Assembly (NCBI GenBank): GCA_947650365.1
Contig: CANTAL010000199.1
Coordinates: 310,001-374,000, forward strand
Length of the DNA: 64,000 nucleotides
Direction of reading: 5' to 3'
Origin: Chamaelirium japonicum
Taxonomy: Eukaryota > Streptophyta > Magnoliopsida > Liliales > Melanthiaceae
In this document: positions 1-64,000 of the stretch, piece by piece
Layout of the letters: each line of letters starts with the position of its first letter
How positions within the stretch are numbered: the stretch's first letter is position 1
Notes under the pieces: model-generated
Database searches by the model: none
What the model was told of the DNA's origin: nothing
Seen by the model: the letters and a program-made list of their open reading frames with translations, nothing else
Made by a program: the position numbers and the translations under genes

Positions 1-358
1 AAATACTTGGCTTTTTGCCCAATCCCTTCAACCTCGATCGGTTGAATTTAGCCGATCGGTCAAACTTGACCGATCGGTCAGATTCAACCGATCGGTCGAT
101 TTTGTACTGGATCAGTCAAAAAACAGGGTTTTTTGCCCGATCCCTTCAACCTCGACCGGTTGAGTTTAACCGATCGGTCAAACTTGACCGATCGATCAAA
201 TTCAACAGATCGGTCGATTTTGTAATGGATCGATCAAAAAACAGAGTTTTTTGACCGATCACTTTGACCTCGACCGGTTGAAATCGACCGATCAGTCAAC
301 GTTGACCGATCGGTCAAATTCGACCGATCGGTCAAAATTGACCGATCAGTCCTTTTTT
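1..358. repeat. ~118-bp tandem repeat rich in GATCGGTC palindromes
   Basis: Three successive copies begin with a T-rich segment followed by CAACCTCGACCGGTTGA, at about 9, 127 and 245. The spacing is about 118 bp, and the third copy is more diverged. Inside each copy the self-complementary block TTGACCGATCGGTCAA or a close variant recurs, for example near 66-80 and 307-320, so the region is dense in short perfect palindromes. It continues beyond the left edge of the window. An open frame runs through it, but its product is a repetitive DRS/NRS string set by the repeat, so it is not taken as a gene. It could belong to the LTR-like element to its right (upstream or U3 part), but nothing in the window proves this. 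Confidence 0.8.
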
Positions 359-510
359 AAACGCTGACGCTTGGCAAGCTTTTTTCGTGTTTTTTCGTGA
401 CAGAGGTTGATAGTTTTTTGCACCACGAATCCAAGCCAGCCAGGTTGGCCTCTAAGTAACATGGAGGGGTAACTGTGGGTGCAAATTTTGGCAAGAAGTC
501 TGCAAACAAC

Positions 511-665
511 AGGACCCACCGGCCCTGCCTGGTGGACCCACGATGACTACCGCGGGATCTACCGGCCCTGCCTGGTGGGCCCACGAAGACTACCACGGGA
601 CCCACCGGCCCTGCCTGGTGAACCCATGAAGACTACTGGGGGACCGACCAGCCCCTCCTGGAGGA
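511..665. repeat. 43-bp GC-rich tandem repeat, about 3.5 copies
   Basis: The block GGCCCTGCCTGGTG recurs at 521, 564 and 607 (exact 43-bp steps), and a diverged fourth copy (GCCCCTCCTGGAGG) starts near 651. Each copy carries ACCGG before and CCCA(C/T)GA after this block. The period is not a multiple of three, so it shifts frame at each copy, which argues against a coding role for the open frames crossing it. It lies just upstream of the TATA box of the LTR-like region and may be its enhancer-like tandem repeat; that is inference. Confidence 0.85.
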
Positions 666-709
666 TCCCCAGATACGACGGTAGAAACCGCCATTTGCTA
701 CCAGAAAAC

Positions 710-722
710 TCTATAAATAGCA
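710..722 (+). promoter_or_regulatory. TATA box of the LTR-like region
   Basis: CTATAAATAGCAG is a strong plant TATA-box match. It is followed within about 100 bp by a CT-rich leader, the arrangement expected for a pol II start in an LTR or a gene promoter. Activity is not shown by sequence. Confidence 0.5.
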
Positions 723-1122
723 GACCCTTCAAATGTAAATGAGATCCGAGATCCGATTTCCAGTTCTGAGATTTGATTTTCAGAAACCAGAGCTCTGGAT
801 TTTCTATCTCTCCATCCCTCCTCCTCTCTTCGATCTTCTTCTTGCCTTTGAAGAGATCCGAGTGGTTTCAGTGATACTCGGCCTGTCGAGATCACTTCGA
901 TACAAGTGTTAGTGAATTCGGGTTGCTCCCTATAACACGGAGACGTAGGCTTTGGCTGAACTCCAAGATCACATCTCTTGCGTCAACTCTCTGATTGCAT
1001 CTCTCTCTGTTTGCATATCGGAAGCTTCAACTTCAATCAATAGATCGAACAACGATCTTCAACTCGAACCTCGATTGACTGGTGCGGCGAAGTCTTCGGG
1101 TCGGCACGAAGATTTTCGCCCA

Positions 1123-4100
1123 CAATTCGCACGCATGTATCCATTCTAATTCATTCGTACGATCCATTCTAATTCATTCGCACGATCCATTCTAATTTAT
1201 ACATACGATCCATTCTATTTCATTCGTACAATCCATTCTAATTCATTCGTACGATCCATTCTAATTCATTCGCACGAATGTATCCATTCTAATTCATTCG
1301 TACGATCCATTCTAATTCATTCGCACGATCCATTCTAATTCATTCATACGATCCATTCTAATTCATTCGTACGATCCATTCTAATTCATTCGCACGATCC
1401 ATTCTAATTCATTCATACAATCCATTCTAATTCTTTCGCACGATCCTTTCTAATTCATTCGTACGATCCATTCTAATTCATTCGTACAATCCATTCTATT
1501 TCATTCGTACGATCCATTCTTACTCATTCGTATGATCCATTCTAATTCATTCGCAAGAATGTAACCATTCTAATTCATTCATACGATCCATTCTAATTCA
1601 TTCGCACGATCCATTCTAATTCATTTATACGATCCATTCTAATTCATTCGTATGATCCATTCTAATTCATTCGCACAATCTATTCTAATTCATTCGTACG
1701 ATCCATTCTATTTCATTCGTACGATTATTCTTACTCAATGAATTAGAATGGATCGTGCGAATTAATTAGAATAGATCGTACGAATGAATTAGAATGGATA
1801 CATTCGTGCGAATGAATTAGAATGGATCGCACGAATGAATTAGAATGGATCGTATGAATAAATTAGAATGGATACATTCGTGCGAATGAATTAGAATGGA
1901 TCGTATGAATGAATTAGATTGGGTCGTATGAATGAATTAGAATGGATCGTACGTATGAATTAGAATGTCGTACGAATGAATTAGAATGGATCGTATGAAT
2001 GAATAAGAATGGATCGTGCGAATGAATTAGAATGGATCGTAAGAATAAATTAGAATGAATCGTATGAATGAATTAGAATAGATTGTGCGAATGAATTAGA
2101 ATGGATCGTACGAATGAATTAGAATAGATCGTACGAAGGAATTAGAATGGATCATTCGAATGAAATAGAATGGATCGTACGAAGGAATTAGAATGGATCG
2201 TACGAAGGAATTAGAATGGATCGTACGAATTAATTAGAATGGATACATTCGTGCGATCCATTCTAATTCATGGATCGTACGATTAAATTAGAATGAATTA
2301 GAATGGATTGTATGAATGAATTAGAATGGATCATATGAATGAATTAGAATGGATGATGCGAATGAATCAGAATGGATCGTGCAAATGAATTAGAATGGAT
2401 CATACGATCCATTCTAATTCCTTCATACGATCCATTCTAATTCATTCCCATGAATGTATCCATTCTAATTCATAGGTATGATCCATTCTAATTCTTTCAT
2501 ACGATCCAATCTAATTCATTCATACGATCCATTCTAATTCATTCGCACGAATGTATCCATTCTAATTCATTCATATGATCCATTCTAATTCATTCGTATG
2601 ATCCATTCTAATTCATTCGCACGAATGTATCCATTCTAATTCATTCGCACGAATGTATCCATTCTAATTCATTCGTACGATCCATTCTAATTCATTCGCA
2701 CGATCCATTCTAATTCATTGAGTAAGAATGGATCGTACGAATGAAATAGAATGGATCATACGAATGAATTAGAATAGATTGTGCAAATGAATTAGAATGG
2801 ATCGTGCGAATGAATTAGAATGGATCATACGAATGAATTAGAATGGATACATTCGTGCGAATGAATTAGAATGGATCGTACGAATGAATAAGAATGGATC
2901 GTACGAATGAAATAGAATGGATTGTACGAATGAATTAGAATGGATCGTACGAATGAATTAGAATGGATCATGTGAAAGAATTAGAATGGATCGTATGAAT
3001 GAATTAGAATGGATCGTATGAATGAATTAGAATGGATCGTGCGAATGAATTAGAATAGATCGTACGAATCAATTAGAATGGATCGTGCGAATGAATTAGA
3101 ATGGATCGTACGAATGAATTAGAGTGGATACATTCGTGCGAATGAATTAGAATGGATCGTACGAATGAGTAAGAATGGGTCGTACGAATGAAATAGAATG
3201 GATCGTACGTATCAATTAGAATGGATACATCATGGGAATGAATTAGAATGGATCGTACGAAGAAATTAGAATGGATCGTACGAAGGAATTAGAATGGCTC
3301 GTACGAATGAATTAGAATGGATACATTCGTGCAAAAGAATTAGAATAGATTGTATGAATGAATTAGAATGGATCATGCTAATGAATTAGAATGGATCGTA
3401 GGAATGAATTAGAATAGATTGTGTGAATGAATTAGTTTGGATCATACGAATGAATTAGAATGGATCGTAATAATGGATCGTACGAATGAAATAGAATGGA
3501 TCGTACGAATGAGTTAGAATGGATCATGCTAATGAATTAGAATGGAACGTACAAATGAATTAGAATCGATTGTGCGAATGAATTAGAATGGATCGTACGA
3601 ATTAATTAGAATGGATAAATTCGTGCGAATGAATTAGAATGGATTGTATGAATAAATTAGATTGGATCGTATAAATGAATTAGAATGGATCGTACACATG
3701 AATTAGAATGGATATATTCATGGGAATGAATAAGAATGGATCATACGAAGGAATTAGAATGGATCATACAAATGAAATAGAATGGATCGTATGAATGAAT
3801 TAGAATGAATCGTACGAAGGAATTAGAATGGATCGTACAAAGGAATTAGAATGGATTGTACGAATGAATTAGAATCGATACAATCGTGCAAATGAATTAG
3901 AATGGATCGTATGAATGAATTAGAATGGATCGTACTTACGAATTAGAATGGATCGTACGAATGAATTAGAATGGATACACGATCCATTCTAATTCATTCA
4001 TACGATCCATTCTAATTAATTCGTACGATCCATTCTAATTCATTCGCACGATCCATTCTAATTCATTCAAACGATCCAATCTAATTCATTCATACGATCC

Positions 4101-5887
4101 ATTCTAATTCATTCGCATGAATGTATCCATTCTAATTCATTCGTATGATCCATTCTAATTCATTCGCACAATCTATTCTAATTCATTCATACGATCCATT
4201 CTAATTCATTCACATGATCCATTCTAATTCATTTGCACGATCCATTCTAATTCATTCATACAATCCATTCTAATTCTTTTGCACGAATGTATCCATTCTA
4301 ATTCATTCGTACGATCCATTCTAATTCCTTCGTACAATCCATTCTAATTCCTTCGTACGATCCATTCTATTTCATTCGTATGATCCATTCTAATTCCTTC
4401 GTACGATCCATTCTAATTCATATGATCCATTCTATTTCATTCATACGATCCATTCTAATTCATTCGCACGATCCATTCTAATTCATTCATATGATCCATT
4501 CTAATTCATTCGTACGATCCATTATAATTTATTCGCACGATCCATTCGAATTCACTCATACGATCCATTCTAATTCTTTCATATGATCCATTCTAATTCA
4601 TTCGCATGAATGTATCCATTCTAATTCATTCGTACGATCCATTCTAATTCATTCGCACAATCTATTCTAATTCATTCGTACGATCCATTCTAATTCATTC
4701 GCACGATCCATTCAAATTCATTTGCATGATCCATTCTAATTCATTCATATAATCCATTCTAATTATTTTGCACGAATGTATCCATTCTAATTTATTCGTA
4801 CGATCCATTCTAATTCCTTCGTACGATCCATTCTAATTCCTTCGTACGATCCATTCTAATTTTTTTGTACGACCCATTATATTTCATTCGTATGATCCAT
4901 TCTAATTCCTTTGTAGGATCCATTCTAATTCATTCTCTTGAATGTATCCATTCTAATTCATACGTACGATCCATTTTAATTCATTGATACGATCCAATCT
5001 AATTCATTCATACGATCCATTCTAATCCATTCGCACGAATGTATTCATTCTAATTCATTCGTACGATCCACTCTAATTCATTCGCACAATCTATTCTAAT
5101 TCATTCGTACGATCAATTCTAATTCATTAGCACGATCCCTTCTAATTCATTCGTACGATCTATTCTATTTCATTCGTACGATCCATTCTTACTCGATCGT
5201 ACGATCCATTCTAATTCATTCGCACGAATGTATCCATTCTAATTCATTCGTACGATCCATTCTAATTCATTCGCACGATCCATTTTAATTCATTAATACA
5301 ATCCAATCTAATTCATTCATACGATCCATTCTAATTCATTTGCACGAATGTATCCATTCTAATTCATTTGTACGATCCATTCTAATTCATTCGCACAATC
5401 TATTCTAATTCATTCGTACGATCCATTCTAATTCATTAGCACGATCCATTCTAATTCATTCATACGATCCATTCTATTTCATTCTTACGATCCATTCTTA
5501 CTCATTTGTACGATCCATTCTAATTCATTCGCACGAATATATCCATTCTAATTCATTCGTACGATCCATTCTAATTCATTCGCACGAATGTATCCATTCT
5601 AATTCATTCGTACGATCCATTCTAATTCATTCGCACGATCCATTCTAATTCATTCTTACGATCCATTCTAATTCATTTGCATGATCCATTCTAATTCATT
5701 CATACGATCCATTCTAATTCATTCGCACGAATGTATCCATTCTAATTCATTCGTACGATCCATCCTAATTCCTTCGTATGATCCATTCTAATTCATTCGC
5801 ACGAATGTATCCATTCTAATTCATTCGTACGATCCATTCGAATTCATTCGCATGATCCATTCTTTCGTTTGTATCCATTCTAATTCA
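1123..5887. repeat. 23-bp satellite, block A (mixed orientation)
   Basis: Array of the 23-bp monomer (core CGTACGATCC plus TTCTAATTC) with interspersed 28-bp units in which GATCC is expanded to GAATGTATCC. Orientation: TTC form 1123-1735, GAA form 1736-2400 (with a single TTC-form unit near 2248-2270), TTC form 2401-2719, GAA form 2720-3976, TTC form 3977-5887. Most monomers differ at the two CpG sites (CATACG, CGTATG, CGTACA, CGCACG). A 309-bp higher-order step is visible between the CTTACTC-type monomers at 5190 and 5499. Nothing gene-like is present. Confidence 0.97.
5190..5498 (-). repeat. 309-bp higher-order unit (13 monomers), example in TTC form
   Basis: The rare monomer variant ending ATTCTTACTC, preceded by one ending ATTCTATTTC, recurs with the T of TACTC at 5190 and 5499. 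That spacing of 309 bp equals eleven 23-bp and two 28-bp monomers. The internal order includes an AGCAC monomer and a monomer with ATCTATTC, as in the other 309-bp examples at 6961, 10423 and 56030. Confidence 0.75.
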
Positions 5888-8800
5888 TTCGAATGAATTA
5901 GAATGGATCGTACGAATGAATTAGAATGGATCGTATGAATGAATTAGAATGGATCGTACGAAGGAATTACAATGGATCATACGAATGAAATAGAATGGAT
6001 CGTACAAAGGAATTAGAATGGATCGTACGAAGGAATTAAAATGGATACATTCGTGCAAAAGAATTAGAATGGATTGTATGAATGAATTAGAATGGATCGT
6101 ACAAATGAATTTGAATGGATCGTGTTAAATAAGGATACATTCGTGCAAAAGAATTAGAATGGATCGTACGAATGAGTAGAATGGATCGTATGAATGAAAT
6201 AGAATGGATCGTACGAATGAATTAGAATGGATCGTACGAATGAATTAAATTGGATCGTGCGAATGAATTAGATTGAATGGATCGTACGAATGAATAAGAA
6301 TAGATCATGCGAATGAATAAGAATGAATTAGAATGGATTGTATGAATGAATTAGAATGGATCATACGAATGAATTAGAATGGATCGTGCGAATGAATTAG
6401 AATGGATCGTACGAATGCATTAGAATGGATCGTGCTAATGAATTAGAATGGATCGTATGAAAGAATTAGAATAGATTGTGCGAATAAATTAGAATGGATC
6501 GTACGAATGAATTAGAATGGATACATTCGTGCGAATGAATTAAAATGGATCGTATGAATGAATTAGATTGGATCGTATGAATGAATTCGAATGGATCGTA
6601 TGTATAAATTAGAATGGATACATTCATGGGAATGAATTAGAATGGATCGTACGAAGGAATTAGAATGGATAATACGAATGAAATAGAATGGATCATGCGA
6701 AGGAATTAGAATGGATCGTACGAAGGAATTAGAATGGATCGTACGAAGGAATTAGAATGGATCGTACGAATGAATTAGAATGGATACATACGTGCGAAAG
6801 AATTAGAATGGATTGTATGAATGAATTAGAAAGGATCGTATAAATGAATAAGAATGGAACGTGCGAATGAATTAGAATAGATCGTATGAATGAATTAGAA
6901 TGGATAGTATGAATGAATTAGAATGGATCGTGCGAATGAATTAGAATGGATCGTACGAATGAGTAAGAATGGATCGTACGAATGAAATAGAATGGATCGT
7001 ACGAATGAATTAGAATGGATCGTGCTAATGAATTAGAATGGATCGTACGAATGAATTAGAAAAGATTGTGCGAATGAATTAGAATGGATTGTACGAATGA
7101 ATTCGAATGGATACATTCGTGCGAATGAACTAGAATAGATCATATGAATGAATTAGATTGGATCGTATGAATGAATTAGAATGGATCGTGCGAATGAATT
7201 AGAATGGATCGTACGAATGAGTTAGAATGGATACATTCGTGCGAATGAATTAGAATGGATCGTATGAATGAGTAAGAATGGATCGTACGAATGAAATAGA
7301 ATGGATCGTACGAATGAATTAGAATGGATCGTGCTAATGAATTAGAATGGATTGTACGAATAATTTAGAATAGATTGTCCGAATGAATTAGAATGGATCG
7401 TACGAATGAATTAGAATGGATACATTCGTGCGAATGAATTAGAATGGATCGTATGAATGAATTAGATTGGAAAGTATGAATGAATTAGAATGGATCGTAC
7501 GTATGAATTAGAATGGATGCATTCATGGGAATGAATTAGAATGGATCGTACGAAGGAATTATAATGGATCATACGAATGAAATAGAATGGATCGTACGAA
7601 GGAATTAGAATGGATCGTACAAAGGAATTAGAATGGATCGTACGAATGAATTAGAATGGATACATTCGTGCAAAAGATATAGAATGGATTCTATGAATGA
7701 ATTAGAATGGATCGTACAAATGAATTAGAATGGATCGTACGAATGAATTAGAATGGATCATACGAATGAATTTGAATGGATCGTACGAATGAATTAGAAT
7801 GGATCGTGCTAATGAAATTAGAATGGATCTTACGAATGAATTAGAATGGATACATTCGTGCAAAAGAATGAGAATGGATTGTATGAATGAATTAGAATGG
7901 ATCGTGCGAATGAATTAGAATGGACCGTACGAATGAATTAGAATAGATTGTGTGAATGAATTAGAATGGATCGTACGAATGAATTAGAATGGATACATTC
8001 GTGCGAATGAATTAGAATGGATCGTATGAATGAGTTAGATTAGATCGTATGAATGAATCAGAATGGATCGTGCGAATGAATTAGAATGGATCTTACGAAT
8101 GAATTAGAATGGATCGTATGAATGAATTAGAATGGATCGTGCGAATGAATTAGAATGGATCGTACGAATGAATTAGAATTGATCGTATGAATGAATTCAT
8201 TCGCACAATCTATTCTACTTCATTCGTACGATCTATTCTAATTCATTCGCACGAATGTATCCATTCTAATTCATTCGTATGATCCATTCCAATTCATTCC
8301 CACAATCTATTCTAATTCATTCGTACGATCCATTCTAATTCAATCGTACGATCCATTCTATTTCATTCTAATTCGAATTCATTCATACAATACATTCTAA
8401 TTCATTCGCACGATCCATCCTAATTCATTCATACGATCCATTCTATTTCATTCGTACGATCCATTCTAATTCATTCGCATGATCCTTTCAAATTCATTCA
8501 TACAATCCATTCTAATTCATTCATACAATCCATTCTAATTCTTTCGCACGATTATATCCATTCTAATTCATTCGTACGATCCATTCTAATTCATTCGCAC
8601 GATCCATTCTAATTCATTTATACGATCCAATCAAATTCATTCATACGATCCATTCTAATTCATTCGCACGAATTTATCCATTATAATTCATTCGTACGAT
8701 CCATTCTAATTCATTCGCACAATCTATTCTAATTCATTCTTACGATCCATTCTAATTCATTAGCACGATCCATTCTAATTCATTCGTACGATCGATTATA

Positions 8801-9225
8801 TTTCATTCGTACGATCCATTCTTACTCATTCGTACGATCCATTCTAATTCATTCGCACGAATGTATCCATTCTAATTCATTCGTACAATCCATTCTAATT
8901 CATTCGCACGATCCATTCTAATTCATTCATACGATCCATTCTAATTCATTTGTACGATCCATTCTAATTCATTCGCACGATCCATTCTAATTCATTCATA
9001 CGATCCATTCTAATTCATTCGTACGATCCATTCTAATTTATTCATACGATCCATTCTAATTCATTCATACAATCCATTCTAATTCTTTCGCACGAATGTA
9101 TCCATTCTAATTCATTGATACAATCCACCCTAATTCCTTCGTATGATCCATTCTAATATATTCGCACGAATGTATCGATTCTAATTCATTCGTACGATCC
9201 ATTCGAATTCATTCGCACGATCCAT
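5861..9225. repeat. Large satellite duplication, copy 1 (~3.4 kb)
   Basis: Copy 1 of a tandem block. Its landmarks reappear downstream in the same order: TCTTTCGT(T/A)TGTATCC at 5861 and 9226, GGATACATTCGTGCAAA after a broken monomer at 6131 and 9541, GATTGAATGG at 6271 and 9682, CTAATGAAATTAG near 7808 and 11297, the inversion junction GAATGAATTCATTCGCAC at 8189 and 11704, and ATTCGAATTC at 8371 and 11932. Offsets run from 3365 to 3561 bp, so the copies have gained and lost whole monomers. Orientation is GAA form 5888-8196 and TTC form 8197-9252. Confidence 0.85.
6961..7269 (+). repeat. 309-bp higher-order unit, example in GAA form
   Basis: GAGTAAGAATGG (the reverse complement of the CTTACTC variant) occurs at 6961 and 7270, exactly 309 bp apart. 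The interval holds eleven 23-bp and two 28-bp monomers. Each end is followed by the AAATAGAATGG variant, so variant order is preserved. Confidence 0.8.
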
Positions 9226-12062
9226 TCTTTCGTATGTATCCATTCTAATTCATTCGAATGAATTAGAATGAATTGTATGAATGAATTAGAATGGATCGTA
9301 CGAATAAATTAGAATGGATCGTACGAAGGAATTAGAATGGATCATACGAATAAAATAGAATGGATCGTACGAAGGAATTAGAATGGATCATACGAAGGAA
9401 CTAGAATGGATCGTACGAATGAATTAGAATGGATCGTACGAATGAATTATAATGGATACATTCGTGCTAAAGAATTAGAATGGATTGTATGAATGAATTA
9501 GAATGGATCGTGCAAATGAATTAGAATTGATTGTGTGAATGAGGATACATTCGTGCAAATGAATTAGAATGGATCGTACGAATGAGTAAGAATGGATCGT
9601 ACGAATAAAATAGAGTGGATCGTACGAATGAATTAGAATGGATCGTGCGAATGAATTAGAATGGATCGTGCGAATGAATTAGATTGAATGGATCGTATGA
9701 ATGAATAAGAATAGATCGTGTGAATGAATAAGAATGAATTAGAATGGATTGTATGAATGAATTAGAATGGATCGTATGAATGAATTAGAAAGGATAGTAC
9801 GAATGAATTAGAAGGGATCGTGCGAATGAATTAGAATGGATCATACGAATGAATTAGAATGGATCGTGCTAACGAATTAGAATGGATCGTACTAATGAAT
9901 TAGAATAGATTGTGCGAATAAATTAGAATGGATCGTACGAATGAATTAGAATGGATACATTCGTGTGAATGAATTAGAATGGATCATATGAATGAATTAG
10001 ATTGGATCGTATGAATGAATTAGAATGGATTGTACGTATGAATTAGAATGGATACATTCATGGGAATGAATTAGAATGGATCGTACGAAGGAATTAGAAT
10101 GGATCATACGAATGAAATAGAATGGATCGTACGAAGGAATTAGAATGAATCGCACGAAGGAATTAGAATGGATAGTACGAATGAATTGGAATGGATATAT
10201 TCGTGCGAAAGCATTAGAATGGATTGTATGAATGAATTAAAATAGATCGTATAAATGAATTAGAATGGATCGTGCTAATGAACTAGAATGGATCGTACGA
10301 ATGAATTAAAATGGATCGTATGAATGAATTAGAATGGATCGTGCGAATAAATTAGAATGGATCGTACGAATGAATTAGAATGGATACATTCGTGCGAATG
10401 AATTAGCATGGATCGTATGAATGAGTAAGAATGGATCGTACGAATGAAATAGAATGGATCGTACGAATGAATTAGAATGGATCATGATAATGAATAGAAT
10501 GGATCGTACGAATGAATTAGAATAGATTGTGCGAATGAATTAGAATGGATCGTACGAATGAATTAGAATGGATACATTCGTGCGAATGAATTAGAATGGA
10601 TCGTATGAATGAATTATATTGGATCGTATGAATGAATTAGAATGGATCGTGCGGATGAATTAGAATGGCTCGTACGAATGAATTAGAATGGATACATTCG
10701 TGCGAATGAATTAGAATGGATCGTACGAATGTGTAAGAATGGATCGTACGAATGAAATAGAATGGATTGTACGAATGAATTAGAATGGATCGTGCTAATG
10801 AATTAGAATGGATCGTACGAATGAATTAGAATAGATTGTGCGAATGAATTAGAATGGATTGTACGAATGAATTAGAATGGATACATTCGTGCGAATGAAT
10901 TAGAATGGATCGTACGGATGAATTAGAATGGATACATTCGCGCGAATGAATTAGAATGGATCGTATGAATGAATTAGATTAGATCGTATGAATGAATTAG
11001 AATGTATCGTACGTATGAATTAGAATGGATGCATTCATGGGAATGAATTAGAATGGATCATACGAAGGAATTAGAATGGATCATACGAATGAAATAGAAT
11101 GGATCGTATGAAGGAATTAGAATGGATCGTACGAAGGAATTAGAATGGATACATTCGTGCAAAAGAATTAGAATGGATTCTATGAATGAATTAGAATGGA
11201 TCGTACAAATGAATTAGAATGGATCGTACGAATGAATTAGAATGGATCATACGAATGAATTAGAATGGATCGTACGAATGAATTAAAATGGATCGTGCTA
11301 ATGAAATTAGAATGGATCGTACGAATGAATTAGAATGGATACATTCGTGCAAAAGAATGAGAATGGATTGTATGAATGAATTAGAATGGATCGTGCAAAT
11401 GAATTAGAATGGATCGTGCGAATGAATTAGAATGGATCGTACGAATGAATTAGAATAGATTGTGCGAATGAATTAGAATGGATCGTACGAATGAATTAGA
11501 ATGGATACATTCGCGCGAATGAATTAGAATGGATCGTATTAATGAATTAGATTGGATCGTATGAATGAATTAGAATGTATCGTGCGAATGAATTAGAATG
11601 GATCTTACGAATGAATTAGAATGGATTATATGAATGAATTAGAATTAATGGATCGTGTGAATGAATTAGAACGATCATACGAATGAATTAGAATGGATCG
11701 TATGAATGAATTCATTCGCACAATCTATTCTAATTCATTCGTACGATCCATTCTAATTCATTCGCATGAATGTATCCATTCTAATTCATTCGTACGATCC
11801 ATTCTAATTCATTCGCACAATCTATTCTAATTTATTCGTACGATCCATTCTAATTCATTAGCACGATCCATTCTAATTCATTCGTACGATCCATTCTAAT
11901 TCATTCGTACGATCCATTCTAATTCATTCTAATTCGAATTCATTCATACGATCAATTCTAATTCATTCATACGATCCATTCTAATTCATTCGTACGATCC
12001 ATTCTCATTCATTCGCAAGATCCATTCTAATTCATTCAGACAATCCATTCTAATTCATTCGT
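9226..12062. repeat. Large satellite duplication, copy 2
   Basis: Second copy of the ~3.4-kb block described at 5861. GAA form runs 9253-11712 and TTC form to about 12062. The copy has the same irregular monomers and the same internal orientation switch as copy 1, so the switch was duplicated with the block rather than arising twice. A 308-bp higher-order step (10423 to 10731) contains one monomer short of a base (GAATAGAATGG). Confidence 0.85.
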
Positions 12063-15000
12063 ACGAAGGAATTAGAATGGATCGTATGAAGGAATTAGAA
12101 TGGATCGTACAAATGAATTAGAATGGATATATTCGTGTAAAAGAATTAGAATGGATTGTATGAATGAATTAGAATGGATCGAACAAATGAATTAGAATGG
12201 ATCGTGCGAATGAATTAGAATGGATCGTACGAATGAATTAGAATAGATTGTGCGAATGAACTAGACTGGATCGTACGAATGAATTAGAATGGATACATTC
12301 GTGCAAATGAATTAGAATGGATCGTATGAATGAATTAGAATTGATCGTACGTACGATCCATTCTATTTCAGTCGTACGATCCATTCTTACTCAATGGTAC
12401 GATCCATTTTAATTCATTCGCACGATCCATTCTAATTCATTCATACGATCCATTCTATTTTATTCGTATGATCCATTCTTACTCATTCGTATGATCCATT
12501 CTAATTCATTCGCACGAATGTATCCATTCTAATTCATTAGTACAATCCATTCTAATTCATTCGCACGATCCATTCTAATTCATTCATACGATCCATTCTA
12601 ATTCATTCGTACGATCCATTCTAATTCATTCGCACAATCTATTCTAATTCATTCGTATGATCTATTCTAATTCATTAGCACGATCCATTCTAATTCATTC
12701 GTACGATCCATTCTATTTCATTCGTACGATCCATTCTTACTCATTCGTACGATCCATTCTAATTCATTCGCACGAATGTATCCATTCTAATTCATTCCTA
12801 CGATCCATTTTAATTATCCATTCTAATTCATTCGTACGATCCACCCTAATTCATTTATACGATCCATTCTAATTCATTCGTACGATCCATTCTAATTCAT
12901 TCGTACGATCCATTCTAATTCATTCATACGGTCCATTCTAATTCCTTCGTACGATCCATTCTATTTCATTCATACGATCTATTCTTACTCATTCGTACGA
13001 TTTATTCTAATTCATTCGCACGAATGTATCCATTCTAATTCATTCGTACGATCCATTCTAATTCATTCGCACGATCCATTCTAAGTCATTCATACGATCT
13101 ATTCTAATTCATTCGTACGATCCATTCTAGTTCATTCGCACGATCCATTCTAATTTATTCATACGATCCATTCTAATTCATTCATACAATCCATTCTAAT
13201 TCTTTCGCACGAATGTATCCATTCTAATTCATTCGTACGATCCACCCTAATTCCTTCGTATGATCCATTCTAATTCATTCGCTTGAATGTATCAATTCTA
13301 ATTCATTCGTACGATCCATTCGAATTCATTCTTAAGATTCATTCTAATTCATTCATACGATCTATTCTAATTCATTCGCATGAATGTATCCATTCTAATT
13401 CATTCGTACGATCCATTCTAATTCATTCGCACAATCTATTCTAATTCAATCGTATGATCCAGTCCAATTCATTCGCACTATCTATTCTAATTCATTTGTA
13501 CGATCCATTCTAATTCATTCATACAATACATTCTAATTCTTTTGCACGTATGTATCCATTCTAATTCCTTCGTACGATCCATTCTAATTCCTTCATACGA
13601 TCCATTCTAATTCATTCCCATGAATGTATCCATTCTAATTCATACGTACGATCCATTCTATTTATTCATACGATCCATTCTAATTTATTCGCACGAATGT
13701 ATGCATTCTAATTCATTCGTACGATCCATTCTAATTCATTCGCACAATCTATTCTAATTCATTCATATGATCCATTCTAATTCATTCGCACGATCCATTC
13801 TAATTCATTTGCATGATCCATTCTAATTCATTCATACAATACATTCTAATTCTTTTGCACAAATGTATCCATTCTAATTCATTCGTACAATCCATTCTAT
13901 TTCATTCGCACGATCCATTCTAATTCATTCATACGATCCATTCTATTTCATTCGTACGATCCATTCTAATTCATTTATACGATCCAATCTAATTCATTCA
14001 TACGATCCATTCTAATTCTTTTGCACGAATGTATCCATTCTAATTCCTTCGTACGATCCATTCTAATTCCTTCGTACGATCCATTCTAATTCATTCCAAT
14101 AAATGTATCCATTCTAATTCATTCATACGATCCATTCTAATTCATTCATACGATCCAATCTAATTCATTCATACGAATGTATCCATTCTAATTCATTCTA
14201 ATTCCTTCGTACGATCCATTCGTACGATCCATTCTAATTCCTTCGCACAAATGTATCCATTCTAATTCATTCGTACGATCCATTCTAATTCATTCGCACA
14301 ATATATTCTAATTCATTCGTACGATCCATTCTAATTCATTAGGTCGATCCATTCTAATTCATTCATACGATCTATTCTATTTCATTCGTACGATCCATTC
14401 TTACTCATTCGTACGACCCATTCTAATTCATTCGCACGAATGTATCCATTCTAATTCATTCGTACGATCCATTCTAATTCATTCGCACGATCCATTCTAA
14501 TTCATTGAGTAAGAATGGATCGTACGTATGAATTAGAATGGATCGTACGAATGAATTAAAATGGATCGTACGAATGAATTAGAATGGATCTAATTCATTC
14601 ATACGATCCATTCTAATTCATTCACACAATCCATTCTAATTCTTTTGCATGAATGTATCCATTCTAATTCATTCATACGATCTATTCTAATTCCTTTGTA
14701 CGATCCATTCTAATTCCTTCGTACGATCCATTCTAATTCCTTCGTACGATCCATTCTATTTCATTCGTATGATCCATTCTAATTCCTTCGTACGATCTAT
14801 TCTATTTCATTCCCATGAATGTATCCATTCTAATTCATACGTACGATCCATTCTGATTCATTCATACGATCCAATCTAATTCATTCATACGATCCATTCT
14901 AATTCATTCGCATGAATGTATCCATTCTAATTTATTCGTACGATCCATTCTAATTCATTTGCACAATCTATTCTAATTCATTCGTACGATCCATTCTAAT

Positions 15001-17910
15001 TCATTTGTACGATCTATTCTAATTCATTCGTACGATTCATTCTTACTCATTCGTACGATCCATTCTAATTCATTCGCACGATCAATTCTAATTCATTCAT
15101 ACGGTCCATTCTAATTCATTCGTACGATTCATTCTAATTCATTCGCACGATCCATTCTAACTCATTCATACGATCCATTCTAATTCATTCATACAATACA
15201 TTCTAATTCTTTCGCACGAATGTATTTATTATATTTTGTTCGTACGATTCATTCAAATTCATTCGCACAATCTATTGTAATTCATTCGTACGATCCATTC
15301 TAATTCATTAGCACGATCCATTCTAATTCATTCGTGCAATCCATTCTATTTCATTCGTACGATACATTCTTAGTCATTCGTATGATCCATTCTAATTCAT
15401 TCGCACGAATGTATCCATTCTAATTCATTCGTACGATCCATTCTAATTCATTCAGACGATTCATTCTAATTCATTAATACTATCTATTCTAATTCATTCG
15501 TACGATCCATTCTAATTCATTCGCACGATCCATTCTAATTCATTCATACGATCCATTCTAATTCATTCGTACGATCCATTCTAATTCATTCGCACGATCC
15601 ATTCGAATGAATTAGAATAGATCGTACGAATGAATTAGAATGGATCGTACGAATGAATTAGAATGGATACATTTGTGCGAATGAATTAGAATGGATCGTA
15701 CGAAGGAATTAGAATGAATTAGAATGGATACATTCGTGCGAATGAATTAGAATGGATCGTTTGAATGAATTAGATTGGATCGTATGAATGAATTAGAATG
15801 GATAGTATGTATGAATTAGAATGGATACATTCATGGGAATGAATTAGAATGGATCGTACGAAGGAATTAGAATGGATCGTACGTATGAATTCTATTTCAT
15901 TCTAATTCATTAGCACGATCCATTCTATTCCATTCTAATTCATTTGTATAATCAATCCTAATTCATACGAAGGAATTAATTCATACGATCCATTCTAATT
16001 CAATCGTACGATCTATTCTATTCATTCGTACGATCCATTCTAATTCTTTCACACGAATGTATCCATTCTAATTCATTCGTACGATCCATTCTAATTCATT
16101 CGCACAATCTATTCTATTTCATCCGTACGATCCATTCTAATTCATTCACTTTATCCACTCTAATTCTTTTGTACGATCCATTCTTATTCATTCATACAAT
16201 CCATTCTAATTCTTTTGTACGAATGTATCAATTCAAATTCATTCGTACGATCCATTCGTACGATCCATTCTAATTCATTCGTACGATCCAATTCTTATTC
16301 ATTCGCACAATCCATTCTAATTCATTCATACGATCCATTCTAATTCATTTGACGATCCATTCTAATTCATACGTACGATCTATTCGAATTCATTCATACG
16401 ATCCATTCAAATTCATTCATACAATCCATTCTAATTCATTCGCACGAATGTATCCATTCTAATTCATTCGTACGATCCATTCTAATTCATTCGCACGATC
16501 TATTCTAATTCATTCATACGATCCATTCTAATTAGAATGGATTCGAATGGATCGTACAAATGAATTAGAATGGATCGTGCGAACGAATTAGAATGGATCG
16601 TACGAATGAATTAGAATGGATCGTATGAATGAATTAGAATGATCCATTCTAATTCATTCGCACGATCCACCCTAATTCATTCGTACGATCCATTCTAATT
16701 CATTCGTATGATCCATTCTAATTCATTCGCACGAATGTATCCATTCTAATTCATTAGCACGATCCATTCTAATTCATTCGTACGATCCATTCTATTTCAT
16801 TCGTGCGATCCATTCTTACTCATTAGAACAATCCATTCTAATTCATTCGCACGATCCATTCTAATTCATTCATACAATCCATTCTAATTCATTCATACAA
16901 TCCATTCTAATCCTTTCGCATGAATGTATCTATTCTAATTCATTCGTACGATCCACCCTAATTCCTTCGTATGATCCATTCTAATTCATTCGCACGAATG
17001 TATCCATTCTAATTCGTTCGTACGAGCCATTCGAATTCATTCATACGATCCTTTCTAATTCATTCATACGCTCCATTCTAATTCATTCGCACGAATGTAT
17101 CCATTCTAAATCATTCGTACGGATCCATTCTAATTCATTCGCACAATCTATTCTAATTCATTCGTACGATCCATTCTAATTCATTAGCACGAATGTATCA
17201 TTCTAATTCATTCATACGATCCATTCTAATTCCTTCGTACGATCCATTCTAATTCCTTCGTACGATCCATTCTAATTTCTTCATACGATCCATTCTATTT
17301 CATTTGTATGATCCATTCTAATTCCTTCGTACGATCCACTCTAATTCATTAGTACGATCCATTCTAATTCATTCGTTCGATCCATTCTAATTCATTCATA
17401 TAATCCATTCTAATTCTTTCACACGATTGTATCCATTCTAATTCATTCGTACGATCCACCCTAATTCCTTCGTATGATCCATTCTAATTCATTCGCACAA
17501 ATGTATCAATTCTAATTCATTCGTACGATCCATTCGAATTCATTCATGCGATCCATTCTAATTCATTCATACGATCCATTCTATTTCATTCGTACGATCC
17601 ATTCTTACTCATTCGTACGATCCATTCTAATTCATTTGCACGATCCAATCTAATTCATTCGTAGGATCCATTCTAATTCATTCGTACGATCCATTATATT
17701 TCATTCGTACGATCCATTCTTACTCATTTGTACGATCCATTCTAATTCATTCGCATGAATGTATCCATTCTAATTAGTTCGTACGATCCATTCTAATTAA
17801 TTCGCACGATCCATTCTAATTCATTCGTACGATCCATTCTAATTCATTCGCACGATCCATTCTAATTCATTCGCACAATCTATTCTAATTCATTCGTAAT
17901 TCATTCGCAC
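12063..17910. repeat. 23-bp satellite, block D (mostly TTC form)
   Basis: GAA form to about 12354, a switch at the perfect palindrome CGTACGTACG, TTC form to about 14500, GAA form to 14590, TTC form to 15605, GAA form to 15886, TTC form to about 16540, a short GAA patch to 16640, then TTC form to the fold-back at 17911. A 258-bp higher-order step is seen between TACTCATT at 12480 and 12738. The last ~0.7 kb is the left arm of the palindrome centred at 18002. The open frame at 12657-12872 is a satellite artefact. Confidence 0.95.
12480..12737 (-). repeat. 258-bp higher-order unit (11 monomers)
   Basis: The TACTCATT variant monomer recurs at 12480 and 12738, 258 bp apart, equal to ten 23-bp monomers plus one 28-bp monomer. 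The same length is found at 24231-24488. The 309-bp form differs from this by one 23-bp plus one 28-bp monomer. Confidence 0.75.
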
Positions 17911-18820
17911 GATCATTTAAGTGTTTAGGTTGCGGCCTCAGACTTTGTATTTGGTTGAATACAAAGGTGCACCTTTGAACATTAGTTGATCGTGGGGAGA
18001 TCCTGTGTGATCCATTCTAATTCATTCAAAGGTGCACCTTTGTATTCAACCAAATACAAAGTCTGAGGCCGCAACCTAAACATCTGAATGATCGTGCGAA
18101 TGAATTACGAATGATTTAGAATAGATTGTGTGAATGAATTAGAATGGATCGTGCGAATGAATTAGAATGGATCGTACGAATGAATTAGAATGGATCGTAT
18201 GATTGAATTAGAATGGATCGTGCGAATGATTAGAATGGATTGTACGAATGAATTAGAACGGATACATTCGTGTGAATGAATTAGAATGGATCGTACGAAT
18301 GAGTTAGAATGGATCGTACGAATGAAATAGAATGGATCGTACGAATGAATTAGAATGGATCGTGCGAATGAATTAGATTGGATCGTGCGAATGAATTAGA
18401 ATGGATCATATGAATGAGTAAGAATAGATCGTACGAATGAAATAGAACGGATCGTATGATTGAATTAGAATGGATCGCATGAATGAATTCGAATGGATCG
18501 TACGAATGAATTAGAATGGATACATTCGTGCGAATGAATTAGAATGGATCATACGAAGGAATTAGGGTGGATCAAACGAATGAATTAGAATGGATACATT
18601 CGTGCGAAAGAATTAGAATGGATTGTTTGAATGAATTAGAATGGATCGTAAGAATGAATTAGAATGGATTGTACGAATGAATTAGAATGTATCGTATTAA
18701 GGAATTAGAATGGATTATACGAATGAAATAGAATAGATCGTACGAAGGAATTAGAATGGATCGTACGAAGGAATTAGAATGGATCATACGAATGAATTAG
18801 AATGGATATATTCGTCCAAA
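17190..18820. repeat. Large imperfect palindrome 1 centred at 18002
   Basis: The left side (TTC form) and right side (GAA form) mirror each other in monomer order, not only in monomer sequence. Matched landmarks outward from the centre: the short joint CGTAATTC, the ATCTATTC monomer, a 28-bp monomer, the CTTACTC and CTATTTC monomers, a CCAATC monomer, CGAATTCATTCATGCG, the TCCACCC monomer (17455 left, mirror ending 18571 right), and the CCTTCGTAC series. Arm lengths to the TCCACCC landmark are 547 and 569 bp, one monomer apart. The centre is the 183-bp fold-back. Confidence 0.85.
17911..18093. repeat. 183-bp fold-back unit, copy 1
   Basis: Arms of 69 nt (17911-17979 and 18025-18093) are near-perfect inverted repeats around a 45-nt loop (17980-18024). 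Each arm itself folds: TTTGTATT/AATACAAA is a stem with a 6-nt loop, and CAAAGGTGCACCTTTG is a 16-bp perfect palindrome. The loop holds about 29 nt of unique sequence (TTGATCGTGGGGAGATCC) followed by most of one satellite monomer. There is no open frame. It has no recognisable transposon terminus, and because the flanking satellite is mirrored too, it looks like the centre of an inverted duplication rather than a simple MITE insertion. Confidence 0.9.
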
Positions 18821-21800
18821 AGAATTAGAATGGATTGTATGAATGAATTAGAATGGATCGTACGAATGAATTAGAATGGATCGTGCGAATGTATTAGAAT
18901 GGATCGTACGAAGGAATTAGAATGGATCGTATGAATGAATTAGAATGTATTGTAGGAATGAATTAGAATGGATTGTGCGAATGAATTAGAATGGATCATA
19001 CGAATGAATTAGAATGGATCGTACGAATGAATTAGACTGGATCGTGCGAATCAATTAAAATGGATCGTACGAATGAATTAGAATGGATACATTCGTGCGA
19101 ATGAATTAAAATGGATCGTACGAATGAGTAAGAATGGATCGTACGAATGAAATAGAATGGATCGTACGAATGAATTAGAATGGATCGTGCAAATGAATTA
19201 GATTTGATCGTGCAAATGAATTAGAATTGATCGTACGAAAGAATTAGAATTGATACATTCGTGCGAATGAATTAGAATGGATACATTCGTGCGAATGAAT
19301 TAGAATTGATACATTCATGCGAAATATTTAGAATGGATCGTGCAAATGAATTAGAATGGATCGTGCAAATGAATTAGAATGGATCGTACGAATGAATTAG
19401 AATAGATTGTGCGAAAGAATTAGAATGGATCGTATGAATGAATTAGAATGGATACATTCGTGCGAATGAATTAGAATGGATTGTACGAATGAATAGAATA
19501 GATCGTATGATTGAATTAGAATGGATCGTATGAATTAATTCCTTCGTATGAATTAGAATGGATTGTACGAATGAATTAGAATGGAATAGAATGGATCGTG
19601 CTAATGAATTAGAATGAAATAGAATTCATACGTACGATCCATTCTAATTCCTTCGTACGATCCATTCTAATTCATTCCCATGAATGTATCCATTCTAATT
19701 CATAGGTATGATCCATTCTAATTCATTCATACGATCCAATCTAATTCATTCATACGATCCATTCTAATTCATTCGCACGAATGTATCCATTCTAATTCCT
19801 TCGTACGATCCATTCGTACGATCCATTCTAATTCATTCGCACGAATGTATCCATTCTAATTCATTCGTACGATCAATTCTAATTCATTCGCACAATCTAT
19901 TCTAATTCGTTCATACGATCCATTCTAATTCATTCGCACGATCCATTCTAATTCATTTGTACGATCCATTCTAATTCATTCATACAATCCATTCTAATAC
20001 ATTCGTGCGAAAGTATTAGAATGGATTGTATGAATGAATTAGAATGGATCGTATGAATGAATTAGAATGGATTGTACGAATGAATTAGAATGGATCGTAC
20101 GAAGAAATTAGAATGGATCATACGAACGAAATAGAATGGATCATACGAAGGAATTAGAATGGATCGTACGAAGGAATTAGAATGGACCTTACGAGGGAAT
20201 TAGAATGGATCGTACGAATGAATTAGAATGGATACATTCGTGCGAATGAATTAGAATGGATCGTATGAATGAATTAGAATGGTTCGTATGAATGAATTTG
20301 AATGGATCGTTCGAATGAATTAGAATGGATCATACGAATGAATTAGAATGGATCGTACGAATGAATTAGAATGGATCATACGAAGGAATTAGGGCGGATC
20401 GTACGAATTAATTAGAATGGATACATTCGTGCGAAAGAATTAGAATGCATCGTGTGAATGAATTAGAATGGATCGTACGAATGAATTAGAATGGATTGTA
20501 CTAATGTATCCATTCTAATTTATTCCTTTGTGCGATCCATTCTAATTCATTTGTAGGATCCATTCGTACTGATTTGTACAATCCATTCTAATTCATACGT
20601 ACGATCCATTCTAATTCTCGTACGATACATTCGTGCGAATGAATTTGAATGGATCATACGAAGGAATTAGGGTGGATTGTAGGAATGAATTAGAATGGAT
20701 CGTACGAATGAATTAGAAAGGATACATTCGTGTGAATGAATTAGAATGGATCGTATGAATGAGTAAGAATGGATCGTACGAGTAAAATAAAATGGATCGT
20801 ACGAATGAATTAGAATGGATCGTGCTAATGAATTAGAATGGATCGTACGAATGAATTAGAATAGATTATGCGAATGATGAATTAGAATGGATCGTACGAA
20901 TGGATTAGAACGGATCGTACAAAGGAATTAGAATGGATACATTCGTGCGAATGAATTAGAACGGATCGTATGAATGAATTAGAATGGATCATACGAATGA
21001 ATTAGAATGGATCGTACGAAAGAATTAGAATGGATCGTGCTAATGAATTAGAATGGATCGTACGAATAAATTAGAATAGATTGTGCGAATGAATTGGAAT
21101 GGATCGTACGAATGAATTAGAATTGTTCGTATGAATGAATTAGAATGGATCGTGCAAATGAATTAGAATGGATCATACGTATGAGTAAGAATGGATCGTA
21201 CGAAAGAAATAGAATGGATCGTAAGAATGAATTAGAATGGATCGTGCTAATGAATTAGAATGAATCATACGAATGAATTAGAATAGATTGTGCGAATGAA
21301 TACATTCGTGCGAATGAATTAGAATGGATCGTATGAATGAATTAGAATGGATCGTATACATGAATTAGAATGGATTGTATGAATGAATTCGAATGGATCG
21401 TATGAATGAATTAGAATGGATACATTCGTGCGAATGAATTAGAATGGATCATACAAAGGAATTAAGGTAGATCGTACGAATGAATTCGAATGGATACATT
21501 CGTGCGAAAGAATTAGAATGGATTGTATGATTGAATTAGAATGGATCGTATGAATAAGTTAGAATGGATCGTGCGAATGAATTAGAATAGATCATACGAA
21601 TGAATTAGAATGGATCGTATGAATGAATTAGAATGGATCGTGCGAATGAATTAGAATGGATCGTATGAACGAATTAGATTGGATACATTCGTGCGAATGA
21701 ATTAGAATGGATCGTACGAATGAGTAAGAATGGATACATTCATGTGAATGAATTAGAATGTATCGTACGAATGAGTAAGAATGGATCATATGAATGAGAA

Positions 21801-24701
21801 AGAATGGATCGTATGAAAGAATTAGAATGGATCCTACGAATGAATTAGAATGGATCGTACGAATGAATTAGAATGGATCGTACGAATGAATTAGAATGGA
21901 TCATACGAAGGAATTAGAATGGATCGTACAAATGAATTAGAATGGATCGTATGAATGAATTAGAATGGATCGTGCGAATGAATTAGAATGGATCGTACGA
22001 ATGAAATAGAATGGATCGTAGAAAGAATTCGAATGGACCGTACGAATGAATTAGAATGGATACATTGGTGCGAATGAATTAGAATGGATCATACGAAGGA
22101 ATTAGGGTGGATCATACGAATGAATTAGAAAGGATCGTACGAATGAATTAGAATAGATCGTACGAATGTATTCGAAAGGATCGTAAGAATGAATTAGAAT
22201 GGATAGTGCGAATGAAATATAATAGATCGTACGAATGAATTAGAATGGATACATTCGTACATAAGAATTAGAATGGATTGTATGAATGAATTAGAATGGA
22301 TCGTACAAATGAATTAGAATGGATCGTGCGAATGAATTAGAATGGATCGTACGAATGAATTAGAATGGTTCGTATGAATGAATTAGAATGGATCGTGCGA
22401 ATGAATTAGAATGGATCGTACGAATGAATTAGAATGGATACATTCGTATGAACGAATTTGAATGGATCGTGCGAATGAATTAGAATGGATCGTAGGAATG
22501 AATTAGAATGGATCGTATGAATGAATTACAACGGATCCTATGAATGATCTTATGAATGAATTAGAATGGATTGCACAATGGATCGTATGAATGAATTAGA
22601 ATGGATCGTATGAATGAATTAGATTGGATCGTACGAATGAATTACAATGGATACATTCGTGTGAATTAAATAGAATGGATCATACGAAGGAATTAGGGTG
22701 GATCGTACGAATGAATTAGAATAGATTGTGCGAATGAATTAGAATGGATCGTACGAATGAATTAGAATGGATACATTCGTGCGAATGAATTAGAATTGAT
22801 CGTGCTAATAAATTAGAATGGATCATACAAATGAATTAGAATGGATCGTGCTAATGAATTAGAATGGATCGTACGAATGAATTAGAATAGATTATGCCAA
22901 TGAATTAGAATGGATCGTACGAATGAATTAGAATGGATCGTATGAATGAATTAGAATGGATCGTGCGAATGAATTAGAATGGATCATACAAATGAATTAG
23001 AATGGATAATACGAAGGAATTTCGGTGGATCGTACGAATGAATTAGAATGGATACATTCGTGCGAAAAAATTAGAATGGATTGTATGAATGAATTAGATT
23101 GGATCGTATGAATGAATCAGAATGGATTGTGCGAATGAATTAGAATGGATCGTATGAATGAATTAGAATGGATCGTACGAATGAATTAGAATAGATTGTG
23201 CGAATGAATTAGAATGGATCGTACGAATGAATTAGAATAGATTATGCGAATGAATTAGAATGGATCGTACGAATGAATTAGAATGGATACATTCATATGA
23301 ATAAATTAGAATGGATCATATGAATGAATTAGAATGGTTCGTATGAATGAATTAGAATTGATCGTGTGAATGAATTAGAATGGATCATACGAATAAATTT
23401 GAATGGATACATTCGTGCGAATGAATTAGAAAGGATCATACGAATGAGTAAGAATGGATCGTATGAATGAAATAGAATGGATACATTCGTATGATCCATT
23501 CCATTTCATTCTTATGATCCATTCTTACTCATTCGTACGATCCATTCTAATTCATTCGCACGAATGTATCCATTCTAATTCATTCGTCGTACGATCTAAT
23601 CTAATTCATTAGCATGATCCATTCTAATTCATTCTTATAATCCTATTTCATTCGTACGATCCATTCTTACTCATTCGTACGATCCATTCTAATTCATTCA
23701 CACGAATGTATCCATTCTAATTCATTTGTAGGATCCATTCTAATTTATTCGCACGATCCATTTTAATTCATTCATACGATCCATTCCAATTCATTTATAC
23801 GATCCATTCTAATTCATTCGCACGATCCTTTCTAATTCATTCATACGATCCATTCTAATTCATTCATACAATCCATTCTAATTCTTTCACACAAATGTAT
23901 CCATTCTAACTTATTCGTACGATCCACCCCAATTTCTTCGTATGATCCATTCTAATTCATTCGTACGATCCATTCTAATTCATTCGCACGACCCATTCTA
24001 ATTCATTCATACGATCGATTCTAACTCATTCATACAATCCATTCTAATTCATTCGTACGATCCATTCTAATTCATTCACACGATCCATTCTAATTCATTC
24101 ATACGATCCATTCTAATTCATTCGTACGTTCCATTCTAATTTATTCGCACAATCTATTCTAATTCATTCGTACGATCCATTCTAATTCATTAGCATGATC
24201 CATTCTAATTCATTCGTACGATCCATTCTATTTCATTCGGACGACCCATTCTTACTCATTCGTACGATCTATTCTAATTCATTCGCACGAATGTATCCAT
24301 TCTAATTCATTCGTACGATCCATTCTAATTCATTCGCACGATCCATTCTAATTCATTCATATGATCCATTCTAATTCATTCGTACGATCAATTCTAATTC
24401 ATTCGTACAATCTATTCTAATTCATTCGTATGATCCATTCTAATTTATTAGCACAATCCATTCTAATTCATTCGTACGATCCATTCAATTTCATTCGTAC
24501 GATCCATTGTTACTCATTCGTACGATCCATTCTAATTCATTCGCTTGAATGTATCCATTCTAATTCATTCGTACGATCCATTCTAATTCATTCGCTCGAT
24601 CCATTCTAATTCATTCATACGATCCATTCTAATTCATTCGTATGATCCATTCTAATTCATTCGCACGATCTATTCTAATTCATTCATACAATCCATTCTT
24701 A
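18094..24701. repeat. 23-bp satellite, block E (mostly GAA form)
   Basis: GAA form to about 19625, TTC form to 20003, GAA form to about 20503, TTC form to 20628, a long GAA run to about 23484, then TTC form to the Helitron junction at 24701. The first ~0.7 kb is the right arm of palindrome 1. The rearranged patch TGAATTAATTCCTTCG at 19531 recurs at 33264, to the right of fold-back copy 2, so the flanks of copies 1 and 2 are homologous with about 1 kb lost in one. No gene is visible. Confidence 0.95.
24231..24488 (-). repeat. 258-bp higher-order unit, clearest example
   Basis: From the CTATTTC variant (TTT at 24231) to the next (TTT at 24489) there are exactly eleven monomers. Their order is CTTACTC type, CGTAC, 28-bp CGCACGAATGTATCC, CGTAC, CGCAC, CATAT/CATAC, CGTAC, ATCTATTC type, CGTAT/CGTAC, TTAGCAC, CGTAC ending in the ATTTC variant. 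A second unit follows with the same order. Confidence 0.85.
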
Positions 24702-24814
24702 TCTATATAACATGGCACGGCGCTTTCGTGCTGACTAGACAAAATGGCACCAAAGCTGACTAGACAAAACAATTGCTGACTAGGCTAATTTATTCAATTG
24801 TCTAAGAGAAGATA
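24702..24814. other. Helitron 5' terminal segment
   Basis: It starts TCTATATAAC and then carries three spaced copies of GCTGACTAG (about 24751, 24767 and 24775). The TCTAT start resembles 5' ends of plant Helitrons as a class. No open frame. Confidence 0.6.
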
Positions 24815-25170
24815 GCACATGCAGGCTGATAGACTAATAGACCAACCAACAAGCGTCCATTGCCAATCCGATTTAAAAACGGACGGCTGTGATTTCGCCA
24901 GTCCCAATCCCAACCGCCAACTAAAGGTCCTATTAATCCCCTTAATATGCCAGCTAAAGATCCCATTAATTCCCATAATATTAAACACGGGCGACTGTGA
25001 TTACTCGGTTCAGCACATGCAGGCTGATAGACCAACAGACCAACCAACAAGCGTCCATTGCCAATCCGATTTAAAAACGGACGGCTGTGATTTCGCCAGT
25101 CCCAATCCCAACCGCCAGCTAAAGGTCCCATTAATCCCCTTAATATTACAAAGGGGCGGCTGTGATTTCT
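24815..25170. repeat. 198-bp direct duplication in a promoter-like segment
   Basis: GCACATGCAGGCTGATAGAC starts at 24815 and, apart from the first base, again at 25013, a 198-bp step. The two copies then run nearly identically through a shared GATTTAAAAACGGACGG block and CCCAATCCCAACCGCC. The second copy leads into a C-rich segment. Antisense and sense frames of 123-149 aa across it exist only because the duplication keeps frame (198 = 66 x 3). It resembles the upstream region of a plant housekeeping-type gene with a pyrimidine-rich leader, but no gene can be named. Confidence 0.85.
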
Positions 25171-25960
25171 CACCCAGCCCTCCTTTCAGACCCCCGTCCC
25201 TCACGGCCCCCTCGAGCTGCCGCCCTTCACGCCCAGACCAGGTGATCGCCCCCCTCCCGCCGAGATGATCGCCCCCCTCCCCCTCGAGCCGCCGCCCTTG
25301 CCGGCCCCCCTCCCCCTCGAGCCGCCGCCCTTGCCGGCCCCCTCCCCCTCGAACCGCCCTTCACACCCTCTTTTCCGGCCTCCTTCACACTCTCTTTTCC
25401 GGCCGAGTTGATCGCCCCACCTTCACACCCTCTTTGCCGGCCTTAAATCCCGTCGATCATCTCTCATTCCCCTCTCACCTGCTTCCTTTCATTCCCCTCT
25501 CTCTCCCACCCCTCTCATCACCTAAATCAAAGCCGCCACCCTTGCGATCCCCCCAAATCCCGCGCCCCCTGCGATCCGCCCAAATCCCCGCTTGCTCCCT
25601 CCTTTCCGATCCCGCCTTCCCCCTTCCCTGTGATCCTCCTTCCCTGCGATCATGCCATCCCGCCTTCCCCTCTTCCCTGCGATACCCCAAAATCCCAAGT
25701 CCCTTTCACGCGCCTAAAATCCTGGCCCCGCCTCCCTTGCAATCCCCCGTGCCAAAAATCCTTGCCGCTTCTTCCCTACTTTCCAAATCGAGCAGACCAC
25801 GTTCAAATCCTCCCAAATACGGCAGGATCCTGGTATGGAAATTCTTCATTGTCCCCAACCCTTGCACGCACCCCAAACCCTTCAAGAGGCTGTGATTGTG
25901 CAGAAGGATGGATCGTGCAGAAGGCATCAACCCCTCCCCGCAACATCGTGCAGAATGCAT
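25171..25960 (+). other. Pyrimidine-rich leader-like segment with a 32-33-bp GC-rich minisatellite
   Basis: CCCTCGAGCCGCCGCCCTTG-type units recur with TCGAGCC/TCGAACC at 25284, 25317 and 25349 (steps of 33 and 32 bp). Beyond them is a long C/T-rich tract dotted with GCGATCC and CCAAATCC. Frames of 153 and 190 aa open here on the + strand, but they encode proline/serine-rich low-complexity sequence with no motif, as expected from a CT-rich 5'UTR. It may be a captured promoter/5'UTR. Confidence 0.5.
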
Positions 25961-25977
25961 CGCCCGCTCGCCCCCCG

Positions 25978-26236
25978 AGCCGCACGCAACCTCTAGGTCC
26001 GCTAGGTATGGACTCTCACTCTAGCACTCTCTCTATCTTAGTAAGAAAAAAAAATCAGCAAATTTTTTTTCTTTTCAATCAACATGAACCGCATGTTGAT
26101 TTCTACAAGGGTATCGGTAGACCTTGGATACCTTTGCAGAAATCAACAATTCCCGTTCCCATCTCTCTCTCTCTTGCTGATTTTTTTTTTTTTTGTTTTT
26201 AATCCATGGTTTTCTTCTTTTTTTTGCTCTCCCCCT
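25978..26236 (+). repeat. Triplicated intron-exon segment, copy A
   Basis: It begins AGCCGCACGCAA and contains a TAGGTATGG possible donor, TAGCACTCTCTC, and TTGATTTCTACAAGGG, ending in a T-rich tract before a decayed acceptor region. Copy B begins 259 bp later with the same order. The exon found in B and C is absent here, replaced by the start of B. Confidence 0.75.
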
Positions 26237-26540
26237 AGCCGCACGCAATCTCTAGGTCCGCCAGGTATGGACTCACACTCTAGCACTGTCTCTTTCTTAG
26301 TAAGAAAAAAATCAGCAAATTTTTTTTCTTTTCAATCAACATGGGTATTGGTAGACCTTGGATACCTTTGCAGAAATCAGCAATTCCCGTTCCCATCTCT
26401 CTCTCTCTTGCTGACTTTTTTTTTATCTGATTTTGTTTTTAATCCAGGGTTTTCTTCGTTTTTTTGCAGCGGTGATTCAACAACAAGGCGTGGATCAAAC
26501 CGAGGTGAGATCTTTCTCTCTTGGTTATTATTATTATTTT
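26237..26540 (+). repeat. Triplicated intron-exon segment, copy B
   Basis: It matches copy A from AGCCGCACGCAA onward. It lacks the ~19 nt containing TTGATTTCTACAAG, and continues through a T-rich tract, an AG acceptor, a 35-nt exon and a GTGAG donor into TTATTATTATTATTTTT. Confidence 0.75.
26470..26504 (+). CDS. 35-nt mini-exon bounded by TTTTTGCAG and GTGAGA (product unknown)
   Basis: A T-rich polypyrimidine tract and GCAG precede the segment CGGTGATTCAACAAC...CCGAG, and GTGAGATC follows: a canonical plant intron-exon-intron arrangement. In the frame that starts one base before the exon (xCG) it reads AVIQQQGVDQTE, matched to no family. Copy C at 27305 preserves the same borders with one CAA fewer. 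It could be an untranslated exon of the captured leader. Confidence 0.4.
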
Positions 26541-27157
26541 TCTTATTGGGCAAAAAAAAAATCGACATTGCAATTCCTGGGCAAAAAAAAATTGATTCAC
26601 CAGGGGTAAAAAAAATTGATTCACCATGTCTTTTTCACCATATGTCTTGGCTGACCAATCTGATTCACCATATGTTTTGTGAAATTGCAAATTTGTTGAT
26701 CTTTCGTTGTTTTTTTTTTCATCATATGTTTCGTGACAATTGCAAATCTGCTTTGGTTCATTTAAATAACCCACTGAGTGACCCACTGAAGTAGCATCAA
26801 GAGATGGGTGCTTGATAATTGCATGGCTTTCAAACATCTCATTCCTTTGCTTTTCTTTTTTCTTTATTTTTTTTAAAAGTATTTTGCTTTCATTTACATC
26901 AAATTAATCTTTGTACAGCTTTTGAAATCTTTTTCACCATATGTTTTGGAAGCTGTACTTTTGCACATCCATCCAATCTGATTCACCATATGTCTTGGCT
27001 CACCAACTTCTAACCAATTGTCACAAAAGCAGCTTGGCTCACCAACTTGGTTAGAAGTTGGCTCACCAAGCTTGGCTAACCTATATTGTACTTGGGCAAA
27101 AAGTTTTGGAATCTGATTCACCTTATGTTTTCGAAGCTGTACTTTTGCACATTCATC
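26541..27157. other. AT-rich intron-like sequence with dispersed CACCATATG repeats
   Basis: CTGATTCACCATATG or close variants recur at several points (about 26636, 26662, 26934, 26980 and 27115). A longer block, TTTTGGAAGCTGTACTTTTG, occurs at about 26943 and, slightly changed, near 27127. Poly-T and poly-A tracts fill the rest. The open frames here are short and low-complexity, and no coding signal is seen. Confidence 0.6.
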
Positions 27158-27385
27158 CAATGTTGATTTCTACAAGGGTATTGGTAGACCTTGGGTACCT
27201 TTGCGGAAATCAGCAATTCCCGTTCCCATCTCACTCTCTCTTGCTGATTTTTTTTTTATATCTGATTTTGTTTTTAATCCAAGGTTTTCTTCGTTTTTTG
27301 GTAGCGGTGATTCAACAAGGCGTCGATTAAACCGAGGTGAGATCTTTCTCTCTTGGTTATTATTATTATTTTTCTTCTTGGGCCA
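27158..27385 (+). repeat. Triplicated intron-exon segment, copy C
   Basis: It starts at TTGATTTCTACAAGGG (present in A, missing from B) and follows the B order through the T-rich tract, acceptor, exon, GTGAGATC donor and the TTATTATTATT tract. It therefore retains parts specific to A and to B, so it is not a simple copy of either. Confidence 0.75.
27305..27336 (+). CDS. 32-nt mini-exon, second copy
   Basis: Bounded by GGTAG and GTGAGATC, it aligns to the 35-nt exon at 26470 with one CAA triplet missing and two substitutions, one of which makes a TAA in the AVIQQQGVDQTE frame. Retention of both splice borders is notable; coding ability is not supported. Confidence 0.35.
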
Positions 27386-28257
27386 AAAAAATGGACATTA
27401 TTTTTCTCAGAAAATATTTTTTTTTGAAATTGTTTTATTAATACAAAAAAAATTTGGGTGAAGAAAATTTTGTGTTGATTGGATAAAGGCATTGACAAAA
27501 CTAATATGCAAAGGAGTGTGTGCGGGAATTTTGGTGTGTTTTATTCATAAAAGTTTTATTTCTTGCTGATTTTGCTATTTCCGAAAGCAAAACAACCTCA
27601 TGATTGTTGATTTTTTTTGCAGATTTTTGCAATTTCCGAAATCAAAAAACAATCAAAATCATCGTTGGTGGCAAGGTGATCATCCTGATTTCTTTTTGCA
27701 GATTTTTGCTGATTTTTTTGCTTATTTTTTTTGCTGATTTTCTTGCTGATTTTTCCTGATTTTTCCGTCATTCTAAAAATAAAACCCTTATGTTAACTGT
27801 TTCCTAAAAAAAACTCTAATCGTTGAATAGACGGATCAAAATCAACGCTGATTTTTCCTGATTATTCTATAAAAACTCTAATCGGTGTAAGAAGCTTTCC
27901 GGACTATTCTATAAAAACTTTACTTTTCTCCTTCACTGCTCTTTCTCTTATACTTTGATTTGCTTATATTTGCATTGGTGACAAAAAAAAATCTTTCTTA
28001 ATTTTTCTTTCAAAAACTTCAAGGTTCTTTTTTTTTTTTTTAATTCATCGTGTACAAGGACACTATCGTACGGCATCGGCCCCTCGCAGACTCGCCCTTG
28101 CCGCACACAGCCTCTCCATCCACCAAGATGATATCTGGATTCTTCATGGTTGCGGCATAGTGTACATCTATTAACAATGCTCACTCATCTTTTCTTCAAG
28201 ATATCTTGAGTTGCCAACCTATTTAGGACTGATTTCCATGTACAAACATCCATGCGA
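27386..28257. other. AT-rich intron-like sequence with TGCTGATTTT micro-repeats
   Basis: The motif TGCTGATTTT or GCAGATTTTTGC recurs many times at 27560-27760. A less AT-rich patch at about 28040-28190 (CGGCATCGGCCCCTCG, CACCAAGATGATATCTGG) may be captured exon sequence, but no frame on either strand gave a recognisable protein. Confidence 0.5.
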
Positions 28258-28274
28258 GGGGGGGGGGGGGGGGG
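28258..28274. repeat. 17-nt G homopolymer
   Basis: An unbroken run of 17 G followed by CGGGGAGCG. Such a run could form a quadruplex, and it is also a place where length may be wrong in the assembly. Confidence 0.9.
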
Positions 28275-28933
28275 CGGGGAGCGACCGGACTTTTCCAAAC
28301 AATGTCTCTCCATTCCACTTCTTCATCCCTATTCTTATTGCATTCCAGGCAGCAGAAAAGCTGAAAGTGGAGTTTTTTTTCTGAGGACCTATGAACTTTG
28401 CTTTCTGTGCCCTCAAGGTTTAGTCTAATTGCTTTGATTCGGTTGAACAACTCCTCCACCTGGTAAATCATAGGTCTCGGGAGTACCCATATGCTATTAT
28501 GCAGAAAATCAGCACACTGTTGTTCCTATCTACAGAAAGCTAATCTTCCTACCTCCTTTAAATATGTGCCACCGTATATTCCCCCAAGGTTTATTTTATG
28601 TTCTAAATTGCAGGCCTATAGAGCAGCTTTTAGTTCCCAAGTAGCAACTATAGTCCACTAATTCTGAGCCTATATGCATCTTTTCTTCCTTCTGCATAGA
28701 TTTGTTTGTACTGAAGATTCTGATGTTTTTCCTTATCAAATTTTAGGATTGTTATACCTTCTAAGTTCGAGACCCTTAAATTTTGGATTACTAATTGCAC
28801 CTTCATGTTACCAAAAGCGCGTTCACATTTAATTTTTGTTCTGGAACACTTTAATGTTAGCAATATTCTGTTGATGTTTGAGTTGCCTGCATTTATTTGC
28901 TCTTTAAGTTGCTGAACAATATTTTAAATGCAG
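28275..28933 (+). other. Intron-like sequence upstream of the zinc-knuckle exon
   Basis: AT-rich, ending in a typical acceptor (AATATTTTAAATGCAG) at 28933. Short possible exonic bits such as CCAGGCAGCAGAAAAGCTG near 28346 were examined, but no zinc-knuckle residues were found. The upstream knuckles of the same gene family are not visible. Confidence 0.55.
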
Positions 28934-29025
28934 GGGGTACAAAATTTGCGAACTGCTTTGTTTGTAACGAACGCGGGCATTTGAGCAAGAACTGCCCTAA
29001 AAATACAAAGGGAATCTATCCAAAG
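28934..29025 (+). CDS. Single exon of a ZCCHC9-like CCHC zinc-knuckle protein
   Basis: A 92-nt exon between ATGCAG and GTATTT. From the third base it reads GTKFA, then NCFVCNERGHLSKNCPKN, then TKGIYPK, with no stop. C-X2-C-X4-H-X4-C is complete (CFVC, H, C). The block GGTKFxxCFxCNxxGHLSKNCPxNxxGIYPK is characteristic of plant relatives of ZCCHC9, small nuclear proteins with several zinc knuckles that bind nucleic acid. In those proteins the next segment carries a GGCCKxCGGVTHLAxDC knuckle; it was searched for downstream and not found. The exon is thus an isolated captured piece, lying inside the Helitron in sense orientation with both splice borders kept. The exon call is firm by motif; function in place is unlikely. 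Confidence 0.75.
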
Positions 29026-29544
29026 GTATTTTGTATTGTCTTCATCCTTTTAGCATGCTATGTAACCATATAATGCGTTGTCATAGGTGGTTATTTTGGC
29101 AGATCATCCAAGTTCTGATATGTTAGTTGTATGTGGTTTTCATTGTTTTACTTTTACATACACGAACAAAAAATATCAACAAGGATACAAAATATCTTAA
29201 CATATACTACAGAATAGTGAGTATAATAATATTTTGCACAACCTGATTTTTATCAACCTGAATTTTTTTAGTGCACATTCTAGAAGACTAGAACATATTT
29301 TAGGAATCCAATGACAATAAATTGCATTTCGGGCTAAAATAGAAGTAATCAAAATTTTGTTAAAATCAGCATTTCGGGCAAAATCAGTTGTTTTGATTTA
29401 TTTTGCTGATTTTGCTTATTTCGAACAGCAAATTTGCAAAAAAAAAAGAGCAAATTTTATTGACTTTCTTTGTCTGCATGCAACTGAACCTGAAGGTTCT
29501 CCCGATTTCTGCGGCCCGATTGATATGCCTCAATCGGAAAAACC
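29026..29544. other. AT-rich non-coding sequence after the zinc-knuckle exon
   Basis: Intron-like AT-rich DNA with ATTTCGGGC(T/A)AAAA repeats near 29326 and 29371 and a short richer patch at 29461-29544. The 109-aa frame beginning at 29357 has no recognisable motif and crosses the duplicated hairpin segment, so it is not called. Confidence 0.5.
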
Positions 29545-29680
29545 TTCGGGCTTAAAAGCATTGCCACTAACATGCAAAGGGTCTCTCGGTGCACCGCCGA
29601 GAGACCCATCTCTTTTATACTTTTTTATAAGAAAACATTCGGGCTTAATAGCATTGCCACTGACATTCAAAACCAATCCG
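29545..29680. repeat. 93-bp local duplication containing an 11-bp-stem hairpin
   Basis: TTCGGGCTTAA(A/T)AGCATTG starts at 29545 and 29638, 93 bp apart. Between the copies, GGGTCTCTCGG (29579-29589) and CCGAGAGACCC (29597-29607) form a perfect 11-bp stem around a 7-nt loop. The second copy is followed by CCGAGGTGAGATTT, which resembles the exon end/donor seen in the mini-exon at 26470. No T run follows the stem, so it is not a bacterial-type terminator. Confidence 0.7.
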
Positions 29681-29719
29681 AGGTGAGATTTCAACAGTGC
29701 AAATCTTTTCTTTGAGTGT

Positions 29720-30054
29720 ATGTAGGATCTTGATCTTACAAAACCTGGGATTCATAAAAGTTTTAATACACCTGGGTTTGAAACAACTACTAAAGAAGTT
29801 TTGAAGAAAGCAAATAACGGTTTCGTAACATTCAATTCTCACGTTCAAATCATCGACCCTGGATGCTTGAGCCATTGAAGATGAGATGTTGGAGGAAACT
29901 GAACCCCTTTAGCCGTCAGTGGCCGGGTTCAACCTCCTGCAACTCTCACCTTCAAAACCCAACAATGGAGCAAGAACAGGTGTTGGAAGACATTTATGAA
30001 AGGAAGCATGCAGATTCTGTTTATGGAATTCACTATACAACAGATGTACGATAT
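29720..30054 (+). pseudogene. Coding-like remnant of unknown family
   Basis: Base composition becomes more balanced and two frames give protein-like stretches. One contains KPGIHKSFNTPGFETTTKEV and FVTFNSHVQIIDPG (about 29737-29864). The other, from an ATG near 29965, reads MEQEQVLEDIYERKHADSV followed by YGIHYTTD, before GTACG, which could be a splice donor. I do not recognise either. They may be exons of one gene captured by the Helitron, or chance. No function is proposed. Confidence 0.25.
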
Positions 30055-30328
30055 ATATTCTTGCTGTTTTCCCATGTTTTTTTTCTGTTTTTTTTTAGAA
30101 CTCCACCGTGTATATGGATGTGGCTCTGTTTTTTTATCGAGAATGAACATCTTTGTTTCATCAATAATTCTCTTTTCATGTAAACATCTATATTTGAGAA
30201 TGATTCTTTGAATGCCACATATTCTGTTTTAGACCTTGCTGTACTCTATTTTTTAATTCATTTTGTAATCAAATTTGGAATCCAATTTTGGTTCCATTCT
30301 AAAGAGAGAGTATTCCCTCAATTTTTGG
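30055..30328. other. AT-rich sequence, nothing recognised
   Basis: T-rich tracts (TTTTTTTTCTGTTTTTTTT near 30077) and intron-like composition, with no motif on either strand. The region just before 30329 (AGTATTCCCTCAATTTTTGGG) may be a decayed upstream part of the aldo-keto reductase remnant. Confidence 0.5.
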
Positions 30329-30529
30329 GTTTTAAATCATGCACTTCAATTACAAAGGAAGCTAAGGGAGTTCTATAAGGAGAATAGCATTCAAGTGACT
30401 ACTTATAGCCCCCTATGAGGTTAGGGTGGCCCAAGTGGCCAAAACCTGGTAATGGAGAATGAGGTGCTCAAAGAGATAGCCAAGGCTAGAGGAAAGACTA
30501 ACTCAATTGTGGTCTCATTTGTTTTTTGT
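30329..30529 (+). pseudogene. Plant aldo-keto reductase fragment, decayed
   Basis: One frame from 30329 gives KLREFYKENSIQVTTYSPL, then TGA (30416-30418), GGT and TAG (30422-30424), then in the same frame GGPSGQ and NLVMENEVLKEIAKARGKT, then VVSFVF. This follows the order of plant NADPH-dependent aldo-keto reductases of the chalcone-reductase-like group: QQ(K/R)KLREFC, GIxVTAYSPLG, WGxNxVMExEVLKEIAxARGKT, QVxLRW. It corresponds to a stretch past the middle of a ~310-residue enzyme. The catalytic Asp/Tyr/Lys/His region upstream and the IPKS cofactor-binding motif downstream are absent, and two in-frame stops interrupt it. Homology then fades into T-rich DNA. It is a captured or relic fragment, not a working reductase. 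Confidence 0.7.
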
Positions 30530-30920
30530 TTTCCTTTAATTGTACTCAATGGGCCATTACCAAGTGCAGCAATGACTTTTAATGGTGGACATGACATCAC
30601 ACAATTGGACCATGACCAAGTGCAGCAAGGATTTTGAGCGAGTGGAACTTTTAATGGTGATGACCGAGCAACACAGTCACCGTTTCGAGTGAGAGGAACG
30701 AGATCACCACTTGCGATCGAAGCCGTAATCTTTGAAGATCTTCCCGATCGAGATCTCATCTCTTCACCGGCTAGCTCCCGCACCACTCGGTGATCTCCCT
30801 CTAGCTGGAAAAGAACTGAAGCGTCATCGTCTCCATCCCCCCTCAGCAATTCATTGCCGCTATTTGAGGGATGATCAGAGTTTGCTAGCAAGGTGCACAA
30901 GTCAGATATTTTAGATACAA
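30530..30920. other. Short direct repeats and mixed-composition sequence
   Basis: ACCAAGTGCAGCAA followed by CTTTTAATGGTG occurs at about 30558 and again, spread apart, at 30613-30660. The rest (30660-30910) is GC-balanced with GATCTTCCCGATCGAGATC palindromic bits and could be captured exon sequence. The minus-strand frame 30421-30900 runs antisense across the reductase fragment and has no motif of its own, so it is not called. Confidence 0.45.
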
Positions 30921-31492
30921 ATACTAATGATTGTTCAATGTATGTTGATTTACATGTATGATAGATGTGTAGACCTCAATGTTTTCTTAACCAGTTAATA
31001 ATTGAAGTTCAGTTATACGTAAAGTTTATGTATGTTTAGTTTTTTGTTTGCTGGTGTTTTTTTCCCTTCAAATACAGTGAAATGCTTTATGAACTTCTTA
31101 TATTTATGAAGTTATAATGCATCATCATTCCTGGATATTAAGTTAATGAGTTTTGAGGGGTTCTGAACTCAAGGTGGCTGTACATCTCTCAAGTTCTCAA
31201 CGCATGTTTGCTTAGGCAATCAAGCAGTCATCGCCTAGGTCTGTCAGACTCCTTGAGTACGCTGGTTTATTATTATGTTACTTAATGGATAGTAGGACTT
31301 ATCTATGGACTCTATACACTAGTTGAGTAAGAAGCAGTTTTCATGAAATTTTTTTTCTGGTTGTGTTGCCAGAATCATCATAATCACTTGGTTTTCTTCT
31401 TTTGTATTTTTGGCAGTATGGTCGTATACTGGGACAGTGACATAAATTAGTGCATAATATGCAAACCAGACCCGACACAATCAGCGGTTGTA
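30921..31492. other. AT-rich sequence without recognisable features
   Basis: Non-coding-looking AT-rich DNA on both strands. No repeats of note were found until the ACCCGACAC motif near 31470. Confidence 0.5.
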
Positions 31493-31548
31493 CAGGTGTG
31501 TTGCCATCGAAGGCGGCCTGCTGCAGTGTAGACAGACACGGGCATGCA
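31493..31548 (+). repeat. Internal copy of the Helitron 3' terminal 56 nt, lacking CTAG
   Basis: 31493-31548 aligns base for base in length with 31887-31942, the 56 nt before the terminal CTAG. Both contain TGTGTTGCC, GAAGGCGGCC(T/C)GCTGCAGTG and CACGGGCATGCA. The internal copy is followed by ATTTTGG instead of CTAG. It keeps a weaker hairpin, GTGT/ACAC. Confidence 0.8.
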
Positions 31549-31734
31549 ATTTTGGACCCGAAACGGCTAACCCGACACACGACCCGACTCGAAATTAGGT
31601 CCGGGTCAAACGAAATCGGGTCGTAAACGGATCGACACGACGGACCTGTTTAGTAAATGGGTCGGGTCTGGTTTTTGTATCCGACCTATTTAATACCCTT
31701 TTAAAAACCAATGGGTTAGGCCAGTATTGCCGTC
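31549..31734. repeat. GGGTCG/ACCCG-rich segment of transposon-like character
   Basis: CCCGACAC, CGACCCGACTCG, GGTCCGGGTC, CGGGTCG and GGGTCGGGTC occur within about 130 bp, giving many short inverted matches between the ACCCG half (31556-31590) and the GGGTCG half (31600-31680). Such pattern-rich segments occur in several non-autonomous plant DNA elements; the family is not determined. Confidence 0.45.
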
Positions 31735-31810
31735 GAAAGTTTTTTGTTGCCGAAGATGGTCAGCTGCATTGTCGCCGAATACGACGGTGTGGGTGGTGAA
31801 GCCCAGGGTG

Positions 31811-31930
31811 TGTCCTGTCGTCGAAGGCGGTCCGCTTTTTTGCCGACAGCTGTGTTGCCGCCGAAGGCGGCCCGCTGCAGTGCCGACAGCTGTGTTGCCG
31901 CCGAAGGCGGCCCGCTGCAGTGCCGACAGG
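31811..31930. repeat. 40-bp minisatellite next to the Helitron 3' end
   Basis: TGCCGACAG(C/G) occurs at 31841, 31881 and 31921, exact 40-bp steps. Each step contains TGTTGCCGCCGAAGGCGGCC and GCTGCAG. A diverged copy precedes it (about 31811-31840), with a further degenerate one near 31735-31790. The GCCGCCGAAGGCGGC core is self-complementary. Confidence 0.85.
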
Positions 31931-31946
31931 CACGGGCATGCACTAG
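31920..31946 (+). other. Helitron 3' terminus: hairpin plus CTAG
   Basis: GTGCC (31920-31924), loop GACA, GGCAC (31929-31933), then 9 nt (GGGCATGCA), then CTAG (31943-31946), followed by T. Hairpin, spacing, CTRR-type end and the 3' T match the known Helitron 3' signature. Confidence 0.75.
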
Positions 31947-32614
31947 TTCATTCATACAATCCATTCTAATTGTTTTGCACGACTGTATCCATTCTGATTC
32001 ATTCGTACGATCCACCCTAATTCCTTCGTATGATCCATTCAAATTTATTCGCACGAATCTATCCATTCTAATTCAATCGTACGATCCATTCGAATTCATT
32101 CATATGATCCATTTTAATTCATTCATACGATCCATTCTAATTCATTCGTACGAATGTATCCATTCTAATTCATTCGTACGATCCATTCTAATTCATTCGC
32201 ACATTCTATTCTAATTCATTCGTACGATCCATTCTAATTCATTCGCACGATCCATTCTAATTCATTTGCACGATCCATTCTAACTCATTCGCACGAATGT
32301 ATCCATTCTAATTCATTCGTACGATCCATTCTAATTCATTCCCACGATCCAATCTAACTCATTCGAACGATCCATTGTAATTCATTCGTACGAACCATTC
32401 TATTTCATTCGTACGATCCATTCTTACTCATTCGTACAATCTATTCTAATTCATTCACACGAATGTATCCATTCTAATTCATTCGTATGATCCATTCTAA
32501 TTCATTCGCACGATCCTTTCTAATTCATTCGTACGATCTATTCTAATTCATTCGCACGATCCATTCTAATTCATTCGCACAATCTATTCTAATTCATTCG
32601 TAATTCATTCGCAT
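31947..32614 (-). repeat. 23-bp satellite, block F (TTC form), left arm of palindrome 2
   Basis: Starts with the T that completes the interrupted monomer. The TCCACCC monomer lies 64 nt downstream (32011), the same 64-nt distance as from the empty sites in copies 1 (17391 to 17455) and 3 (38647 to 38711). The arm to the fold-back is longer than in the other copies. Confidence 0.95.
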
Positions 32615-32797
32615 GATCATTCAGGTGTTTAGGTTGCAGTCTCAGACTTTGTATTTGGTTGAATACAAAGGTGCACCTTTGAAAGTTAGTTGATCGTGGG
32701 GAGACCCTGTGTGATCCATTCTAAGTCATTCAATGGTGCACCTTTGTATTCAACCAAACACAAAGTATGAGGCCGCAACCTAAACACCTGAATGATC
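32615..32797. repeat. 183-bp fold-back unit, copy 2
   Basis: Same length and plan as copy 1, and the loop has the same orientation (TTGATCGTGGGGAGACCC). The arms differ at a few bases (TTGCAGTCTC on the left, CAATGGTGCACC on the right). The right flank has a CATAC-class monomer (GTATGAATG on the + strand) at the position where copy 1 has one; the left flank lacks it. Confidence 0.9.
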
Positions 32798-35700
32798 GTG
32801 CGAATGAATTACGAATGAATTAGAATAGATTGTGCGAATGAATTAGAATGGATCATGCGAATGAATTAGAATAGATCGTACGATTGAATTAGAATGGATC
32901 GTATGAATGAATTAGAATGGATCGTGCGAATGAATTAGAATTTGATCATACGAATGAATTAGAATGGATGCATTCGTGCTAATGAATTAGAATGGATTGT
33001 ACGAATGAGTTAGAATGGATCGTACGAATGAATTAGAATGGATACATTCGTTCGAATGAATTAGAATGGATCGTGCAAATGAATTAGAATGGATCGTGCA
33101 AATGAATTAGAATGGATCGTACGAATGAATTAGAAAAGATTGTGCGAATGAATTAGAATGGATCGTATGAAAGAATTAGAATGGATACATTCGTGTGAAT
33201 GAAATAGAATGGATCGTACGAATGAATAGAATAGATCGTACGAATGAATTAGATTGGATCGTATGAATTAATTCCTTCGTATGAATTATAATGGATTGTA
33301 CGAATGAATTAGAATGGATTAGAATGGATCATGCTAATGAATTATAATGAAATAGAATTCATACATACGATCCATTCTAATTCCTTCGTACGATCCATTC
33401 AAATTCATTCCCATGAATGTATCCATTCTAATTCATACGTACGATCCATTCTAATTCATTCATACGATCCAATCTAATTCATTCATACGATCCATTCTAA
33501 TTCATTCGCACGAATGTATCGATTCTAATTCATTCTAATTCCTTCGTACGATCCATTCTAATTCATTCGCACGAATGTTTCCATTCTAATTCATTCGTAC
33601 GATCCATTCTTATTTTTTCGCACAATCTATTCTAATTCATTCGTACGATCCATTCTAATTCAATCGCACAATATATTCAAATTTATTCGTACGATCTATT
33701 CGAATTCATTCATATGATCCATTCTAATTCATTCGTATGATCCATTAGAATTCCTTCGTACGATCCATTCTAATTCATTCCCACGAATGTATCCATTATA
33801 ATTCCTTCGTACGATCCATTCTAATTCATTCGTGCGAATGAATTAGAATGGATCCTGCGAATGAATTAGAATGGATCGTACGAATGAATTAGAATGGATC
33901 GTGCTAATTCATTTATACGATCCATTCTAATTAAAATGTATGAATGAATCAGAATGGATCGTGCAATCTAATTTATTCATACTATCCATTCTAATTCATT
34001 CATACAATCCATTCTAATTCTTTCGCACGATCCATTCTAATTCATTTGTACGATCCATTCTAATTCATTCATATAATAAATTAGAATGGATCGTGCGAAT
34101 GAATTAGAATGGATCGTACGAATGAATTAGAATGGATCATATGAAGGAATTAGGGTGGATCGTAAGAATGAATTAGAATGGATCGTACGAATGAATTAGA
34201 TTGGATCATTCAATTAGAATGGATCGTGCGAATGAATTAGAATGGATCGTACGAATGAATTAGAATAGATTGTGGAATGATTTAGAATGGATCATAAGAA
34301 TGAATTAGAATGGATACATTCGTGCGAATGAATTTGATTTGATCGTATGAATGAATTAGAATGGATCGTATGAATGAATTCGAATGGATCGTACGAATGA
34401 ATTAGAATAGAAACATTCGTGAGAATGAATTAGAATGGATCATTCGAAGAAATTAGGGTGGATCATTCTAATTCATTCATACGATCCATTCTATTTCATT
34501 CGTACGATCCATTCTTACTCATTCGTACGATCCATTCTAATTCATTCGCACGATCCAATCTAATTCATTCGCACGATCCATTCTAATTCATTCGCACGAT
34601 CCATTCTAATTCATACGTACGATCCAATCTTTCATATGTATCTATTCAAATTCATTCGTACGATCCATTCTAATTCATTCGCACGATCCATTCTAATATA
34701 TTTATACGATCCATTCTAATTCATTCGTACGATCCATTCTAATTCATTCGCACGATCCATTCTAATTCATTCATACGATCCATTCTAATTCATTCGCACT
34801 ATCTATTCTAATTCATTCGTACGATCCATTCTAATTCATTAGCACGATCCATTCTAATTCATTCGTACGATCCATTCTATTTCATTCGTACGATCCATTC
34901 TAATTCATTCGTATGATCCATTCTAATTCATTCGTACGATCCATTCGAATGGATCGCACGAATGTATCCATTCTAATTCATTCGTACGATCCATTCTAAT
35001 TCATTAGCACTATCCATTCTAATTCATTCGTACGATCTATTCTATTTCATTCGTACGATCCATTCTTACTCATTCGTACGATCCATTCTAATTCATTCGC
35101 ATGAATTCCTTCGTACGATCCATTCTAATTAATTAGCACGATCCATTCTAATTCATTCGTATGATCCATTCTATTTCATTCGTACGATCCATTCTAATTC
35201 ATTCGCACAATCTATTCTAATTCATTCGTACGATCCATTCTAATTCATTAGCATGATCCATTCTAATTCATTCGCACAATCTGTTCTAATTCATTCATAC
35301 AATCCATTCTAATTCTTTCGCACGAATATATTCATTCTAATTCATTCGTACGATCCATTCTTACTCATTCGTACGATCCATTCTAATTCATTCGCATGAA
35401 TGTATCCATTCTAATACATTCGTACGATCCATTCTAATTCGTTCGCACTATCCATTCTAATTCATTCGTACGATCCGTTCTAATTCATTCGTACGATCCA
35501 TTCTAATTCATTCGCACGATCAATTCTAATTCATTCATACGATCCATTCTAATTTATTCATATGATCCATTCTAATTCATTCATACAATCCATTCTAATT
35601 CATTCGTACGAATGTTTCTATTCTAATTCATTCGTGCGATCCATTCTAATTCATTCGCATGATCCATTCTAATTCATTCATACGATCCATTCTAATTCAT

Positions 35701-38700
35701 TCGGACGATCCATTCTAATTCATTCGCACAATCTATTCTAATTCATTCGTACGATCCATTCTAATTCATTAGCACTATCCATTCTATTTCATTCGTACGA
35801 TCCATTCTTATTCTATTTCATTCATACGATCTATTCTTACTCATTCGTACGATCCATTCTAATTCATTAGCACGATCCATTCTAATTCATTCGCACAATC
35901 TATTCTAATTCATTCGTACGAACCATTCTAATTCATTCGCACGATCCATTCTAATTCATTCGCACGATCCATTCTAATTCATTCATACAATCCATTCTAA
36001 TTCTTTCGCACGAATGTATCCATTCTAATTCATTCGTACGATCCACCCTAATTCCTTCGTATGATCCCATTCGTACGATCCATTCTAATTCATTCGCACG
36101 ATCCATTCTAATTCATTCATACAATCCATTCTAATTCGTGCGAATGAATTAGAATAGATTGTTCGAAAGATGAATTAGAATGGATCGTGCGAATGAATTA
36201 GATTGGATCGTACGAATGAGTAAGAATGGATCGTACGAATGAATTAGAATGAATACATTCGTGCGAAAGAATTAGAATGGATTGTATGAATGAATTAGAG
36301 TAGATTGTGCGAATGAATTAGAATGGATCGTGCTAATGAATTAGAATGGATCGTACGAATGAATTAGAATAGATTGTGCGAATGAATTAGAATGGATCGT
36401 ACGAATGAATTAGAATTGATCGTACGAATGAATTAGAATAGATCGTGCGAATGAAATAGAATGGATCGTACGAATGAATTAGAATGGATACATTCATGCG
36501 AATGAATTAGAATGGATTGTATGAATGAGTAAGAATGGATCGTACGAATAAAATAGAATGGATCGTACGAATGAATTAGAATGGTTCGTGCGAATGAATT
36601 AGATTCGATCGTGCGAATGAATTATAATGGATGGTACGAATGAGTAAGAATGGATCGTACGATTGAAATAGAATGGATCGTATGAATGAATTAGAATGGA
36701 TCATACGAATGAAACAGAATGGATCGTATGAATGAATTAGAATGGATCATATGAATTAGAATGGATCGTATGAATGAATTAGAATGGATCGGGCTAATGA
36801 ATTAGAATAGATTGTATGAATGAATTAGAATGGATCGTATGAATGAATTAGAATGGATCGTGCAAATGAATTAGAATGGATCGTACGAATGAATTAGAAT
36901 GGATACATTCGTGCGAATGAATTATAATGGATCGTACGAATGAGTAAGAATGGATCGTACGAATGAAACAAAATGGATCGTGCGAATGAATTAGAATGGA
37001 TCGTGCGAATGAATTAGATTATATCACGATCCATTCTAATTTATTCGTACGATCCATTCTATTTCATTCGTACAATCCATTCTTACTCATTCATACAATC
37101 CATTCTAATTCATTCGCATGAATGTATCCATTCTAATTCATTCGTACGATCCATTCTAATTCATTCGCACGATCCATTCTAATTCATTCATATGATCCAT
37201 TCTAATTCATTTGTACGATCCATTCTAATTCATTCACACAATCTATTCTAATTCATTCCTACGATCTATTCTAATTCATTAGCACGATCCATTCTAATTC
37301 ATTCATACAATCCATTCTAATTCTTTTGCACGAATGTATCCATTCTAATTAGAATGGGTCGAACGAAAGAATTAGAATGGATCGTATGAATGAATTAGAA
37401 TGGATCGTGCGAATGAATTAGAATGGATCGTACGAATGAATTAGAATGGATACATTCGTGCGAAAGAATTAGAATGGATTGTTTGAATGAATTAGAATGG
37501 ATCGTACGAATGAATTAGAATGGATCATATGAATGAATTAGAATGGATCGTACGAATGAATTAGAATGGATCGTGCGAATGAATTAGAATGGATCATACG
37601 AATGAATTAGAATGGATCGTACGAATGAATTAGAATAGATTGTGCGAATTGATTAGAATGGATCGTACGATTGAATTAGAATGGATCGTGCGAATGAATT
37701 AGAATGGATCGTACGTACGATCCATTCTATTTCATTCGTACGATCCATTCTTACTCATTCGTACAATCCATTCTAATTCATTCGCACGATCCATTCTAAT
37801 TCATTCATACGATCTATTCTAATTCATTCGTACAATCCATTCTAATTCATTCGTACGATCCATTCTAATTCATTAGCACGATCAAGAATGGATCGTACGA
37901 ATGAAATAGAATGGATCGTATGAATGAATTAGAATGGATCGTGCGAATGAATTAGATTGGATCGTGCGAATGAATTAGAATGGATCGTACGAATGGATTA
38001 GAATAGATTGTGCGAATGAATTAGAATGGATCGTATGAATGAATTAGAATGGATACATTCGTGCGAATGAATTAGAATGGATCGTACGAATGAATTAGAA
38101 TAGATCGTACGAATGAATTAGAATGGATCGTACGAATGAGTTAGAATGGATCGTACGAATGAATATGAATTAGAATGGATCGTATGAATGAATTAGAATG
38201 GATCGTACGAATGAATTAGAATGGATCGCATGAATGAATTAGAATGGATTGTACGAATGTATCCATTCTAATTCATTCCTTTGTGCGATCCATTCTAATT
38301 CATTAGCACGATCCTTTCTAATTCATTCATACGATCTATTCTAATCATTCGCACGAATGGATCTTACTCATTCATACGATCCATTCTAACTCATTAGCAC
38401 GATCCATTCTAACTCATTTATATAATCCATTCTAATTCTTTTGCACGAATGTATCCATTCTAATTCATTCGTACAAACCATTCTAATTCCTTCGTACGAT
38501 CCATTCTAATTTCTTCGTACGATCCATTCTAATTTCTTCGTACGATCCATTCTATTTCATTCGTATGATCCATTCTAATTCCTTCGTACGATCCATCTAA
38601 TTCATTAGTAAGATCCATTCTAATTCATTCATACGATCCATTCTAATTCATTCATACAATCCATTCTAATTCTTTCGCACGAATGTATCCATTCTAATTC

Positions 38701-39188
38701 ATTCGTACGATCCACCCTAATTCCTTCGTATGATCCATTCTAATTCATTCGCACGAATGTATCCATTCTAATTGATTCGTATGATCCATTCGAATTCATT
38801 CATACGAGTCATTCTAATTCATTCATACGATCCATTCTATTTCATTCCTACGATCTATTCTTACTCATTCGTATGATCCATTCTAATTCATTCGCACGAT
38901 CCAATCTAATTCATTCGCACGATCCATTCTAATTCATTCGTACGATCCATTATATTTCATTCGTACGATCCATTCTTACTCATTCGTACGATCCATTCTA
39001 ATTCATTCACACGAATGTATCCATTCTAATTCATTCGTACAATCCATCTTAATCATTCGCACGATCCATTCTAATTCAATCATACGATCCATTCTAATTC
39101 ATTCGTACGATCCATTCTAATTCATTCGCACAATCCATTCTAATTCATTCGCACAATCTATTCTAAATCATTCGTAATTCATTCGCAT
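32798..39188. repeat. 23-bp satellite, block G (highly rearranged)
   Basis: GAA form to about 33360, then rapid alternation to 34465, including patches of one or two monomers near 33828-33965. TTC form 34465-36135, GAA form to about 37025, TTC form to 37345, GAA form to 37715 (switch at CGTACGTACG), TTC form to 37872, GAA form to 38257, TTC form to the fold-back at 39189. The last part is the left arm of palindrome 3. No genes are visible. Confidence 0.93.
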
Positions 39189-39371
39189 GATCATTCAGGT
39201 GTTTAGGTTGCGACCTCAGACTTTGTATTTGGTTGAATACAAAGGTGCACCTTTGAATGAATTAGAATGGATCACACAGGATCTCCCCACGATCAACTAA
39301 TGTTCAAAGGTGCACCTTTGTATTCAATCAAATACAAAGTCTGAGGCCACAACCTAGACACATTAATGATC
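39189..39371. repeat. 183-bp fold-back unit, copy 3, with inverted loop
   Basis: Exactly 183 bp like the others. The 45-nt loop is the exact reverse complement of the copy 1 loop (reads GGATCACACAGGATCTCC). The extra CATAC-class monomer is on the left side (CAATCATACG near 39080), whereas in copies 1 and 2 it is on the right. So loop and adjacent satellite are inverted together. Confidence 0.9.
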
Positions 39372-42300
39372 ATGCGAATGAATTACGAATGAATTAGAAT
39401 AGATTGTGCGAATGAATTAGAATGGGTCGTGCGAATGAATTAGAATGGATCGTACGAATGAATTAGAACGGATCGTGCAAATTAATTAGAATGGATCGTA
39501 CGAATGAATTAGAATGGATGCATTCGTGCGAATGAATAAGAATGGATCGTACGAATGAGTAAGAATGGATCGTACGAATAAAATAGAATGGATCGTACGA
39601 ATGAATTAGAATGGATCCTGCGAATGAATTAGATTGGATCGTGCGGATGAATTAGAATGGATCGTACGAATGAGTAAGAATGGATTGTACGAATGAAATA
39701 GAATGGATCGTATGAATGAATTAGAATGGATCTCATGAATGAATTCGAATGGATCGTACGAATGAATTAGAATTGATACATTTATGCGAATGAATTAGAA
39801 TGGATCATTCGAAGGAATTAGGGTGGATCGTACGAATCAATTAGAATGGATACGATCGTGCGAAAGAATTAGAATGGATTGTATGAATGAATTAGAATGG
39901 ATCGTATGAATGAATTAGAATGGATCGTACTAATGACTTAGAATGGATCGTACGAAGGAATTAGAATGGATCATACGAATGAAATAGAACGGATCGTATG
40001 AAGAAATTAGAATTGATCGTACGAAGGAATTAGAATGGATTGTACGAAGGAATTAGAATGGATCGTACGAATGAATTAGAATGGATACATTCGTGCTAAT
40101 GAATTAGAATGGATTGTACGAATGAATTTGAATAGATTGTGCGAATGAATTAGAATGGATCGTACGAATGATTTGGAATGGATACATTCGTGCGAATGAA
40201 TTAGAATGGAGCGTATGAATGAATTAGAATGGATCGTATGAATGAATTCGAATTGATCGTACGAACGAATTAGAATGGATACATTCGTGCGAATGAATTA
40301 GAATGGATCATACGAAGCAATTAGGGTGGATCGTACGAATAAATTAGAATAGATAAATTCGTGCGAAAGAATTAGAATGGATTGTATGAATGAATTAGAA
40401 TGGATCGTATGAATGATTTAGAATGGATCGTGCGAATAAATTAGAATGGATTGTTCTAATGAGTAAGAATGGATCGTACGAATGAAATAGAATGGATCGT
40501 ACGAATGAATTAGAATGGATCGTGCTAATGAATTAGAATGGATACATTCATGCGATTGAATTAGAATGGATCATACGAATGAATTAGAATGGATCGTACG
40601 AATGAATTAGGGTGGATCGTGCTAATGAATTAGAATGGATCATTCTAATTCATTCGTACGATCCATTCTAATTCATTCGTACGATCCATTCTAATTCATT
40701 CGCACGATCCATTCGAATTTATTTGTACGATCCATTCGAATCCATTCTAATTAGAATGGATCATATGAATGAATTAGAATAGATTGTGCGAATGAATTAG
40801 AATGGATCGTACGAATGAATAAGAATGGATACATTCGTGCGAATGAATTAGAATGGATTGTATGAATGAATTAGAATGGATCGTATGAATGAATTCGAAT
40901 GGATCATACGTATGAATTAGAATGGATCGTCAAATAAATTATAATGGATCGTATGAATGAATTAGAATGGATCGTGCGAATGAATGAGAATTGGATCGTA
41001 CGAATGAATTAGAATGGATCTTACGAATGGATCGTACGAATGAATTAGAATTGATACATTCCTGCAAAAGAATTAGAATGGATTGTATGAATGAATTAGA
41101 ATGGATCGTACAAATGAATTAGAGTGGATCATGTGAATGAATTAGAATGGATCATACGAATGAAATAGAATAAATTGTGCGAATGAATTAGAATGGATCG
41201 TACGAATGAATTAGAATGGATACATTCGTGCAAAAGAATTAGAATGGATTGTATGAATGAATTAGAATGGATCGTATGACGTATGAATTAATTAGAATGG
41301 ATCATACGAATGAATTAGAATGGATCGTATGAAGGAATTAGAATGGATACATTCGTGCGAAAGAATTAGAATGGATTGTATGAATGAATTAGAATGGATC
41401 GTATGAATGAATTAGAATGGATCGTGCGAATGAATTAGAATGGATCGTACGTATGAATTAGAATGGATCGTGCGAAAATGGATCGTACGAATAAATTAGA
41501 ATGGATCGTATGAATGAATTAGAATGGATCGTGCGAATGAATTAGAATGGATTGTATAAATGAATTAGAATGGATCGTATGAATGAGTAAGAATGGATCG
41601 TATGAATGAATTAGAATAGATTGTGTGAATGAGTTAGAATGGATCGTACGAATGAATTAGAATGGATATATTCGTGCGAAGGACTTAGAATGGATCGTAC
41701 GAATGGATCGTACGAAGGAATTACAATGGATACATTCGTGCGAATGAATTAGATTGGATCGTATGAATGAATTAGATTGGATCGTATGAATGAATTAGAA
41801 TGGATCGTACGTATGAATTAGAATAGATACATTCATGGGAATGAATTAGAATGGATCATACGAAGGAATTAGAATGGATCATACGAAGGAATTAGAATGG
41901 ATCGTACGTATCAATTGGAATGGATACATTCATGGGAATGAATTAGAATGGATCATACGAAGGAACTAGAATGGATCATACGAATGAATTAGAATGGATC
42001 GTACGAATGAATTAGAATGGATCATACGAATGAATTAGAATGGGTCGGACGAATGAATTAGAATGGATCGTATGAATGAATTAGCATGGATAGTATGAAT
42101 GATCGTATGAATGAATTTGAATGGATCGCACAGTGGATCGTATGAATGAATACAAATGGATCGTATGAATGAATTAGAATGAATTAGAATGGATCGTACG
42201 AATGAATTAGAATAGATATTTTTGTGTGAAGGAATTAGAATGGATCGTACGAATGGATTGTACGAAAGAATTAGAATGAATTAGAATGGATACATTCGTG

Positions 42301-45300
42301 CGAATGAATTAGAATGGATCGTACGAATGAATTAGAATGGATACATTCATACGAATGAATTAGAATGGATCGTATGAATGAATTAGAATGAATTAGAATG
42401 GATCGTACGTATGAAATTAGAATGGATCGTACGAATGAATTAGAATGAATTAGAATGGATCGCACGAATGAATTAGAATGGATACATTCGTGCGAATGAA
42501 ATAGAATGGATCGTATGAATGTCGCACAATCTATTCTAATTCTTTCGTATACGAAGGAATTAGGGTGGATCGTACGAATGAATTAGAATAGATACATTTG
42601 TGCGAAAGAATTAGAATGGATTGTATGAATGAATTAGAATGGATCGTATGAAAGAATTAGAATGGATCGTGCGAATGAATTAGAATGGATCGTATGAATG
42701 AATTAAAATGGATCGTATGAATGAATTAGAATGGATCGTGCGAATGAATTAGAATGGATCGTACGAATGAATTAGAATGGATACATTCGTGCGAATGAAT
42801 TAGAATGGATCGTACGAATGAGTAAGAATGGATCGTACGAATGAATTAGAATAGATTAGAATGGATCGTATGAATGAATTAGAATGGATCGTCTGAATGA
42901 ATTAGAATGGATCGTCTGAATGAATTAGAATGGATCATGCTAATTCATTCATACAATCCATTCTAATTCATTTGTACAATCCATTCTAATTCATTCGCAC
43001 AATCTATTAGAATGAATTAGAATGGATATATTCGTGCGAATGAATTAGAATGGATCGTATGAATGAATTAGAATGGATCGTACGAATGAATTAGAATGGA
43101 TCGTGCGAATGAATTAGAATGGATCGTGCGAATGAATTAGAATGGATCGTACGAATGAATTAGAATGGATACATTCGTGCGAATGAATTAGAATGGATCG
43201 TATGAATGAATTAGAATGGATCGTGCGAATGAATTAGTATGGATTGTGCTAAAGAATTAGAATGGATCGTACGAATGAAATAGAATGGATCGTTCGAATG
43301 AATTAGAATGGATCGTGCAAATGAATTAGAATGGATCGTACAAATAAATTAGATTAGATTGTGCGAATGAATTAGAATGGATCGTGCGAATGAATTAGAA
43401 TGGATACATTCGTGCGAATGAATTAGAATGGATCATACGAATGAATTAGAATGGATCGTATGAAATTAGAATGGATACATTCGTGCGAATGAATTAGAAT
43501 GGATCGTACGAATGAATTAGAATGGATACATTCGTACAAAAGAATTAGAATGGATTGTATGAATGAATTAGAATGGATACATTCATGGCAATGAATTAGA
43601 ATGGATCGTACAAATGAATTAGAATAGATTGTACAAATGAATTAGAATGGATCGTACGAATGAATTAGAATGGATACATTCGTGCGAATGAATTAGAATG
43701 GATCATACGAATGAATTAGAATGGATACATTCGTGCGATTGAATTAGAATGGATCGTATGAATGAATTAGATAGGATCGTATGAAAGAATTAGAATGGAT
43801 TGTATGAATAAATTAGAATTGATCGTACAAATGCATTAGAATGAATTAGAAAATGGATCATATGAATGGATTAGAATGGATCGCGCGAATGAATTATAAT
43901 GGATCTTATGAATGAATTCGAATGGATCGTACGAATGAATTAGAATGGATACATTCGTGCGAATGAATTAGAATGGATCATACGAAGGAATTAGGGTGGA
44001 TCGTATGAATGAATTAGAATGGATACATTCGTGCGAAAGAATTAAAATGGATTGTATGACTGAATTAGAATGGATCGTATGAATGAATTAGAATGGATCG
44101 TGCGAATAAATTAGAATGGATCGTATAAACGAATTAGTATGAATGAATCGTACGAATGAATTAGAATGGATTGTATGAATGAATTGGAATGGGTCGTGCG
44201 AATGAATTAGAATGTATCGTACGAATGATGAATTAGAATGAAATAGAATGGATTATATTGATGAATTAGAATGGATCGTACGAATGAATTAGAATGGAAT
44301 AGAATGGATTAGAATGGATCGTATGAATGAATTAGATTGGATTGTATGAATGAAATAGAATGGATCGTTAGAATGAATTAGAATGGATCGTATGAATAAA
44401 TTAGAATGGATCGTACGAAAGAATTAGAATAGATCGTATGAATGAATTAGAATGGATACATTCATGCGAATCAATTAGAATGGATCGTAAGAATGAGTAA
44501 GAATGGATCGTACGAATGAAATAGAATGGATTATACGAATGAATTAGAATGGATCGTGGTAATGAATTAGAGTGGATTGTACGAATGAATTTGAATAGAT
44601 TGTGCGAATGAATTAGAATGGATATATTCGTGCGAAAGAATTAGAATGGATTCTACGAAGGAATTAGGGTGGATCGTACGAATGAATTAGAATGGATACA
44701 TTCGTGCGAAGGAATTAGAATGGATTGTATGAATGAATTAGAATGGATCGTATGAATGAATTAGAATGGATCGTGCGAATGAATTAGAATGGATTGTGCT
44801 AATGAGTAAGAATGGATCGTAGGAATGAAATAGAATGGATCGTACGAATGGATTAGAAGGGATCGTGCTAATAAAATAGAATGTATCGTATGAATGAATT
44901 AGAATAGATTGTGCGAATGAATTAGAATGGATCGTGCGAATGAATTCGAATGGATACATTCGTGCGAACGAATTAGAATAGATCGTACAAATGAATTAGA
45001 ATGGATCATATGAAAGAATTAGAATGGATCGTATGAATGAATTCGAATGGATCGTACGAATGAATTAGAATGGATACATTCGTGCGAATGAATTAGAATG
45101 GATCATACGAAGGAATTAGGGTGGATCGTACGAATGAATTAGAATGGATACACTCGTGCGAAAGAATTAGAATGGATTGTATGAATGAATTAGAAAGGAT
45201 CGTATGAATAAATTAGAATGGATCGTGCGAATGAATTAGAATGGATTGTACGAATAAATTAGAATGGATACATTCGTGCGAAAGAATTTGAATGGATCGT

Positions 45301-45427
45301 ACGAATAAGTAAGAATGGATCGTACGAATGAAATAGAATAGATCGTACGAATGAATTAGAATGGATTGTGCTAATGAATTTGATTGGATCACACGAATGA
45401 ATTAGAATGGATCGTATGAATGAATTC
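39372..45427. repeat. 23-bp satellite, block H (mostly GAA form)
   Basis: GAA form with short TTC patches at about 40640-40750, 42520-42550 and 42935-43010. It starts with the right arm of palindrome 3; the mirror of the TCCACCC monomer ends at 39827. Contains copy 1 of a ~7.5-kb-offset duplication (42097-42960). The minus-strand frames at 42271-42465 and 44738-44959 are satellite artefacts. Confidence 0.93.
42097..42960. repeat. Satellite duplication Z, copy 1 (offset ~7.49 kb)
   Basis: Irregular landmarks recur in order: GAATGATCGTATGAATG at 42097 and 49588, GTCGCACAATC at 42521 and 49999, GCTAATTCATTCATAC at 42939 and 50435. Offsets are 7491, 7478 and 7496 bp. The GATCGCACA(G/A)TGGATCG patch is in both copies, and a related patch lies near 22540-22600. 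Confidence 0.8.
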
Positions 45428-48400
45428 GTATGATCCATTCTAATTCATTCGCACGAATGTATCCATTCTAATTCATTCGTACGATCCATTCTAATTCATT
45501 TGCACGATCCATTCTAATTCATTCATACGATCCATTCTAATTTATTCGTACGATCCATTCTAATTCATTCATACAATCCAATCTAATTCATTCATACAAT
45601 CCATTCTAATCCATTCTATTCCATTCTAATTCATTCGTATGATCCATTCTAATTCATTCGTACGATCCATTCTAATTCATCCATACAATCCATTCTATTT
45701 CATTCTATTTCATCATTCGTACGATACATTCTAATTCATTCGCACGATCCATTCTAATTCATTCATACAATCCATTCTAATTCATTCGTACGATTCATTC
45801 ATACTAATTCGTTCATACGATCCATTCTAATTTATTCGGACGATCCATTCTAATTCATTCATACGATCCATTCTAATTCATTCATACAATCCATTCTAAT
45901 TCTTTCGCACGAATGTATCCATTCTAATTCATTCATACGATCCACCCTAATTCCTTCAAATGATCCATTCTAATTCATTCGCACGAATGTATCCATTCTA
46001 ATTCATTCGTACGATCTATTCGAATTCATTCATAAGATCCATTCTAATTTATTCGCACGATCCATTCTAATTCATTCATACGATCCATTTTATAATTCAT
46101 TCTAATTCATTCGTACGATCCATTCAAATTTATTCATACAATCCATTCTAATTCATTCATACGATCCAATCTAATTCATTCATACGATCCATTCTAATTC
46201 ATTCGCACAAATGTATCCATTCTAATTCATTCGTACGATCCATTCTAATTCATTCGCATGAATGTATCCATTCTACTTTATTCGTACGATCCATTCTAAT
46301 TCATTTATACAATCTATTCTAATTCATTTGTACGATCCATTCTAATTCATTCCCATGAATGTATCCATTCTAATTAATTCATACAATCCATTCTAATTCT
46401 TTCACACGAATGTATCCATTCTTATTCATTCGTACGATCCATTCTAATTCATTCGCACGAATGTATCCATTCTAATTTCATACGATCCATTCTAATTCAT
46501 TCGCACGATCCATTCTAATTCATTCGCAAATCTATTCTAATTTATTTGTACGATCCATTCTAATTCATTAGCATGATCCATTCTAATTCATTCGAACGAT
46601 CCATTCTATTTCATTCGTACGATCCATTATAATTCTTTAGCACAATCCATTCTAATTCATTCGCACGATCCATTCTAATTCATTCATACGATCCATTCTA
46701 ATTCATTCGCACGAATGTATCCATTCTAATTCATTCGTACGATCCATTCTAATTCATTCGCACGATCCAATCTAATTCATTTGCACGATCCATTCTAATT
46801 CATTCGTACAATCCATTCTAATTCATTCATACGATCCATTCTAATTCATTCGCACGAATATATCCATTCTAATTCATTTTAATAGATTGTGCGAATGCAT
46901 TAGAATGGATTTTACAAATGAATTAAAATGGATTGTATGAATGAATTAGCACGATCCTTTCTAATTCATTCGGACGATCCATTCTAATTCATTCATGCGA
47001 TCCATTCTAATTCATTCATACAATCCATTCTAATTCTTTTGCACAAATGTATCCATTCTAATTCATTCGCACAATCTATTCGAATTCATTCGTACGATCC
47101 GTTCTTACTCATCCGTACGATCCATTCTAATTCATTTGCACGAATGTATCCATTCTAATTCATTCGTACTATCCATTCTAATTCATTCGCACGATCCATT
47201 CTAATTCATTCATACGATCCATTCTAATTCATTCGTACAATCCATTCTAATTCACTCGCACGATCCATTCTAATTCATTCATACGATCCATTCTAATTCA
47301 TTCATACAATCCATTCAAATTCTTTCACACGAATGTATCCATTCTAATTTATTCGTACGATCCACCTTAATTCCTTCGTATACGAATGAATCAGAATAGA
47401 TTGTGCGACATTCATACGATCCATTCTATTTCATTCGCACGAATGTATCCATTCTAATTCATTCAAGCGATCCATTCTAATTCATTCTAATCCATTCTAA
47501 TTCATTCGTACGATCCATTCTAATTTCATACGTACGATCCATTCTAATTCATTCTAATTCATTCATACGATCCATTCTAATTCATTCGTATGAATGTATC
47601 CATTCTAATTCATTCGTGCGATCCATTCTAATTCATTCGCACGAATGTATCCATTCTAATTCACTCTAATTCCTTTGTACGATCCATTCGTACGATCCAT
47701 TCTAATTCCTTCACACGAAAATATCCATTCTAATTCATTCGTATGATCCATTCTAATTCATTCTAATTCATTCGTGCGATCCATTCGAATTCATTCATAC
47801 GATCCATTGTGCGATCCATTCTAATTCATTCATACGATCATTCATACGATCCATTCTAATTCATTCATACGATCCATTCTTATTCATTTGTACGATCCAT
47901 TCTAATTCATTCATACGATCCATTCTAATTAATTCGTACGATCCATTCTAATTTATTCGTATGATCCATTCTAATTCCTTCGTATGATCTATTCTAATTC
48001 ATTCCCATGAATGTATCCATTCCAATTCATACGTACGATCCTTTCGTACGATCCATTCTAATTCCTTCGTATGGTCCTTTTTAATTCCTTCGTTCGATCC
48101 ATTCTAATTCATTCCCATGAATATATCCATTCTAATTCATAGGTACAATTCATTCTAATTCATTCATACCATCCAATCTAATTCATTCATACGATCCATT
48201 CTAATTCATTCGCACGAATGTATCCATTCTAACTCATTCAAATTAATTCATACGATCCATTCGTACGATCCATTCTAATTCCTTCACACGAATGTATCCA
48301 TTCTAATTCATTCGTACGATCCATTCTAACTCATTCGCACAAGCTATGCTAATTCATTCATACGATCCATTCTTACTCATTCGTACGATCCATTCTAATT

Positions 48401-49305
48401 CATTCTAAATCATTTATACAATCCATTCTAATTCATTCGCACGATCCATTCTAATTCATTCATACGATCTATTCTAATTTATTTGTACGATCCATTTTCG
48501 CACGATCCATTCTAATTCATACGTACGATCCATTCTAATTTATTCGCACGATCCATTCTAATTCATTCATACGATCCATTCTAATTCATTCATACAATCC
48601 ATTCTAATTCTTTCACACGAATGTATCCATTCTAATTCCTTCGTACGATCCATTCTAATTCATTCGTACGATCCATTCTAATTCATTCATACGTCATACG
48701 ATCCATTCTAATTTATTCATACAATCCATTCTAATTCTTTCGCACGAATGTATCCATTCTAATTCATTCGTACGATCCATTCTAATTCATTCATACGTCA
48801 TACGATCCATTCTAATTTATTCATACAATCCATTCTAATTCTTTCGCACGAATGTATCCATTCTAATTCATTCGTACGATCCATTCTAATTCATTCGCAC
48901 AAACTATTCTGTTTCATTCGTACGATCCATTCTAATTCATTCACATGATCCATTCTAATTCATTCATAAAATCCATTCTAATTCTTTTGCAGAATGTATC
49001 AATTCTAATTCATTTGTACGATCCATTCGTACGATCCATTCTAATTCATTCGTACGATCCAATTCTCATTCATTCGCACGATCCATTCTAATTCATTTAT
49101 ACGATCCATTCTAATTCATTCGTACGATCCATTCTAATTCATAAGTACGATCCATTCGAATTCATTCATACGATCCATTCTAATTCATTTATACGATCCA
49201 TTCTAATACATTCGCACGAATGTATCCATTCTAATTCATTCGTATGATCCATTCTAATTCATTCGCACGATCCATTCTAATTCATTCATACGATCCATTC
49301 TAATT
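45428..49305. repeat. 23-bp satellite, block I (mostly TTC form)
   Basis: TTC form with short GAA patches near 46875-46945 and 47385-47410. Many truncated monomers and partial duplications are present, for example two nearly identical ~125-bp stretches starting at ATACGTCATACGATCC near 48690 and 48808. No genes are visible. Confidence 0.93.
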
Positions 49306-50920
49306 AGAATGGATTAGAATGGATCGTACAAATGAATTAGAATGGATAGTGCGAATGAATTAGAATGGATCGTACGAATGAATTAGAATAGATAATGCGA
49401 ATGAATTAGAATGGATCGTACGAATGAATTAGAATGAATACATTCGTGCGAATGAATTAGAATGGATCGTACGAATGAGTAAGAATGGATCGTATGAATG
49501 AATTAGAATGGATCATGCGAATGAATTAGAATGGATCGTACGAATGAATTAAAATGGATCGTACGAATGAATTAGAATGGATCGTATGAATGATCGTATG
49601 AATGAATTAGAATGGATCGCACAATGGATCGTATGAATGAATTCGAATGGATCGTGTGAATGAATTAGAATGAATTAGAATGGATATTTTCGTGCGAAGG
49701 AATTAGAATGGATTGTACGAATGGAACATACGAAGAAATTAGAATGAATTAGAATGGATACATTCGTGCGAATGAATTAGAATGAGTCGTACGAATGAAT
49801 TATAATGGATACATTCGTGCGAATGAATTAGAATGGATCATATGAAAGAATTAGAATGAATTAGAATGGATCGTACATATGAAATTAGAATGGATCGTAC
49901 GAATGAATTAGAATGGATTAAAATGAATTAGAATGGATCGCACGAATGAACTAGAATGGATACATTCGTGCGAATGAAATGGAATGGATCGTATGAATGT
50001 CGCACAATCTATTCTAATTTATTCGTATATGAAGGAATTAAGGTGGATCGTACGAATGAATTAGAATGGATACATTCGGGCGAAAGAATTAGAATGGATT
50101 GTATGAATGAATTAGAATGGATCGTGCGAATGAATTAGAATGGATCGTACGAATGAATTAGAATGGATCGTGCGAATGAATTAGAATAGATCGTACGAAT
50201 GAATTAGAATGAATACATTTGTGCGAATGAATTAGAATGGATCGTACGAATGAGTAAGAATGGATCGTACGAATGAATTAGAATAGATTGTGCGAATGAA
50301 TTAGAACGGATACATTTGTGCGAAAGAATTAGAATGAATTGTATGAAAGAATTAGAATGGATCGTATGAATGAATTAGAATGGATCGTATGAATGAATTA
50401 GAATGGATCATCTGAATGAATTAGAATGGATCGTGCTAATTCATTCATACAATCCATTCTAATTCATTTGTACAATCCATTCTAATTCATTCGCACAATC
50501 TTTTCTAATTCATTCATACGATCATTCTAATTCATTCGCACGGTCCATTCTAATTCATTCGTACGATCCATTCTAATTCATTCGTACTAATTCATTCGTA
50601 CGATCCATTCTAATTCATTCATACGATCCATTCTAATTCATTCGTATGATCCATTCTAATTCATTCGCACGATCCATTCTAATTCATTCATACGATCCCA
50701 TCTATTTCATTTATACGACCCATTCTAATTCATTCGCACGAATGTATCCATTCTAATTCATTCGTACGATCCATTCTGATTCATTCGCACAATCCATTCT
50801 AATTCTTTCGCATGAATGCATCCATTTTAATTCATTCGTACGATCCATTCTAATTCATTCGCACGATCCATTCTAATTCATTCATACGACCCATTCTATT
50901 TCATTCATTTGATCCATTCG
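49306..50920. repeat. 23-bp satellite, block J, with duplication Z copy 2
   Basis: GAA form to about 50435 (with a TTC patch at 50000-50030), then TTC form. It carries the second copies of the Z landmarks (49588, 49999, 50435). The 60-aa frame at 49956-50138 is produced by the satellite. Confidence 0.93.
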
Positions 50921-52190
50921 TGCGAAAGAGTTAGAATGGATTGTATGAATGAATTAGAATGGATTGTATGAATGAATTAGAATAGATCGTGAGAATGAAT
51001 TAGAATGGATCGTATGAATGAATTAGAATGGATCGTATGAATGAATTAGAATGGATCTTATGAATGAATTCGAATAGATCGTACGAATGAATTAGAATGG
51101 ATACATTCGTGCGAAAGAATTAGAATGGATTGTGCGAATGAATTAGAATGGATCATACGAATGAATTAGAATGGATACATTCGTGGGAATGAATTAGAAT
51201 GGATCGTTTGAATGAACTAGATTGGATCGTATAAATGAATTAGAATGGATCGTACGAATGAATTAGAATGGATCAAACGAATGAATTAGAATGGATCGTA
51301 TGAATTAATTATAATGGATCGTGCAAACAAATTAGAATGGATCGTACGAATGAATTAGAATGGATCGTATGAATGAATTAGAATGGATCATGCGAATGAA
51401 ATAGAATGGATCGTACGAATGAATTAGAATGGATACATTCGTGCGAATGAATTAGAATGGATCGTACGAATGATTAAGAATTGATCGTACGAATGAAATA
51501 GAATGGATCGTATGAATGAATTAGAATGGATCATCCGAATGAATTAGATTGGATCTTGTGAATGAGTTAGAATGGATCGTACGAATGAATTAGAATAGAT
51601 ACATTCGTTTGAATGAATTAGAATGGATCGTATGAATGAATTAGAATTGATCGTATGAATGAATTCGAATGGATCGTACGAATGAATTAGAATGGATACA
51701 TTTGTGCGAGAGAATTAGAATGGATTGTATGAATGAATTAAAATGGATCATATGAATGAATTAGAATGGATCATGCAAATGAACTAGAATACATCGTACG
51801 AATGAATTAGAATGGATCGTATGAATGAATTAGAATGGATCGTGCGAATGAATTAGAATGGATCGTACGAATGAATTAGAATGGATCGTATGAATGAATT
51901 CAAATGGATCGTACGAATGAATTAGAATGGATACATTCGTGTGAATGAATTAGAATGGATCATATGAAGGAATTAGGGTGGATCGTACGAATGAATTAGA
52001 ATGGATCGTACGAATGAAATAGAATGGATCATGCGAATGAATTATAATTGATCGTACGAATGAATTAGAATGGATACATTCGTACGAATGAATTAGAATG
52101 GATCGTATGAATGAATTAGAATGGATCGTACGAATGAATTAGAATGAATCGTAGGAATGGATCGTACGAATGAAATAGACTTGTTGGATC
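50921..52190 (+). repeat. Satellite duplication Y, copy 1 (offset exactly 5961 bp)
   Basis: TGCGAAAGAG at 50921 and 56882, the CATA(T/A)GAAGGAATTAGGG patch at 51961 and 57922, and the AGAC(T)(T/A)GTTGGATCG inversion joint at 52180 and 58141 all give an offset of exactly 5961 bp. So over ~1.26 kb there is no net length change despite scattered substitutions. Homology extends left to about 50.67/56.63 kb. Confidence 0.9.
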
Positions 52191-55100
52191 GATTCTAATT
52201 CATTCACACGATCCATTCTAATTCATTCATACGATCCATTCTAATTCATTCATACGATCCATTCTAATTCATTCGTACGAATGTATCCATTCAAATTCAT
52301 TTAAACGATCCATTCCAATTCATTCAAACGATCCATTCTAATTCATTCGCACGAATGTATCCAATCTAATTCATTCGTACGATCCATTCGATTTCATTCG
52401 CACGATCCATTTTAATTCATTCATACGATCCATTCTAATTCATTCGTACGATCCATTCTAATTAATTCGCACGAATGTATCAATTCTAATTCATTCGTAC
52501 GATCCATTCTAATTCATTCGCACGATCCATTCTAATTCATTCATACGATCCATTCTAATTCATTCGTATGATCCATTATAATTCATTCGCACGATCCATT
52601 CTAATTCATTCATACGATCCCATCTAATTGATTCATATAATCCATTCAAATTCTTTCGCACGAATGCATCTATTCTAATTCATTCGTACGATCCATTCGA
52701 ATTCATTCATACGATCCATTCTAATTCATTCATACGATCCATTCTAATTCATTCGCACGAATGTATCAATTCTAATTCTTTCGTACGATCCATTCTAATT
52801 CATTCGCATGATCCAATCTAATTCATTCGCACGATCTATTCTAATTCATTAGCATGATCCATCTAATTCATTCGCATGATCCATTCTATTTTATTCGTAC
52901 GATCCATTCTTACTCAATGAATTAGAATGGATCGTGCGAATGAATTAGAATGGATCCTACGAATGAATTAGAATGGATACATTCGTGCGATAAATTAGAG
53001 TAGATCGTACGAATGAGTAAGAATGGATCGTACGAAAAAAATAGAATGGATCGTAGGAACGAATTAGAATGGATCGTACGAATGAATTAGAATGGATACA
53101 TTCGTGCGAATGAATTAGAATGGATCGTATGAGTGAATTAGAATGGATCGTATGAATGAATTCGAATGGATCGTACGAATGAATTCGAATGGATACATTC
53201 GTGCGAATGAATTAGAATGGATCGTATGAATAAAATAGAATGGATCGTATGAATGAATTCGAATGGATCGTTCAAATGAATTAGAGTGGATCGTATAAAT
53301 GAATTAGAATGGATAGCATGAATGAATTAGAATGGATCGTGCGAATGAATTAGAATGGATCGTACGAATGAATTAGAATGGATACATTCGTGCGAATGAA
53401 TTAGAATGGATCGTATGAGTGAATTAGAATGGATCGTATGAATAAATTCGAATGGATCGTATGAATAAATTATAATAGATGCATTCGTGCGAAAGAATTT
53501 GAATGGATTATATGAATGAATTAGATTGGATCATATGAATGAATTAGAATGGATAGTGCGAATGAATTAGAATGGATCGTACGAATGAATTAGAATGGAT
53601 CATATAAATGAATTAGAATGGATCGTGCGAATGAATTAGAATGGATCGTACGAATGAATTAGAATGGATCGTATGAATAAATTCGAATGGTTCGTACGAA
53701 TGAATTAGATAGGATCGTGCAAATGAATTAGAATGGATCGTATGAATGAATTAGAATGGATACATTCATTCAAAAGAATTAGAATGGATTGTATGAATAA
53801 ATTAGAATGGATCGTGCAAATGAATTAGAATGGATCGTACTAAAGAATTAGAATGGATCATACGAAGGGATTAGAATGGATCGTACGAAGGAATTAGAAT
53901 GGATCGTACGAATGAATTAGAATGGATCATGCAAATAAATTAGAATGGATTGTATGAATGAATTAGAATGGATTGTATGAATGTATCCATTCTAATTCAT
54001 TCCTTGGCACAATCTATTCTAATTCATTCGTACGATCCATTCTAATTCATTCATTCAGATGATCCATTCTATTTCATACATACGATCCATTCTAATTCAT
54101 TTGCACGAATGTATTCATTCGCACAATCTATTCTAATTCACTCGTACGATCGATTCAAATTCATTAGCACAATCCATTCTAATTCATTCGTACGATCCAT
54201 TCTATTTCATTCGTACGATCCATTCTTGCTAATTCGTACGATCCATTCTAATTCATTCGCACGAATGTATTCATTCTAATTCATTTATATGATCCATTCT
54301 AATTCATTCGCACGATCCATTCTAATTCATTCATAGGATCCATTCTAATTCATTCGTACGATCCATTCTAATTCATTCGCACAATCTATTCTAATTCATT
54401 CGTACGAATCCATTCTAATGGATCGTACGAATGAGTAAGAATAGATTGTGCGAATGAATTAGAATGGATTGTGCGTATGAATTAGAATGGATACATTTGT
54501 GCGAAACATATAGAATGGATTGTATGAATGAATTAGAATGGATCGTATAAATGAATTAGAATGGATCGTATGAATGAACTAGAATGGATCGTCCTAATGA
54601 ATTAGAATGGATCGTGCTAATTCATTCATACAATCCATTCTAATTCATTTGTACAATCCATTCTAATTCATTCGCACAATCTATTCTAATTCATTCGTAC
54701 GATCCATTCTAATTCATTCGCACGATCCATTCTAATTCATTCATACGATCCATTCTAATTCATTCATACTAATTCATACGATCCATTCTAATTCATTCGT
54801 ACGATCCATTCTAATTCATTTGCATGAATTAGAATGGATACATTCGTGCGAATGAATTAGAATGGATCGTACGAATGAGTAAGAATGGATCGTACGAATG
54901 AAATAGAATGGATCGTACGAATGAATTAGAATGGTTCGTGCTATTTAATTAGAATGGATCGTACGAATGAATTCATTCTAATTCATACGATCCATTCTAA
55001 TTCATTCTAATTCATGCATACGATCGTACGAATGAATAAGAATGGATCGTACGAATGAAATAGAATGGATCATACGAATGAATTAGAATGGATCGTGCTA

Positions 55101-56881
55101 ATGAATTAGAATATATCATACGAATGAATTAGAATAAATTGTGCGAATGAATTAGAATGGGTCGTATGAATGAATTAAAATGGATCGTATGAATGAATTA
55201 GAATGGATCATGCGAATGAATTAGAATGGATCGTACGAATGAATTAAAATGGATCGTATGAATGAATTAGAATAGATTGTGCGAATGAATTAGAATGGAT
55301 CGTACGAATGAATTAGAATGGATACATACGAAAGAATCAATTAGAATGGATCGTACAAATGAATTAGAATGGATACATTCGTGCGAATGAATTAGAATGG
55401 ATCGTATGAATGAATTAGAATGGATTCATTCGTACGATCCATTCTAATTCAATCGCACGAATGTATGCATTCTAATTCATTCGTACGATCCATTCTAATT
55501 CATTCATACGATCCATTCTAATTCATTAGCACGATCCATTCTAATACATTCGTACGATCCATTCTAATTCATTCATACGATCCATTCTAATTCATTTGCA
55601 TGAATGTATCCATTCAAATTCAGTCGTACGATCCATTCTAATTCATTCGCACAATCTATTCTAATTCATTCGTACGATTCATTCTAATTCATTACCACGA
55701 TCCAATCTAATTCATTCGTACGTTCCATTCTAATTTTTTCTAATTCGAATTCATTCAAACGATCCATTCGAATTCTTTCGCACGATCCATTCTAATTCAT
55801 TCATACGATCCATTCTAGTTCATTCGTACGATCCATTCTAATTCATTCGCACGATCCATTCTAATTCATTCATACGATCCATTCTTATTCTTTCTCACGA
55901 ATGTATCAATTCTAATTCATTCGTATGATCCATTCTAATTCATTCGCACAATCTATTCTAATTCATTCGTACGATCCATTCTAATTCATTAGCACGATCC
56001 ATTCTAATTCATTCGTACGATCCATTCTATTTCATTCGTACGATCCATTCTTACTCATTCGTACGATCCATTCTAATTCATTCGCATGAATGTATCCTTT
56101 ATAATTCATTCATACGATCCATTATAATTCATTCGCACGATCCATTCTAATTCATTCATACGATACAATCTAATTCATTCATACGATCCATTCTAATTCA
56201 TTCCCACGAATGTATCCATTCTAATTCATTCGTATGATCCATTCTAATTCATTCGCACAATCTATTCTAATTCATTCGTACGATCCATTCTAATTTATTA
56301 GCACGATCCATTCTAATTCATTCGTACGATCCATTCTATTTCATTCGTACGATCCATTCTTACTCATTCGTACGATCTATTCTAATTCATTTGCACGAAT
56401 GTATCCATTCTAATTCATTCGTACGGTCCATTCTAATTCATTCGCACCATCTATTCTAATTCATTCGTACGATCCATTCTAATTCATTTGTATGATCCAT
56501 TCTAATTCATTCGCACGATCCATTCTAATTCATTCATACGATCCATTCTAATTCATTCGTACGATCCATTCTAATTCATTCGTACGATCCATTCTAACTC
56601 ATTCGCATGATCCATTCCAATTCATTCATACGATCCCATCTAATTCATTCATACGATCTCATCTAATTCATTTATACGATCCATTCTAATTTATTCGCAC
56701 GAATGTATCCATTCTAATTTATTCGTACGATCCATTCTAATTCATTCGCACAATCCATTCTAATTCTTTCGCATGAATGTATCCATTCTAATTCATTCGT
56801 ACGATCCATTCTAATTCATTCGCACGATCCATTCTAATTCATTCATACGATCCATTCTATTTCATTCATTCGATCCATTCG
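52191..56881. repeat. 23-bp satellite, block L (mixed orientation)
   Basis: TTC form to 52918, GAA form to about 53985, TTC form to 54412, GAA form to 54615, TTC form to 54822, GAA form to 54970, TTC form to 55025 (joint ACGATCGTACG), GAA form to 55430, TTC form to 56881. A 309-bp higher-order unit runs 56030-56338. The 52.9-54.4 kb part reappears at 59.6-60.8 kb. Confidence 0.93.
56030..56338 (-). repeat. 309-bp higher-order unit, right-hand example
   Basis: The CTATTTC variant recurs with TTT at 56030 and 56339. Thirteen monomers lie between, two of them 28 bp (CGCATGAATGTATCC and CCCACGAATGTATCC). Confidence 0.8.
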
Positions 56882-58155
56882 TGCGAAAGAGTTAGAATGG
56901 ATTGTATGAATGAATTTGAATGGATCGTATGAATGAATTAGAATGGATAGTGCGAATGAATTAGAATGGATCGTATGAATGAATTAGAATGGATCATATG
57001 AATGAATTAGAATGGATCGTATGAATGAATTTGAATGGATCGTACGAATGAATTAGAATGGATACATTTTTGCGAAAGAATTAGAATGGATTTTGTGAAT
57101 GAATTAGAATGGATCGTACGAATGAATTAGAATGGATACATTCGTGCGAATGAATTAGAATGGATCGTATGAATGAATTAGATTGGATCGTATGAATGAA
57201 TTAGAATGGATCGTGCGAATGAATTAGAATGGATCGTACGAATGAATTAGAATGGATCGTATGAATTAATTAGAATGGATCGTGCAAATGAATTAGAATG
57301 GATCGTACGAATGAATTAGAATGGATCGTATGTATGAATTAGAATGGATCATGCAAATGAATTAGAATGGATCGTACGAATGAATTAGAATGGATACATT
57401 CGTGCGAATGAATTAGAATGGATAGTATGAATAAGTAAGAATGGATCGTACGAATGAAATAGAATGAATCGTACGAAAGAATTAGAATGGATCGTGCGAA
57501 TGAATTAGATTGGATCGTGCGAATGAATTAGAATGGATCGTACGAATGAATTAGAATGGATACATTCGTGCGAATGAATTAGAATGGATCGTTTGAATCA
57601 ATTAGAATGGATCGTATGAATGAATTTGAATGGATCGTACGAATGAATTAGAATGGATTCATTCGTACGAGAGAATTAGAATGGATTGTATGAATGAATT
57701 AGAATGGACCGTATGAATGAATTAAAATGGATCGTACAAATGAACTAGAATAGATCGTACGAATGAATTAGAATGGATCGTATGAATGAATTAGAATGGA
57801 TCGTGCGAATGAATTAGAATGGACTGTACGAATGAATTAGAATGGATCGTATGAATAAATTCGAATGGATCGTACGAATGAATTAGAATGGATACATTCG
57901 TGCGAATGAATTAGAATGGATCATAAGAAGGAATTAGGGTGGATCGTACGAATGAATTATAATGGATCGTACGAATGAATTAGAATGGATCATGCGAATG
58001 AATTAGAATGGATCATACGAATGAATTAGAATGGATACATTCATACGAATGAATTAGAATGGATCGTATGAATGAATTAGAATGGATCGTACGATTGAAT
58101 TAGAATGAATCGTAGGAATGGATCGTACGAATGAAATAGACTAGTTGGATCGATT
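56882..58155 (+). repeat. Satellite duplication Y, copy 2
   Basis: Second copy of the 50921-52190 block at a constant 5961-bp offset, ending at the same non-satellite joint (AGACTAGTTGGATCG). Confidence 0.9.
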
Positions 58156-61100
58156 CTAATTTATTCGCATGATCCATTCTAATTCATTCATACGATCCAT
58201 TCTAATTCATTCATACAATCCATTCTAATTCATTCGTACAAATGTATCCATTCTAATTCATTCATACGATCCATTCTAATTCATTCGCACGAATGTATCT
58301 ATTCTAATTTATTCGCACGAATGTATCCATTCTAATTCAGTCGTACGATCCATTCTAATTCATTCGCACAATCTAATCTAATTTATTCGCACGATCCATT
58401 CTAATTCATTTGTACGATCCATTCTATTTCATTCATACGATCCATTCTAATTCGTGTGAATGAATTAGATTGGATCATACAAATGAATTAGAATGGATCG
58501 TGCGAATGAATTAGAATGGATCGTACGAATGAATTAGAATGGATATATTCTAATTCATTCCCACGATCCATTCTAATTCATTCATACGATCCATTCTAAT
58601 TCATTCGTACGATCCATTCTAATTCAATAGCACGATTCATTCTAATTCATTCGTATGATCCATTCTATTTCATTCGTACGATCCATTCTTACTGATTGAA
58701 TTAGAATGGATCATCCGAATGAATTAGAATGGATCGTACAAATGAATTAGAATGGATACATTCGTGTGAATGAATTAGAATAAATCGTACGAATGAGTAA
58801 GAATGGATCGTACGAATGAAATAGAATGGATCGTAGGAACGAATTAGAATGGATCGTATGAATGAATTAGAATGGATACATTCGTGTGAATGAATTACAA
58901 TGGATCGTATGAATGAATTAGAATGGATCGTATGAATGAATTCGAATGGATCGTACGAATGAATTAGAATGGATGCATTCGTGCGAAAGAATTATAATGG
59001 ATTGTATGAATGAATTAGAATGGATCGTATGAATGAATTAGAATGGATCGTGCGAATGAATTAGAATGGATCGTACAAATGAATTAGAATGAATCGTAAG
59101 AATGAATTAGAATGGATACATTCTAATTCATTCCCACGATCCATTCTAATTCCTTTATACGATGCATTCTAATTCATTCGTATGATCCATTCTAATTCAT
59201 TCGCACGAATGTATCCATTCTAATTTATTCGTACGATCCATTCTAATTCATTCGCACGATCCAATCTAATTCATTCGCTCTATCCATTCTAATTCATTCG
59301 TACGATCCATTCTATTTCATTCGTACGATCCATTCTAATTCGTGCGAATGAATTAGATTGGATCATACAAATGATTTAGAATGGATCGTGCGAATGAATT
59401 AGAATGGATCGTACGAATGAATTATAATAGATTGTGCGAATAAATTAGAATGGATCGTACGAATGAATTAGAATGGATACATTCTAATTCATTCCCACGA
59501 TCCATTCAAATTCATTCATACGATCCATTCTAATTCATTCGTACGATCCATTCTAATTCATTAGCACGATCCATTCTAATTCATTCGTATGATCCATTCT
59601 ATTTCATTCGTACGATCCATTCTTACTCAATGAATTAGATTGGATCGTGCGAATGAATTAGAATGGATCATACGAATGAATTAGAATGGATACATTCGTG
59701 CGAATGAATTAGAATAGATCGTACGAATGAGCAAGAATGGATCTACGAATAAAATAGAAAGTATCGTAGGAACGAATTAGAATGGATCGTACGAATAAAT
59801 TAGAATGGATACATTCGTGCGAATGAATTAGAATGGATCGTATGAATGAATTAGAATGGATCGTATGAATGAATTCGAATGGATCAAACGAATGAATTAA
59901 AATAGATGCATTCGTCCGAAAGAATTAGAATAGATCGTATGAATGAATTAGAATGGATCGTGCGAATGAATTAGAATGGATCATATGAATGAATTCAAAT
60001 GGTTCGTACGAATGAATTAGAATGGATACATTCGTGTGAATGAATTAGAATGGATCATACGAAGGAATTAGGGTGGATCGTACGAATGAATTAAAATGGA
60101 TCGTACGAATGAATTAGAATGGATCGTGTGAATGAATTAGAATGGATCGTATGAATGAATTAGAAAGGATACATTCATGCAAAAGAATTAGAATGGATTG
60201 TATGAATGAATTAGAATGGATCGTGCAAATGAATTAGAATGGATTGTACGAAAGAATTAGAATGGATCGTACGAAGAAATTAGAATGGATCGTACGAATG
60301 AATTAGAATGGATCATGCGAATGAATTAGAATGGATTGTACGAATGTATCCATTATAATTCATTCCTGGGCACAATCTATTCTAATTCATTCGTATGATC
60401 CATTCTTATTCATTCATTCGTACGATCCATTCTATTTCATACGTACGATCCATTCTAATTCATTCGCATGAATGTATTCCTTCGCACAATCTGTTCTAAT
60501 TCATTCGTACGATCGATTCTAATTCATTAGCACGATCTATTCTAATTCATTCGTATGATCCATTCTGTTTCATTCGTACGATCCATTCTTACTCATTCGT
60601 ACGATCCATTCTTACTCATTCGTACGATCCATTCTAATTCATTCGCACGAATGTATTCATTCTAATTCATTCGTACGATCCATTCTAATTCATTCGCATG
60701 ATCCATTCTAATTCATTCATACGATCCATTCTAATTCATTCGTACGATCCATTCGAATTCATTCGCACAATCAAGTCTAATTCATTCGTACGAATCTATT
60801 CTAATGGATCGTACGAATGAGTAAGAATAGATTGTGCGAATGAATTAGAATGGATCGTACGAATGAATTAGAATGGATACATTCGTGCGAATGAATTAAA
60901 TGGATCGTATGAATGAATTAGATTGGATCGTATGAATGAATTAGAATGGATCGTGCGAATGAATTAGAATGGATCGTACAAATAAATTAGAATGGATACA
61001 TTCATGCGAAAGAATTAGAATGGATTAGAATAGATCGTATGAATTAATTCATTTGTACGATCCATTCTAATTCATTCGTACGATCCAATCTAATTCATTC

Positions 61101-64000
61101 GCATGATCCATTCTAATTCATTCGTACGATCCATTCTATTTCATTCGTACGATCCATTCTTACTCATTCGTACGATCGTACGAATGAATTAGAATGGATC
61201 GTATGAATGAATTAGAATAGATTGTATGAAGGAATTAGAATAGATTGTGCAAATGAATTAGAATGGATCGTACGAATGAATTAGAATGGATACATTCATG
61301 CGAATGAATTAGAATGGATCATACGAAGGAATTAGGGTGGATCGTACTAATGAATTAGAATGGATACATTCATGCGAAAGAATTAGAATTGATTCTATGA
61401 ATGAATTTGAATGGATCATACGAATGAATTAGAAAGGATCGTACGAATGAATTAGAATGGATCGTACGAATGAATTAGAATAGATTGTGTGAATGAATTA
61501 GAATGGATTGTACGAATGAATTAGATTGGATACATTCGTGCGAAAGAATTAGAATGGATTGTATGAATGAATTAGAATGGATCGTATGAAAGAATTAGAA
61601 TGGATAGTACGAATGAATTAGAATGGATCGTACGAATGAATTAGAATGGATCGTGCGAATGAATTAGAATGGATCGTACGAATGAATTAGAATGGATACA
61701 TTTGTTCGAATAAATTAGAATGTATCGTACGAATGAGTAAGAATGGATTGTACGAATAAAATAGAAAGGATCGTATGAATGAATTAGAATGGATCGTACG
61801 AATGAATTAGAATAGATCGTACGAATGAGTAAGAATGGATCATACAAATGAAATAGAATGGATCGTACGAATGAATTAAAATGGATCGTGCTAATGAATT
61901 AGAATGGATCGTACGAATGAATTAGAATGGATCGTACGAATGAATTAGAATGGATCGTACGAATGAATTAGAATGGATCGTATGAATGAATTAGAATGGA
62001 TTGTGCGAATGAATTAGAATGGATCGTACGAATAAATTAGAATGGATCGTATGAATGAATTAGAATGGATCGTACGTGAATTAGAATGGATCGTACGTGA
62101 ATTAGAATGGATCGTGTGAATGAATTAGAATGGATCGTACGAATGAATTAGAATGGATACATACGAAAGAATGGATCATACGAATGAATTAGAATAAATC
62201 GTACGAACGAATTAGAATGGATACATTCATGGGAATGAATTAGAATGGATCGTACCAAGGATTTAGAATAGATCATACGAATGAAATAAATAGGATCGTA
62301 TGAAGGAATTAGAATGGATCGTACGAAGGAATTAGATTGGATCGTACAAAGGAATTAGAATGGATCATACGAAGGAATATGAAAGGATCGCATGAATGAA
62401 TTAGAATGGATACATTTGTGCAAAAGAATTAGCTAGAATGGATTGTAGGAATGAATTAGAATGGATCATGCTAATGAATTATAATGGATTGTACGAATGA
62501 ATTAGAATGGATTGTGCAAATGAATCAGAATGGATCGTGCGAATGAATTAGAATGGATCGTACGAATGAATTAGAATAGATCATACGAATGAATTAGAAT
62601 GGATACATTCGTTAAAAAGAATTAGAATGGATTGTATGAATGAATTAGAATGGATCATGCGAATGAATTAGAATGGATCGTACGAATGAATTAGAATGGA
62701 TACATTCGTGATAATTAATTAGAACGGATCGTAGGAAAAAGTAAGAATGGATCGTACGAATGAAATAGAATTGATCGTACGAATGAATTAGAATGGATCG
62801 TGCTAATATATTAGAATGGATCGTACGAATGAATTAGAATAGATTGTGCGAATGAATTAGAATGGATCGTACGAGTGACTTAGAATGGATACATTTGTGT
62901 GAAGGAATTAGAATAGATTGTATGAATGGATCGTACGAACGAATTAGAATGAATTAGAATAGATATATTCGTGCGAGTGAATTAGAATGGATCGTATGAA
63001 TGAATTAGATTGGATTGAATTAATGAATTAAAATGGATCGTACGTATGAATTAGAATGGATACATTTATGGGAATGAATTAGAATGGATCGTACGAAGGA
63101 ATTAGAATGGATCATACGAAGGAATTAGAATGGATCGTACGAATGAATTAGAATGGATACATTCATGCAAAAGAATTAGATTGGATTGCATTCTAAGTCA
63201 TTCGTATGATCCATTCTAATTCATTCGCACGATCCATTCTAATTCATTCATACGATCCATTCTAATTCATTCGTACGATCCATTCTAATTCATTCGCACG
63301 ATACATTCTAATTCATTCAAACGATCCATTCTAATTCATTCATACAATCCATTCTAATTCTTCCGCATGAATATATCCATTCTAATTCATTCGTAATATC
63401 TAATCTAATACCTTCGTATGATCCATTCTAATTCATTCGTACGATCCATTCTAATTCATTCGCACAATCCATTCTAATTCATTCATACGATCCATTCTAA
63501 TTCATTCATACGATCCATTCTAATTCATTCACACAATCTATTCTAATTCATTCGTACGATCCATTCCAATTCATTAGCACGATCCATTCTAATTCATTCG
63601 TACGATCCATTCTATTTCATTCGTACGATCCATTCTTACTCATTCGTACGATTTATTATAATTCTAATTCATTCGTATGGTCAATTCTAATTCATTAGCA
63701 CGATCCATTCTAATTCATTTGTACGATCCATTCTATTTCATTAATACGATCCATTCTAATTCATTCGCATGATCCATTCTAATTCATTCATACGATCCTT
63801 TCTAATTCATTCGTACGATCCATTCTAATTCATTCGTATGATCCATTCTAATTTATTCGTACGAATGTATCCATTCTAATTCATTCATACGATCCATTCT
63901 AATTCATTCGCATAAATGTATCCATTCTAATTCATTCGTATGATCCATTCTAATTCATTCATACGATCCATTCTAATTCTTTTATACGATCCATTCTAAT
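58156..64000. repeat. 23-bp satellite, block N (mixed orientation, runs off the window)
   Basis: Alternating runs: TTC form to 58455, GAA form to 58545, TTC form to 58695, GAA form to 59125, TTC form to 59340, GAA form to 59485, TTC form to 59630, GAA form to 60345, TTC form to 60805, GAA form to 61035, TTC form to 61175, GAA form to 63195, TTC form to the end. The junction CTTACTCAATGAATTAG at 59623 is the same as at 52910 and near 1731. The frame at 61641-61847 is a satellite artefact. The array continues past 64000. Confidence 0.94.

Follow-up and report, generated by a model that had tools for sequence, protein, structure and literature searches.

Two oppositely oriented palindromes in the window (the whole 64-kb stretch of DNA analysed here, C211:310001-374000) very probably belong to a family of palindromic blocks within a 23/28-bp holocentromeric satellite, the later one (copy 3) being a whole block that lies opposite to the earlier one (copy 1) and not a copy whose loop was flipped within its own arms. 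Underlying this reading are the inverted collinearity of the two copies, the agreement in phase between loop and arms that most sampled copies show, the matching orientations found on other contigs, and 9 kb of collinearity between chromosomes. A preliminary description of the same DNA had proposed that recombination between the palindrome arms flips the middle. The anatomy that it reported is real; the flip is wrong for copies 1 and 3, for which inversion of the whole block fits better; and a flip mechanism probably does exist in the family, where it is rare.

The satellite occupies positions 1139-24699 and 31943-64000 of the window in runs of alternating strand, and its TRF consensus sequences are ATCCATTCTAATTCATTCGTACG and ATCCATTCTAATTCATTCGCACGAATGT. 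In Kuo et al. 2023 (PMC10264360), the holocentromeres of Chionographis japonica are described as CENH3-bound Chio1 (23 bp) and Chio2 (28 bp) in mixed orientation, and the frequent alternation of Chio orientation is restated in a passage of a later paper (PMC12722358). The window matches this picture in having a 23-bp monomer with a 28-bp variant (5 bp longer, with one substitution), a correspondence with the published description rather than with published letters, and in the mixed forward and reverse arrays of its strand maps. These sequence features strongly suggest that the window satellite is Chio1/Chio2 of Chionographis japonica. The published assembly of this plant is given as 12 scaffolds with an N50 of 81.11 Mb and 1,526,137,861 bases in 3786 primary contigs (PMC10264360); the genome searched here comprises 1,518,659,071 bases in 3253 records (1.52 Gb) and holds 6,816 overlapping exact matches of four units of the plant-type telomere repeat. 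As strand switching in the Chio array is already known, it is the core of the palindromes that constitutes the addition here, and no description of a core of this kind was found in the literature searched. No Rfam match was obtained within the 64-kb window. The non-satellite edges of two satellite blocks, at positions 1-1130 of the window (C211) and L012:1-800 (C8), are 77-84% alike, so the satellite edge itself may belong to a repeated unit.

The core is a palindrome of ~200 bp that occurs three times in the window, as copy 1 (17893-18112, with its loop on the minus strand relative to copy 3), copy 2 (32597-32816, minus strand, the same loop orientation as copy 1) and copy 3 (39171-39390, plus strand). 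The loops of copies 1 and 3, each delimited by the two GGTGCACC of its core, span 17966-18038 on the minus strand and 39244-39316 on the plus strand. For the region of copy 3 (39160-39400), the computed fold of single-stranded DNA has an energy of -96.8 kcal/mol, against a mean of -22.0 for shuffled sequences. Genome-wide, the loop pattern occurs at 298 sites (up to 3 mismatches allowed) and the core-arm pattern at 539, and the reversed control patterns for loop and core arm gave 0 matches. Satellite runs outward on both sides of the core in all 24 copies for which both neighbours were displayed.

One satellite monomer lies inside the core loop. A 41-bp piece of the loop, including the end of this monomer, matches at 90% a place without satellite, L052 (C2:31.9 Mb); 251 bp around that site match a dispersed non-satellite repeat found on C1 to C12 (40 of the 1,116 candidates being scored), with copies that are partly in tandem, ~186 bp apart. 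Because this repeat is more widely spread and more diverged, we infer that it donated the 41-bp piece to the core. To the eye, the left core arm resembles the right one copied in inverse orientation and joined at TTC, and it may have originated in this way. Five cores (L032, L053, L054, L056 and L060) lack the left core arm, as judged by eye, with satellite abutting the loop directly. Such one-armed cores may have arisen by deletion at short repeats, which would relax the palindrome; in L060 the left core arm may have been lost between two GATCA. Cores also occur in tandem, spaced 3,928 bp in L027, 3,862 bp in L030 and 1,405 bp in L026, which we record in passing as a higher-order satellite unit containing the core.

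Much of what had been described for copies 1 and 3 stands. The loop of copy 3 is the reverse complement of that of copy 1 (65 of 65 bases match), and inspection by eye confirms that a CAATCATAC monomer, a short TAATCATTCG monomer and a CACAC-type 28-mer sit on the right arm of copy 1 and on the left arm of copy 3, and that a TAATTAATT(C/T)GCAC monomer occupies opposite arms of the two copies. The description went on to state that the swap stops inside the arms, a few hundred bp out, as it would if the arms of either copy had recombined and inverted the middle, with ends at that distance from the centre. The palindrome arms, at 92-97% identity, would be fit substrates for such an exchange, and one flip of this type seems to be present elsewhere in the family (L030, below). 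The extent of the inverted pairing, the distribution of ATTATATTTC and the arrangement on other contigs all speak against it, and we consider it very improbable for the window copies.

Specifically, the four arms of copies 1 and 3 (L1, R1, L3 and R3) were taken outward from the loop and then aligned. Up to 800 bp from the loop, 14 single-base sites and one indel (20 columns scored) in the four-arm alignment pair L1 with R3 and R1 with L3, and a single site, at outward position 279, pairs L1 directly with L3. In pairwise alignments, the left arm of copy 1 (16074-17973) is collinear in inverted orientation with the right arm of copy 3 (39309-41208) over ~1.9 kb, at 93-98% per 100 bp with 2 gap positions, and the right arm of copy 1 (18031-18830) with the left arm of copy 3 (38452-39251) over ~0.8 kb, at 91-98% per 100 bp with 6 gap positions. 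The copies diverge past these limits, the left arm of copy 3 being less similar past 0.8 kb to each arm compared with it pairwise. Because the arms are palindromic, the direct pairings near the loop also reach 92-97%, but a gap of 22-26 positions has to be opened for them within the second 100 bp. Inverted pairing thus continues to 1.9 kb and ~0.8 kb, well past the place where the swap was said to stop. The pattern expected of an inversion between palindrome arms, inverted pairing on the inside and direct pairing on the outside with a switch within the arms, is not what copies 1 and 3 display, and when private variants are aligned in both orientations, a comparison set beforehand, inversion of the whole block is the better fit, contrary to the flip. 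Past ~1.9 kb the four-arm alignment gives a mixed picture: a single 100-bp bin, at 2.5 kb, holds 18 columns that favour direct pairing. Since the inverted collinearity ends at 1.9 kb on one side and 0.8 kb on the other, the size of the inverted block has a lower bound only, and further rearrangements came later.

The single directly paired site, 279, is ATTATATTTC. It does lie on the left in both copies, as had been described, but it does not serve as the unswapped marker of a breakpoint that it was taken for, since relatives carry it on either side: within 620 bp of the loop, among the 64 sampled copies, it is found on three loop-left arms (copy 3, L018 and L047) and two loop-right arms (copy 1 and L015). 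Its presence on both sides of the loop points to a recurrent base, or to one converted between arms over a short distance, rather than to a breakpoint. A loop flip for copies 1 and 3 was ruled out by the four-arm and pairwise alignments together with the recurrence of ATTATATTTC.

The orientation of copy 3 is moreover shared by homologous blocks on three other contigs. Genome searches were run with copies 1, 2 and 3, with 40 candidates scored per search, and, self-matches aside, the best match of each copy lies on C217 (97, 96 and 98%, respectively), in mirror order and all on the opposite strand. On C148, loops at 94.2, 101.7 and 109.1 kb lie on strands +, + and -, with the same relative orientations as on C211; the first two match copies 1 and 2, and the third (L047), absent from the 40 places scored for copy 3, has copy 3 as its nearest partner. 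On C94, matching places at 118.2, 125.3 and 132.0 kb again have the orientations of C211. As the triple is common to C217, C148 and C94, the orientation of copy 3 was inherited with its block. These contigs may be haplotypes or paralogues of C211, and the orientation is stable either way.

The first two cores are 14.7 kb apart on C211, as against 7.1-7.5 kb on C217, C148 and C94. Positions 24700-31942 of the window form a 7.2-kb non-satellite stretch, equal in length to the extra core spacing of C211 relative to C217 and C148; this stretch is probably an insertion in C211, and 9 of its 17 listed ORFs, when scanned, returned no Pfam match above the cut-off and one below it.

The recurrence of the triple also bears on the quality of the assembly. 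C211 is an unplaced contig of 522 kb, and the published assembly exceeds the measured 1C size, as reported in PMC10264360, so that one might suspect the inverted arrangement of being an artefact of assembling a satellite region. The chance of this is minute: copies 1 and 3 differ by ~4-5%, and are therefore not one sequence placed twice, and the triple is seen again on three contigs besides C211.

A reversed loop between two palindromes is by itself no evidence of a flip, and the phase of loop and arms has to be tested. Our sample of 64 loop copies is not random, being drawn from the best or first-listed places; in 61 copies the arms beyond the core were compared by alignment scores with the arms of all other copies, both in phase and crosswise. 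The 61 exclude L023, L026_9797 and L049 because of their short arms, and L053, L054, L056 and L060 because the pattern did not find their loops; L030, L031 and L032, added after the first arm extraction, are part of the tree, marker and 61-copy phase analyses. Loop and arms are in phase in 55 of the 61 copies (54 of them by more than 0.1, and L033 by 0.01 only) and crosswise in 5, with 1 tie, the non-satellite place L052. An earlier count by differences to the nearest partner had placed 38 of 41 copies in phase and three crosswise (L020, L026_5197 and L033), and once alignment outside the core was scored these three turned in phase, by 0.13, 0.23 and 0.01; a tally of differences per bin against all partners was ambiguous. 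In a tree of 88 arms there are 8 changes of side, against a mean of 29.6 after shuffling (0 of 500 shuffles as low), a result to which near-copies contribute.

No diagnostic columns were found across all arms at once, and markers were therefore sought within one group. In the group of the window copies, 11 of 12 left arms are mostly L-type and 12 of 12 right arms mostly R-type, an agreement that is partly built in, as the markers were defined from the same 12 copies. In L047, the left arm shows the R state at marker 94 and the indel, and the L state at the ten remaining markers. Comparison across the two main subfamilies yields no phase signal (203 of 338 pairs), so flips older than the subfamily split would be invisible.

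The five crosswise rows consist of the two cores of L030, the two of L031 and their nearest relative, L032, with margins of 0.05 to 0.12, and they amount to one comparison, of L030 and its duplicate L031 with L032. The cores of L030 are 3,862 bp apart on C5, and L031 is an inverted duplicate 6 Mb away (99.5% over 5,701 bp). The surroundings, C5:79.83-80.56 Mb and 85.14-85.87 Mb, hold four mirrored loop pairs, being either an uncollapsed haplotype or a large segment duplicated in inverse orientation. The one probable flip among the 61 copies is that of L030, whose core edges are trimmed, and to this extent the class of mechanism proposed for the window seems to be present in the family. Both arms of both cores match L032 crosswise: the first core has 35 and 34 differences crosswise against 58 and 58 in phase, and the second 35 and 27 against 71 and 50. 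An exact strand-switch junction lies to the right of the loop in all four L030/L031 copies and to its left in L032, and is absent from the other 59 of the 64 copies over the arm lengths covered (~0.6 to 2.6 kb); six other copies have looser versions of the junction ~1.8-2.0 kb out, on either side. At five marker columns L030 has the reversed state and L032 the normal one.

Conversely, L030 would not be flipped at all if its arms, or those of L032, had been swapped or overwritten by conversion, or if the arm markers were recurrent. The small margins would suit this alternative, as would an indel of ~22 bp that, beside the group of the window copies, contradicts a flip in both L030 and L032. Moreover, the L030 cores are closer in phase to L033 and L040 (124 and 147 differences against 145 and 150 crosswise for the first core, 111 and 153 against 139 and 164 for the second). 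Set against the crosswise matches of both arms to L032, the opposite sides of the junction and the reversed columns, we regard the absence of a flip as unlikely, although it retains an appreciable chance. Relative to L032, then, the spacer of the probably flipped L030 is reversed against both flanking arms, by small margins and with the comparison to L033 and L040 pointing the opposite way. Its inverted repeats are not otherwise intact, the core arms being trimmed on both sides: 25 bp are gone at one edge and ~40 at the other, the latter, judged by eye, accompanied by a short insert resembling satellite. Reversal is confined to the core with its trimmed edges and does not take in several hundred bp of arm. 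A single break-and-rejoin or template-switch event would account for both flip and trimming; a clean arm-to-arm exchange would leave the core arms untrimmed.

Among the 210 pairs of 21 long-arm copies, 8 keep at least 91% identity to 4.5 kb on both sides. One of these pairs, L009 (C7) and L014 (C1), is 96-99% identical per 500-bp step to 4.5 kb on both sides (9 kb) and is the only one of the eight to join two chromosome-sized scaffolds, each of the other seven including at least one unplaced contig; copy 1 and L015 (C148) are 97-99% identical per 500-bp step. The strand-switch pattern is carried along in the collinear blocks. Core positions also recur at near-constant offsets, at 29.6 and 30.7 Mb on C7 and at 61.88 and 62.35 Mb on C10 (where an offset of 467,320 bp is seen twice), a pattern suggestive of uncollapsed haplotypes or segmental duplications.

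In foldback elements, a loop is flanked by long inverted arms made up of short tandem repeats. Their likeness to the core blocks, which have long inverted tandem-repeat arms around a unique loop and 298 loop sites on many scaffolds, raises the question of whether the block is a mobile element of this type, inserted either way. Against this, the best 8 of the 210 pairs stay collinear past 4.5 kb on both sides and show no common end within that distance, and the core has no coding capacity; we hold this origin to be quite improbable.

The collinearity favours block copying, without discriminating among gene conversion, break-induced replication and circles. In the reading that we prefer, each palindrome carries the ~200-bp core, its two arms diverged into loop-left and loop-right types, and the family then spread as blocks of several kb in either orientation, putatively by gene conversion, break-induced replication or reinsertion of circles. 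More broadly, there is an even chance that the alternating orientation of the satellite is largely inherited, with blocks of at least 9 kb copied between chromosomes together with their strand switches, in either orientation, and with the core marking each such event together with its orientation. An oriented marker at 298 sites makes countable the question of how Chio arrays spread within and among holocentric chromosomes, for which block copying is at present a better fit to the data than local flipping.

Comparison with known systems sets off what is particular to these blocks. The palindromes of ape sex chromosomes, as defined in the part of PMC11168930 consulted, exceed 8 kb and have arms at least 98% identical, and inversions are abundant on the palindromic Y. 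Like the core blocks, they have inverted arms with a spacer; unlike them, the arms here are satellite and differ by several percent. Inversion of a spacer between inverted repeats through template switching is known in yeast, according to sections of PMC8604942, and resembles what is proposed for L030 in that the spacer is reversed and its surroundings kept. The yeast cases are substitutions of 2-5 bp in genes, with short arms, whereas L030 involves a loop of tens of bases in a satellite palindrome with trimmed edges. As for the Chio1/Chio2 system itself, the sections consulted of PMC10264360 give no palindromic core with non-satellite sequence, and their statement that Chio repeats lack similarity to annotated transposable elements concerns Chio and not the core. 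For the spread of Chio arrays, they discuss interlocus gene conversion, inversions and the reinsertion of circular DNA. With the window, this system shares the 23-bp unit, the 28-bp variant, the mixed arrays and higher-order repeats, in the form of a cluster (CL73) that contains Chio1/2 (PMC10264360).
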